Notes under the pieces: generated by a model | Databases searched by the model: none | Told to the model about the DNA's origin: nothing | The model's input: only the letters and a program-made list of their open reading frames with translations | Program-made: the position numbers and the translations under genes | Assembly: GCA_029204225.1 (NCBI GenBank) | Contig: CM055113.1 | Location: 12,588,402 to 12,652,401 of the forward strand | Length of the DNA: 64,000 nt | Direction of reading: 5' to 3' | Source: Diphasiastrum complanatum | Lineage: Eukaryota > Streptophyta > Lycopodiopsida > Lycopodiales > Lycopodiaceae | Part shown: in pieces, positions 1-64,000 of the stretch | Layout: each line of letters starts with the position of its first letter | Numbering within the stretch: the stretch's first letter is position 1

Positions 1-15
1 CGTGCTTCAAACCTT

Positions 16-640
16 TGCATGGTGAAGGCTGCTTTTTTTGTGTCGCGAAAGCATATGACTCCATGGTAGTGGCATCTAGGAAGCAGCTACAGGCTAATCC
101 ATATGGATCATCCGACCCAACCAGAAAAAAGAGAAGAAAACAATTCATGGGAATAAGTAAACTAAATATTTTGACGAACTGGATCAAGCTGCATCTGAAT
201 TTAGACAAAGAAGAAGTTGTCCAGAAAAAGACAGAAGGACCATTGTTTGTTTCCATTGCAGTCAGCCTAGACATGTTATGAAATTTTGCCCGGAGCGAAA
301 GAAAGGCGTAGCTCAAATAATTGAGATGCCGGGTAAAGATAATCTTAAGTTGAAAATAAATATAATTAATTGTGAGTGTGATTGTTCTTTCAGTGCTACT
401 TCATTCTTGCCAAATGGTTTATTTCGTTTGAAAGGCACTGTTAATGGACATGAAGTTAGTATTTTAGTGGACAGTGGATCTACTCATAATTTCATCAACT
501 CTAGTCTTGTGCAGAGATTCGGACTCAAAACTGAAGCCAGTAACCATAATATCAAGTATATCTAGCTTTAGGAGCAAAGTTGGAGATGTGGGATGTGAAA
601 GTTCCAAGGCTCCCAGTTTGGATCTAGGACTATAGAGAGT
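16..640 (+). pseudogene. Ty3/gypsy gag C-terminus and protease, frameshifted
   Basis: The translated pieces contain the end of gag, part of a CCHC zinc knuckle, and a retropepsin-like domain with the active-site triplet DSG (LVDSGSTHNFIN) near 470-505. Compared with copy B, single-base losses near 113, 206, 221 and 231 break gag into two frames, and another near 549 ends the protease frame early. The 5' part of gag is absent, cut at the edge of the duplicated segment. The same bases are intact in copy B, so these indels may be recent mutations or consensus errors. Confidence 0.85.
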
Positions 641-666
641 TAATTAATTTCCATGTTTTAGATTTA

Positions 667-1344
667 GTGATGGACATAATTCTAGGATACAAGTGGTTAT
701 TTAATAAGCATCATGAGATAGATTTTGAGAAGCATGTTCTCTCTTTTCAGAAGGGTAAAGAAATAGTTACATTGTTTGGAGACAATTTTGTACATCCATC
801 TGGGATAAGTTCATTTTCTAATGTAATGGAAATTTTTGATTCGCAGTATGAAGGTTATTCTTTATATGCTAAGCCAATTTTGGATTTATCTGAAATGCAT
901 ATGAGTAGTTGTGAATTGCCAAAAATTCTTAACTCAGTAGACTTAGATCAGGAGCAAATTGAGAAGAACAAGTTACTGTCTGAATTTAAAGATGTATTTC
1001 CAGAAGAATTACCTCATGGAATACCGCCGTCTAGATTGGTAGACCATAAGATTGAGTTAATTTCAGGTAGTGACCCTATCTCTAGACAACCTTACAGGTT
1101 CTCTCAGAAAAAAGAGGTATAGATTACTAAGCAAATTGAAAATTACCTAAAGATGGGTCATATTCAGCCAAGTAAGTCGCCTTGGGGTGCTCCTGTCCTT
1201 CTGAAAGCGAAGAAAGATGGAGGCTTCAGGATGTGTGTGGACTACAAAGGGTTGAATAAAGTAACTATTAAAAATAAATATCCTTTGCCTCGTATGGATG
1301 ACCTGGTAGATCAATAAGGTGGAAATAAATACTTCACAAATTTT
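667..1344 (+). pseudogene. Ty3/gypsy protease-RT linker and RT N-terminus
   Basis: An open frame of 151 codons (667-1122) followed, past a TAG, by [20 protein letters not shown] and [20 protein letters not shown] shows the N-terminal fingers of a gypsy reverse transcriptase, which normally selects nucleotides and binds template. The reading stops being gypsy after KYFTNFQSCHQ at about 1344, where copia RT begins. The palm active site is therefore missing from this strand; a matching gypsy RT C-terminal half lies inverted at 5377-4689. Internal stops at 1120 and 1315 show the piece is dead. Confidence 0.85.
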
Positions 1345-2670
1345 CAGTCATGTCATCAAGATGTAGTCAATCAGGACTCTGATTGCGTTATCAGTCGTGG
1401 AAGACCTCAAAATGCACCAAATGGATGTCAAGACAACATTTTTCAACGACAATCTCGAATAGGAGCTGTACACCTTCCAATCGGAAGGATTCAAAGTCAA
1501 AGGACAAGAGCACAAGGTGTGCAAGCTACACAAAGCAATCTATGGTCTAAAATAGGTCGCAAGAGTGTGGTTCAATAGAATCAACTCTTATCTCATTTAA
1601 TTGGGATTTGCAAATAATTCAGCTGACTGTAATGTTTATTCTAAGAATATAGGCACCAATTCAGTTCACATAGCTCTTTACGTAGATGATGCATTTATTC
1701 TGTCTAACGATACTTTTCTACTGCACACTACTAAGAGTGATCTGTCAAAGGAATTTGACATGACTGATTTAGGAGTTGTCCATTCTTTGCTAGGAATTTA
1801 CATTACTAGAAATAGGCTTCAGAACAGAATCTATCTTAGCCAGCAGACATATCTAAAAGGCATTTTAGAAAAATTTCATATGTTTGATTGCAAACCCATT
1901 GATACTCCAATGGATCCAAGTATAGTATTGACTAAATCTACTTGTGCTGATTCTGATAGTGAAGTACTCGACATATTGTAGTACCCTTAACATTAACTAA
2001 TAGGATCTTTAATGTATGCAATGTTGTGTACTAGACCAGATTTAGCATACATTGTTAGCATGTTAAGTCAATTCATGTCTAATCCTAAGATCTCTCATTG
2101 CAAAGCATTAAAAAGAGTGATGAGATATATTCGGAGAAGTTTAGATCACATCTTATGTTATGATAGAAATGTTATCAACCCACTTGTCCTGCGAGGCTAT
2201 TCCGACTTAGATTGGGGAGGAACAGTCTCTACCAAAAAATCTACCTCTGGATTCTGTTTCTATCTGGTAGGGGGACCGATCTCGTGGAACTCAAGGAAGC
2301 AAAAATCAGTTGTGCTTTCTTCGACAAAGGTAGAGTACATCGCAGCATGCCAAGCTTCAAAAGAAGTTGTATGGATTAGGTTATTACTTCACGACTTACA
2401 TCACACTCAGTTCAATGCCACCACCATTCTGTGTGACAATTTGAGCTGTATTTCACTGTCACTGAATCCCAGATTCCATGGCAAATCCAATCACATTGAA
2501 ATCCAGTATTATTTCATTCGGGAGAAAGTTTTCTCAGGGCAAGTGATCCTTCAATACTGCTCCACGACATAAATGGTCGTAGACAACTTCACCAAAGCGC
2601 TTCTTAGGATCAAGCGCCAGAAGTTCTTCAACATGCTGAACCTGACAAAGATACCAAGGCACCAACCGTG
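1345..2670 (+). pseudogene. Ty1/copia RT C-terminal half and RNase H
   Basis: Copia RT starts abruptly with VVIRTLIALSVVEDLKMHQM and continues through the catalytic YVDD (LYVDDAFILS, near 1680), the connection SLMYAMLCTRPDLAYIVSML, and RNase H (SDLDWGGTVSTKKSTSGFCF; DNLSCISLSLNPRFHGKSNH). Stops and frameshifts near 1470, 1555, 1595 and 1979-2011 split the frame. The end of pol runs into the polypurine tract at 2676-2684. The N-terminal half of a copia RT, with integrase, lies on the minus strand at 5396-6759, as expected if one inversion cut the element. Confidence 0.88.
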
Positions 2671-2675
2671 ACCTT

Positions 2676-2684
2676 AAAGGGGAC
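2676..2684 (+). other. Polypurine tract of copia element
   Basis: AAAGGGGAC lies directly before TGTTGG, the standard arrangement of a plus-strand primer just before a 3' LTR. Confidence 0.75.
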
Positions 2685-3310
2685 TGTTGGAAATTATGCC
2701 CACAGATGCCTCCATGGAATCATAACTTAGATAGCCAATTTATTTGAGGGACATCTACAACAGACTTCCCTGATTTGTTGACCGTATATAAACTATGTAT
2801 AGATGTCACAAAAGCCATATACTTCCAAGTACAATGGCTTTCCTAATTAGGTGACAAACATTCAATGTAATTAATACACGGACGAAACCTATAAATAAAT
2901 CATAGATTATTGGTTGCTCCGTCCATGAGACATATTATTTAAGCCTCCATCCAGTCACGCCGTCAACTTTTGGTTGTAATTGCTATTTGTATTGGGCTTC
3001 AGTGTAATATACCAGCATCAGCTTTTCTATCTATGTATAACGTAGATGAATGCTTGTTGTGATTGAATGCACTTTATCGCTATTTGATCGCGCTTGTTTA
3101 CTCACTCTGATCAGATTACAGACATCTATGACTCCTCAGTTTTTGATCAGACGATGGCTATCTTTGACGCCTGAGGAACTCGCGATATCATATTGCTCTT
3201 CCATTTATTTCAGAACCATACTTCACATTGAATCTGATTTTCAGTAATATCACACACAAACTATTTCTAATCTCTTCGGTGGACTATACTTTCGTTTTTG
3301 AGAGTATGAA
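2685..3310 (+). mobile_element. Copia LTR (right end not fixed)
   Basis: The LTR begins TGTTGGAAATTATGCCC right after the polypurine tract. A TATAAATA box sits at 2890-2897. A relative begins at 51316 with TGTTGGAAACTGAG after an almost identical polypurine tract, and both are followed by a shared leader containing ATGAATTAATTTTTAA. The true right border could not be placed because no second LTR of this element is in view. A copia gag fragment follows on the same strand, so this LTR may stand between two tandem element bodies. Confidence 0.6.
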
Positions 3311-3553
3311 TTAATTTTTAAAATCATGTTGGACAATTAGAACACTTAAAGCTGTGATTACATCTAACATAAGCTGTCTATTAGACTGTTTTTGCATCCA
3401 GCAGCTGATTAGAATGGTAGAGCTGTTCTGCAATATTCTTGCTCTCTTCGCCGTTCACGTTTTTCCATCTCCCTTGTCCCCATCAATTCAATCTAGCCAA
3501 TTTTTATTGTGTGATATCGGGTTTTTGTGGTCTGACACATATGATGGCTTTTT

Positions 3554-3783
3554 ATGCAAGATTTCTCCAACAATTCATTATGGAAGGTGAGAATGGCATC
3601 ACTTCTTGAAATGAAGGATTTGTTGGACATTGTTGTAGGAGTGGAGGAAAGACCCTTGGCACAACAAGAGCAAATGAGGTATGACAAGAGATCTAAAAGA
3701 GCTCTACACATGATAAACATGAATGTTACTAATGAGCTTCTTAAAGAGTTTGGTAAGTGCGCATCATCTAATGTAGTCTAATA
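3554..3783 (+). pseudogene. Copia gag N-terminal fragment
   Basis: The 75-codon stretch has the layout of the copia gag start: SLWKVRMASLLEMKDLLDIV followed by a charged segment with KRSKRALHMINMNV. In this family the region is the N-terminal gag domain. It follows the LTR and leader on the same strand and is cut off at about 3783, next to inverted gypsy integrase. No ATG in good context was identified. Fragmentary and surely not functional. Confidence 0.6.
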
Positions 3784-3852
3784 AAAGATATGTAATCTAC
3801 ATTTCTACATTCTATTTCAAGTGATGCTACTTATGATCTAGATGTGACACGG

Positions 3853-5395
3853 CTATGTTGTGGACATTATTGGGTAAAACCTACATAATCTTTCCACAAA
3901 GATCTGGGCTAAATCCGAAGCCTTAGCAGTTGACTTGACTAGTATAAAAGTAGCTAACTTTGTCAACCTGTCCACCACAACCCAAATATAATCATTCTGG
4001 CGTTGGGTCTTTGTCCAACCACAAAATCCATAGATATACTTTCCCATCGCTTCTGAGGGGTGTAACAACCCTCCAGTCTTTAAGCATTCAGCGTTGGCTA
4101 ACTGGCAAGGTCTACAATTAAGCACATAAGACTTGACAATGAGTTTTGGCCAATAAAACTCTCTTCTGATCAAGTCCAAAGTCCTGTGTATACCCGGATG
4201 ACCTACACAGGGAACGTCATGACACTTATAAAGAATATTCTTCTTTAACTCATTATCCACTGGTAAACAAATTTTTCCATTCCGAAATAGTAACCCACCT
4301 CGAATAAAGAACTATTCCGCTATATTCTTATCTTTCTTAGAAACCTGAGACCCCTGTGAGTAAATCTCTATTCCATTCTCATTTTTTCTTGTCTCCACCA
4401 TCTTCCAGATGGGACCAAAATGAGAATCTAATTCACATTTTCCTCTCAATGAAAGATATAGATCAGTGCAAATTTGGGTGAATGAAAGTTCATTTAATTC
4501 ACCAATCCGACTAAGCGCATCTGCAACTTGGTTAGAGCTGCCCTTGACATATCGAATCTCATGATCGAATTCCGCATAAGCTCAGCCCAACGAGATTTAC
4601 GACCCCTTAGATCGTTCTGACTACAAAAGTACTTCAGAGGTTGATGATCTATATACACTATAAACTGACTACCATAAAGGTAATGCCTCTAGGTTTTAAG
4701 TGCATGTATCAAAGCAAATAGCTCTTTCTCCTGAGTTGTATAATGCAACTGAGGCCCCGTGAATTTCTTGCTTTCAAACGCTATTGGCCTATCATCCTGT
4801 AGAAGAACTGCCCCTATCACCCAATCACTTGCGTCAGTTCGCATGACGTAAGATAAATCAGGATTCACGATCTGTAAAACAGGAGCTGAAGCAACCATTT
4901 GCTTAAGTTTCTCAATGCATTGGGTCAATTCATCATTCCACTCAATAGGCTTACTAGGTTGACCTCTCTTTTTCTTTTTGTTAACTCTGTCTTTAGTCAA
5001 ATTATTTACAGGTTCTGCCACTTTAGCATAATCCTCAATTGACTTACAAAAGAAAACTATAAAATCGAGAAAAGATTTAACTTCTCTAACTGTCTTTGGT
5101 ATCGGCCATTCAAGCATTGTCTTGACCTTACTCTCATCAATCTACAACCCACTACTCCAAGGTACAACAACTCATGCTTAAAGAACTCACATTTAGATTC
5201 CTTAGCGTAGAGTTTCTCTCGTTTGAGAATATCTAAGACAATACTAAGATGACTCAAATGCTCCTTAAGTGTTCTATCTAAGAATACAACCACAAACTTC
5301 CCTAGATATGGATGAAAAAAATCGTTCATTATCTGTTGGAACATAGTTGGTGCATTCGTCAACCCAAAACGAAGCATGAGAGATTCATAGTTGAT
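3853..5395 (-). pseudogene. Ty3/gypsy RT C-terminus, RNase H and integrase
   Basis: Reading the minus strand: LRFGLTNAPTMFQQIMNDFF and FVVVFLDR (5377-5270, RT palm), RNase H with MRTDASDWVIGAVLLQ (about 4850) and LHYTTQEKELFALIHALKT, then the integrase zinc-binding region with GHPGIHRTLDLIRREFYWPK and CRPCQ (4200-4100) and the start of the DDE core (VVVDRLTKLATFI). The RT active site normally reads LDD; here it is LDR followed by a deletion. Stops fall at 4260 and 4689. The chain starts with YESLMLRFG fused to copia RT, the reciprocal of the plus-strand junction at 1344. Confidence 0.87.
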
Positions 5396-6759
5396 CTTCT
5401 TCTTGAAGATCCACTTGTTGTCGATAACTCTCTTGTGAGTGGGGAAGTCGACCAGTGTTCATGTATGATTCGTCAAAAGTGAGTTGTACTCGCTTTCCAT
5501 AGCTTCTTGCGACTTCACAACATTCTTGGAGTCAATTGCTTCGGCTAGGCTCTCTGGTTCTCCGGATGAAGTCCAAAATGATTGAGGTGCATATCTCCTA
5601 GGAACTGTCCGAGTCCGTGAGGATTTGCGGATGTTTGGTTGACTAGGATGCGATGATGCTTCATCTTGAATTTTTCTGGATTTACTCGAGCTAGCTTGGC
5701 AAAGCTGGGTTTTCCCATCCTTTGACATGCATCACATTTTTGAATGAAAGTTCAAACGTCTTTATAAACTGGTCTGATGACATGTACTGTCAGTTGGTCA
5801 GCTTCTATAGGTGTAGCTGCAGGTTTCGTAGAAGGAACATAAATGTTGGAAGAATCCATGCCATGTAAAATAGGATGAAATGACATAGCATCGTTTATCG
5901 ATGGTTGTTTGAAATCATAGTAATGTACGTTCTTGAAATATTACATTCCTAGAGGCAAATACTACATTGGTGGATGGATTATATACTTTATAAGCTTTAT
6001 GTTCATCAGGATAGCCAATGAAAGTACATTTATTTGTCCTATGATCCAGCTTCTTCTCAAGCTGTTTGGGAATGTGAACAAAACATGTACAACCCAAAAG
6101 TTTTAAATGCCTAACACTAGGCTTGTGCCCATGCCAAACTTCATAAGGAGTTTTGTTGTTGATGGCTTTGGTGCTGGATCTATTCTGCATGTAACAGGTT
6201 GTAGCAGTAGCTTTTGCCCAAAACTTCGCAGGTAGGTGTGCTTGATGTAATGGATCTGGCTGAGTTGAGAAGAGCTCGATTCTTCCTTTCTATGATCCCA
6301 TTTTGTTGAGGTGAATAGGAAGTGGTGAACTGTCTTCTAATACCATGTTCAACTAGGTAGTCAGACATCTCATTAGAGATGTATTCGTCGCCACCATCAG
6401 TTCGAAGTGCCTTCACTTTTGTAGACGTTTGTGTCTCAGCCATGGCCTTGAATCTCTTGAAGCATTTAAAGGCTTCAAATTTGTGCTTGATGAACATGAT
6501 TGTAGACCATCTAGAATAATCATCTATGAAAGGTATAAAATAGATTGCATCTCCTAAGGATGGAGTTGGCGTTATCGCTATGTACAAGATTCAATACATG
6601 CTTTGTTTTGATGGAATGTGATTCTGAAAACTTGCTTCTAGAGTGCTTCCCATAGATGCATGATTCACAAAAGAAAGATTTCCTATCTAATGAAGAAGAG
6701 AAATTTAGTCCATCAACTAAATTATCACAATGCACATAACAAAGTGATCTTGTATTCAC
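5396..6759 (-). pseudogene. Ty1/copia gag-pre-integrase, integrase and RT N-terminus
   Basis: Minus-strand order: gag-pre-integrase with CESCIYGKHSRSKF (about 6665), integrase with VHSD, FIDDYSR, RTDGGDEY and NGIIERKNR as the DDE landmarks (6600-6270), the downstream KTPYEVWHGHKPSVRHLKLL (6150) and GCTCFVHIPKQLEKKLDHRT segments, a linker (5728-5459), and finally VIDNKWIFKKK of the RT N-terminus at about 5415. There it passes in frame into gypsy RT. Frames are broken at about 6190, 5900 and 5459. Together with 1345-2670 it accounts for most of one copia pol gene, lacking about 35 codons at the junction. Confidence 0.87.
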
Positions 6760-6789
6760 GTGTCCAAATCAACTATGCCACAAAACAAC

Positions 6790-7390
6790 ATTGTCATTTA
6801 CGGAAAATATTTTTTGGAGTCCTAGCTAGAAGTAAAATTTGACAATGAGCTTAAATAGATAAAGAAAAAATAAATAAAATAAATAAGAAAGAGAAAATGA
6901 AACTAAAGGTGAAAAACAAAAGAAATAAAAGTGAGTCCCTTGATACTTTCTCTGGGCTTGTTTTTCTCTTCTTTTTTTTATTTTAATTTTTTTTATTTTA
7001 AAGATAAGATACAGATGATCGAGATGTGCTTTATGGAGCCTTCTCAAGTTGTTGGCCCTTCTCATCTTCAGCATCTCGGATTTGGCGATGGGATTGTGCG
7101 ACTACGCAAACAAATTGTGTCCACAATGTGCTGCGCATTATGAATTCCGAGCGAATTGGGCTGAATGCTAGGTGCATATTGCCCAGGAAATCCATTGTAT
7201 ACTATCGTTCCAACCTCACTATGTTGACAAAGGATGTTGCGGATAAGCGATAGTGTTGCAGGAAATAATAAAAATACAAGATTTTGGTGGTTTGGGCATG
7301 TTCGTAGGAAGCTGCATGGAAGACATAAGTGCACAAGTATTAGAAATGTAGTAAGTAGGCTGATCCTTAAAAAATCTATTGATGGTCTAA
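6790..7390. other. A/T-rich stretch, no gene recognised
   Basis: 6840-7010 is A-rich then T-rich low complexity. 7020-7330 has better base balance and short open frames on both strands, but no domain or splice pattern I recognise. Confidence 0.5.
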
Positions 7391-8020
7391 TTTGTGAGAT
7401 CTTATTGGGTTGATATCAATGGATCAATGTACAAGCCATTATCTCATGCGATACATTAAGTGTCCAAGTAGAGACTATGACGATTCTCCATGTCAATTCT
7501 AATGATTCTTCGTCATTATATGGGACTATGACTCTCTAATCGTAAAAATCACATTGTTATAATGTTGTTATTTTAAATTTTGATCATTGATCCATTTCAT
7601 TCTAAGCCTTTATTTCCTTTGGTCACATCAATGTGGCTTTATATTGTGAGAGAAAAAGAATATTGTCTATATACATAGATAATCACTAACAAATAAAACA
7701 AATTTTTTTATTGCATTGTATCTTCACATAAGCATTTGTTCATTTTGCAAAAATACAAGTACTAGTAGATGATCACGTAGATCTAATACATAAGGTATTC
7801 TTCATATAAATGAGATGGGGTATATATAAAGAAAATGTGTTCTTACTATTTTATGATATAAAAAATAAAGTATGGTCTCAATATGGGTGTTGATGAACAC
7901 GACAAAGATGCATGTAGTACCTAAATTTCACTAAGAGTAAATTCATGGGAATCCTTGAACCATTGAATGAGTTGACCCCAAGTTGGCTGAAATGAAGCCG
8001 GTGATGATCACACATGTGCG

Positions 8021-8055
<35 letters not shown>

Positions 8056-8170
8056 CCACACACACACACATACACACACACAAAATTATTAAAAGATATC
8101 TCAATTCTCCAAAAATAGCATGGACTAACATGCACAAAGACTCAAATCATGACCAATTCAAACTCTAAGT
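7390..8170 (+). repeat. Dispersed repeat shared with 29945-30730
   Basis: Long stretches align with 29945-30730, for example ATCAATGGATCAATGTACAA and GTGTCCAAGTAGAGACT. In both places the block lies on the downstream side of a minus-strand CVNH lectin gene copy, so block and lectin probably moved together. No coding content was seen. Confidence 0.75.
8021..8080 (+). repeat. 34-nt poly-C run followed by CA repeat
   Basis: C34 at 8021-8054, then a G, then CA-rich repeat to about 8080. Copy B has 33 C. The related site near 30690 has only CA repeats, so the C run expanded after those copies split. Confidence 0.97.
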
Positions 8171-8574
8171 ATATAGATCACTTGAGATGATCAATTTTCA
8201 ATGTGGATCGAGCTATAGTGTGGCAACCCTTTTAGCTTCAGAATTGGACTTGAGATTCTACTATTTTAAGCATCTGATCAGATCTGTGGAACTAGTGTTT
8301 GGGAAAGCTAGGATAACCTAGGAATGAAACCTTCATATTCTCTCAAAAACCAACATGCCAAAAAATTTATAGGATTTTTTATGTCATAAATCTTGGGTTT
8401 TATAAGGAAAATGAGCAAGTAAAATATTATCACTCATTAGACATCAAAGAACTCCTTAATATATGGGTTTTTTGAGAGAAACCTCAAAAATATTTTTTGT
8501 ACATTGTCTGTAGCCCAACATTAATTATATCACAGGTTATGATTTTTTCAATCGTCAACACTTCAAGATTAGTG

Positions 8575-9000
8575 CTAATCTGGTCTTCCAATAGAGATCA
8601 TATTCTACAGTTGTTCCATGATAGATCACCTTGCTAGTTTGCAACCCTTCTCTCCACGTTGTACAAGGTGGTGGATCCCAAGGTGGTGGATCCCAAGTTT
8701 CCAGCATCCTTGTAGCACTTAGCTGCTATACCCCGACTGCCAGTTTCTATTTGTTAACAACGAATGTTTATACAGGTAGCTACAACATCACTCATGACAT
8801 CTACAAGGTTGCCATTGTTGTTACTAATGTGTGAATTGAGGTCAAGGCTGGCATGTTGGTAACCTCATTGAACGTCACCACAAATACATATTGTATGAAC
8901 ATCACCACAAATACATTGTATGACTCTAGTTGAGATCGTTGTTATGCTACCACAAGTAAGTGTAAAGCCACCACACTGCACAATACAACTTGTAACGTCT
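8575..9000 (-). pseudogene. Decayed CVNH lectin copy
   Basis: The stretch aligns on the minus strand with the second exon of the intact CVNH gene at 32161-31772; shared landmarks include the reverse of CTCTCCACGTTGTACAAGG and GGTTGCCATTGTTGTT, and the exon 5' end with CCACACTGCACA. It is broken by a duplicated GGTGGATCCCAA, frameshifts, and a duplicated ATCACCACAAATACA. No signal-peptide exon was seen upstream. It represents a dead paralogue carried in the duplicated segment. Confidence 0.75.
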
Positions 9001-9183
9001 ATCAAAATGTATAATGCACTATATTAGACACACACAATATTAGACACACACAACCTAGTTGAGATCGTTGTTATGCTACCATAGGTAAGTGTAAAGCCAC
9101 CACACTGCACAATACAACTTGTAACGTCTATCTAAATGTATAATGCACTATATTAGACACACAATATAACATACATATATATA
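8926..9183 (+). repeat. 129-bp tandem duplication
   Basis: CTAGTTGAGATCGTTGTTAT starts at 8926 and again at 9055; the two units are nearly identical and cover the 5' end of the dead CVNH exon plus flank. Confidence 0.9.
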
Positions 9184-10240
9184 ATATATCTCATGATAAA
9201 ATATTATATATTTTTATACACAAAATTTCGGAAATGAATCTGCACCTAAACGACAATATTAGCATAATGACAGCTATATTATTATGGATCAAAGGATTAA
9301 ATATTGCATAGTGTCGTATCGTAGGGTAAATATTTTTACCAAAGATAAAAGTACCTACCGCTGAGTATAGTGGTCTTAAATAACAAAAAAAGACATAGAA
9401 ATAGATAAAACATGCAACATAAAATAAAATAAAGTCAAATAATCATCCTAAATACAACAAAATCTAGAAAATCTTATTGCGGTATGACCTATTGACTAAC
9501 CGCGAAAGTTCATTTTCAAACTTTACTTCCAGGTCTAGGACTCCAAAATATATCTTTAAGAAGTTATCCTCTCTTAAATCAAAGTTTCAGGTTTATTCAC
9601 GGATTTAAAACCTAATATTTGTTCCATGACCCTTGAAAAACACCCTAAACCCTAAACCCTAATTCATTTTCACATCAAATCCTCAAATAACCATGAGATT
9701 TTTTAAAACATGTCAATTCATATCATTCTTCAGGTCCAATAATTTATAAATCATCATTTCATCACAATGAACACATTGAAACAAACCGTGTGTAAAATAG
9801 ATGTCAAATAACCGGGTTGTGGCAGTCAAACTTGTTCACGAAAAATAAGGCTAAAACATGCCACATGAAATCCATAATTTTCAATTCAGAGAATTAGAAT
9901 CCAAATTATTCCAAGAACTAGTCCAAAATATTCTTCATTAACTTGCACGTATAACGTTCAAAATAGGTTTTGTAACTAATGTTGTTAGAGTGTCCGAACA
10001 CATGAAGGTAGTGAAGTTAAAATATATCTTGAAGCCATATATACCTCAAAATATCCATCCCAATCAATTCTCAGTCCTCATCTCTCTGAGTAATCATTGC
10101 ATGTTGTTGGAATATGCATACTTATACTCCTCTTTTGTGGGAGACCCCTTTACGCCATATTTTTGCATGGGTGATTGTAATTTAAACAAGTTCACAAATA
10201 ATCTAGAGTACTACAAGAAGATTACAAGAAAATAAAATTT
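9184..10240. other. No gene recognised; short telomere-like tract inside
   Basis: A/T-rich sequence without recognisable coding content. A TATATATAATATATC-like stretch lies near 9175-9195. An open frame at 9990-10235 has no recognisable features. Confidence 0.4.
9643..9662 (+). repeat. Interstitial telomere-like repeat
   Basis: CCCTAAACCCTAAACCCTAA, almost three units of the plant telomere repeat. Such short tracts are also common in plant promoters, so it need not mark a former chromosome end. Confidence 0.8.
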
Positions 10241-10243
10241 GAA

Positions 10244-10665
10244 TTACAATATCAAATTCAACATATGGGTGGGGAGTAGCTTGAACATAATGTTGAAATC
10301 CTTGGGCATGATGGTCACCCTCTTAGCATGGACAGCTGCAACAACAGTATCTAAAAAAAATTTCACTTGAAAATCCTCATATATAGTGTGTAGCGCCTCG
10401 ATTGCCGTTACAGTCCATCTCACATCTGCAGATAGACTTCTTGTAAGTTGTTTGATGGATCTTTGTATGTGAGCTTTCGGAATCAGAAGATTATTGGCCT
10501 TTTGTACTTTCAAATATCCTTGAGCCAGGGTGGGTCTCTTCTTCTGCCCCTTGGCCTTGGAGGAGGTGGTGCTGAACGAGACGACGGTGGTGCATTCCCC
10601 TAACCCCCTCCTGTGATTGGGATTCCACCAGGGTGGACTCGTGCTGTCTGCTTAGTCCATGCCAT
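10244..10665 (-). pseudogene. Histone H3-derived gene, truncated copy
   Basis: From ATG at 10665 the protein begins MAWTKQTARVHPGG, matching the canonical H3 tail except for R2 to W and the K9-T11 positions. A Pro/Arg-rich tail (RPRGRRRDPPWLKD) leads into an alphaN-like segment, then the histone fold ends with AVHAKRVTIMPKD, identical to H3 over HAKRVTIMPKD. A TAG replaces Gln at codon 22, a TGA stands at codon 52 and a small deletion follows near codon 57. Homology to the copy at 37891 stops after FNIMFKL, so the C-terminal extension is missing. A TATA-like TATATAAA lies at 10895-10906, 235 bp upstream; two inverted modules lie between it and the ATG. Confidence 0.82.
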
Positions 10666-10673
10666 TAGTATCC

Positions 10674-10744
10674 AATATTGGATCAGCGCGCAATAAAGGA
10701 TAACTCAGATTCAGAGGTCAGGTCAAGCGCGTCGAACCGATATC
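10674..10744. repeat. Inverted-arm module M1
   Basis: Left arm AATATTGGATCAGCGCGC (10674) is an imperfect inverted match to right arm GCGCGTCGAACCGATATC (10727); starts are 53 bp apart. It ends 8 bp upstream of the ATG of the minus-strand H3-like gene. Confidence 0.9.
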
Positions 10745-10767
10745 TGAAATAAACCTGACCGATAGCT

Positions 10768-10838
10768 GGTAGCAGATGGACTCGCGCGAGTAAAAGCGGA
10801 TGGAAGGAAGTTTGCTTCGAGCGCGCTGAATCAATATC
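10768..10838. repeat. Inverted-arm module M2
   Basis: Right arm GCGCGCTGAATCAATATC at 10821 is strong; the left arm at 10768 (GGTAGCAGATGGACTCGC) is weak, but the spacing is again 53 bp. It lies in the leader of the H3-like gene between the TATA box and M1. Confidence 0.6.
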
Positions 10839-10894
10839 ACATGGATATAGAGAATGACAAGAAATTTAAGCAAAAAAATTTCAGCATTGTCTGT

Positions 10895-10906
10895 CTGTTT
10901 ATATAG
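10895..10906 (-). promoter_or_regulatory. TATA box of H3-like gene
   Basis: Minus strand reads CTATATAAACAG. The same element precedes the second H3-like copy at 38120-38131 at the same 235-bp distance from the ATG. Confidence 0.6.
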
Positions 10907-11130
10907 AAAAAATCGCAAACGTGCTGGTTTGGATGTTCGAGGCTCGGATTACTTCAAAATATTCAGAGGCTTGTCAATCAAATCAAATTAAATATCAATC
11001 TTTCTTCAAAATGATTAGTCGATAATAACTACCACAATTAATTAAAACAAAAGTATGGTCACATTTAGAATTAATTCTACAAAAGTATGGTCATATCTAC
11101 AATTCATTGTTGAAATTGACAAGGTTAAGC

Positions 11131-11138
11131 TATAAATA
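11131..11138 (+). promoter_or_regulatory. TATA-like box upstream of M3
   Basis: TATAAATA on the plus strand, 64-71 bp before module M3, the same layout as at the two genes nearby. No coding start follows M3 and M4 directly, so this may be a promoter that lost its gene or an alternative upstream start for the gene at 12083. Confidence 0.4.
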
Positions 11139-11201
11139 TCTTACCTTTTTTATATCCAATCATAATAACTTTGGAAAATTCCAACGACCATTATTTCACC
11201 C

Positions 11202-11272
11202 AATAGCAAATCAACGCACATATACTGAATGTGTAAACCAAAGAGGCCATTCTCGCGCGTTGAACCGATATT
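11202..11272. repeat. Inverted-arm module M3
   Basis: Left arm AATAGCAAATCAACGCAC (11202) pairs with right arm GCGCGTTGAACCGATATT (11255); start spacing 53 bp. Confidence 0.85.
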
Positions 11273-11394
11273 GGAAGATAATATGAATGATCAAAGCTTG
11301 ACTCGATACATTGTCCTTAGCTGTGGACAATATGAAGAGTCTATCAAAATACCCTCCCATAATTTCAAAAATTTTCCAATTTTTTTTTTACTAC

Positions 11395-11465
11395 AATAGC
11401 GATTTGACGCACGCAATGCAAGTGAAAAATCATTGTCTTCTCCACAGGCGCGCTGATCCGATATC
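11395..11465. repeat. Inverted-arm module M4
   Basis: Left arm AATAGCGATTTGACGCACGC (11395) pairs with right arm GCGCGCTGATCCGATATC (11448); start spacing 53 bp. Confidence 0.85.
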
Positions 11466-11798
11466 TTAGACGCACTGAAAATATATTGGAACGCATTATG
11501 AACGTCTTATGAAAATATTTTGAATGAACATTATCTCAAAAGGAAAAATCTCATTTTTACGGTCTTTAAATAGGGTGAGAGTCTATAATAATTCTCCTTG
11601 TACATGTTTTCAATGTTGTCCATTAAATATTTGTTTATTATTTAGCTAATAATGATTCGGTGAGGCTAATGATAGACTATTTAATGTATTCCCTGCGTAG
11701 GTACAAATTTGTCTCACTCTGATTGGTGGATAAATATAGGTTGTGTTTCTCAATTCATTATTTGACAAATGTATGGCTATGATCAATAGGAATTGGCT

Positions 11799-11806
11799 AT
11801 AAATAT
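11799..11806 (+). promoter_or_regulatory. TATA box of the gene starting at 12083
   Basis: TATAAATA on the plus strand, about 285 bp before the ATG and 80 bp before module M5. Confidence 0.5.
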
Positions 11807-11884
11807 GGACACCTTTCTCCATATTTCGATTCCAAGATCTTTCATTCTGAACTCACTAGTGATCTTGTTTTCTTTCTTTCTCGT

Positions 11885-11955
11885 GATATCGAATTTACGC
11901 GCGCCTTCCCATATAGTGCACGGTCGGATTCATTTAGGCACGCTGAATCAATATC
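11885..11955. repeat. Inverted-arm module M5
   Basis: Left arm GATATCGAATTTACGCGC (11885) pairs with right arm GCACGCTGAATCAATATC (11938); start spacing 53 bp. It lies between the TATA box at 11799 and the ATG at 12083. Confidence 0.87.
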
Positions 11956-12002
11956 AGTCTCTTCTGACGTGTTCTTGCAAAAAATTTCATTCTTGTCCTA
12001 AC

Positions 12003-12073
12003 GATATCGAATCAACGCGTGCACTGTGGTTCATTCCTCTACCAATATCATTTTGTAGCGTTGAACCAATATC
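12003..12073. repeat. Inverted-arm module M6
   Basis: Left arm GATATCGAATCAACGCGT (12003) pairs with right arm TAGCGTTGAACCAATATC (12056); start spacing 53 bp. It ends 9 bp before the ATG at 12083, mirroring M1. Confidence 0.9.
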
Positions 12074-12082
12074 AGGTTCAAT

Positions 12083-13542
12083 ATGGCTAGTTCCTCCATG
12101 TCCTCAGATAACAAACTTCTGGATTTTTTGAATGCTAGTGACATTCCATCTGAGAAATTAGAGTATTTTGTGAGTATTTTTTTTGCTCCCTTCAATATCG
12201 ATAAGCTAGTTTATGAAAATCATTATAATTTAATTTCTTATCTTGATAATTTTTCTCATACTATTAGTTTTCTTGTTTTGGATATAGATAGTTTTTGTTT
12301 CATTCATTTTCAGGACCTTGTGCATTCCCAACCATCCTCTAAGCATAAATACAATAGAAAGTACTCTAGCCTGCATGACCATTTCAAAAGAAATATATAT
12401 TGTGATATTCACAAGAATATATCGCCTTATAATCAAAGGAATGGCTTTTGTCTTTTACGTATCTGCTGAAATTTCCAAATGATGAGTCTGTTAAATCTTC
12501 AACTGTTCCATTGATCGAAGCATTTGCACCTACTCCAGTTGATGTAGATGATGCAGATACTGATATAGAGAATGAAGCTGAAACATCTATGGCTTCAGAT
12601 TATCAAAAAACTCTCCATCGTTCTATTATCCTCTTTGATTATCTTCCATCTGCATCTCCTGTTAATCAATTAACTCTACTCGATGTTCCCTTATATTTTA
12701 TAAATAATGAAAGTTATATTTCATTTAATGATATAGAAGATGTTTTGAATTTGAGAGAGGATGAAATCCTCTCAATTTTTTCTCAAAATTTATCAGCATT
12801 TGCCGACATTGTTGATTACACATATGATGACCTTGAAAGTGAGATAGATTCTGATAAAGATGGGAAGTGGAAATCTGGTAATGAGGCCTTGGAGGCCATG
12901 ATTAAAAAATCTAAAGCCTATGAAAAAACTTTGCCTACAGAGGAGGAATTTTTGGAATTCCAAAAAAAATATCCCCCAAGGCCTGGATATATCCCCTTTG
13001 GAAATGTAGAGGCCATTGGAGGACATGACATGATATTATATTGGTATTGATATTGTTCAGTTTTCTTATTTCAAACATTGTGTTAAAGTATGAGTTTGCA
13101 GTGTTATGTATCATTCTAAATTTATTTATTTTTCTTGTTTACAGGATGCTATTGAAATTGATGCCTTTGGTATGAGACATGGAGGCGTCCGAGGTGTATC
13201 AGCCGGGAGAAAGGATGCGTCTCCATCTCATTATTTGAAAAACTTTCAAAATAATGAGATATCATTCATCTTTTAATCCATATGCAACCACTATCATTAT
13301 GGCCATCAAATCATTATCAGTTTGTTTAAAAGGCCATAAGTACACAAGAGGAACATATAAAATAATTTTTGTGAAAAGGGATTTGGCTATTAAGATATTG
13401 GGTTATACTCTCAATGAGACTACAAAAAGATCATTTGCAATGGCCCTTTAATTGGGTTACATTGATATGAGCAAAAGGAAAAATTTAGAATTTTTGGATC
13501 CATATGAAAGGAGATTATTCCTTCATGATGAAGATAATTAAA
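12083..13542 (+). pseudogene. Unrecognised spliced gene, divergent to the H3-like gene
   Basis: The ATG at 12083 opens an exon (MASSSMSSDNKLLDFLNASD) ending at a GTGAGT donor near 12171; an acceptor (TTTTCAG) near 12314 continues in phase with DLVHSQPSSKHKYNRKYSSL. A later frame, 12448-13050, is acidic, with VDVDDADTDIENEAE and a C-terminal PPRPGYIPFGNVEAIGGHD. A further exon-like stretch after an acceptor at about 13144 reads DAFGMRHGGVRGVSAGRKD. Frames do not all join: shifts near 12440 and 13250 and a stop at 13449 suggest decay. I do not recognise a family. Its leader carries modules M5 and M6 and it shares 1.4 kb of intergenic DNA with the H3-like gene, so the two may be co-regulated. 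Confidence 0.5.
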
Positions 13543-13649
13543 CAATTTTCTGTAATAGATTTTTGGTATATTACAAGGATCTCTCTTTTGTTGTGAATTT
13601 GAATGCCTTTCGAAATATTGTAATACTTGGCGAGTTTTTAGCTTGATAT

Positions 13650-15897
13650 CTAAATTGTGCTCTTCTCTAAAACCATTGAAAAAGTTGAACTAAATTTACT
13701 TCTTGAATTGTGTCCTCCATAATTTGTTGTTCTATAAAATGCTCCCCTTGCTTGCCAATGAGATTTTTCCAAGCCTTGTGATGACCACATACTTAAGCTC
13801 CCATATTCCTTTGCAAAATAAGTTGCATGATGAAGAAGAATGTGCTGCAAACAATAGTTTTGATTAGTTACATCAGTAGAAGAAAATATAAGCCTGAATG
13901 AGAAAGGTACCAGATAATGATATAGATTAGCACCATGTAATGAGTAACGTTGTCTTTTTTCCGACAATCATGTACATATTTTACAAATGTGGTGCAATGA
14001 TTTTGCAAAGTCCTCATATCTTCTGATGATAGGTTTTCTTTCCTGAGAACACCTATGAGTTTGTCTAAGTTGGTCCACACTTGTCCCTTTTCCACTCGAT
14101 TACTTCCTTCCAGTGTTCGTGTGGCTTGAACAATTTCTCTCCAAATTTTGTATCTGACACTTGATTCTTTGCATGTGTGATTGGATAAGAATCTTCTTGC
14201 TTTAGCACTTCCAATTGATGGCTTATTAGGAACGTTTCTTTTTTTCCCGTAGAGTCTGTCACTTTTTTCAATCATGACATTCCCTTTATGTAGTCCTACA
14301 TTTGACGGAACTATTTCCAGCCTCCTAATTGATGCTTTAGCCACAGACTCCGGTTTATGATTCCATGCTAGTATAATATATAGGTAAATAAGTTTTTCAA
14401 TAATATGATCCTCAACATGCAATGTGCATATGTGAATATTTTTTAATGGAATTGGCAAAACACTTTTCATATTTGGATCTTCAACTTCTCGTGTTGAACC
14501 AGTGTTTGTTGATCATCCCAAATTCATATTGTAGCATTCCTTCATGCAATAAAGACATGGATGCTTTGATGTTGCCCCATGAGAGACATTATACATACAT
14601 TTTAATGTATTCAAATCTCCTGCAAGGTGCCCGTGAATTTGAAAACTTCCATGGTTTTCGACTGTAAATTTCTCACCCTCCAAATGTCTCTTTATAATCT
14701 TGCCATAATTTGTTCTTGAAAATATCCTTAAAAGTATTTTATGGCCCTCTTTCAAGACTTGTAGAGAATGCATGACATGTCAATAAAAACTGGCAAGGTA
14801 TGAATTGTTAATAAGGATATTCTAAATGAAAATTGAAATGTATACCTGGAATGCTGCCAACCACCATATGTGATTTTTCGATTGAACACTAAACGTTCAA
14901 TCATTTGTATCTGAAATTTTGTTCATCAAAGTGACACTCAGTCATTCCAACTTTTGACCCTTGATGATTTCAGATTCATCCAATTTTATCACAATAATGA
15001 TCTTTCCATTTACTTGATGTTCGTCTAGTTTATAGAATTGAATAATGTGTTTTAAAACATTTTTAATATCAAGGAAAATGTTATTGCAATCGTTGTAATT
15101 GAGTTCACCATATTCTGATTTGTATAATTCAACTATATGAAGTGGTTGACCAACTACTTTGCACATTCCGTCATTATGATTATTTCTTGCTAATCTTACC
15201 TGATATGGACGCAAAATGCATGAACAATCTATTAAATAGTTCTTTGCCACCAAACATGATCTGGAACAAATATATGAAACTTGAATTATGTTTAATAAAT
15301 AAATAATCCATGTTATCAAGTGCAAATCAAACTTAAATGACATATACAAATCAAATGAACAGTTTATATGACAACATACTTGAATGCTCGAATTCTTTTT
15401 TTCTGATTGCCACTATGTGTAGATAAGTCATCAATATTCTTCATCGGTATTCTCTTTATTTTCTCTTCATCATTGCCTTATTGATAGCTTGTATATCAAC
15501 AACACATGTTAAACTCTCGGATCACAACTTTTCCATGGATTCTAACATTTCTTTGGTTTATCCCCGAAGAGTAGTGATTGTAGCATTCAACTCTGACATA
15601 GCATTCTTGAGTGCATTGTTTTCAGCACTAGTGAGTTGCATAATGAAACAATTGTTGATTTGCACATTGCAATTGTTGATTTGCAAACTGTAATTGTTGA
15701 TTAAGACAAGATATGCTATGCATTCCAATATCATGCAACCTTTGACAATATCCAAGTAATCTGTTATTTCCTTCACATACATATCTGAGAAGATGAGTTA
15801 CGGACTTAAAAGCTGGACACAAATGGGTAGCTGGATTATTAGGATAAATTGATCCATCCACCCGCAAATCTACATTCATTTGATTATTCATTCTCAA
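13650..15897 (-). pseudogene. Decayed multi-exon gene with a CxxC element, family unknown
   Basis: Minus-strand open stretches follow each other at 15897-15558, 15349-14942, 14773-14513 and 14470-13868. The first has a Gln-rich coil with repeated NQQLQFANQQLQCANQQL. The second carries IIVIKLDESEIIKGQK. The third has GDLNTLKCMYNVSHGATSKH followed by PCLYC, a pattern that recurs in uncharacterised repeat-associated proteins. The fourth is basic and charged (RYKIWREIVQATRTLEGSNR). Exon borders could not be joined reliably and stops lie between pieces. It could be a transposon-borne gene, but no DDE triad could be placed. Confidence 0.4.
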
Positions 15898-15899
15898 TT

Positions 15900-16278
15900 T
15901 TCTAACTATTGTAGCAGCATTCTATACAACTTTCGCCTTTTTCTTAATAATTGGAGTGCATTCCATCAAAAGAGCAACATGCAAATGGAACATTGTCATT
16001 GATAAAAGCTACAATCATGTAAATGCATCAAACTATGCTAAATCAATATGATTAGATCTAGCATACCTTACTTTTGTAATGTTTATGTCGCATTGAAAAA
16101 TTGTCCCGCCTCATATTTCACTATAAGCATACATTAATCTCAAAAGTTTTGCCACTCTCGCTTCAGTTTTTGCATTGAGCACACCAAGATTTTTAGTCTT
16201 AAAGCTCTAGTCCCGAATATGGGAATGAGCATGAAGAGAAGTTATTACATCTCATGCTTAACTAACTATTGTTTGAAG
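15900..16278. other. No gene recognised
   Basis: A/T-rich sequence between the decayed gene and the copia gag remnant; no supported feature. Confidence 0.4.
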
Positions 16279-16880
16279 TTAACCATACTGTTTAAACGTC
16301 GGGCAAGGCCGAAAACTCGAAAAATGGCGACCAGAAGTTACCGGTTTGCATTCTCCCTCTACATAATCTCTCAAAAAGTGAAATCTCTTAAAGGACCCAT
16401 TTTGAGCCCATATTTCCCCTAATGGGGCATTCTGCTTTGTCTTCGACATAGTTTGAATTTGAAGGTTCGCTTTGATTCTACTCCTTTTTGTTTCTAGCAT
16501 TCTGATAACAGTCTACTACTGCGTGATACCATTCATGACAATAAATGCAATCAATCTTTGGATTTAGCCAACGCTTTTCTTCTATGTGACATGATCTTAT
16601 GCATCTGTTGCAGATCTTCTTAATCGCTAGAATTGTTATGTTGTTTTCCAAATTGTTGTTCATTAGTCTTAGACTCATTCTTCTTAGACGACTCCCTCTG
16701 AAACTTAGACTTCTTAGAAGATTTATTCTTCTGAGTAAATAGAGCATTTTCTGAATCACCATCATCATCATAGTGTTCACAAGCTTCTACTTCCTCCTTC
16801 ACTCTGTCTATTGCCTTTTGAAGTGTCATTGTCGCATCTTTCGCCAATAAGGTTCTTGTTGTGTGGAATGACCTGGGTAG
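16279..16880 (-). pseudogene. Copia gag fragment
   Basis: Minus-strand frames read AKDATMTLQKAIDRVKEEVE, an acidic stretch, a basic Lys/Ser-rich stretch, and a Cys/His cluster CIYCHEWYHAVVDC (C-x2-C-x4-H-x4-C) at about 16530, the zinc knuckle of a copia gag. The knuckle is a variant but keeps all four ligands. Frames shift at about 16620 and 16500. A short downstream match to the region before the copia element at 42850 (GGACCCATTTTGAGCCCATA) suggests the same or a related family. Confidence 0.6.
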
Positions 16881-17014
16881 GGTTCAAAGAAAATAAGTAA
16901 GCTGTTTTTCCTTAGAAATTTGTATTTTCTGCACTAGAATTTTGCAAGGAAATAAACAAATCTTTAATCTTTCGCACGAATGTGTTCAGGTCTTTGTCGT
17001 CCCACTATAGGTCC

Positions 17015-17790
17015 TTGGTACTTATGATCAATAACGTAGACCATATAATTATTACTCAACACTTCTGTCGCTTTTAATATAATGTTGGTGAACTTGGTTC
17101 GTCAACTAGACATGGTTATGATTTCATCATTTGCATTCTAGAGCACAACCATAGGTGATGTTGACGAACTGAGTTTGTCATCTATCACTCATAATAAAAA
17201 CATTGCCATTAAATATAAAACAATAAATATTCTTCACACGGGTACCACATAAATAAATACCATTTCACTATATACAATCCTGAAAGTCTTGTCTAATTGG
17301 TTGTTGAGTTATTTTTTGAACAGACTTTGTAAAAAATAAAGAGATATAATTAGATGTGGGCATTTTCATTGAAAGCAATTAATGATTTTCAATATATCGC
17401 AAAGACAATATACTTTTATCAAGACAACAATCTTATTGAACTTCATTCGTCAACCAAACATAGCTTTGATTAAGTTTTCATTTCGATTCTATTCATACAA
17501 CATTGGTGTTGTTGACAAACTCTCACGCAAAAATTAAATTTTGAAGTAATCATAAAATAATAATTAATTTTTTTATATATCATAGCACTTGTTGATATGG
17601 TCCTTTCCACACAAATATGTTATTTCGGATTGTCAGGAAAAATAATCATCATAAGACCCTTGGTACTTACCATTAACGTTGATCATATAATTATTTCTCA
17701 ACATTTCTATCATTTTTGAAATAATCTTGGTGAACTTGATTCGTCAACTGGACATGGTTATGATTTTATCGTTTGCATTCTACAACACAA
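17015..17790 (+). repeat. Diverged 130-bp repeat, two clear copies and one weak
   Basis: 17015-17145 and 17660-17790 align at roughly 80%, sharing GACATGGTTATGATTT and CTTGGT/ATTCGTCAACT. A weaker third version with CATTCGTCAACCAAACATAG lies near 17446-17520. No coding content. Confidence 0.65.
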
Positions 17791-17799
17791 GTTTAGAGT

Positions 17800-19060
17800 T
17801 TAGGGTGTGTGTGTGTGTGCGCGTTGTTGATTTCACACGTGTGGACTGTCCACAACATGTACTTGTGATCTCCTAAGGTGTGTAGATGCACCAAGATCAA
17901 GACTAGATTGAGATTCAAGATCTATCTTTGATTCTATGGAAAAAACACACTACTACATGCATTCAATCACTTCCGACTCTCACTCACACATGTGGGAAGT
18001 GTTCCAAAAATAATCTAAGTAAAAACAAGCAGCTCTCCTCAGGTAGAGAGAGAAAATCATCATGAGCCCTCGGGTAGAGAGAGAAAGCTAGAAAACCAAT
18101 TACTCACAAAATCCACTCAATCTCAAAATCAATTAGATCCAAATGAGGAGTACAATGATACTAGTAGATCCACGAGCTACCACTATGCTTAACTATGATT
18201 GGACCACACTTTGCCACCTCTTAATCCTATTGGACAATTGATCCATTCACCTCTAAATTCTATTGGACCATTTTCAAGCAAATTTTATTGGACCCTTCAA
18301 GGTTCCACCTCTAAATCCTATTGGACCTCTTAAATTTCATCAAACAAAAGTATTACACTTGTCTACACTCTAATTGGCACGAGTTTAGCCTCTTACTCTA
18401 TTTTGGCTAAATAGTGGCATTACAATTGGAAATAGGTAATTTGCCATCTATGCCAAATTTGGTCCTGTCGACATCCTACACCTAGATGCTTTATATAAAA
18501 AACATAAGACCCCTATATCTAACATAGATAATCTTTTTCAATTCTTCACATGCACGTGCGTGTAAGTATGATGTCATTAGTTTATGTTTTATGCTTACTA
18601 GTTCATGCTACTCTAATTCATAGTATCTTAATTTATTCATGCTACTTAAATTTGTAGTATCTTACTTGATGTGCTATATAGTACTTACGTTTCATGCCTA
18701 TGTGTGTGTGTGTGTGTGAGAGAGAGAAGGGCACATTTTAGTGCTCAGGAATGAGCAGAACCATTGGATAGTGACCCACCGCCATGGACTACTCCGATGG
18801 ATATCCCAAAGTGTAATAAAGTTCATTGGATAAAAGGCCAGATGTGGTTGAAAAGAGCTTTGAAAGGACTTGAAAGCTATTGAAAGAAGTTTAGGCATTC
18901 AACTTCAATAAATTGGAGTTGGGTCCCAAGTTTATGAAAGGCAAAGTTTCTTCACTCTGAAGAAACAATTCAAAAACTAGAAAAATCCCTGTTTTTGGGT
19001 CCTTTATCCGTTTTGACCGAAACGAAAGGCTATAACCTCCAAACGAAAGGCACCCGGATT
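17800..19060. other. No gene recognised; short GT repeats
   Basis: GT runs at about 17806-17820 and 18701-18718, a repeated GTAGAGAGAGAAA-type stretch near 18040-18090, and several copies of a CTATTGGACC-like phrase at 18215-18330. No coding region was identified. Confidence 0.4.
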
Positions 19061-19068
19061 GTACATGC

Positions 19069-19341
19069 TAGTATGGTATCGCAATATAGAGTGATTGAAG
19101 CGGAGAAAGTTTTTGGAGTGTGCCAAAAGTGATTTCACCATTCCATTGGGCACATAGTTGGGAGTTGGTGACAAAGTGCATTTCGGAAGGTGACACCGAT
19201 TTGGCTTTTAATTTGGCGGAAAAGCAGTGGGTGGCCTAGAAAGGAAAACATAGCAGGTCATTATTTTCAACTTCTGACATCACGGTTGGCCTCGGCATAC
19301 TATTTTTATAGCCTATGGTTGCAGTTTTAATTAGTTTTGGG
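19069..19341 (+). other. Possible primer-binding site and leader of copia element
   Basis: TGGTATC at 19073 matches the first seven bases of the initiator-Met primer-binding site TGGTATCAGAGC but not the rest. It is placed about 270 bp before gag. A 5' LTR was not delimited. Confidence 0.3.
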
Positions 19342-22292
19342 ATGGCAAACATGGGAGAGTCCATTTTAAGTGAAAGTAGCAAATTGGATGGGATTTCCAA
19401 CTATGCAGTGTGGAAATTCAAAATGAAAAACATACTGATGGAGAAGGACATGTGGGATGTCGTCAGGTGATGAGAGAAGACCGCCAAATGAAGCCGACAT
19501 CAAAGTGTTTGATAAGAAGGTGAGGAAAGCTTTGACCTTCATCAACTTGTCAGTGAAAGATGGCATCATTACCCACATTTGTGATGTTGTTACACCCAGA
19601 TAGACATGGGATGTGCTAAAGGAGCTATTCGAGACATCAAATTTGTCAAGAATCATGTTTCTGAAGTCAAAACTGAATAGTGCCTGCATGGAGCAAGGAG
19701 AGCATATTCAGACGTACATGACTAGAATCAAGACAATGAGGGATGAACTGCATTCTATTGGTGAGCACATACATGATGTGGAGCTGGTGTACAATGCATT
19801 GTGCAATATTGTAGAAACTTCTTAGATGTTTGTGAGCAGAATAGCATCAAGAGAAAGATTGCCAACCTTTGACGAGCTCATAGGAATCTTGATGCATTAG
19901 GAGCGACGACGAGAAATGGTGAAAGCTAGATGTCAAAATATTGATGATTAGGCACTTGCGATATGCCAGAAGCAAGGCAAAGGCAAGGGCAAGAAGAAGT
20001 CTAAGCATCAATTCACCAAGACTTAGAAGGATGAGGGATCTTCTAGCAAGACCAAGAAGAAGGGCAAATGCTTCCATTGCGGCAAAAAGGGCCATTGGAA
20101 GAGCGAATGTCAGAAATTCTTGGCAGAATCAGGGAAGGGGAAGCCAAAGCAAGCAGGAACCTTGTCGATGAGGGTGAGATTGAAGACTCTAGTATCTTCA
20201 TATCAGCATTGTCATCTAATCAAGATGACAAGACATATGACAGGTAACAAGGATTGGTTCAGTAGCTTGAAAGTGTTGGATAATGGAACGTCCATTTCAC
20301 AAGCAAATGGTGATGTGCGGCAAGATCAAGGGGATAGGCACTGTTTCAATCCAACTACCTTATGGAAAAAGCAAGATGATCAGGAATGTACTTTACATAC
20401 CAGGTTTGAAGAAAAATCTACTTTATGTTGGTGTCATTACTGATCAAAAGTTGAAAGTAGAATTTGCCCATGATCGTTGCTTTGTGAAGGATGTGAACCA
20501 AAAGTCATTGCAAATGGTATAAGGGAGCCCAACACTAAATTGTACAGGTTGAATGCTACAATCAAGGGGCAACATGGACTTATCTCATCCATTCCATCAC
20601 AAACTGAATCGTGTCATAAGAGACTTGGTCATTTGAACTTAGGAAGCCTCAGTTTGATGAGAAAACTGGAAATGGTGAGAGGATTGCCTATGATAGAAGA
20701 CCACTTGAAGTTGATGTGCAAATCATGTGTGTATGGGAAGCAACATCGAGAGAAGTTCAATAAAGGTGGTGTTGCAAGGGCAAAGAACATCCTAGATTTG
20801 ATCCACGTAGATCTATGCGGGTCTATGAGGACTATGTCCTTAGGTAAAGCCTTCTATTTCATGACTTTCATTGATGATATGTCATGCAAGAAGTGGATTT
20901 ACTTCTTGAAGAAGAAATCATATGCATTTGCCACTTTCAAGAGCTTCAAAGCATTAGTCAAAAATCAAACAGGTAGGAAGATCAAAGTTCAAAGATCAGA
21001 TAGTGGAGGTGAGTATAAGTCTAACGACTTCAATGATCTTTGTGATCAATGTGGGATCAAAAGACAATTTATGCAAGCTCATACTCTTGCACTCAATGGT
21101 GTAGCTGAGCGCAAGAATCGTACGATTGTGGAAAGTGCCAGATCTATGCTAGTTGAGATGAAACTACCAAAAGATTTTTGGTCAAAAGCATGCAGTACGG
21201 CAGTCCATCATCAAAATAGAAGTCCTGCCATTGTCATACCAAAGATAACACCTGAGTAGGCATTTGGGAAGAAGAAGCCAAAAGTGAACCACTTGCGAAT
21301 CTTTGGATGTAAGGCCTTTGTACACATTCCTAAGGAAGAGAGTCGTAGGCTTGATGTGAAAGCTATCAAGTTAGGATATGATGATCATGTGAAGTGCTAT
21401 AGATGTTTTGATCCAGTGGAAAACAAAATACATGTCAGCCGTGATGTTATCTTTGATGAATCTAAGATGTATGAAGACAAGGATGCTGAGAAGATGGATA
21501 CATCCAGTGGGAAAGATGGTATAGTGAGGATACCTCCTGATGATGATCCATTTATTTACTTTCCTAGTGATGGACATGAGGATACACCTCAAGATAATAC
21601 TACTCAACCTCAAGACACAGGCTGGAGAGGTAGGGACAAACCCTTTGGTGCAATAAGAATTAAAGTAGTAGGTGACAAACGCAAGGAGAAAGATGTACTA
21701 TGGGATACATTTTTCACTAGGAAGCCGATCACCTGACAGGAAGCTCCCTAAGTGGTTTGAGAGATTGATGGAGAACCGCGACATGGATGACTTTCCAGGA
21801 TCATCTAGCCAGGGAGAGCTACGAAGATCAACAAGAGAGAAGACACAACTTGAAAGGTATGAAGCAAATTATGCTCTCTTATCTAGGATTATTCAAAGCA
21901 AAAAACCTTTGACTTATGTTGAAGCGAAGGATGATGACATTTGGGTCAAGGCCATGGGAGAGGAGATGGAGTCAATTGCTAAGCATAGCACATGGGACTT
22001 AATGGAACCACCAGTTGGCAAGAAACCCATTGGTTGTAAATGGGTATATAGGACTGAGTACCATGTAGATGGAAGTATAGCAAATCACACAGCTAGATTG
22101 GTGATCAAAGGGTATGCACAAAGTAAAGGGATCGACTACAAAGAGACCGCCAGTATATGTAAGTGGAATACTCTACGTCTACTTGTTGCCTTAGCTTCAC
22201 ATTTTGGTTGGCCTTTGCATCAGATGCATGTGAAATTTGCTTTTCTAAATGGTGAGTTAGAAGAAAAGGTGTTCATGGATCAAGGGGAATGA
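19342..22292 (+). mobile_element. Ty1/copia element, truncated in RT and inactive
   Basis: Gag starts with ATG at 19342 (KLDGISNYAVWKFKMKNILM) and ends with the knuckle CFHCGKKGHWKSEC (about 20070). The protease active-site DSGA is missing: the sequence jumps to RHMTGNKDW (20228). Then come gag-pre-integrase with an HHCC region (CHKRLGHLNLGS, CKSCVYGK), the integrase core with HVDLCG, RSDSGGEY and GVAERKNRT, and RT N-terminus (GCKWVYRTEYHVDGSIANHT; HQMHVKFAFLNGELEEKVFM). RT stops at 22290 before YVDD; RNase H, polypurine tract and 3' LTR are absent. Several stops and frameshifts in gag and pol confirm it is dead. Confidence 0.9.
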
Positions 22293-23740
22293 TTTTTGGC
22301 TAGCTTTTGTAAGCAAGTTTTTCTATGTTCAGAGCGAGCTTGTCTAGCACCTATTTCTGTTTTTGTCTATGAATTTTTACTTTGGTTAGTTGAGAATAGG
22401 TAAATTCATTTGTGGGTCTTTAAAAATAGCTCTTAGAGTACTAATATCTCATAATAAACCATTTTTTCTTTTTCATTTGCTAGTCGAACAAACAACCATT
22501 TTGCGCACATACAAATAGGATTTATAAACCATATGTGATTTGCATGTGTTTTGAGTTGAACGCAACACGTCTGAACTAGATTAATATGTCGAGTGTTATG
22601 TTGATTCACTATTTTTTTTGGCAAAAGTGATGTAGTGTCATGACATAAGTCCTTTACTGTCAAGTCAGTTGAGATTTGAAGTTGTTCAAATAAATGCATA
22701 TGCAACTCCATCAATGTAACATAGTAGCATAGGCATTCTAGTACATCCATTATTGTATACAAATTGCTAAGTTGGTGACCCGCCTATTCTTATATCAGCA
22801 TTGTCTTATGTGCATCAAAATCCAACAACATTGGTGTCTCGGAATTCACAATCAATACTGGAGGCTGTTCCTGCCAATCATCAAGGGAGTCAAAGGTATG
22901 TCATACAAAACTTGTTGGGATCTCTTTCGTGTTGGAGAAGTTGCAATAACTACATTATATTTTCAATATATTCACAAGAAGTTATTCGCCTAATTGCAAT
23001 TTGAAGAGTCGAGCATTAACCTACCTCAATGTAAAGGTAGACTTGTAATAAAAGTGGAATGATATTGTTTAAAGACATACTTTGAAGTCTACGCTAACAG
23101 AATCCACTTATATGGTGCAAATTGATTCGAACAACGGATATTCTTGACAGTCAACGACCTCCTGTCTTTTATAAACGTTGTTTTGTTTAGATTTTCTTGG
23201 TTCAAAGCATAGTTGTAGCGGATTATGAAGTGCTGCAAAATTGTTCCCCCACATATTGATTATGGATGTCATTCGCATAAGATCTACATTGCAAAAGAAA
23301 CTATTGTCTTATGAGAACTAGATATGCACACCTACCTAGAAATGTAACAAATGAAAGCAAGGAGAAATAGAACCTGTCTATATAGTTATATGTATTGCAC
23401 TTGTCCATAATTTATGCCGACGCACAAATAAAATCAACGATTTTACAAATGTTTATGGTTTTACGATCTCATTCACTATAGGACTTAACACTATATAATT
23501 CAAAATCACATATTGTGTTCATCACGATTGCAACTAGCTACGCAAAAGTTTTGAAGTCCCTCCATGTACATATATCTTGAAAAAAAAACAAATATATTGG
23601 ATCAATACAATTTTGAATACTTAGTGCAAGATTTCTTCTGCGGGATGAGTAGTTTCAAAAATTGAAGTTAATGTGCGATTTAGGGTTTAGGGCGTTTTTG
23701 AGGTCCCACATGAATGTGTGTGGCTTCTGTGTGGTATCTT
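22293..23740. other. No gene recognised
   Basis: A/T-rich sequence between the copia remnant and the methyltransferase-like gene. Open frames at 22433-22762 and 22772-23004 have no recognisable domain. Confidence 0.4.
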
Positions 23741-23751
23741 CATTGTGAAAA

Positions 23752-25680
23752 TCAACTGTCTTCGACAATCTTTTTCTGCAAGCAAAAGAAAAAAAAATTT
23801 CACGCAATAAAAAGGTGTGACTAGCAAAATTGCACAAACAACAATGCAATTTGCCACTACAAGACATATGTTTAACTCACTTTAGATGCGGCTTCAATTT
23901 TGGAGAGGAAGTGTGTGAACATCTCCTCATCTTTTTCCACACAAACACAATGTCTATTTCGTCGCAGCGATTCAATGGTCATGTTTCTTGTCCCAGCAAA
24001 TAAATCTATGATCACATCCTCCTGTTCGGTGAACAAGTCTATGACGTACCTGCAATGAATCGATCAATCAGTCTTATTGAAAGGCAAACACTCAGCAACC
24101 ATCTAGCACTAAACATAACATGACTTCATGTCTATTATGGTTCAGAGGTGCTTGGCATTCCCAACACGCCAAGAAAGCTTAATGAGAAACAAACAATAAT
24201 ATAATCACAATATGTGTGAAAAGGTAGAGACCTCTCTGCCCCTCCGCGACATGCAATGTCATCCAATGAGCTATACACATCATTTGTATCCAAAACCCAA
24301 TTGAATTTCGGCTTGGGTTTACCTTTGACGTATGTGCGTGCTGCTTTGAGACTATGAAGCTTGGGACAGGGAAAACTAGTATGATAGTACATTGACATAA
24401 GGAGTGAGGTTAACTACATAAAAGACAGACCATTATTACCTTTACTGTCACCGTGTGTTTAATAGCACAAACATTGAAATATATAAATAAGACATCAAAA
24501 GATTTGCCTAAATACATTTAACAATATAACTGCCTTCGTTATAGAGCATCACTGTGAGCTTGACTAGATGTCACAAAATTAAAAAAAAAAAAAAAATCTC
24601 ACTTCTTGAAAGGCCCCCTTTCGTACGTAGCCATTTTCAACAAGAACAGTCAAGCACCTATGCAATTTGAAACCATTAGCAACATCAGATGCATGAATGA
24701 GTGGAAAGTGCTCTGCAACTGTCGTGGCAACATACCACCCCCGGTCAGCAACAAAAACATTGGCTACACTGGAGGTTGCCACAGCGAGGTCCTGTGTAAA
24801 TATATTCCATGTAGGCACAGAGGCTTCATCCACCAGATTGACTCCCAAGGAGGTGGTAAAATCTGCATACAGAAGCTTGGCCACTATCTCGGATGGCTCG
24901 CCTCGTATAGATAGGTCGGAAACAAAATGCCTCTTCAAGAATCTTCTCAGTCTATTAGTGGTTTTGCACTTGTTGACGACTAGGTTCTGTACATCTGCCA
25001 ATAAACCACATGCTTTTCCACAAGGGACACATGCCGAACAATAGATGTCAGTCAAGCTGAAAGGCTAAGCTGTTCGTTCCTGGAAGAATACAAGCTTAAG
25101 CAGCAAGGGGAGGTTTAATTCGATACAACGCGGTATATCTATTAAATGTACCTGCACTTGTGCCAGCGATTTCGTCGATGGCATGTTTCCAAGCAATCTT
25201 TTCTGATCCTTCTTCGACCACTTGCTCTTCGAATGGTGTGGTGTTGTCTGCTTGGTCTAGGCCCTTATCCATGTCCAGCCTCTTTTTTGTCCTTAACTCT
25301 CTTGACTGGTGATGCCTCTTTGATTGTTTCCTCGAGGCAGAGCCTTATGGCAGAACTTCCAAAACAATTGACTTTCCTTTTACAACTCTTTGCTATTCTG
25401 AATATAAATCATCCTTGGAAGGGTGCCTCTCACCTCTAGGATAGTCCAACCACCATGGACATGGTCAACCCCCATCGTGTGATCCCAAGATCAAGATCGT
25501 TCCATTCAATGGGATACATGGATGTTTGGGGGTCAATGGTGATCCAATCAGCAATCTTTGAGGGCAATTTGTCAAAATCATAGCGAGAAACTTCAAGCTC
25601 GGGCTCCCCAGTTCTTTTTACAGAAACCAGAAAAACATCAAGCTCTTTAAGGTATCCCATATCCCGAAACAGGGACCCGG
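23752..25680 (-). CDS. Spliced gene with beta-class DNA methyltransferase-like C-terminus
   Basis: Four exon pieces join in phase with canonical borders: up to 24603 (ends FQE, donor GTGAGA), 24359-24232 (LHSLKAARTYVKGKPKPKF ... GGAER), 24049-23881 and 23775-23752 (KKIVEDS, stop). Across the 24232/24049 junction the protein reads YVIDLFTEQEDVIIDLFAGT then RNRHCVCVEKDEEMF, resembling the AdoMet-binding motif I plus acidic residue of class-beta N6-adenine/N4-cytosine DNA methyltransferases, which lies C-terminally in that class. The second Gly of FxGxG is Arg here. The upstream exon holds YCSACVPCGKAC. Further exon-like frames lie at 25680-25440 and 25360-25150, the latter basic (RKQSKRHHQSRELRTKKRLD), but their joining phase meets a stop. 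No DPPY/SPPW motif was confirmed, so function and integrity are open. Confidence 0.5.
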
Positions 25681-26019
25681 AGCTACCACATTCTCACAAA
25701 CAGTGCGGATAGATCCTGTAGGATGATTTTCCACCCTGTGAACCAGAAAACTTTGAACCAACGACCTGCTCTCTGCGCAAGCATAACCCAAAAGTTGCGT
25801 TATCGTTTGGGAAAATTACCATCAGGTTTTAGAAGAAAAAAAATGTCACGTAGTTTGGGAAGAGATTGTAACACAATCATCAACTGAAGATGTCAGATTG
25901 ATTGCTCACCACATCTTTCAAATCATCAATTCATGTAGCATAGTAACCACACTTGTCAGGGAAGAAACACCTCTTAACTCCAAGCAAGCTATTGAAAACG
26001 ATCGATCGAGCTACTACAC

Positions 26020-26380
26020 TAATTCTCAGGCCCCAGGCGCTACAGGGATACCAGAGCAGGCAGGAGAGAAGGGAGGAGAGGCAGCAGCAGCGAGGAAGGC
26101 CGAGGGGCAGAGGAGAGCCAAGGATGGTGGGGAGCTAGCAGAGAGAGAGAGTGACGAACCTGGATTCCGTCGTGCCTCCACGATCCAAGGCTCAGAATCA
26201 GCGGTAGACAGCGTCGTAGCTTCTGGAGAGAGCGACAGAGCGATTTGAAGGTTACAAGAGGAGAGCGAGTGAACGAGAGATGCAACGATCAGGGGAGAGC
26301 GATGGGAGAAGCAACGATCAGGGGAGAGCAAGGAAAAGAGGAGGTAACGGGCACCCGGAGCAAGAAAAGAGGAGGCAGTA
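26020..26380 (+). other. Purine-rich GC-richer tract upstream of the methyltransferase-like gene
   Basis: Strand-asymmetric AG-rich sequence, with GCAACGATCAGGGGAGAGC repeated at about 26282 and 26313. It sits where a promoter or 5' leader of the minus-strand gene would be expected. Open frames on both strands here look like composition effects. Confidence 0.35.
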
Positions 26381-26394
26381 AAAAAAAAATTAAA

Positions 26395-26650
26395 TTTATT
26401 TTAGAAGCCATCCGGAGGAGAATCGCCGGCGCTTCTGCAGGCCGGGGGAGCACCGACGACGCTACTCAAGATGTGTATCAAATTTTTTAGAGGCCACCCA
26501 GCGCCGCTCCTCCGGCAGGCTTCAAAAAAATTCTACCAGTTCGGGCTGCTTGGGGAGCACCGCCAACGCTACTCAAGATGTGTTTGAAATTTTTTTGAAG
26601 CCTGCCGGAGGAGAAGCGTCGGCGCTGCTCCTCCGGGTGGCTTCTAGAAA
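26395..26650. repeat. GC-rich fold-back with 108-bp direct repeat
   Basis: A 51-bp unit starting GGGGAGCACCG (26446) recurs at 26554 with the shared core GCTACTCAAGATGTGT. Around it, CGGAGGAGAA-type strings and their inverted versions (GCTCCTCCGGCAGGCTTC, then GAAGCCTGCCGGAGGAG) can pair. Possibly a fold-back or MITE-like insertion; no target duplication was identified. Confidence 0.6.
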
Positions 26651-27021
26651 GAATTTGACGACTACGAGATGCACCATCACCACCTCCCTTCTCAAGGTAG
26701 GTATGTGCAGCAACACATATCTCCGGCGACTCAAAAAAATTTTATTTCAATTTTTTGGACAAAAGTATGGTATTTGGGGACCCCTGATTATACATTCACC
26801 AGGTCGATATATGTCTCAACGAGTAAAAAAACTCATGATGCAATATGAATGACAAGTAGCCATTTTAGACCTAAATTAGGCAACCGTTTTATGTATAGAT
26901 AGGCACCCACTGGCTGGTACCAAATCAATGCCAGTGTGCTTGTATTTCATTGTTGAAATATCACAAAAAAAATACCCTTGTTGAAACACGAAGAAGATAG
27001 ACTGGCCAGTTTTGGACGTAG

Positions 27022-27200
27022 TGCTTTTGCAGAGACGACTCAGTACTTTGGACCAAGGAGAGGAAAGTCTGGACAACATTGGCCATAGTACAGACAGCTT
27101 GAGAATTGGCTTTTGCAGAGATGACTCAGTACTTTGGACCAGGGAGAGGAAAGCCTGGACAACATTGGCCATAGTACAGACAGCTTAAGAATTGGCTTGG
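27022..27200. repeat. 87-bp tandem duplication
   Basis: GCTTTTGCAGAGACGACTCA (27022) recurs at 27109 with one change; two units, about 95% alike. Confidence 0.9.
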
Positions 27201-28540
27201 TACAATTCTCACATTTGTTTGTAGTTGTATCGTTCTGCTATACATGTAACAATAAAAAACATGACAGATCAATCATCTCTTTAAAAAATTGTTCTTTGTG
27301 GTGACAATATTTTGAGTGGATATCCAGAATAACAACTAACCGTTGCTAATGAACAATGATAGCTCTTCAAAGATATAATGACATAGAATCTGTGTTTGAA
27401 ATGCACTTGTGCCTAACAAAGCAGTATGCAATATCCTAACAGGAGCGAAGTAGCCACCATATTACGGACCATGGAAATTGCATTACAGACTACCTCTCTC
27501 TAGTTGTTATGGCTTGGGAGTAAGAAAAAGTTAACATATGCCACTTGGCTGACAGCTCAAAAATTAACCTATACAAAGCTTATTGTTGTTAACAAACAAT
27601 AAGCCTTGGATAAGATGAAATACTTGTCATAAATTGCATGTGCCTTCCATAATCAGAGTTTATAAACAGTAGTATATTAAAAAATACACATGAATGAAAC
27701 TTATGCAAAGTATACATATGCTTGGTTTCTATGCACGTTGGAGGTACTGACATATCGATGTCTGGCGACTAAAACTTTTTTTACTACTGATTTGATTTTT
27801 CTAATCGAATTCAGTACATCAATAGTTGTTCAACGTTCTGCAAAACAATATTTAAAACATCATATGCAACACTGGATTTCACAATTTGAATGGACTTTTG
27901 GGGTTTCTCATTGTCTTATATTGCATTCCCATCTTATGTCGGATGAATGCTTTGTGATAATTTGGTTGAGCTTAATTAATGATCCATGCATCCATGGGCT
28001 AGAATGTAGTTGTAGCATTTCAAAATAATAGTTCCACTGCTGTTATGATGTTTTTTACCTGAAAATTATATTCAACCAAAAGTAATATTCTATCTTTCCC
28101 TACTGCAATCATTCTTCTGTCAAAATCAAATAAAATTTTTTGTAGCACGTCATGGTCATACCGATTTTTTTGTTGGCATCCCGAAGAATGCCCAAGTTTT
28201 TTGGATGAACAATAATATTTCTGCTTGAGAACGCTCTAGGCCGAAGACAACTGTGAATCACAATTAGGGGCAGCTTGGAACACATATGGAGGTAGCAATT
28301 AAAAAGGGTAGACTCTATATAATGACATAAGGGACTACTATTAGCAAGAGAGAATATACAAACCGTGTAATATGCTCTAGTGTTGAATGGACATTTATTA
28401 CTGCTATTCACATTATTAACTTGTATAGATGATATATTTAATCTGACATAGCTCTTTGTTCTGCATTCAGATCTATGTTAATATTGTTATGCTTGTTCTT
28501 CATTCTGTCTGATTTTTCTAGTTGCTCTTTCTAGTAATAG
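27200..28540. other. No gene recognised
   Basis: A/T-rich sequence; short open frames (27690-28028, 28411-28109) show no recognisable domain. Confidence 0.4.
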
Positions 28541-28860
28541 ATGAACAACTTGTAGTCTTGTCTTTCGCGACTAATTACAAGTCAAGCACAGTCTAGCTCT
28601 TCGCGAATCATTCGCGACAGATAATTTATCTTGCGATTCGTGACAAATTATTCATCTAGCACTTCATCCATTTAAATGTTTGGCTACGTAATCTAAAATG
28701 ACTGTGATTTCTATCACTAAAGTTCTGTTCATTCTGATAGGCATAGTCATGCTTAGGGAGAGAGTCATTTAATTCATTCTGCTGCGCACAAACAGTTTCT
28801 GTTCGGGTTCGCTTCTCGTTCGTTTCTCATTCGTGTTCGTCATTTATTCTTCCTCCCTCT
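28540..28860. repeat. TTCGCGA-rich stretch, possible LTR remnant
   Basis: TTCGCGA-type strings recur at about 28566, 28602, 28612 and 28636 and the stretch is followed by a long GA repeat. The copia 3' region at 46190-46720 has the same word family and also a GA repeat, suggesting a related LTR, but I could not align them end to end. Confidence 0.35.
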
Positions 28861-28874
28861 CTCCCAACATGAGA

Positions 28875-28983
<109 letters not shown>

Positions 28984-28989
28984 TCTCTT

Positions 28990-29940
28990 CCCACGAGTTA
29001 CATCCTTTTATAGCAGGTCCAGAATCTAAATTGCCACTTGGTTTTCCTCCAATATGAAAAACCTACTAATTTTGGGACTAGATTCAATGTACCCAACATT
29101 CAAATTTGAATCTACTAAAACTTAACTTCTATAGTTTCCCACACATTCCAAAAGGGTTTATTCAAATGCTTTTAGACTAATATAACTTTGGAAAGTCAAA
29201 CTCCAAGTCTAATACGGAATTGGCTTAAAATGTGTGTACCTCCAAGCTAGCCCATACTTCCCTCCGAACGAGAAATTTCCATGCTACAGATGCGTGTGTC
29301 AATGCAGCTATCACCTGACTCGACAATGCCACTGCCGATCATACATGTGAGAGCGTTCCCCCAAAATGCCACTTCACGTTGGTTGGTTCGAACCCCAAGA
29401 GTTGAACCTGATCACAAGAATTTTTCACTTGTAACCAGCATACAATGCCTACCTCTCACCTGTGATTGCTTGCCCTCTCAAAATTGTCACCAATGATGAG
29501 TAATCACGCCGCCAAACTGCACTTCCGTCGCCAATACTAGCTTTCTCCATACAATTCCGCTATCATTCGGCCCCGTATTGCATTTACCACCTCCAAACAC
29601 CCTGTTACCCTGTCAGGAGTAAGTAATAATGATTCAAAAGTGATAATGCCTCATTTTACCACCCTGTAGCAGGTTTCACCAGCCAAAAATTGCCCCAAAT
29701 TTGGCCCTACGGTACCCAAATAGCGAATGTAGCCCATCACTAGGTCACCAGCACTTCGCTTGATAGAATGGTGATGAAAACACCCCGAAACGTGTTTTCC
29801 CTGCTCTGTGACGTCGCTCTATCCGCTGGCTTTGAGCAGCCAGTTTGAGGGGTCATTTTGGCCCAAAGATGGCCAAAATAGGTGCTTTCTAGCTAAAGAT
29901 AAGTCAATTTCCAAAATGCCTTGCAAATTTGAACTATAAC
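28990..29940. other. No gene recognised
   Basis: Mixed-composition sequence; several short frames with no domain or splice support. Confidence 0.4.
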
Positions 29941-29944
29941 TTCA

Positions 29945-30730
29945 AACTGAAGTTTTTTAGTGAAATCTCATTGGGTTGGCATCAATGGATCAATGTACAA
30001 GCCATTATCTCATGTGTTACATCAAGTGTCCAAGTAGAGACTGTGAGGATACTCCATCTCAATTCTAATGATTCTTAGTCATTAGATGGGATTAGGTCAC
30101 TTTCTAAACTTGAAAAGCACATTGATATAATGCTATTATTTCAAATTTTGAATATTAATCCATTTCTATGCTGGACAAAGGAACTTTTGTTTTCTTTTGT
30201 CACATAGGTGTCACTTTATATTGTGGGGGAAGAGGAAATTTTTGTATATTTAGATGGATAATCACTAACAAACGAGCCAAGTTTTTTAAGTGCAAGGTAC
30301 CTTTCACATAAGCATGGTTTCCTTTCATGAAAATACAAGTATTACTAGGTCATGTAGATTAAATATACATGTTATTCTTCATATAGATAAGAAGGGGTCT
30401 TCCACATAAGCATGGTGTCTTTTCATGAAAATACAAGTATTAGTAGGTCGTGTAGATTTAATATACAAGTTATTCTTCATATAGATAAGATGGGATATAG
30501 ATAAAGAAAATGTGTTGTTAAAATTTTGTGATATAAGAAAATCCAAATATGATGTCAATATGGGTGTTGATGAACATGCCAAAGATGCTTGTAGTACCTA
30601 AATTCACTAGCCTGACTAAATTCATGGGGATACTTGAGGACCATTGAAGTTGGCCCCAATTACTTGGCTAAAAATGAAGCGAGTAATAATCACACACTCA
30701 CACACACGCGTGTCACACACACACATGTAG
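29945..30730 (+). repeat. Dispersed repeat shared with 7390-8170
   Basis: Diverged counterpart of the block in copy A. It contains an internal duplication: TTCATGAAAATACAAGTATT and the following CATGTAGATT/CGTGTAGATT phrase occur at about 30323 and 30422. It ends in CA repeats near 30690-30725. Confidence 0.75.
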
Positions 30731-30739
30731 ATTTACTCC

Positions 30740-31490
30740 ACCTGAAATGGGACTACCTCAAGGAAGCTTGTCCTTAACCAATGCACAATTCACCATACTA
30801 CTAGCAGTTTTTTGACTTCAACCACATTCTAAGGGAATTTGCGTATGGTTCCACATCTTAGTCCAACATATTGTAAATTTGTTGAACATTGCACATACAA
30901 AGACTAGTGGAAGACATCACTCAAGTTGTTGCTAACATGGTAGAAGACATTACTTGAATGTTCTCACAATTTCTGTTGAAGCTCAACAATTAGTGTTTGA
31001 AGCTATTCATCTAGGTTCGATTTTAGAACAAAGACCTTCAATTGTACCATTAATATGTCAGAAAAGATATGTTTTTTTGTGAATAAAAATAGCCTTGCCC
31101 AATTGCAATGTGAAATTGTTAAGAAAGCACAATGGAAGATTAATTTTGTCCACTTCTCTCATTATCCCTCAAAAATGTGAATGTCCTCCTTGACATATGG
31201 ACAATTGTTGTGATGTAGATATGTCAGCTATCCATTACTTCACACTTTATCATGCCCGGTATAATGTTCCTATGCGATTATTGTTCATTTTTTTCAAACT
31301 CCCAAGGCCCAAGAAGACGAGAAGGCTCATTGTAACCCTTCAACTTCAAACGAGTATGGACCCATAGTCTCACTAGAGGCTTATAGAGGCTTATATAATA
31401 GTGAAAACAACCCCAATGGAATAGAATATAAAGTGCACCATGTGCAGCTAGGAATTAATTAAATTACACCAATAATAACATAACATTTAT
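30740..31490. other. No gene recognised
   Basis: No supported coding or repeat feature; from about 31495 homology to copy A (8100 onward) resumes. Confidence 0.4.
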
Positions 31491-31771
31491 TAAGAGACAT
31501 TTCAATCGGCCTCCAAAACTAGCAGGAACTAACTTGCACAAAAAATCAGATCATCATATTGACCTGCAATTACTCAAAGTAGTCAAAGTATATAGAATGA
31601 TCAATTTGAAATGAATGTGGATCGAGCTACGATGCGTTAACCCTTTAAGCTTCAGAATTAGACTGAAATTGATTCTACTATTTTAAGTGCCTTCCATTTA
31701 TCAGATCTGTGCATGTAGCCCAATATATATTAATTGCATTATATTAGGTTCTGAATCATCTGATTTTCTAA

Positions 31772-32492
31772 CTATACCGTCAACACTTTGCGCGGACTAA
31801 TGCCAACGTGGTCTCTCAATAGAGATCGTCGTCTTCTACAGTTGTTCCATGCTAGATTACCTCCATTGTTTGCCACCCTTCTCTCCACGTTGTACAAGGT
31901 GGTGGATCCCAAGCTTCCATCATCCTTGACGCACTCAGCTGCTATACCCTGATTGTCAGTTCCTAGCTGGTACCAACGGATGTTTTGACATGTAGCTGCA
32001 AAATCACCCCCATCTACGAGGTTGCCATTGTTGTTGCTTATGTGTGCATTGAGGTCAAGGCTGGCACGTCGGTAACGTCCTTGACCGTCATCGCAAGTAC
32101 ATCGTAGACCTCCATTTGAGGTAATTACTATGCTACCGCAGGAAACTGCGAAGCCACCACACTGCACATGTCGATGAATACAATACAATTACTTGCAACG
32201 TCTATCAAAATTTATAATAATACAGTATATATTAGACAGTACTAATGTCGATTATCTGCATGGTAAAAAATCATCTCTTTCTTATACGTAAAAACTTTAA
32301 AAAAGGTATCTCCTGCATCTAGACGACATTAGTATTAACATAAAGAGAGCTATATATATTATCATTATTAACTATTGGATGGCGCGCAGAAGATTTACGT
32401 ACGTCTGCTCGTGCATAATTGAAGAGCAATGTAAATGTGCACAGGAGTGCTGCTGCTATGTGCAGAACCGATGGTGACCATGCATATGCCAT
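31772..32492 (-). CDS. Secreted CVNH-domain (cyanovirin-N-like) lectin, two exons
   Basis: Exon 1 runs from ATG at 32492 to 32403: 30 codons forming a signal peptide, with a hydrophobic core at residues 9-24 and a likely cleavage after ARA. The donor is GTACGTAA; the intron is 241 bp, ending CATGTGCAG. Exon 2 (32161-31772) adds 129 codons, giving 159 residues. Its sequence has CVNH landmarks: GGFAVSCGS, LRCTC, ASLDLNAHISNNNGNLVDGG, FAATCQNIRW and AAECVKDDGS, then a second half VERRVANNGGNLAWNN. CVNH proteins bind high-mannose glycans; plant members are thought to act in defence. The C-terminus ends with a basic RRRR stretch. No frame defects were found. Dead relatives lie at 8575-9000, 61715-62140 and, as a 5' fragment, at 36425-36530. 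Confidence 0.88.
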
Positions 32493-32545
32493 TGTGAATT
32501 AGTTTCTTATACAAATTAAATGGGACGGAACTGCGCAGATTATAA
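32403..32545 (-). promoter_or_regulatory. CVNH first exon and proximal 5' region
   Basis: The stretch TATAATCTGCGCAGTTCC just upstream of the ATG is repeated on the plus strand at 36435, which shows that promoter-proximal sequence and first codons moved as one block. A TATTATAATC box lies about 50 bp before the ATG. Confidence 0.45.
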
Positions 32546-32914
32546 TAAGCTTTCCACATTTCCTCCCCTTCTTGTTCGTCTGAATGTTGTGCTGTCACCG
32601 TGCATTGTAGGAGTTGTTTTCACGTTAGTATCTGTCGCTGTACGATTGACCACCCCAGTAACAAATCTTAGTCCTAGAGTGGAGCTTGATCTGCAAAACA
32701 CTCGATCAACCAGGTCTTGCAAGTTTGGTCCACGTCCAATATGGCGTCCCTCATTGAAAGAAATTTGTTTGGTTGTCTGCAAAATTGCATTGGCAAGGTC
32801 AGTCACAACTGCATCATATAGGGAGATTTTCTTCCTTTGTCCCTCTCCTCCTAGCCAGCTACCATGTACCAACTCTGCCAGATTTGTTTGTGGAGTTCGT
32901 GCCAAATCCTCCAC
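32540..32914 (-). other. Unrecognised 124-codon open frame
   Basis: The frame (MEDLARTPQTNLAELVHGSW ... SLYDAVVTDLANAILQTTKQ) looks protein-like, with a helical, acidic middle and an Arg-rich end. It begins where gypsy gag homology ends and stops where the CVNH upstream block starts. It might be a captured or transposon-associated fragment; I do not recognise a family. Confidence 0.3.
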
Positions 32915-32939
32915 GTTATCAATGTTGACTACCTAAGAT

Positions 32940-33442
32940 TGATCTAGATTGATCTATGTACAAATCTTTGGTAAAAATTTGAGTCGTCCACAACCACGAA
33001 CAACTTTCTGAACACCTCCTTAAACTCGTCCCATGTGGTAGGTTTAGGTTGCAAGTCACGCCACCACGACGAAGCTTTACCACGGAAGAACTAAATAACA
33101 TTCTCTATCTTTTTCTCCTCAGGAATTCCATGTAGATTAAAATAACCGGTCCACTTGGTTAACCAGTCGTCCACAATTTCAGATTTCTTCTCTTTCTTCT
33201 CCCCCAAAAAAAGGTTCAGGCTGAAAGCCCAAATTCGGAACAGACAAAGCTCTCACTTGATTCAACAGTACTTCCATTTGTTGATCACGTAACGTGTTCC
33301 TATTGTTTATCTCTTTATGTGCTTGGCTTAATGACTGGCAAATTTGTAGATAGGTAGGCATTGGCACCTGACCATCGAGAGCTGCATTTGCATTATCTTC
33401 CGCCATATTGATTTCCTGACATGCAAATTTGTCGAGATCCAA
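32940..33442 (-). pseudogene. Ty3/gypsy gag fragment
   Basis: Minus-strand frames start with MDLDKFACQEINMAEDNANA near 33442 and, after a break at 33179, continue WTGYFNLHGIPEEKKIENVI, a stop, then FFRGKASSWWRDLQPKPTTW and EFKEVFRKLFV, the typical capsid region of gypsy gag. The piece ends at about 32940 without nucleocapsid or pol. It belongs with the primer-binding site and LTR at 35176-35400 on the same strand. Confidence 0.78.
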
Positions 33443-33449
33443 TCATCAA

Positions 33450-35175
33450 CTAATAAGTGAAACATTCAAAACCTTCATAACTAGCTGATATTATTCAGCA
33501 AGGTCTTTCACTCGATTGTGCAAACTTTCGTAAAATCATATCAGATCAAATTAAACAACAACTACTTTTTATGACCGAACACTAAAATTTACGAAAAAAC
33601 TAGGATTTTCGAAATTCGTTCGAAATGGACCAACTGTAAAAATCGATTAAAAAGATCGATTTTGCAAAAACACAGGCACTGTCTCAAATCAAAATCATTT
33701 CGAAAGAACCTGCATGGAACTAACTCGACATGCACAGACTCTTTAAAAAAAAAGAATAAATTTTTGTGAATGGCCTATTTGTAGGAAATCTGCTTTGTGA
33801 TCCAGAATTGTCAAAAATAGTTACATGCAGGAAATCTATTGATCAAAATCACTGGTTACGCATGCAACATGCATTTAAGCATGCATACAGGTCTGTCCAT
33901 ACATTTTCATCATCAGGAAAGCACTATACTGATTTACAAGCATGCATGCCTCAAAACAATTCCGAAATTTTGCAAATTTTAGTTCAAAAATTGCGAAAAA
34001 CTTTAGACGGCCATAACTTTCTCTACAGGACACCAAATTGGTCACTTTAAAGAGCAGGTTAGAGGGAGACTGGGTCTACAAGGCACTTGCCACATCACCT
34101 TGCACCCCTGGCTTCACATGTGCGAGGGGAGGGCGCAGTTTTGGAGAGAGGAATAACCAAAAATCACATCCCAGCACAATAAGCCTTGGATCATTGGTTA
34201 CAAGAAGTCTAATAAGGTTCATTAGAGAGGCATAGAATCTTCTAACAGGTCCAGCAAGCAATCATAAGCTCAGATCATGCAAAAAATGCATTTTTGGCCT
34301 CCTTCAACAAGCAAAATTTAAATATGTTGGTGTCTAATGCACATCTATCCAAATTGGATGCATGATGGCTCAAATTAGAGGCAATCCAACATATCTTTAA
34401 GCTTGTAACAAGAAACAACAGGCTCAGACCCCCAATTGAGAGGTATTCATGCTCAAAAATCATAAAAAGTACACTATTTTTTAGTGTTTTGAGCCCCCCT
34501 AATGGTGTCTAATCCCTACCAAACTTCATGAAAGATTAGGGACAGCTTAATTACATCTCTGAAACCGTTCATACCAAGTCTTGGCTGAGAATTTTGAGAT
34601 CTACCCCAAAATTAGTCCAAAAATCATCAAAAAACCTTGTTATATGACCAATTTTGACCAAAATTTGTGGGGAAATTCCACAAATTCGTGCAATCAGATC
34701 CAAATCCCTGTAAATCCATTGCATGTAAGCACTAAAAGTTTTGATTCAAGTCAAACATGGTTTCTATAGCCCATTTATGGCCCAAAAACCCCAATTTTTG
34801 GTCCAAAATCACTATCTAATCAACCTTTTGACTATTCAAACATCATGCAATCATTAAATTCTATAATCAAGGACTGTAAAATAGTAAGTACAATCTATAA
34901 AACGTACTACACCAGATCCTATAACCAATTTCTTGCAAAAACCATCAATTCTAGGTGAAAAATACACTAAATTCATAAATAATCCTATGATTTCTATCAA
35001 AATTCATGGAGCAAATCCACAATTATGATCTTTAGGCTAAAAGTACACCATGGACCTGAGAATCCACCTACTTGAAATTGAATTCCAACACCTAGAAGAA
35101 GAAGCAAAGAGCTACACCAAAAGAATTGCAAAATCCAAGATCCTCAAGCTCCACTCCCTAGTAGATGTGATCCAA
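33450..35175 (-). other. Probable leader of the gypsy element
   Basis: Non-coding sequence between gag and the primer-binding site, about 1.7 kb, long for a leader. It includes a CATGCATGC-rich part near 33850-33950. No gene was seen. Confidence 0.4.
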
Positions 35176-35187
35176 GCTCTGATACCA
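35176..35187 (-). other. Primer-binding site, initiator-Met tRNA
   Basis: The minus strand reads TGGTATCAGAGC, a full match to the 3' end complement of plant initiator-Met tRNA, directly downstream of LTR-like sequence. Confidence 0.85.
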
Positions 35188-35400
35188 CTCTAAGAACCAC
35201 CAGGTGAAGATCTTTAGGATTTCAATCACATGCAAACCAAAAGGACACCTGTGGAGCATGAACCAACCAACTAATATGGAGAGGCTAGTATCCACCCCCA
35301 AGCCATAGTGAAGAACACAAGAGAGGAGAGGAGAAACTGGCTCACGAATCACAATTCACAATAGGAGGATGGGTGAGTTTCCACTAGAGAACATTGAATA
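35188..35400 (-). mobile_element. 5' LTR end of the gypsy element
   Basis: Immediately upstream (minus strand) of the primer-binding site. Left part of the LTR was not delimited because no second LTR was found. Confidence 0.5.
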
Positions 35401-35710
35401 TGTTACAACCAGAAATGGAGACGTAACTAGGATGCTCAATATCATTCGCACTGTTTGTGAAGCATCACGTAGAGTGCGTAATGAAGATGTATATATACAC
35501 TGCATTCATGTATCTAATCACAATAAATGTATGTCATCTAAGTAAGTACTTCATTGTACTCAGGAGTTATTTGACTTACAATGACAGAATGACAACTGTA
35601 TAATGAATACATGGTCAAACAACTCGGGATTGCTGATGTGGACGAGAATGTTGCACATTTCTCTCACTTCGTATATTTCGAAAAGTGGCTGGAGACGTTT
35701 CTCGTTGTAG

Positions 35711-36095
35711 ATGACCTTCGCATTTTTTCTCTTGCTTAACATTTTTGTGAAAAAAAAGTTGAAGGTGATGAAAAACAGTTCATTTGCTGAACTAGACTGT
35801 TTTATCGCATTTAAAAATGTGAATTGTGCGACAATCGGTTCATTTTTTGTAGACTATTTGGAAATAGTGACTTTCTTGAAGTTTTCATTGAAGTTGTGCA
35901 CTTCGGATTCTTTGAACACTTTAGATAGAAGTAGCTGAGTCTGTCGCCCACTGTCGAAGTAGTCAGAAAGTTGAACACTTTGGATAGAAGCAGTTGAGTG
36001 AACCAATGGTCGAAGTCGTCAGAGATGTCGGACAAGTCGGACTTTTCGAAGTTGTTTAGTGAACTGTCGGTCGAAGTCGTTGAAGATGGTCAGGT
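35711..36095 (-). mobile_element. LTR fragment, inverted relative to 51560-51960
   Basis: The minus strand aligns with part of the copia LTR at 51560-51960: GACCATTGGTTCACTCAACT, CTACTTCGAC, and the CTTCGCATTTTT end. Both are rich in CTTCGAC-like words. The rest of this element is missing here. Confidence 0.7.
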
Positions 36096-36424
36096 CTTAT
36101 AGTTTGACAAAGTCTTATGGAAACCCATTCAAGAGCAAATATTGCCAAGTCCAAAAAGTAATCCTTATGCTCAAACATGTGAAATCTCTCTAAGAAATAT
36201 CTTTCACAATGATATCCCACCAAAATCTATCTATATAAAGAGACAATTGTGGCTCACTAGAGCCATTCAGAGTGTGGGACGCTCAAGTGTGAGATTGTTG
36301 TTGCTTATACACCCTCTACGCTCCTCTCATCTCCTGTGATTGCTCTTTGCATGTCAAAATTTGGGTATTTCATCCATCTTACAGCTGGTCTTCCTCGAAT
36401 TAGCACATCTCTGAGTGACCGACG

Positions 36425-36530
36425 CCGAGCTACAATTATAATCTGCGCAGTTCCGCCCCATTTAATTTGTATAAGAAACTACTTCACCATGGCATATTCA
36501 TGGTCACCATCGGTTCTGCACATTCATAAA
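36425..36530 (+). pseudogene. CVNH promoter and first-codon fragment
   Basis: The plus strand matches the region around the intact CVNH start in opposite orientation: TATAATCTGCGCAGTTCC, then ATG at 36490 followed by codons for AYSWSPSVLHI. After the eleventh residue it diverges to HKMEQHW, so the signal peptide is cut short and no CVNH domain follows. Confidence 0.75.
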
Positions 36531-36619
36531 ATGGAACAGCACTGGATATATCAATGTATATTTAACTATGAATTATATACATGTATTTTTGTTCTATGCT
36601 ATATGTATTTGTTCTAATC

Positions 36620-37891
36620 TTAATTTAGTATAACTACATCATCATTTGCACCATCATCAATAACGGGAGGCTGAAGCCTTGCCCTAGCTAGCCCCAGTCT
36701 GACGTATTGGAGCATATTATCGTGCAGAATTTTGAAATCAGAGAAATCAAATGCAAGGATGAATTGAAGGAAAAACAATGCTACATCTATAAACAATGGG
36801 GTCTGGAAAACATCCATCCAGTATTGAATTGCCCCACCTCCTACATTGTCACCTAACATTTTATCTCTACTTTGTAATTGACCTGTATCTAATTTAGAAA
36901 GGAGAAGACTAGCATTGGTCTTCAGCATCTTAAAACTGTATCTAGGACCTAAAGCTTTAAGATATGTGTTCAACAATTGGTCATACAGTACATATTGAGG
37001 AGTATTTACAAAGGCAAGTGCAGGGTGTGACGAAAGTAATACAGATAAACCACAAAAAGAATTGTCATTCAAAATTGATTCTACCTTTTCATTTACAAAA
37101 ACATCAAAATCATTTCCTACAACAGGAGGTGGGGAACTAATATTTGTGGGGGTAGGAAGAGACAGAGATTTTGAAGGAGGAGGAGGTTTATTAGAAGAGG
37201 AAGGTCTAGCAAGAGAAGTTAATAATGGAGTTCTGGGAGGTGAAGAAGGACACTTAGGAGGAGACTTGGGAGGAGATTGCCTAGTAGAGAGAATCTCGTC
37301 CAGAGGAGATGGCTTTGAAAAATCCCTCGTTTTATTAGGAGGGTCATGAGACCTCCTCTTTTTTGAAACACTCCCGCTCTATATACAAAAAACAAGCCGG
37401 GATGTTTGAGATTGTTTTCGTTTTCTCCTCTCTGAATCTTGTTTTGGAGGAGAGGAAGCAGCAGGTCTAAAGTACTCTGCAAATTTATCATATTTGTCCC
37501 GTAGCCTGAACACAATGTTGAAATCCTTGGGCATGATGGTCACCCTCTTGGCATGGACAGCTGCAACAACAGTATCTGAAAAAAATTTCACTTGAAAATC
37601 CTCATATGCAGTGTGCAGCATCTCAATTGCCATTACAGTCCATCTCACATCTGCAGATAGACTTCTTGTAACCTGTCTGATGGATCTCTGTATGTGAGCT
37701 TTTGGAATCAGAAGATTAGTGGTCCTATGTAGCCTTCAAATATCCTTGAGCCAGGGTGGGTCTCTTCTTCTGCCCCTTGGCCTAGGAGGAGGTGGTGCTG
37801 GACGAGGCGATGGTGGTGCATTTCCCTGACCCCCTCCTGTGATTGGGATTCCACCAGGGTGAACTCGTGTTTTCTGCTTAGTCCATGCCAT
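36620..37891 (-). pseudogene. Histone H3-derived gene with long C-terminal extension
   Basis: ATG at 37891 starts MAWTKQKTRVHPGG, H3-tail-like. Residues 25-46 are Pro/Arg-rich; 47-62 correspond to H3 alphaN; 60-140 cover the histone fold, ending in AVHAKRVTIMPKDFN. From 140 the protein goes beyond H3: DKYDKFAEYF, a basic stretch (ERRKRKQSQ), a Pro/Ser/Lys-rich linker (about 172-255), and a globular-looking domain to codon 423, ending in an acidic IDDGANDDVV. The whole frame is open except TGA at codon 52 and TAG at codon 171; the latter follows a TTTTTTGTATATAG string that resembles an acceptor. Normal H3 has 136 residues. Either a recent pseudogene or stops removed by unseen splicing. Confidence 0.78.
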
Positions 37892-37899
37892 TAGTATCC

Positions 37900-37970
37900 A
37901 ATATCGAATCAGCGCGCGATAAAGGATAACTCAGGTTCAGAGATTAGGTCGAGCGCGTCGAACCGATATC
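37900..37970. repeat. Inverted-arm module M7
   Basis: Left arm AATATCGAATCAGCGCGC (37900) pairs with right arm GCGCGTCGAACCGATATC (37953); start spacing 53 bp; ends 8 bp from the H3-like ATG, as M1 does in the paralogue. Confidence 0.9.
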
Positions 37971-37993
37971 TAAAATAAACCTGATTGATAGCT

Positions 37994-38064
37994 GGTAGTG
38001 GATGGAAGCGCACGAGTAAAAGCGGATTGAAGGAAGTTTGCTTCGACCATGCTGAATCGATATC
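37994..38064. repeat. Inverted-arm module M8
   Basis: Right arm CCATGCTGAATCGATATC at 38047, weak left arm GGTAGTGGATGGAAGCGC at 37994; start spacing 53 bp. Paralogue of M2. Confidence 0.6.
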
Positions 38065-38119
38065 GCATGGATATAGAGAACGACAAGAAATTCAAGCAAA
38101 AAAATTTCATCGTCGTCTG

Positions 38120-38131
38120 TCTGTTTATATA
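38120..38131 (-). promoter_or_regulatory. TATA box of the second H3-like gene
   Basis: Minus strand CTATATAAACAG, 235 bp before the ATG, with M7 and M8 between. Confidence 0.6.
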
Positions 38132-38334
38132 GAGAAAGTCCGAAATGATTGCAAACGTGGTGGTTTGGATGTCCGAGGCTCGGATGACTTCGAGATATTC
38201 AGAGGATTGTCAATCCAATCAAATTAAATATCAATCTTTCTTCAAAATTATAATAACCACCACAATTAATTAAAACAAAGTATGGTCACATCTACAATTA
38301 ATTCTACAAAGTAGAGTCGTCCTTCATTGTGACT

Positions 38335-38916
38335 TTATTCAGTTCTTTTAGGTCCACACATCTGTAACTTACCATTCTTCTTGGGAACCACCACTATGGG
38401 TGACAGCCATGTTGTATGCTCTATTTCTTTAATGAAACTTGCAGCCAATAATCTTTGTATATCTTCTTTAATTTTCTCTTTGTAAAGTGGATTACAGCGG
38501 TAGGGTTTTGCTTGAACTAGCTTTGCATCATCTTCTAATGGAATGGAGTGTACTACTACGTCATGCGATATACCCTTCGTCGCTTTATAGTTCCATGCAA
38601 AGACATCACCGTATTTTGATAAGAGGTTTTCTAAATTTCTATGTTGTCGTCTATCAAGATGGGCTCCTATATGCACGAATCTATCTTCGTTTTCATCTGG
38701 ATCTTTTAAATTTAGAGGAACGGTCTTAGCTGGTCCATCAAATGAAGATAATATATTAATTTTCTCGCATTTTGGTTGAGGTAATGCAATAGGAACATCA
38801 TCCATCGAGTCATCCGAGAATTTCTTGGGTACGCCCGGGAGTTTCTTTATGTACATGGATCTTTTTGGGTAAGGATGGAGCTCTACTGGGAGGTGGCCTT
38901 GAACAAGAAGCAACAT
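38335..38916 (-). pseudogene. Ty3/gypsy protease-RT linker and RT N-terminus
   Basis: A 193-codon open frame with LLSKYGDVFAWNYKATKGIS, then SIPLEDDAKLVQAKPYRCNP and WLSPIVVVPKKNGKLQMC, the start of gypsy RT. It ends at 38335 before the palm. The upstream neighbour on the same strand is copia gag, so this is a mosaic of two families. Confidence 0.85.
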
Positions 38917-38929
38917 TAGCTATTTCTCG

Positions 38930-39640
38930 ATTTATCTTGAGTAGTGGACAGGGAGTGGTTTATTTTGTGACTTGGTAATCTGGAGATTATTATTAACCTT
39001 AGATTGAGGAATCTGAGTATGCGATCATCATCAGGAGTTTACTCCCTAAATTCTGCTGCATTGCTGGAGTTCGGCTGTTGGTGTTGTTGTTTTTTTGCCT
39101 CATTGTAGATTCGAATGCGACAATCTTTGATGTCGTGGTTCACCCTCTTATAGTATCTGCAAAAGATTCGCCTTCTGGATCCACTGCTCTCTGATGGATG
39201 TTGATGTTGTTGTTGTTTCTACATCTGATTATATAGCCTATGAAATTATCCTTCTTCTTGGTATATAATGTCAGAGATTTATCTTTGATGGATAGATCAC
39301 TGGTTTTTCTCCGCATCTCTTCTTGAAGAAGATAATCGATGACCTTGAAGAGTCAAATTAGGTTGAGTGGAGATCATTACAACAAAGTGCTCATAAGACT
39401 TTGGAAAAGAAGAAAGTAAGGTCATTACAACATCATTATCCTGAATAGCACATCCTACAACTAACAATTGATCTAAGAAAGATTCAAAGCTGTTGATGTG
39501 GATAGTGATGGCTATTGAATCAGACATTCTGAGAGTAAAGAACTTCTTTCTAAGGTGTAACCTAGTGGTCACATATTGAGTCTCATAAAGATTTGACAAC
39601 AAATCTAATGCTTCCTTAGAGGATTTGCAAGTGGTAACGT
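38930..39640 (-). pseudogene. Copia gag fragment with degenerate zinc knuckle
   Basis: Frame 39602-39297 reads LSNLYETQYVTTRLHLRKKF, FTLRMSDSIAITIHINSFES and MTLLSSFPKSYEHFVV, the conserved middle of copia gag. After a break, CRYYKRVNHDIKDC at about 39165-39125 is a zinc knuckle in which the second Cys has become Tyr. It then runs into gypsy sequence at about 38930. Confidence 0.78.
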
Positions 39641-39724
39641 GAGATATTTGGGAATCAACAAGATTCAGTGTGATTGATGCTAGGGGCTAAAAGCATGGTT
39701 TGGTGGTACAAAAAAAGAAAAAAC

Positions 39725-39725
<1 letters not shown>

Positions 39726-39756
<31 letters not shown>
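39726..39756 (+). repeat. TG microsatellite
   Basis: About 15 TG units. Confidence 0.95.
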
Positions 39757-39759
<3 letters not shown>

Positions 39760-39920
39760 TGTACCTTTTGGTAGTACACTTCACTTTTTGGAGATTTTAT
39801 TACTCATAATTGTTTTGAGTCCACATTAAAAATGACATAACTTTTTAGTGGTAAGTCCAATTTCAGCGGAGATTGGTGCGTTAGGAAGCACTTGACGAGC
39901 GCCTTCCAATGATATGTTAT

Positions 39921-39990
39921 ATGTCGGTTCGACGCGCCCTTGTAGTTATTGTTTGGTTTCTTTTCAAATCGTGCGTACTGATCCGATATT
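39921..39990. repeat. Inverted-arm module M9
   Basis: Left arm ATGTCGGTTCGACGCGCC (39921) pairs with right arm GCGTACTGATCCGATATT (39973); start spacing 52 bp. Confidence 0.8.
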
Positions 39991-40006
39991 CAAACAATAT
40001 TTTTTG

Positions 40007-40077
40007 GATATCGGTTTGACTTGCGCTTGTTTCCCTTCTCGATTTTATTATAACATCATGCGCGTTGATCCGATATC
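40007..40077. repeat. Inverted-arm module M10
   Basis: Left arm GATATCGGTTTGACTTGCGC (40007) pairs with right arm GCGCGTTGATCCGATATC (40060); start spacing 53 bp. It lies 28 bp before the Ulp1-like exon. Confidence 0.9.
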
Positions 40078-40105
40078 TCATAATGTTAAAATTTTGATAT
40101 TGCAG

Positions 40106-40468
40106 TCCTCCCAGCAGGTTGATTCTGTAAGCTGTGGTTGGTATACGATATGCAACGCCAAACACTTTTTCAATTGGCTTGCACTACATGATGGACTTCC
40201 TAATCTAGAAGAGGTAATCTTTGATTAATAACATTTAACTGTGTTTTTGTATTTTTTTCATAATCAAATTTCTAATAACTAATCTTAAACTGTGTGTATG
40301 TTTTTTTAGTTTAAATGTCCGAAGGTCTCCCCAATGGAGATAATGCACTTCAAGCAGGAGACCATAAAGCTTGTGATCAGGAATTCATATCCAGTTGCAG
40401 TGGTAGGTTGTTCTCCACCCAAGCTACTTCCAACTGGAGAAATGGATTTAGAGATCATAGATAGTTGA
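40106..40468 (+). pseudogene. Ulp1-like (C48) cysteine protease C-terminal exons
   Basis: Exon 40106-40213 encodes SSQQVDSVSCGWYTICNAKH and LHDGLPNLEE; the Q-x(7)-C-G spacing matches the oxyanion Gln and nucleophile Cys of Ulp1/SENP proteases, which process SUMO-like tails. A GTAATC donor and TTTTTTTAG acceptor join it in phase to 40310-40468 (KVSPMEIMHFKQETIKLVIR, ending GEMDLEIIDS). The N-terminal part with the catalytic His and Asp is not visible; the frame remains open upstream to 39914 across modules M9 and M10, so the true exon start is uncertain. Ulp1 domains are often carried by plant Mutator- and CACTA-type elements. Confidence 0.6.
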
Positions 40469-40725
40469 TATCGATAAAAAATTTGTCTCACTTGATGTGG
40501 ATGAGACACATATACAAATTCTTTTAATGGAAATATATTTACAGTTTTCTATGGTTGTTTTTACTTGTTTGTTTTCTTGTTATTAATTCAAGTTATGATT
40601 CATTCATTTTCAATTTCTATGGTTTTCCGACATGTTTGTTTTTCATAGCCTTGGTTTGCCTTGCCTTTACCATGGTTTTTTTTAAATAAGTTCAGAATGA
40701 TGATCTGATCGAACCTTTGCCACAA

Positions 40726-40789
40726 CCAATCCAAACACGCGACATTAGTTCACTTAGATTTGTTGCAGCAAAGCTTTGATCAGATCATC
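40726..40789. repeat. Weak inverted-arm module
   Basis: CCAATCCAAACACGCGAC at 40726 and AGCTTTGATCAGATCATC at 40772 are degenerate versions of the arms. A further arm-like GCATTGATTCGATATC lies at 40874. They precede the second Ulp1-like exon copy, as M9 and M10 precede the first. Confidence 0.35.
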
Positions 40790-40904
40790 ATGTGAACATA
40801 TCCAAATATGCCAAGACAAGGACAATACAGACCAAGGCAATAACCGATATATACGAGACTTCAACAAGGGCAAGCATTGATTCGATATCTGATTGTAATG
40901 GTCA

Positions 40905-41005
40905 CTGGAGTTCAAGTGACTAAAGATCTCCCCAATGGAGATAATGCATTTCCTGCAAGAGACAATGAATCTTGTTATCAAAAACTCATATTATCCAGAT
41001 GCAAT
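40905..41005 (+). pseudogene. Second copy of the Ulp1-like last exon
   Basis: Shares TCTCCCCAATGGAGATAATGCA with 40337 onward, and reads ISPMEIMHFLQETMNLVIKN with a stop before it. The Gln/Cys exon was not found in this copy. Confidence 0.6.
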
Positions 41006-41029
41006 TACATTGTGTTTTGCACCATGGAA

Positions 41030-42640
41030 ATGGAGATCATAGAAATGAAAGAGCCTCATAGAAAAAGTGGTTCATATATGTTCAAAAATGATGTATACAA
41101 AAAATTGTATTACATAATACAAAATCCCATAGTTCATAATCTATGGATCTTCAATTTTGATGGATGTTTCAATATCTTTGCATTTGATATGCTCTTCCTA
41201 CCTTACTCTTACCGGCACAAGAGAAATTGTTTTAGTTAATATATTTTATAAAACAAATTCACTTAGAAATAGAAAAAAAGAAATATTTTTACATGGCATA
41301 ACGTACATTTACACCATTCAATCGATATTGATAGTACTGAGGTAGATCGAATTGTAATATGTCTAGTTCTGATCAAATGTGATTGAGACACCAATCTTCC
41401 TCGACCTCAACCATTGCAAGAATGTTGTCATTTCTTTTCGCTATTATCTGAAGTTGCTCTTGAGGGTTTATACCAAAATCTTGATCAAGCGGCTTCCAAA
41501 CATTTTTGCATTTAATTCATCTTCTATAATAGAGCAGCAAAGTGAGCATTTGTTTTTCGATGTGATATCTAAATGTCATGGATGAGTAACATACTCTGCA
41601 CTCAACTTGCTGATTTTGTTTTGTATCCCAACCATCATCCAACAACTCGGCGATTATTTCAGCACTCGAGTCCTTACAAATAAATATTGTTTTTGTTCTC
41701 CGAACATTGCATTTGGAAAAAAAATCAACAAAAATAGTAAAAGATAGATACCAACTTAATTTGTTATTCTTTGATCCCCAGTGCTACATTTTAATATACT
41801 TTGAATATCAATATATAACCTAGATCAAAAACTTTATGAAATTGCTGCATCAGGAGAAATCCATTCTTCAAAAAATATGGTAGACGATATGGCTCTAATC
41901 TATCAACTAAACCATTTTTATCAGAAAAATAGATGTGATCATAAAAAAAAAACTCCTGACTCTAAAAGTTTTGGAGAACGACCTTTATATTGTAAAATAT
42001 CAATATCCGAATGTATGACATCGATTATTCCTGCAATCGATTGAACTATTTGCCATTCAATGAAATTTGATCGATACAAATCTACGAAACCAACAAAAAC
42101 ATCTCAAGAAAAATATAATTTAAAGAAAATGCTAACTCTAAATAAATGAAATCTGAAAACTTACAATTGCATTTTCTTCTATCATTTGGATTCAGATCAT
42201 GAATGTTGAGCTCATTGTGAAGACAAGCATGCTGAACTAAACTTCAGTGATAGATTGACCAGTAGGTGATACTTTAAAATCCATTATCCTGCCTTTCCAA
42301 GAGCTTCTATATATGTTATCTGATCTTTTTCTTTTTTAGAATGAGCTTTTTGTAGAGGGATGTATCAAGATCCATTGATATTTTTTATATATTGATCTTC
42401 TGCATTTTTTTCATTGCAAATATTGATTGCATCAATGGTTCATCTTGGTCTCCAACTATGTGTAGCCATTAGTCAAAAATATGAGTACGCAAGCTGAGAA
42501 TGGAGAGAATGTAGAGATTGCAAGGTAAACCTTAAAATCACAATCCAAAATAAGAAATAGAATGAAGAAAATGAGAGGTATACCTATGAATGACAAGAAG
42601 TTCCTAAACTACAAGGATTAGTTAACCACAATTTATGACT
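41030..42640. other. No gene recognised
   Basis: A/T-rich sequence with many stops in all frames; short frames at 40877-41345 lack domains. Confidence 0.4.
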
Positions 42641-42849
42641 ATTGATGTCAAATCAACCTCGAGTGAACAATGACGGGCAGCATAAGAGTATATGGGCAGT
42701 AACTGTGGTCCAATCACAATTGTTTGTTCTGCCCGACGGGATATTTGAAAATCACAAAAATTTGGCTGGAAAAGTTAAATACAATTTTCGTCCGTCAACC
42801 ACTATTACAGTTCGTCACAGATGGACACCATTCATTGGGGCACATAAGC

Positions 42850-45800
42850 GTTGAAAGCGTGCAAAGGGCCCATTTTGAGTTCTAATATCCCCTAATGAGA
42901 GCAGCAGAAAACAGGACAACAAGGAACTCAACAGCTTATATTAGTACTGATCTATGTTGTTCATCTAATTCAATTCGAGAAGTAGTACTTGATCCAGGAG
43001 CCACCTCACATTTTGTTTCCTTGAAACAAATTTTGTCTGAGTACAAGAAGATGAACTATTTGAGATTCATTATACTTGGAGACAATTCTAAACACGTGGT
43101 TTATGGAACTAGTGTATTATGGCTGGACACGAATCAGGGAGACAAGAAACTGGAGGAAGTTCTCTATGTCGCTACTCTTGATAAAGATCTTATATCTGTA
43201 GCTAAGATAGTCGATACAAAAATGTCAGTAACCTTCACAAAGAACTCTTGTAAACTTTTCGAGGAAGATTCTGATAACTTGGTTGCTAAAGGCAACATAG
43301 AAGGAAATTTATATCACCTGAACATACGAACAAGTTAATCAAAATCAGGAATCGACAGATGTACTATGGCACAAGAGGCTATGTCACATGAACATGGAAG
43401 CCTTGTACCAAGCCAACAAAAGTCAAAGAATTCAAGGAGTCAAAATCACAAGTAGAGATATTTGAACTACCTATGAATCCTATCTTAAAGGGAAGATGAC
43501 TAGAACACCTTTCAGTAAGGATGTTTATTAAGCAACTAAGGTACCTGAAATTGTGCATTTAGATATTTGTGGACCATTCGGAGTATTGTCATTGAGTGAT
43601 GCAAAGAACTTCATTACGTTTATTAATGACTTTAGCAAATTCGTTGTAATATACTCTATTCGTACCAAATATGAAGCTTTCAAGAAATTCGTTGAGTATA
43701 CGAATTGGGCTGAGAAGCAGACAAGCAATAAGTTGAAGCAGATTTTCATAGATCATGGAGGTGAGTACATTTCCAACGTATTCAAAGCTTACTGTATTGA
43801 TCAAGGTTTTATGCACACGAAGACTGGATTTTATACACCTCAACACAATGGAATAGCTGAACAAAGGAATCGTACACTGATGGAAGCTACAAAGTGTATG
43901 ATGGCTCATGTGAAGGCACCAAAACAGTTGTGGGCAAAAGCAGTGGCTACATCAAATTATCTTCAGAATCGCAATTTGAAATCTCAAATACTAGATAAAA
44001 CTCCTCATGAGATATGGTGGAAATTGAAGCCAAACCTTGCACATGTTCGGACATTTGGATGCATAGTGTATATGCACATACCAGATAAGCTGAGAAAGAA
44101 ACTCGATGAAAAGACAAAACAACGTTTTCTGGTAGGATTCGAGTTACATTCGTCATATTATCATGTCTATGTACCCGAATCTGGCAAGATAAAACTTGTG
44201 CGAGATGTTAAATTTGATGAGATGAAATACATAGCAGAAAGTGATCTAGTCGGCTATGAAATTCTCAAAATTTATTATGAGCTACCAACAACAACAGAAG
44301 AAAAACAAGCAGAAGATGAAAGAGAGTTACCAGATTTAGAGGGAGGTCAACTTTCGAGTGTCTGACAGACTCGAATCGCCAGTTCAAATTCTAGCAGAAA
44401 AGCTCGAATCAGAATCGGACTTGAAACGTATAGAATCGAATTTGAAACCACCCATGAGAAGATCTGATAGACAACAAAAACTACAAGAAAAGTATGGTCA
44501 GGATGTTTTAAATACAACCATCAAATTTTGTGGATTCTTTGACGAACCTCAAACATTCGAGGAAGTTGTAGATGGACCAAATAAAGATCACTAGATTTAG
44601 ACAATGGAGGACGAAATGTCATCCATGTACAAGAACAATGCATGGACACTTGCACCAATACTTGATGGCAGAAAACCAGCCAAATGCAAATGCATCTACA
44701 AGATCAAAACAGGTCCTGATGGAGAAAACATCAGATACAAAGCAAGGTTGATTGCTAAAGGATTTTCATAGAAATATGGGATCGACTACACTAATAATTT
44801 CTCATCGGTAGTCAAACATACATCAATTCGCTTGTTCTTTCGTGTATGCAGTGGCTCATGATCTGAAAATCCATATTGTGGATGAGAAAACTGCTTTCTT
44901 GCACGCAGAATCGGAAGAATACTTATTCATGGACCAACCACTTGCTTTTGTAAGCCAAGAATATCCAAAATAGGATGTCACATGAGTAAAAGCATTTATG
45001 GTCTGAAACACGCAGTGAGACAATGGTATAGAAAGAAGGACGAATCACTACGTTCCTTAGGCTTCAAACCTCTATTTGTTGAGTCAAATGTCTATATCAA
45101 ACATGTCCAAAATGAAATAATCATTCTAGCTGTCTATGTTGGTGGCACACTTATCTTCTCAAGAAGAGATAAGTTAATTTCAGATGTCAAAAGAGACATT
45201 TCTGAAATATTTGAGATCACTGACCTAGGAGAAGCTAAAATCTATCTAGGCTTGCAGATCGTGAGAGACTTTGAAGGTGGTAAGTTGTATCTTCACCAAC
45301 AAAAGTACACTCAAAAGAACATTGAAGACTTCAACATGCTCGAATGCAAAGGCGTACATACTCCCATGATACCTGGAACAATATTGAGCATGGCAGATTG
45401 TCTGCACTCTTGAGGAAGAGGAACGAATGGCCAAAACACCCTATTGTAGGTTGATTGGATCATTGTTATATCTAGCAGACAACACCAGACCTGATATAGC
45501 GTTTGCAATATACAGGCTGAGCCAATATAATCAGAACTCAGGATCATTGCATTGGAAGTTGGCAAAGAGAGTACTAAAATATCTCCAGGAAACGAAAGGC
45601 TATGGACTGTGTTATTCGAAGGAAGTTGGATTTTACATCGAATCTTACAGTGACGCAAGTTGGGCATCCATGAAGGATGATGACAAAAGTATTTCAGGAG
45701 GTTGTACTCTAGAATTTGGCGCAGCCATACTCTAGATCAGCAAGAAACAAACAGCAGTAGCTCAATCTTCCTGTGAAGCGGAATATGTAACAGTAGCCAA

Positions 45801-46188
45801 GATGGCAAACGAGCTGATCTAGATTAAACAAATATTGGAAGGATTTGATTAATCTAGTTCTGAACCTTATGTCTTGTTAATAGATAACACTTCAGCAATC
45901 TATCTTACGAAAGATCCTGTATTTCACTCAAAAATGAAGCACATAGCTATCAAGTATCATGTGATTCAGGACTTAGTCGAGAAGAAGATACTGAAGACAG
46001 TCTTCATACCCATAGAGGAAATGATAGCTAATATCTTTACGAAGCCACTCAGTAAGGCTTTGATCGAGAAGCAGCAACAAATATTGGGGTTAATCCAACT
46101 GCCCACTTTGAGAGAGAGCTGTAGAACAACTAATCAGACAGATCTTGATTCTACTAACAAAGCACGCGATTTATTTGACAAAGGATAA
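42850..46188 (+). mobile_element. Ty1/copia element, 5'-truncated and inactive
   Basis: Order: protease with DPGATSHF (about 42990), pre-integrase region, integrase core with HLDICG, IDHGGEY and GIAEQRNRTLM (43555-43880), IFGC-like RTFGCIVYMHIPDKLRKKLD, RT from ARLIAKG-like sequence (44735) through SIYGLKHAVRQWYRKKDESL, and RNase H with SYSDASWASMKDDDKSISGG, DNTSAIYLTKDPVFHSKMKH and ANIFTKPLSK. The RT catalytic YVDD is changed to YVGG (near 45137). The protease DSGA is DPGA. Stops at 43338, 44365, 44594, 44770, 45412, 45733 and 45850 and several frameshifts make it inactive. Gag is largely missing. Confidence 0.9.
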
Positions 46189-46189
46189 G

Positions 46190-46616
46190 AAATGAATGCG
46201 AACTCAAAATATTTCTATTTGTGATCAACTCGAAAAATTCATGAAGGATTCGCGAAATTTGTCTTGCAGTCAACTCGGAAGATTCGCAAAACAGTTTCTT
46301 GTAGAAGCTCGTGTCTTTCTTGTTGAAGCTCAAAAGATTCGCGAATAGAATCTTGTCGCAAAATATTCTATTTCTTGTTCAAAGCCTCAAATGTTGTGAA
46401 ATTGTCGTGAACAATTCGTGAAATCTTCGGGATTGTTCCCCAAGCTCACCTATCGCAAAACTATCTCGAACAGTTTGCAAAATATTCTAGATTTCTTCTT
46501 CAAGCTCAAGAATTGTCATCTGTCGCAAACAATTTGCGGAAGATGAAAATGTCGAAAGCATGGTATTAAAGCTACAAAAATGGACGAAACCCCTAAAGTG
46601 GGTGAAATAAAGATAA

Positions 46617-46678
<62 letters not shown>

Positions 46679-47160
46679 TGAGACAAAGAGATGGACTGTC
46701 GCGAATAATTTGCGAGCAGAAATTATCGACCCTAGAAACAAAGAATCTATTTGAATGTCAACCATCGTAAATGGTCAGATATCTACTGTTACAGCATTGA
46801 AAGGCCAAAAGACCTGTAAATAAAAGGCCAAAAGACCTATCCTGTAGCAATATAAATACATGTGCACTACTCATTGTAACACTCACTCAATCAAAGACAC
46901 AACAGCGAGATAAGACAACAAGAGATGTATATTGATGGATCAGATTCAGAGTTATAAAAATTTATTTTTGATCAATAGTTTATTGTTGTCTAAATTGTCT
47001 TAAGTTGTCTCTTACTTCTACATATAATTTTCGAACGCATATTCAATTAGAACTAATATTGTTCAAATACAATCCCGATTGAAGACACTGATATTAGTTT
47101 GATTTATTCAAACTTGGATCGTGTTCTTTGTGGAAGAATAATTACTATGTTTCCTACACA
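46190..47160 (+). mobile_element. Probable 3' LTR region of the copia element
   Basis: It follows RNase H directly. It contains repeated TTCGCGAA-like words, a GA repeat, and a TATAAATA box at about 46851 followed by a leader-like segment ending at CTACACA (47160). The start could not be set because no clean polypurine tract or partner LTR was found. Confidence 0.5.
46619..46674 (+). repeat. GA microsatellite
   Basis: About 28 GA units inside the LTR-like region. Confidence 0.97.
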
Positions 47161-47269
47161 ACTCTCGATTCAGTTGGATGACTTTTTGGCTGATTAGAGT
47201 ATTTTTTGATCCCAACTCGGAGATTCGCTTCTCCATTGTGGTCTTCTCATCAATCATGGTCTGAATCAC

Positions 47270-48322
47270 TCACGCAAGGTTATTGACTAAACCAAGTGCA
47301 TCACCAGAATCCACGAATACAACTGCATTAGTGGTCCAGGTAGCTCCAGGTGTTGGTCTGGATTGGCTTTGAGTTTTTGTCTGTGGCTTTTCTTCCTCGA
47401 GGAGATCTTCTCCTTCAAATCCTTTAGACACGGTGGCATCAAACTGCTTTGAAGATACAACTACATGAACGATCGTGATGGTATTAGGTGCTTGACCTTC
47501 GTGACCATCTTGATCTGTCTGAAACTGAGAATTATAAGTACTAGTGGTACTATGAAACGGTTTGAATCCTCTTTCGGGGGATTGGAGGTCAAAGGACGCT
47601 GAACTCTTGGGCATCTCAAAATTTACATCTGCCCCTACGGGGTCGGAATCATCGAACATATTCATGAAATGTTGGATTTCTGGCGAAACAGCTCGAGTTT
47701 GTGGGGGTGAGGCAGCTTGGGCAGCTACGACTGAAATTGTATCTCCAATGGTCATAGACTGACCTTGTGAGAAAGCAAAGCTTAAAAAAGCATCGAAGGT
47801 GCGAATAGCAGTAGAGGGTGGTAGCACAACTAAAGTTGGTTGTCGAGCTCAACGAGAAGATGTGGGAGGCGAGTCAGGAATAATGACTTCGCTACGTACT
47901 CGGCGGCAACTCTGTGAACTTGAGGCCTATCGAAAGAATTCGGCTGGTGCTACTTCTTTATAGATCAATGGCACTGCTTCAATCTGAAATCCATGGATTT
48001 TATTATCTAGATATGAAACGACAATGGATGACAGATGAGGGCCAACAGTGAACTATTGTTTGGTATTACCCTTAATAGCTCTCTTAAGTTTCACAAAGAT
48101 CGTTTTAAGCCAGTTATAGGGTTCCAATGGTGTCTTATCAAACTTGTAGGTGGATTCAACGATGCGGTGTAGAATTTGAGAGGAAATTATTTTCTTCTTG
48201 AGGTTACCAACCATCCGGAGGTTATTCAAAAGTTGCGTAGCCACATGGATGGTTAGATCTCGAATGTACTCTAGCAACTACCCATCATTCATCCAGTAAA
48301 GTTCTATGGCATTCATGGTCTT
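47270..48322 (-). pseudogene. Unrecognised minus-strand coding remnant
   Basis: From ATG at about 48316 the frame reads MNAIELYWMNDG, a stop, then LLEYIRDLTIHVATQLLNNL and KTIFVKLKRAIKGNTKQ, stop, and after two breaks the 185-codon frame 47827-47270, which is Ser/Thr/Pro-rich and acidic (PEIQHFMNMFDDSDPVGAD). The uniform strand and codon bias suggest one decayed protein of about 340 residues, perhaps retroelement gag-like. No family was recognised. Confidence 0.35.
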
Positions 48323-48782
48323 GCCCTTCTCTCCTTTGTGTGTGGTTGTGGTTCATAGAGTGGATTAGATTTCTTGATTTCCTAGAGTGGATTAGATTTC
48401 ATTTCTTGTTTGTGGATTAATGTAGGAATCAGCATTCAGGTAAACTAAACAGACTGGGTTTGTGGGGTAGTTCTTGTATATCTCCTTACAGCCCTATTCT
48501 TGAAGTTTATGAGATGTCCGAGAATCAAAAGCTGGTTGGTTTCTTGATTCTTGGACTTCTAAAATGCTATAGATTATTTTTCCTTGTTTTCTATTTTGTG
48601 GATTTATGCAAGTTTAGTAGCATTTAGGATCTGATTTCAATTCATTTTTGCAACATTAGAGTAGAATTTTAGTCATTGTTCAACGGTTTTGCATGTTGAT
48701 CTAATGGTTGAACATTATGGCATGCATGCTTGATTGAATGTGGTTGTTTATGCATGTGCTTCAATGCAAGAATGACAATCAG

Positions 48783-49222
48783 ATTTCACCCGTGTCTGCA
48801 CTTAAAATCTCGACTGAAGACTTCTGTCACAGATCTCGACCGAAGCAATTTAGTCAGATCTCGGCCGAAGCAATTCAGTCAAATCTCGCCTGAGTCTCCA
48901 GTTCAAATCTCGACCGGGACATTTTTTTGAAATCTCAATCACGTCCTCTCTGCAAAATCTCACTCGCGCCTCTCCTTTAAATCTCAACCGAGCCAAAGGC
49001 ATTCAATTCTCCACCGGGTCTGACCTTCAAATCTCGACAGGAGGATTTTTGTCAGATCTCAATGGAAGGCTTTCTGTCAGATCTCGACTGAAGCATTTCT
49101 ATAGATCTCGATCGAAGCATTTCTGTCAGATCTCGACCGAAGCATTTCAGTCAGATCTCGACCGAAGGATTTCAGTCAATCTCAACCGAAACATTTCAGT
49201 CAAATCTTGATCGGGTCTGAGC
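48783..49222 (+). repeat. Minisatellite, about 18 units of 24-26 bp
   Basis: Units begin ATCTCGACCGAAGCATTT and end CAGTCAG; at least seventeen diverged units can be read. The last units (49085-49210) are the most alike. Confidence 0.9.
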
Positions 49223-50096
49223 TTTTTTTTGGTTTTTTCGCGTTTTTTTTTTATTCTTAATGTATATGGTTTGTGTTTTTTTCAAGCTTTTTCGTGTTTT
49301 CTCTAAGCTTTTTCGTGCTTTTTTAAATTTAATTTGTGCTTTTTTGAGTTTTTTTTCTGAGCTTTATAGTGTATTTTCGAGTTCTTTTTGTGTTTTTTTT
49401 GTGTCTTTTCTCAGCTTTTTGTGCTTTTTCATTTGTTTCGAGATTTTTTTCGTGCTTACTCGCATTTCTCATGGTTTTTTCATTTTTCAAGTTTATTCAA
49501 GACTTTATTTTTTCTAGCTTTTTGCGCCTTTATCTTTTCTAGTTTTTTTCGCGACTTCATCTTTTCTATTTCATTTCGCGACTTGTTCTTTTATAGTTTT
49601 TTTCGCGACTTCATTTTTTTCAGTTTTTCGTGACTTCGTTTGTTTTCGACTTTCGAGCTTTTTTAGAGTCCTGCCGTTTTTTTGAGTCTCATTTTTGCAT
49701 TTTTTCGAGTTTTTCAACTTCCGAGCTTTATTGCGTCCTCTTGTTTTCGAGTTTTTTCGAGCTTGTTCGTGTTTTTTCGAGATTTTTTTGTCTTTTCTTT
49801 TCTTTCTTGATTTTTTTTGTGTCTTTGAGATTTTCTACAATGAGAATTTTCCAGATTTTTTCTAGAATTTTTTTGTGTTCTTTGAGATTTTTCTAGGATT
49901 TGTCGAGATTGTTCGAACTTTTTCGAGATTGTTCGAGTTTCTAGCTTTTTTGTGTTTTTTCGAGATTTTTTTGAGCTTGTTCGCAATTCTCGCAATTTTT
50001 CAAGCTTTTTCTAGATTTTTCTAAATTGTTCGTGTTTTATTCAAGATCTTTTGAGCCTGTTCGAGTTTTTTCTAGATAATTTTTCTAGATAGAGCA
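49222..50096 (+). repeat. T-rich low-complexity tract with TTTTTTCGAG words
   Basis: About 870 bp of strongly T-rich sequence built from variants of TTTTTTCGAGCTTTTTCGTG. Phe-rich frames in it are composition effects. It abuts the minisatellite on the left and the dioxygenase exon on the right. Confidence 0.9.
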
Positions 50097-50166
50097 CTTA
50101 CCAGTCGAAGTTCATGTTTGTCTTTTAATTTTAACATGACATTGCTGTCTAAAGTATGGACTGTAG

Positions 50167-50427
50167 ATGATTACGAATGGGAGATACAAAAGCGCCAAAC
50201 ACAGAGCTATTGTAAACAGCGACCGCACAAGGAGATCCTACGTAACCTTTTACCATCCAGCAAAGGATCAGAAGATCTTTCCCGCACCAGAGCTAGTGGA
50301 TGCGAAAGAAGGTCCTTTGTACAGAGAGCTCGTCTACATAGACTATCTGAAGGCTTTGGCAGCGGGACGTTTTGGAGATAAACGTCTCGTTCAGTCATTT
50401 GCCATCAGCAACCCTCTAATCAATTGA
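50167..50427 (+). CDS. Orphan last exon of a 2-oxoglutarate/Fe(II) dioxygenase
   Basis: An acceptor (TATGGACTGTAG) precedes an 86-codon exon reading MITNGRYKSAKHRAIVNS, matching the C-terminal exon of plant 2-ODD enzymes. His12 is the third iron ligand and R22-x-S24 the 2-oxoglutarate-binding pair; KIFPAPELVDAKEGPLYREL and YLKALAAGRF complete the domain. Plant 2-ODDs act in hormone and flavonoid metabolism and run about 300-370 residues. The HxD-bearing exons are not seen in the 3 kb upstream, where the minisatellite and T-rich tract lie, so it is either the end of a gene with a very long intron or a cut-off fragment. The exon itself has no defects. Confidence 0.82.
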   Translation: MITNGRYKSAKHRAIVNSDRTRRSYVTFYHPAKDQKIFPAPELVDAKEGPLYRELVYIDYLKALAAGRFGDKRLVQSFAISNPLIN

Positions 50428-50429
50428 CA

Positions 50430-51125
50430 CCTTCAAGTTGCTCCATCATCAACCAACTGTGCTGCGTCATAAATGGCGCATCTGTGGAAATTTGATAAAC
50501 ATCTTATATTCAATATAATTGCATTCCACCTAATTACTTCACCGATAGCAACGTCCTTGAATAAGTTTCAGATGAGATATCCTATAGTTTGATTATGAGG
50601 ATGTTCACATTACCTCAATTGGTCAGTAGTATTTAGATTTATTACATCTTCCCAGGCTGTTCATAATAAGAAGACAATGTGATTGAAGCATCTAATTCGA
50701 CTCTCTTCATGTGGGTAATTGGCAATTATTTTCAATTTCGCAAGGAAACAAATGAAGCAACCATTGAATTATGACAACATACTTATACGTTACCACGAAA
50801 AGATCACTATAATTTAAATGTAGGAGTCATCTTCTGATACCTGCTTTTGTAAGGCAAGTAGAACTCAAAAGACAAATTACCTGATCAATATCAGAACTTG
50901 CTGCACGCACGCTACATATATACACTGACCAACAAAATAAAGTGATACTGCAACACGCCGAACACATGCTTTAAAAAATTACTTAGACAATCAATGCAAT
51001 CTCTAGTTCAAACCGAATGTGTGATTCAATATGTGATTCCATCTTTTTGTTCACCATTTGGACAGTAGATTTATCAAGTAAAAAGGCACAAAATATCAAG
51101 TGGGCGAACCCAAAGGTCAAAGCAC
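50430..51125. other. No gene recognised
   Basis: A/T-rich sequence downstream of the dioxygenase exon; it may hold its 3' UTR. Confidence 0.4.
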
Positions 51126-51129
51126 ACAG

Positions 51130-51306
51130 AAATGCAGTATTAATTCATTCGAGAGAAGGTTTTTTCTAAGCAAGAGATTCTTCAATACTGCTCCACAACA
51201 AAAATGGTTGTAGACATTTTCACCAAAGCGCCTTCCAAGATCAAGCATCAGAAGCTTTTCAACATGCTGAATTCGACGAAGATACCAAGGAACCAACCGT
51301 GACCTT
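51130..51306 (+). pseudogene. Copia RNase H C-terminal fragment
   Basis: Matches the end of pol at 2505-2670: CTTCAATACTGCTCCAC and AACATGCTGAA with the following AAGATACCAAGG. Only the last 55 codons or so are present. Confidence 0.75.
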
Positions 51307-52100
51307 AAGGGGGACTGTTGGAAACTGAGTCCACAATTGTCTCCTTGGTGAATACTATTTCTATTTCAAGATTCTTCCTTCATATGTATTGATCGTTGAT
51401 CTAGGTTCAGATGAAACCTACTTTGGTTCTATGTAAATCATGGCCGAATTACTCGAAGTCGACTTCATCGACTTCCCAGCTAATCTACATAATCACAAAG
51501 GGTATCCATTCCCGTATGTTCCTACATTCGAATGTTATGCTATTCGAAGAACATCAAAGACCTAGCCATCTTTGACAACTTCGACCGACGGTTCACTAAA
51601 CAACTTCAAAGTGTCCAACTTGTCTGACACCTTCGACGACCTCGACCATTGGTTCACTCAACTCCTTCTATCAAAAGTGTTTGAGTTTCTAACTACTTCG
51701 ACAACGGATGACAGACTCAGCTACTTCTATCCAAGGTGGCTAAAGTATCCGAAGTGCACAATTTCATCGACAACTTCAGGAAAGTCACTATTTCCAAACA
51801 ATCTATAGAAACGAACTGATTGTCGCACATCTCACATTTTTTAGAGATGTGACAAAACGGTCTACTTCAACAAATGAACAGTTTTTCATCACCTTCGGCT
51901 TTTCTTCACAAAAATGTTAAGCAACAGAAAAATGCGAAGGTTGTCTATATAGAAGCAACACTTATGTCGTTTGGTTTTAATGTGGATGTATGATGTTGTG
52001 ATTTGATTACACACTTACTGCTTGTTCACGCTTGTTCACTCAGTTTGATCAAATCACAGATGTCAACAACTCTTTAGTATCTGGTCAGACAATACTAATG
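51307..52100 (+). mobile_element. Copia polypurine tract and LTR
   Basis: AAGGGGGAC (51307) is followed by TGTTGGAAACTGAG at 51316. The LTR has many CTTCGAC-like words between 51445 and 51800. An inverted relative of 51560-51960 lies at 35711-36095. Past 52094 the leader ATGAATTAATTTTTAA is shared with the LTR at 2685. Right end is approximate. Confidence 0.65.
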
Positions 52101-52109
52101 AATTAATTT

Positions 52110-53150
52110 TTAAGATCATGTTGGTAAGAACTTTTGAGCTATGATTACATCTTTGCATTTACATTCTTTTAGATTGTTCTTGCTTCTAGTAGCCCATAAT
52201 AATGGGAGATTTGATTTGCAACTATTTCCTTCTCTCTTCTTCGATCACATTCCCCCTCCTACAAGGATATGGGTCAAAAACTTTACCAAGTTCATTTAGC
52301 AATAGTAATTATTTAAAGTTCATTTAATGTAGTCAATTTTGGTTGAAACATGGTAAGGGTAAAGTTAATTACCCGTCGCGACATGGGTCTTTGGCTTGTA
52401 CAATCTGTTTCAAAATCGGCATTCATTTTGGTCAAAAAATGGTCATCTCCGAAGTCATGTCAATTTCCTTTATGTTTTGAAACAATCTATTGGCTCAGTA
52501 AGTTGGCTAGATTTTGGCCTAGGATCCAGCGAAGACTTAAGAAATGTGATCTCGGCTAAAACGATAAGGTTTTGAGGTACGAACCACCAAAAATCCAGGA
52601 ATTCTATTACTCAATAAAAATGCCTATTTTTATTGAATTATAAATTTCATTCAAGTCGTGGGGCTAATAACTTATTCATAATATCATACCACGATCCATG
52701 TGTAGCTCCATCTTGACATAGCAATGTTCGTGCTCTCCAATCTAAGTCGTGCACCCAGGCTCCTTCTCTCTCACTAGAGGATTATGGTGGGGATGTCATC
52801 TTCTTCTTCGCTATGACCTGATTGTATTCGTTCAAATTGTCTCCTATCGTTGGCTTGCCTCCTCTTTTCATGGACTTTGTACTTGAGACAACAACCTTCT
52901 TCTCTCGCATGCTACAGTGCACATCACACACTCATCCACCCATTTTTGTATTGTCACAAGGGTTGCTAAGACATTCCATTATTGTTATGTCCATGTCCTA
53001 TACAAGGGAGTCAGAATAATTCTTGACGTGGATAGCCGGCCACTCCAGTTGTATGTGGTTATTAGTTATGCTACGCCATTCCGGATGTGGTCGTATTAAA
53101 TAATTAATAATCATATGAGGGCCCAGACCTATAATTGGACATAGGAGCAC
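52110..53150. other. No gene recognised
   Basis: Copia leader-like sequence at first, then unassigned sequence up to the duplication junction at 53151/53152. Confidence 0.4.
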
Positions 53151-53151
53151 A

Positions 53152-53768
53152 TGCATGGTGAAGGCTGCTTTTTTTGTGTCGCGAAAGCATATGACTCCAT
53201 GGTAGTGGCATCTAGGAAGCAGCTACAGGCTAATCCATATGGATCATCCGGACCCAACCAGAAAAAAGAGAAGAAAACAATTCATGGGAATAAGAAAACT
53301 AAATATTTTGACGAACTGGATCAAGCTGCATCTGAATTTAGACAAAAGAAGAAGTTGTCCCAGAAAAAGACTAGAAGGACCATTGTTTGTTTCCATTGCA
53401 GTCAGCCTAGACATGTTATGAAATTTTGCCCGGAGCGAAAGAAAGGCGTAGCTCAAATAATTGAGATGCCGGGTAAAGATAATCTTAAGTTGAAAATAAA
53501 TATAATTAATTGTGAGTGTGATTGTTCTTTCAGTGCTACTTCATTCTTGCCAAATGGTTTATTTCGTTTGAAAGGCAATGTTAATGGACATGAAGTTAGT
53601 ATTTTAGTGGACAGTGGATCTACTCATAATTTCATCAACTCTAGTCTTGTGCAGAGATTCGGACTCAAAACTGAAGCCAGTAACCATAAATATCAAGTAT
53701 ATCTAGCTTTAGGAGCAAAGTTGGAGATGTGGGATGTGAAAGTTCCAAGGCTCCCAGTTTGGATCTAG
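53152..53768 (+). pseudogene. Ty3/gypsy gag C-terminus and protease, open frame
   Basis: Here the 205-codon frame is uninterrupted. It contains a basic linker, the zinc knuckle CFHCSQPRHVMKFC (C-x2-C-x4-H-x4-C) near 53395-53430 and the protease DSG (LVDSGSTHNFIN, about 53605), ending LPVWI and TAG. In a normal element the protease would read on into RT; here TAG at 53766 stops it. Gag is truncated at its 5' end exactly at the duplication junction, so the piece cannot be a complete gag. Confidence 0.85.
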
Positions 53769-53807
53769 GACTATAGAGAGTTAATTAATTTCCATGTTTT
53801 AGATTTA

Positions 53808-54484
53808 GTGATGGACATAATTCTAGGATACAAGTGGTTATTTAATAAGCATCATGAGATAGATTTTGAGAAGCATGTTCTCTCTTTTCAGAAGGGTAAA
53901 GAAATAGTTACATTGTTTGGAGACAATTTTGTACATCCATCTGGGATAAGTTCATTTTCTAATGTAATGGAAATTTTTGATTCGCAGTATGAAGGTTATT
54001 CTTTATATGCTAAGCCAATTTTGGATTTATCTGAAATGCATATGAGTAGTTGTGAATTGCCAAAAATTCTTAACTCAGTAGACTTAGATCAGGAGCAAAT
54101 TGAGAAGAACAAGTTACTGTCTGAATTTAAAGATGTATTTCCAGAAGAATTACCTCATGGAATACCGCCGTCTAGATTGGTAGACCATAAGATTGAGTTA
54201 ATTTCAGGTAGTGACCCTATCTCTAGACAACCTTACAGGTTCTCTCAGAAAAAAGAGGTATAGATTACTAAGCAAATTGAAAATTACCTAAAGATGGGTC
54301 ATATTCAGCCAAGTAAGTCGCCTTGGGGTGCTCCTGTCCTTCTGAAAGCGAAGAAAGATGGAGGCTTCAGGATGTGTGTGGACTACAAAGGGTTGAATAA
54401 GTAACTATTAAAAATAAATATCCTTTGCCTCGTATGGATGACCTGGTAGATCAATAAGGTGGAAATAAATACTTCACAAATTTT
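53808..54484 (+). pseudogene. Ty3/gypsy RT N-terminus, copy B
   Basis: Equivalent of 667-1344. One A is missing near 54400 (AATAAGTAAC against AATAAAGTAAC), adding a frameshift within the RT fingers. Confidence 0.85.
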
Positions 54485-55810
54485 CAGTCATGTCATCAAG
54501 ATGTAGTCAATCAGGACTCTGATTGCGTTATCAGTCGTGGAAGACCTCAAAATGCACCAAATGGATGTCAAGACAACATTTTTCAACGACAATCTCGAAT
54601 AGGAGCTGTACACCTTCCAATCGGAAGGATTCAAAGTCAAAGGACAAGAGCACAAGGTGTGCAAGCTACACAAAGCAATCTATGGTCTAAAATAGGTCGC
54701 AAGAGTGTGGTTCAATAGAATCAACTCTTATCTCATTTAATTGGGATTTGCAAATAATTCAGCTGACTGTAATGTTTATTCTAAGAATATAGGCACCAAT
54801 TCAGTTCACATAGCTCTTTACGTAGATGATGCATTTATTCTGTCTAACGATACTTTTCTACTGCACACTACTAAGAGTGATCTGTCAAAGGAATTTGACA
54901 TGACTGATTTAGGAGTTGTCCATTCTTTGCTAGGAATTTACATTACTAGAAATAGGCTTCAGAACAGAATCTATCTTAGCCAGCAGACATATCTAAAAGG
55001 CATTTTAGAAAAATTTCATATGTTTGATTGCAAACCCATTGATACTCCAATGGATCCAAGTATAGTATTTACTAAATCTACTTGTGCTGATTCTGATAGT
55101 GAAGTACTCGACATATTGTAGTACCCTTAACATTAACTAATAGGATCTTTAATGTATGCAATGTTGTGTACTAGACCAGATTTAGCATACATTGTTAGCA
55201 TGTTAAGTCAATTCATGTCTAATCCTAAGATCTCTCATTGCAAAGCATTAAAAAGAGTGATGAGATATATTCGGAGAAGTTTAGATCACATCTTATGTTA
55301 TGATAGAAATGTTATCAACCCACTTGTCCTGCGAGGCTATTCCGACTTAGATTGGGGAGGAACAGTCTCTACCAAAAAATCTACCTCTGGATTCTGTTTC
55401 TATCTGGTAGGGGGACCGATCTCGTGGAACTCAAGGAAGCAAAAATCAGTTGTGCTTTCTTCGACAAAGGTAGAGTACATCGCAGCATGCCAAGCTTCAA
55501 AAGAAGTTGTATGGATTAGGTTATTACTTCACGACTTACATCACACTCAGTTCAATGCCACCACCATTCTGTGTGACAATTTGAGCTGTATTTCACTGTC
55601 ACTGAATCCCAGATTCCATGGCAAATCCAATCACATTGAAATCCAGTATTATTTCATTCGGGAGAAAGTTTTCTCAGGGCAAGTGATCCTTCAATACTGC
55701 TCCACGACATAAATGGTCGTAGACAACTTCACCAAAGCGCTTCTTAGGATCAAGCGCCAGAAGTTCTTCAACATGCTGAACCTGACAAAGATACCAAGGC
55801 ACCAACCGTG
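54485..55810 (+). pseudogene. Ty1/copia RT C-terminal half and RNase H, copy B
   Basis: Equivalent of 1345-2670, with YVDD near 54820 and the same stops. One substitution near 55068 changes Leu to Phe (PSIVFTKSTC). Confidence 0.88.
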
Positions 55811-55824
55811 ACCTTAAAGGGGAC

Positions 55825-56450
55825 TGTTGGAAATTATGCCCACAGATGCCTCCATGGAATCATAACTTAGATAGCCAATTTATTTGAGGGACATCTACAA
55901 CAGACTTCCCTGATTTGTTGACCGTATATAAACTATGTATAGATGTCACAAAAGCCATATACTTCCAAGTACAATGGCTTTCCTAATTAGGTGACAAACA
56001 TTCAATGTAATTAATACACGGACGAAACCTATAAATAAATCATAGATTATTGGTTGCTCCGTCCATGAGACATATTATTTAAGCCTCCATCCAGTCACGC
56101 CGTCAACTTTTGGTTGTAATTGCTATTTGTATTGGGCTTCAGTGTAATATACCAGCATCAGCTTTTCTATCTATGTATAACGTAGATGAATGCTTGTTGT
56201 GATTGAATGCACTTTATCGCTATTTGATCGCGCTTGTTTACTCACTCTGATCAGATTACAGACATCTATGACTCCTCAGTTTTTGATCAGACGATGGCTA
56301 TCTTTGACGCCTGAGGAACTCGCGATATCATATTGCTCTTCCATTTATTTCAGAACCATACTTCACATTGAATCTGATTTTCAGTAATATCACACACAAA
56401 CTATTTCTAATCTCTTCGGTGGACTATACTTTCGTTTTTGAGAGTATGAA
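55825..56450 (+). mobile_element. Copia LTR, copy B
   Basis: Begins TGTTGGAAATTATG after the polypurine tract at 55816-55824; TATAAATA at 56030. Right end not fixed. Confidence 0.6.
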
Positions 56451-56693
56451 TTAATTTTTAAAATCATGTTGGACAATTAGAACACTTAAAGCTGTGATTA
56501 CATCTAACATAAGCTGTCTATTAGACTGTTTTTGCATCCAGCAGCTGATTAGAATGGTAGAGCTGTTCTGCAATATTCTTGCTCTCTTCGCCGTTCACGT
56601 TTTTCCATCTCCCTTGTCCCCATCAATTCAATCTAGCCAATTTTTATTGTGTGATATCGGGTTTTTGTGGTCTGACACATATGATGGCTTTTT

Positions 56694-56923
56694 ATGCAAG
56701 ATTTCTCCAACAATTCATTATGGAAGGTGAGAATGGCATCACTTCTTGAAATGAAGGATTTGTTGGACATTGTTGTAGGAGTGGAGGAAAGACCCTTGGC
56801 ACAACAAGAGCAAATGAGGTATGACAAGAGATCTAAAAGAGCTCTACACATGATAAACATGAATGTTACTAATGAGCTTCTTAAAGAGTTTGGTAAGTGC
56901 GCATCATCTAATGTAGTCTAATA
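56694..56923 (+). pseudogene. Copia gag N-terminal fragment, copy B
   Basis: Identical to 3554-3783. Confidence 0.6.
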
Positions 56924-56992
56924 AAAGATATGTAATCTACATTTCTACATTCTATTTCAAGTGATGCTACTTATGATCTAGATGTGACACGG

Positions 56993-58535
56993 CTATGTTG
57001 TGGACATTATTGGGTAAAACCTACATAATCTTTCCACAAAGATCTGGGCTAAATCCGAAGCCTTAGCAGTTGACTTGACTAGTATAAAAGTAGCTAACTT
57101 TGTCAACCTGTCCACCACAACCCAAATATAATCATTCTGGCGTTGGGTCTTTGTCCAACCACAAAATCCATAGATATACTTTCCCATCGCTTCTGAGGGG
57201 TGTAACAACCCTCCAGTCTTTAAGCATTCAGCGTTGGCTAACTGGCAAGGTCTACAATTAAGCACATAAGACTTGACAATGAGTTTTGGCCAATAAAACT
57301 CTCTTCTGATCAAGTCCAAAGTCCTGTGTATACCCGGATGACCTACACAGGGAACGTCATGACACTTATAAAGAATATTCTTCTTTAACTCATTATCCAC
57401 TGGTAAACAAATTTTTCCATTCCGAAATAGTAACCCACCTCGAATAAAGAACTATTCCGCTATATTCTTATCTTTCTTAGAAACCTGAGACCCCTGTGAG
57501 TAAATCTCTATTCCATTCTCATTTTTTCTTGTCTCCACCATCTTCCAGATGGGACCAAAATGAGAATCTAATTCACATTTTCCTCTCAATGAAAGATATA
57601 GATCAGTGCAAATTTGGGTGAATGAAAGTTCATTTAATTCACCAATCCGACTAAGCGCATCTGCAACTTGGTTAGAGCTGCCCTTGACATATCGAATCTC
57701 ATGATCGAATTCCGCATAAGCTCAGCCCAACGAGATTTACGACCCCTTAGATCGTTCTGACTACAAAAGTACTTCAGAGGTTGATGATCTATATACACTA
57801 TAAACTGACTACCATAAAGGTAATGCCTCTAGGTTTTAAGTGCATGTATCAAAGCAAATAGCTCTTTCTCCTGAGTTGTATAATGCAACTGAGGCCCCGT
57901 GAATTTCTTGCTTTCAAACGCTATTGGCCTATCATCCTGTAGAAGAACTGCCCCTATCACCCAATCACTTGCGTCAGTTCGCATGACGTAAGATAAATCA
58001 GGATTCACGATCTGTAAAACAGGAGCTGAAGCAACCATTTGCTTAAGTTTCTCAATGCATTGGGTCAATTCATCATTCCACTCAATAGGCTTACTAGGTT
58101 GACCTCTCTTTTTCTTTTTGTTAACTCTGTCTTTAGTCAAATTATTTACAGGTTCTGCCACTTTAGCATAATCCTCAATTGACTTACAAAAGAAAACTAT
58201 AAAATCGAGAAAAGATTTAACTTCTCTAACTGTCTTTGGTATCGGCCATTCAAGCATTGTCTTGACCTTACTCTCATCAATCTACAACCCACTACTCCAA
58301 GGTACAACAACTCATGCTTAAAGAACTCACATTTAGATTCCTTAGCGTAGAGTTTCTCTCGTTTGAGAATATCTAAGACAATACTAAGATGACTCAAATG
58401 CTCCTTAAGTGTTCTATCTAAGAATACAACCACAAACTTCCCTAGATATGGATGAAAAAAATCGTTCATTATCTGTTGGAACATAGTTGGTGCATTCGTC
58501 AACCCAAAACGAAGCATGAGAGATTCATAGTTGAT
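56993..58535 (-). pseudogene. Ty3/gypsy RT C-terminus, RNase H and integrase, copy B
   Basis: Identical in content to 3853-5395, including LDR in place of LDD and the same stops. Confidence 0.87.
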
Positions 58536-59899
58536 CTTCTTCTTGAAGATCCACTTGTTGTCGATAACTCTCTTGTGAGTGGGGAAGTCGACCAGTGTTC
58601 ATGTATGATTCGTCAAAAGTGAGTTGTACTCGCTTTCCATAGCTTCTTGCGACTTCACAACATTCTTGGAGTCAATTGCTTCGGCTAGGCTCTCTGGTTC
58701 TCCGGATGAAGTCCAAAATGATTGAGGTGCATATCTCCTAGGAACTGTCCGAGTCCGTGAGGATTTGCGGATGTTTGGTTGACTAGGATGCGATGATGCT
58801 TCATCTTGAATTTTTCTGGATTTACTCGAGCTAGCTTGGCAAAGCTGGGTTTTCCCATCCTTTGACATGCATCACATTTTTGAATGAAAGTTCAAACGTC
58901 TTTATAAACTGGTCTGATGACATGTACTGTCAGTTGGTCAGCTTCTATAGGTGTAGCTGCAGGTTTCGTAGAAGGAACATAAATGTTGGAAGAATCCATG
59001 CCATGTAAAATAGGATGAAATGACATAGCATCGTTTATCGATGGTTGTTTGAAATCATAGTAATGTACGTTCTTGAAATATTACATTCCTAGAGGCAAAT
59101 ACTACATTGGTGGATGGATTATATACTTTATAAGCTTTATGTTCATCAGGATAGCCAATGAAAGTACATTTATTTGTCCTATGATCCAGCTTCTTCTCAA
59201 GCTGTTTGGGAATGTGAACAAAACATGTACAACCCAAAAGTTTTAAATGCCTAACACTAGGCTTGTGCCCATGCCAAACTTCATAAGGAGTTTTGTTGTT
59301 GATGGCTTTGGTGCTGGATCTATTCTGCATGTAACAGGTTGTAGCAGTAGCTTTTGCCCAAAACTTCGCAGGTAGGTGTGCTTGATGTAATGGATCTGGC
59401 TGAGTTGAGAAGAGCTCGATTCTTCCTTTCTATGATCCCATTTTGTTGAGGTGAATAGGAAGTGGTGAACTGTCTTCTAATACCATGTTCAACTAGGTAG
59501 TCAGACATCTCATTAGAGATGTATTCGTCGCCACCATCAGTTCGAAGTGCCTTCACTTTTGTAGACGTTTGTGTCTCAGCCATGGCCTTGAATCTCTTGA
59601 AGCATTTAAAGGCTTCAAATTTGTGCTTGATGAACATGATTGTAGACCATCTAGAATAATCATCTATGAAAGGTATAAAATAGATTGCATCTCCTAAGGA
59701 TGGAGTTGGCGTTATCGCTATGTACAAGATTCAATACATGCTTTGTTTTGATGGAATGTGATTCTGAAAACTTGCTTCTAGAGTGCTTCCCATAGATGCA
59801 TGATTCACAAAAGAAAGATTTCCTATCTAATGAAGAAGAGAAATTTAGTCCATCAACTAAATTATCACAATGCACATAACAAAGTGATCTTGTATTCAC
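58536..59899 (-). pseudogene. Ty1/copia integrase and RT N-terminus, copy B
   Basis: Identical in content to 5396-6759, including the in-frame passage from copia RT (VIDNKWIFKKK) to gypsy RT. Confidence 0.87.
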
Positions 59900-60529
59900 G
59901 TGTCCAAATCAACTATGCCACAAAACAACATTGTCATTTACGGAAAATATTTTTTGGAGTCCTAGCTAGAAGTAAAATTTGACAATGAGCTTAAATAGAT
60001 AAAGAAAAAATAAATAAAATAAATAAGAAAGAGAAAATGAAACTAAAGGTGAAAAACAAAAGAAATAAAAGTGAGTCCCTTGATACTTTCTCTGGGCTTG
60101 TTTTTCTCTTCTTTTTTTTATTTTAATTTTTTTTATTTTAAAGATAAGATACAGATGATCGAGATGTGCTTTATGGAGCCTTCTCAAGTTGTTGGCCCTT
60201 CTCATCTTCAGCATCTCGGATTTGGCGATGGGATTGTGCGACTACGCAAACAAATTGTGTCCACAATGTGCTGCGCATTATGAATTCCGAGCGAATTGGG
60301 CTGAATGCTAGGTGCATATTGCCCAGGAAATCCATTGTATACTATCGTTCCAACCTCACTATGTTGACAAAGGATGTTGCGGATAAGCGATAGTGTTGCA
60401 GGAAATAATAAAAATACAAGATTTTGGTGGTTTGGGCATGTTCATAGGAAGCTGCATGGAAGACATAAGTGCACAAGTATTAGAAATGTAGTAAGTAGGC
60501 TGATCCTTAAAAAATCTATTGATGGTCTA

Positions 60530-61160
60530 ATTTGTGAGATCTTATTGGGTTGATATCAATGGATCAATGTACAAGCCATTATCTCATGCGATACATTAAG
60601 TGTCCAAGTAGAGACTATGACGATTCTCCATGTCAATTCTAATGATTCTTCGTCATTATATGGGACTATGACTCTCTAATCGTAAAAATCACATTGTTAT
60701 AATGTTGTTATTTTAAATTTTGATCATTGATCCATTTCATTCTAAGCCTTTATTTCCTTTGGTCACATCAATGTGGCTTTATATTGTGAGAGAAAAAGAA
60801 TATTGTCTATATACATAGATAATCACTAACAAATAAAACAAATTTTTTTATTGCATTGTATCTTCACATAAGCATTTGTTCATTTTGCAAAAATACAAGT
60901 ACTAGTAGATGATCACGTAGATCTAATACATAAGGTATTCTTCATATAAATGAGATGGGGTATATATAAAGAAAATGTGTTCTTACTATTTTATGATATA
61001 AAAAATAAAGTATGGTCTCAATATGGGTGTTGATGAACACGACAAAGATGCATGTAGTACCTAAATTTCACTAAGAGTAAATTCATGGGAATCCTTGAAC
61101 CATTGAATGAGTTGACCCCAAGTTGGCTGAAATGAAGCCGGTGATGATCACACATGTGCG

Positions 61161-61194
<34 letters not shown>

Positions 61195-61310
61195 CCACAC
61201 ACACACACATACACACACACAAAATTATTAAAAGATATATCAATTCTCCAAAAATAGCATGGACTAACATGCACAAAGACTCAAATCATGACCAATTCAA
61301 ACTCTAAGTA
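60530..61310 (+). repeat. Dispersed repeat with 33-nt poly-C, copy B
   Basis: Equivalent of 7390-8170; the C run at 61161-61193 is one base shorter than in copy A. Confidence 0.8.
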
Positions 61311-61714
61311 TATAGATCACTTGAGATGATCAATTTTCAATGTGGATCGAGCTATAGTGTGGCAACCCTTTTAGCTTCAGAATTGGACTTGAGATTCTAC
61401 TATTTTAAGCATCTGATCAGATCTGTGGAACTAGTGTTTGGGAAAGCTAGGATAACCTAGGAATGAAACCTTCATATTCTCTCAAAAACCAACATGCCAA
61501 AAAATTTATAGGATTTTTTATGTCATAAATCTTGGGTTTTATAAGGAAAATGAGCAAGTAAAATATTATCACTCATTAGACATCAAAGAACTCCTTAATA
61601 TATGGGTTTTTTGAGAGAAACCTCAAAAATATTTTTTGTACATTGTCTGTAGCCCAACATTAATTATATCACAGGTTATGATTTTTTCAATCGTCAACAC
61701 TTCAAGATTAGTGC

Positions 61715-62140
61715 TAATCTGGTCTTCCAATAGAGATCATATTCTACAGTTGTTCCATGATAGATCACCTTGCTAGTTTGCAACCCTTCTCTCCACGTTG
61801 TACAAGGTGGTGGATCCCAAGGTGGTGGATCCCAAGTTTCCAGCATCCTTGTAGCACTTAGCTGCTATACCCCGACTGCCAGTTTCTATTTGTTAACAAC
61901 GAATGTTTATACAGGTAGCTACAACATCACTCATGACATCTACAAGGTTGCCATTGTTGTTACTAATGTGTGAATTGAGGTCAAGGCTGGCATGTTGGTA
62001 ACCTCATTGAACGTCACCACAAATACATATTGTATGAACATCACCACAAATACATTGTATGACTCTAGTTGAGATCGTTGTTATGCTACCACAAGGTAAG
62101 TGTAAAGCCACAACACTGCACAATACAACTTGTAACGTCT
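61715..62140 (-). pseudogene. Decayed CVNH lectin copy, copy B
   Basis: Equivalent of 8575-9000 with one inserted G near 62094 and one substitution near 62110. Confidence 0.75.
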
Positions 62141-62323
62141 ATCAAAATGTATAATGCACTATATTAGACACACACAATATTAGACACACACAACCTAGTT
62201 GAGATCGTTGTTATGCTACCATAGGTAAGTGTAAAGCCACCACACTGCACAATACAACTTGTAACGTCTATCTAAATGTATAATGCACTATATTAGACAC
62301 ACAATATAACATACATATATATA
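62065..62323 (+). repeat. 129-bp tandem duplication, copy B
   Basis: Equivalent of 8926-9183. Confidence 0.9.
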
Positions 62324-62782
62324 ATATATCTCATGATAAAATATTATATATTTTTATACACAAAATTTCGGAAATGAATCTGCACCTAAACGACAATATT
62401 AGCATAATGACAGCTATATTATTATGGATCAAAGGATTAAATATTGCATAGTGTCGTATCGTAGGGTAAATATTTTTACCAAAGATAAAAGTACCTACCG
62501 CTGAGTATAGTGGTCTTAAATAACAAAAAAAGACATAGAAATAGATAAAACATGCAACATAAAATAAAATAAAGTCAAATAATCATCCTAAATACAACAA
62601 AATCTAGAAAATCTTATTGCGGTATGACCTATTGACTAACCGCGAAAGTTCATTTTCAAACTTTACTTCCAGGTCTAGGACTCCAAAATATATCTTTAAG
62701 AAGTTATCCTCTCTTAAATCAAAGTTTCAGGTTTATTCACGGATTTAAAACCTAATATTTGTTCCATGACCCTTGAAAAACA

Positions 62783-62802
62783 CCCTAAACCCTAAACCCT
62801 AA
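62783..62802 (+). repeat. Telomere-like tract, copy B
   Basis: CCCTAAACCCTAAACCCTAA, as at 9643. Confidence 0.8.
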
Positions 62803-63383
62803 TTCATTTTCACATCAAATCCTCAAATAACCATGAGATTTTTTAAAACATGTCAATTCATATCATTCTTCAGGTCCAATAATTTATAAATCATCATTTC
62901 ATCACAATGAACACATTGAAACAAACCGTGTGTAAAATAGATGTCAAATAACCGGGTTGTGGCAGTCAAACTTGTTCACGAAAAATAAGGCTAAAACATG
63001 CCACATGAAATCCATAATTTTCAATTCAGAGAATTAGAATCCAAATTATTCCAAGAACTAGTCCAAAATATTCTTCATTAACTTGCACGTATAACGTTCA
63101 AAATAGGTTTTGTAACTAATGTTGTTAGAGTGTCCGAACACATGAAGGTAGTGAAGTTAAAATATATCTTGAAGCCATATATACCTCAAAATATCCATCC
63201 CAATCAATTCTCAGTCCTCATCTCTCTGAGTAATCATTGCATGTTGTTGGAATATGCATACTTATACTCCTCTTTTGTGGGAGACCCCTTTACGCCATAT
63301 TTTTGCATGGGTGATTGTAATTTAAACAAGTTCACAAATAATCTAGAGTACTACAAGAAGATTACAAGAAAATAAAATTTGAA

Positions 63384-63805
63384 TTACAATATCAAATTCA
63401 ACATATGGGTGGGGAGTAGCTTGAACATAATGTTGAAATCCTTGGGCATGATGGTCACCCTCTTAGCATGGACAGCTGCAACAACAGTATCTAAAAAAAA
63501 TTTCACTTGAAAATCCTCATATATAGTGTGTAGCGCCTCGATTGCCGTTACAGTCCATCTCACATCTGCAGATAGACTTCTTGTAAGTTGTTTGATGGAT
63601 CTTTGTATGTGAGCTTTCGGAATCAGAAGATTATTGGCCTTTTGTACTTTCAAATATCCTTGAGCCAGGGTGGGTCTCTTCTTCTGCCCCTTGGCCTTGG
63701 AGGAGGTGGTGCTGAACGAGACGACGGTGGTGCATTCCCCTAACCCCCTCCTGTGATTGGGATTCCACCAGGGTGGACTCGTGCTGTCTGCTTAGTCCAT
63801 GCCAT
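63384..63805 (-). pseudogene. Histone H3-derived gene, truncated, copy B
   Basis: Identical to 10244-10665: MAWTKQTAR start at 63805, TAG at codon 22, TGA at codon 52, exact HAKRVTIMPKD core, truncated after FNIMFKL. Confidence 0.82.
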
Positions 63806-63813
63806 TAGTATCC

Positions 63814-63884
63814 AATATTGGATCAGCGCGCAATAAAGGATAACTCAGATTCAGAGGTCAGGTCAAGCGCGTCGAACCGATATC
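63814..63884. repeat. Inverted-arm module M1, copy B
   Basis: Same as 10674-10744. Confidence 0.9.
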
Positions 63885-63907
63885 TGAAATAAACCTGACC
63901 GATAGCT

Positions 63908-63978
63908 GGTAGCAGATGGACTCGCGCGAGTAAAAGCGGATGGAAGGAAGTTTGCTTCGAGCGCGCTGAATCAATATC
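63908..63978. repeat. Inverted-arm module M2, copy B
   Basis: Same as 10768-10838. Confidence 0.6.
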
Positions 63979-64000
63979 ACATGGATATAGAGAATGACAA

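Follow-up and report, generated by a model that had tools for sequence, protein, structure and literature searches.

Paired 18-bp arms at a fixed 53-bp spacing in the non-coding DNA of a plant transposon carrying a histone H3-like gene

In plants, transposons are kept silent by methylation of DNA and of H3K9. In maize, the En/Spm element encodes TnpA, which binds repeated subterminal motifs, including inverted pairs, and is linked to demethylation of the element promoter. The best documented case found of a transposon countering silencing with a sequence-addressed factor is VANDAL/VANC of Arabidopsis. The motifs of VANC21 lie in non-coding DNA of VANDAL21 genes, both intronic and upstream (PMC5735166), and VANC21 binds such motifs and relieves silencing (PMC5735166, PMC10398659). 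An Ulp1 domain is present in some VANC genes (KIU/Kaonashi; reviewed in PMC13317346). In Dothideomycetes, a captured H3 gene is carried by a hAT transposon that measures about 9.5 kb and has terminal inverted repeats (PMC6710886). Pseudocercospora fijiensis contains 784 H3-like sequences, H3 having been amplified to hundreds of copies by the hAT element; the element has a hAT transposase domain and an 8-bp target duplication, and its copies are inactivated by RIP and mostly truncated (PMC6710886). Direct or inverted repeats were not identified in the element (PMC6710886). H3 capture by a DNA transposon and recognition-like sites in transposon non-coding DNA are already known; what is unusual in the case described below is a rigid two-arm design together with an H3-like gene beside such sites. 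A search of titles and abstract openings, largely of open-access work, returned the fungal hAT case and no H3-like gene in a plant transposon.

The window analysed here is a stretch of 64,000 nucleotides from the lycopod Diphasiastrum complanatum (contig CM055113.1 of assembly GCA_029204225.1, positions 12,588,402 to 12,652,401). It contains modules of 71 bp, in which two arms of 18 bp, the right one inverted, flank a spacer of 35 bp. These modules are parts of a dispersed, very abundant plant DNA transposon of about 10 kb with terminal inverted repeats, and not free-standing promoter elements. The element resembles VANDAL in that element-specific motifs are repeated in non-coding parts of its own genes and accessory genes stand beside the putative transposase gene. 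The VANC21 motif comprises nine bases in dense same-orientation arrays, whereas here the non-coding motifs are inverted 18-bp arms at 53 bp, and it is whole modules that stand in tandem at one locus (L086). VANDALs are also non-TIR MULEs, in contrast to the present element, which has an imperfect inverted repeat of about 30 bp in common at both ends, (C)ATTAGGGG...CTCAAAATGGGCCC, an H3-like gene and no MULE match in Pfam. Among the Pfam matches of third-gene pieces, which derive from broken copies with no intact protein in the scan, neither a MULE nor any other transposase model was present. The likeness to the fungal element is that of a TIR DNA transposon of similar kind carrying an amplified H3; the differences are the missing hAT match and target duplication, the recurrent altered tail and the leader modules. 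No hAT model was among the Pfam matches of the pieces scanned, their broken state making this domain test weak, and visual inspection of two copies that retain both ends (C9 in L029/L030, and L045) showed no target-site duplication, of 8 bp or otherwise. Compared with En/Spm, the motifs are mostly internal rather than subterminal, and the element shows no CACTA terminus: the GGGG-type repeat follows CATTA in 9 of 11 ends examined, and the broken pieces gave no CACTA transposase match in Pfam.

Table 1. Coordinates of modules, genes and terminal repeats in the window.
Feature	Position	Strand	Remarks
H3-like gene fragment, frameshifted	10276..10665	-	ATG 10665, tail MAWTKQTARVHPGG; Pfam Histone E 3.9e-16 for ORF 10244-10651
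M1, nearest H3-like start codon	10674..10744	-	arms 10674-10691 and 10727-10744
M2, second in H3 leader, weak left arm	10768..10838	-	arms 10768-10785 and 10821-10838
TATA box, H3-like gene	10895..10906	-	CTATATAAACAG on minus strand
M3, between two divergent genes	11202..11272		TATA-like site 11130-11139, ~60 bp before M3
M4, between two divergent genes	11395..11465		position-10 asymmetry opposite along the element to the other seven
TATA box, gene B	11797..11806	+	CTATAAATAT, ~80 bp before M5
M5, first in gene B leader	11885..11955	+	
M6, second in gene B leader	12003..12073	+	ATG of gene B 9 bp on
Gene B (MASSSMSSDNK...), broken in window	12083..13050	+	no Pfam match above cut-off
Third gene, perhaps transposase, broken	13420..16300 (approximate limits)	-	no Pfam transposase match
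R-end terminal inverted repeat	16392..16424		
Second H3-like pseudogene, C-terminal extension	36620..37891	-	ATG 37891; Pfam Histone E 9.8e-18 for ORF 37379-37735
M7, second copy of M1	37900..37970	-	
M8, second copy of M2	37994..38064	-	
Frame with M9/M10 and later H3-like exon	39896..40228	+	QQVDSVSCGW, Ulp1-like cysteine motif, weak
M9, inside inferred intron of H3-like gene	39920..39990	+	
M10, same inferred intron as M9	40007..40077	+	just ahead of inferred 3' splice site
L-end terminal inverted repeat, second piece	42867..42897		
Further M1/M2 copy, duplicated segment	63814..63978	-	

Ten modules had been described in an earlier, sequence-only reading of this DNA, and every one of them was recovered (Table 1). 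The fixed geometry claimed there is upheld and its single exception of 52 bp is removed, as M9 begins at 39920 and not at 39921; the arm starts then lie 53 bp apart, with a gap of 35, in 10 of 10 modules. The block with M7/M8 (37501-38310) is a second copy of that with M1/M2 (10276-11083), at 89% identity, so that their spacers are related and the independent modules in the window number eight (M1-M6, M9 and M10). The statement that spacers share no sequence does not hold for M7/M8 against M1/M2. A 10.85-kb direct duplication (16-10860 against 53152-64000, 99.87% identity, about 53 kb apart) includes an extra copy of M1/M2 at 63814 and 63908. M1/M2 and M7/M8 belong to the predicted 5' leader of an H3-like gene on the minus strand, and M5/M6 precede gene B. 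The proposed position between a TATA box and an ATG, with the inner module 8-9 bp from the latter, is confirmed for M5/M6 (9 bp) and for M1/M2 and M7/M8 (8 bp each), with the correction that TATA and ATG of the latter two pairs are on the minus strand (ATGs at 10665-10663 and 37891-37889). M9/M10 do not share the leader placement given to the family and are assigned to an inferred intron instead.

The arm score was trained on 17 of the 20 window arms, omitting the three weakest, and the window counts are therefore partly circular: 22 arms score at least 14, whereas none of five shuffles yielded more than one. As a non-circular check, the pattern GCGCGYTGAWYCGATATC was matched 387+385 times genome-wide and its reversed control 0+0 times. 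When pairs of strong arms up to 300 bp apart were tallied in the first 53 kb of the window and in 16 stretches from eight other copies, 39 inverted pairs at 53 bp were counted. The runner-up class, inverted at 147 bp, held 9 pairs.

The first gene of the element encodes an H3-like protein, for which Pfam and PDB matches show both the H3 fold and the H3 N-terminal tail. PF00125 was matched with E values of 1.9e-18 (L086) and of 3.9e-16 and 9.8e-18 (the two window copies), and the PDB matches are H3 entries, with a best E of 2e-15 for a window copy and of 7e-19 for L086, aligned from residue 1. Besides this alignment, likeness to histone H3 and CENH3 extends to a core histone domain above the Pfam cut-off and an ARTKQTAR-like tail. 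In contrast to these proteins, the element H3 is without K9, has a Pro-rich stretch after the tail and a C-terminal extension, and is multi-copy in a transposon. Behind the H3 domain come a linker, a region with DHWSLYV and, past the putative intron that holds M9/M10, QQVDSVSCGW. Two hand-spliced peptides were compared with PF02902 (Peptidase_C48), of which the longer gave an E of 0.44, below the cut-off, and the shorter no match; with the motif order read by eye, an Ulp1-like extension on the H3-like protein is only a suggestion. For gene B and the third gene, the pieces scanned, which are broken, matched no DNA-binding or transposase model in Pfam above the cut-off. The third gene may be the transposase.

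The structure of the element was compared in 16 stretches around eight copies, most closely in C9, C18 and C6. In these three, the order is L-end, later H3-like exons with M10/M9, H3 start with M1/M2, M3 and/or M4, M5/M6, gene B, the third gene reading back, and R-end. Some of the compared copies miss parts of this order, and several are truncated. The modules thus occupy predicted 5' leaders, the gap between divergent genes and the putative intron. Genome-wide, the R-end pattern was matched 476+418 = 894 times at up to 3 mismatches and the L-end pattern 369+388 times at up to 1 mismatch, with controls of 0 in both cases. Queried against the genome, the M1/M2 block gave 416 first-look candidates, of which the 40 scored show 84-100% identity, and the M5/M6 region gave 835, of which 40 were scored. 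In the window, the element is present as rearranged pieces (10276-16424, 36692-38310 and 39921-42897). In the second, rearranged piece (36692-42897), a copia-type gag fragment (39297-39686) lies between H3 and its later exon. An apparent empty site was noticed in copia-like sequence at L044:5820-5890, where the window ends 16424 and 42897 fit; the element ends read C|ATTA...TAAT|G there, with no target-site duplication, as though inserted at CG.

The original framing of the modules as a plant promoter element is not supported, because they belong to this transposon and also occur in what appears to be an intron. That they are parts of one longer ordinary repeat, which had been named as grounds for abandoning the idea, is half borne out: they do sit in a longer repeat, yet eight unlike modules per element and their retention across diverged leaders want an explanation of their own.

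That the modules recur in 5' leaders was confirmed in copies chosen by protein alone. The sample comprised 20 H3 matches starting at query residues 1-8, with about 450 bp upstream of each and spacings of 50-56 allowed. Upstream modules were found in 19 of these 20 copies, which fall into four clusters, 14 of them in the window's own (L086 forms a fifth). The 36 modules detected have spacings of 53 (30), 52 (3), 51 (2) and 50 (1), and mononucleotide shuffles of the leaders contained a module in 0 of 1000 cases. In 13 of 20 leaders (window type), about 8 bp separate the last module from the ATG, and in four it abuts the start (L088, L091, L096 and L102, the last with ATA in place of ATG); the last detected module is far from the ATG in L089 and L107, and L090 has none. 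TATAWAW is present in 17 of 20 leaders and in 396 of 1150 shuffles of the same leaders and three others. The diverged L086 carries four tandem modules (starts 3179, 3258, 3339 and 3418) with a period of 79-81 bp, ending at the ATG at 3487; their arm spacings are 53, 53, 53 and 52, and their spacers differ. Two further modules are located upstream (2478 and 2569), and another at 5110, soon after the inferred donor, is in an intron position equivalent to that of M9/M10.

Our favoured reading, held with moderate confidence, is that each module offers a two-part DNA site to a putative transposon protein, which would keep the genes of the element unsilenced and/or autoregulated in a VANC-like manner. 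The earlier proposal of binding sites for a dimeric regulator is retained in part: fixed 53-bp geometry, unconserved spacers and leader location fit it, and a dimeric or bipartite protein remains a candidate from the sequence. A constant length with free sequence between the arms fits recognition as DNA, both arms lying on one face of the helix (53/10.5 = 5.05 turns). The candidate protein would grip both arms through two DNA-binding halves at a rigid distance of five helical turns, while the spacer would carry no information. It would be encoded by the transposon and, bound at the non-coding DNA of the transposon's genes, might block their silencing and/or autoregulate them, as VANC does on VANDAL. 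Points against this reading are the negative Pfam result for gene B and the third gene, the relatedness of the sampled leaders, the lower conservation of arms than of spacers within the window family, the exceptions at position 10 and in L089, L107 and L090, and the different layout of VANC motifs.

A somewhat unlikely alternative is that the transposon exploits a dimeric factor of the host, with the two arms, five helical turns apart, as its binding sites. Many modules are promoter-proximal, the leaders mostly have a TATA-like site, and such a factor might recognise the arm core, ATCGATAT. The distribution of arms speaks against it. Short regions were fetched around 40 exact arm matches (the first 41 of 66 listed, minus one already in the set), and 35 of the 40 have a further arm signal (score >9), so the sequence looks tied to modules and not scattered at host genes. 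The partner arm (score >9) lies at 53 bp in 27 of the 40, at 52 in 4, at 54 in 1 and at 55 in 1; it is absent or degenerate in 7. Eight of the regions whose partner arm lies 52-55 bp away (L057, L061, L064, L067, L069, L076, L084 and L085) gave no blastn match at E<=1e-4 to the eight window modules. The plant histone-promoter octamer, prompted by the H3 gene, was considered and set aside, since the arms appear to resemble it only loosely and sit downstream of TATA.

A second rival, which we regard as distinctly improbable, is an RNA leader, in which an 18-bp stem with a 35-nt loop in the transcript would control translation or splicing. Modules are located in predicted 5' UTRs, often adjoining the ATG, as well as in the putative intron, and RNA folding of 15 modules showed 9 to beat dinucleotide shuffles at z <= -2. 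Such folding is, however, expected of any inverted repeat, and 4 of the 15 remained at z > -1. The compensatory arm changes sought since the sequence-only reading did not appear. Own arms pair at 14.6 of 18 positions, compared with 15.3 for arms from different modules (0.012 of permutations as low); in H3 leaders, the values for own and cross-module arms are 14.0 and 13.8 (18 modules, P 0.19) and 12.6 and 13.1 (26 modules, P 0.998). Some mismatches are constant. All 26 window-type H3-leader modules oppose an upstream A to a downstream T at position 10, and all 18 of the second type are mismatched at position 8, where a downstream C faces an upstream G (16) or A (2). The position-10 opposition holds in 116 of 121 sequences across eight window-family module groups; as a universal rule it was rejected, since outside the window family only 21 of 27 partners conform (21 T : 6 A). 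Without covariation between the arms, an RNA stem is unsupported, and the structured 5' leader offered as an option at the outset is not sustained. Rfam gave no match at E<=1 in 9000-17000, the region of M1-M6. Altogether, folding, permutation covariation and the Rfam search of this region gave nothing beyond what any inverted repeat gives. A fixed 35-nt loop without loop conservation also fits DNA phasing better than an RNA stem.

Very unlikely, too, is the idea that the modules are fossil repeats without function, inherited along with the transposon. The window copies are broken, and within the window family the arms, which contain several CpGs, are less conserved than the spacers in 14 of 16 arm-spacer comparisons, as post-insertion CpG decay would give; we infer such decay as the cause. 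Between leader types, by contrast, the arms of the last modules are retained at 68% identity and the spacers much less, at 36% compared with 28% for shuffled spacers (20 comparisons, five chosen against four chosen last modules); spacers of the second type still share 50%. The eight unlike modules of an element have arms and spacing in common, which likewise argues against a fossil. A local alignment of M3/M4 with M5/M6, considered as a duplicated promoter, covered only 11 bp and was equalled by 27 of 300 shuffles, and this candidate was dropped.

We give equally little credence to cis sites for transposition, whether bound internally by the transposase or used for resolution. Inverted motifs are frequent targets of transposon proteins, there are several modules per element, and in L087 a module (2445-2515) is located about 450 bp from the R-end (about 2972), unlike in the other copies compared. 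Against this, modules lie kilobases from both ends in the copies compared, and the terminal repeats differ from them in sequence. L045, a 2.56-kb derivative with both terminal repeats and part of the third gene, has zero arms scoring >9; it might be an in-place deletion and not a mobile form, and since it keeps both ends with no module, the modules are probably not required as transposition ends. A virus had been a first idea, in view of paired sites before several genes, and was discarded, as the ends are terminal inverted repeats and no viral family was among the Pfam matches for the element genes.

Exceedingly unlikely are tetrasome addresses, in which the element's H3 and host H4 would wrap 71 bp with the arms symmetric about the dyad: the (H3-H4)2 tetramer does wrap about 71 bp, the modules have two-fold symmetry and the element carries an H3-like gene, but histones are not known to recognise 18-bp motifs, and the fixed 53-bp phase suggests specific contacts.

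The tail of the H3-like protein was tallied in 24 sequences (20 H3 copies, the two window copies, L086 and L007), from which L116 (frameshifted) and L127 (degenerate) were excluded. In the remaining 22, residue 4 is K throughout (22/22), and residue 9 is V (8), G (8), L (4) or I (2) and K in 0 of 22, where selection of alignments from residues 1-8 favours a retained tail and not K9 loss. These tails span L108-L126, the window starts 10665 and 37891, L086:3487 and L007. A scan of loci L001-L044 that was blind to residues 4 and 9 returned 20 tails, several of them the same locus counted twice and eight with stops, with K4 in 20 of 20 and V9 in 20 of 20. In plants, H3K9 methylation directs non-CG methylation (PMC10398659), and a K9-less H3 therefore invites an anti-silencing reading. 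A CENH3-like donor could also explain the absence of K9. K9 loss as an evolved trait was set aside, since it may be inherited from such a donor: the element H3 is 36-44% identical to H3.1 and two CENH3 proteins, similarly for both. A broader proposal, which we consider unlikely, is a transposon lineage with its own chromatin system, in which an H3 that keeps K4 and lacks K9, perhaps with a SUMO-protease-like extension, would act with the 71-bp two-armed address sites to mark the element's own regulatory DNA with silencing-resistant chromatin.

Alongside VANDAL/VANC, the element described here may offer another, differently constructed example of a transposon countering silencing, with a rigid two-arm DNA code of about 53 bp and a changing spacer ahead of an element-borne H3. 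A protein reading two sites five turns apart, and a transposon escaping silencing by its own histone, are the questions it opens to testing.

The third gene, used as a genome query, gave 9824 first-look candidates; among the 150 scored, the query's own locus was matched at 100% and the rest at 83-89% identity. Open frames reach up to 430 aa among these 150, and one 430-aa frame was without a Pfam transposase match. The H3 protein of L086 gave 5939 candidates, and the 150 of these that were scored all have E<=1.2e-29.
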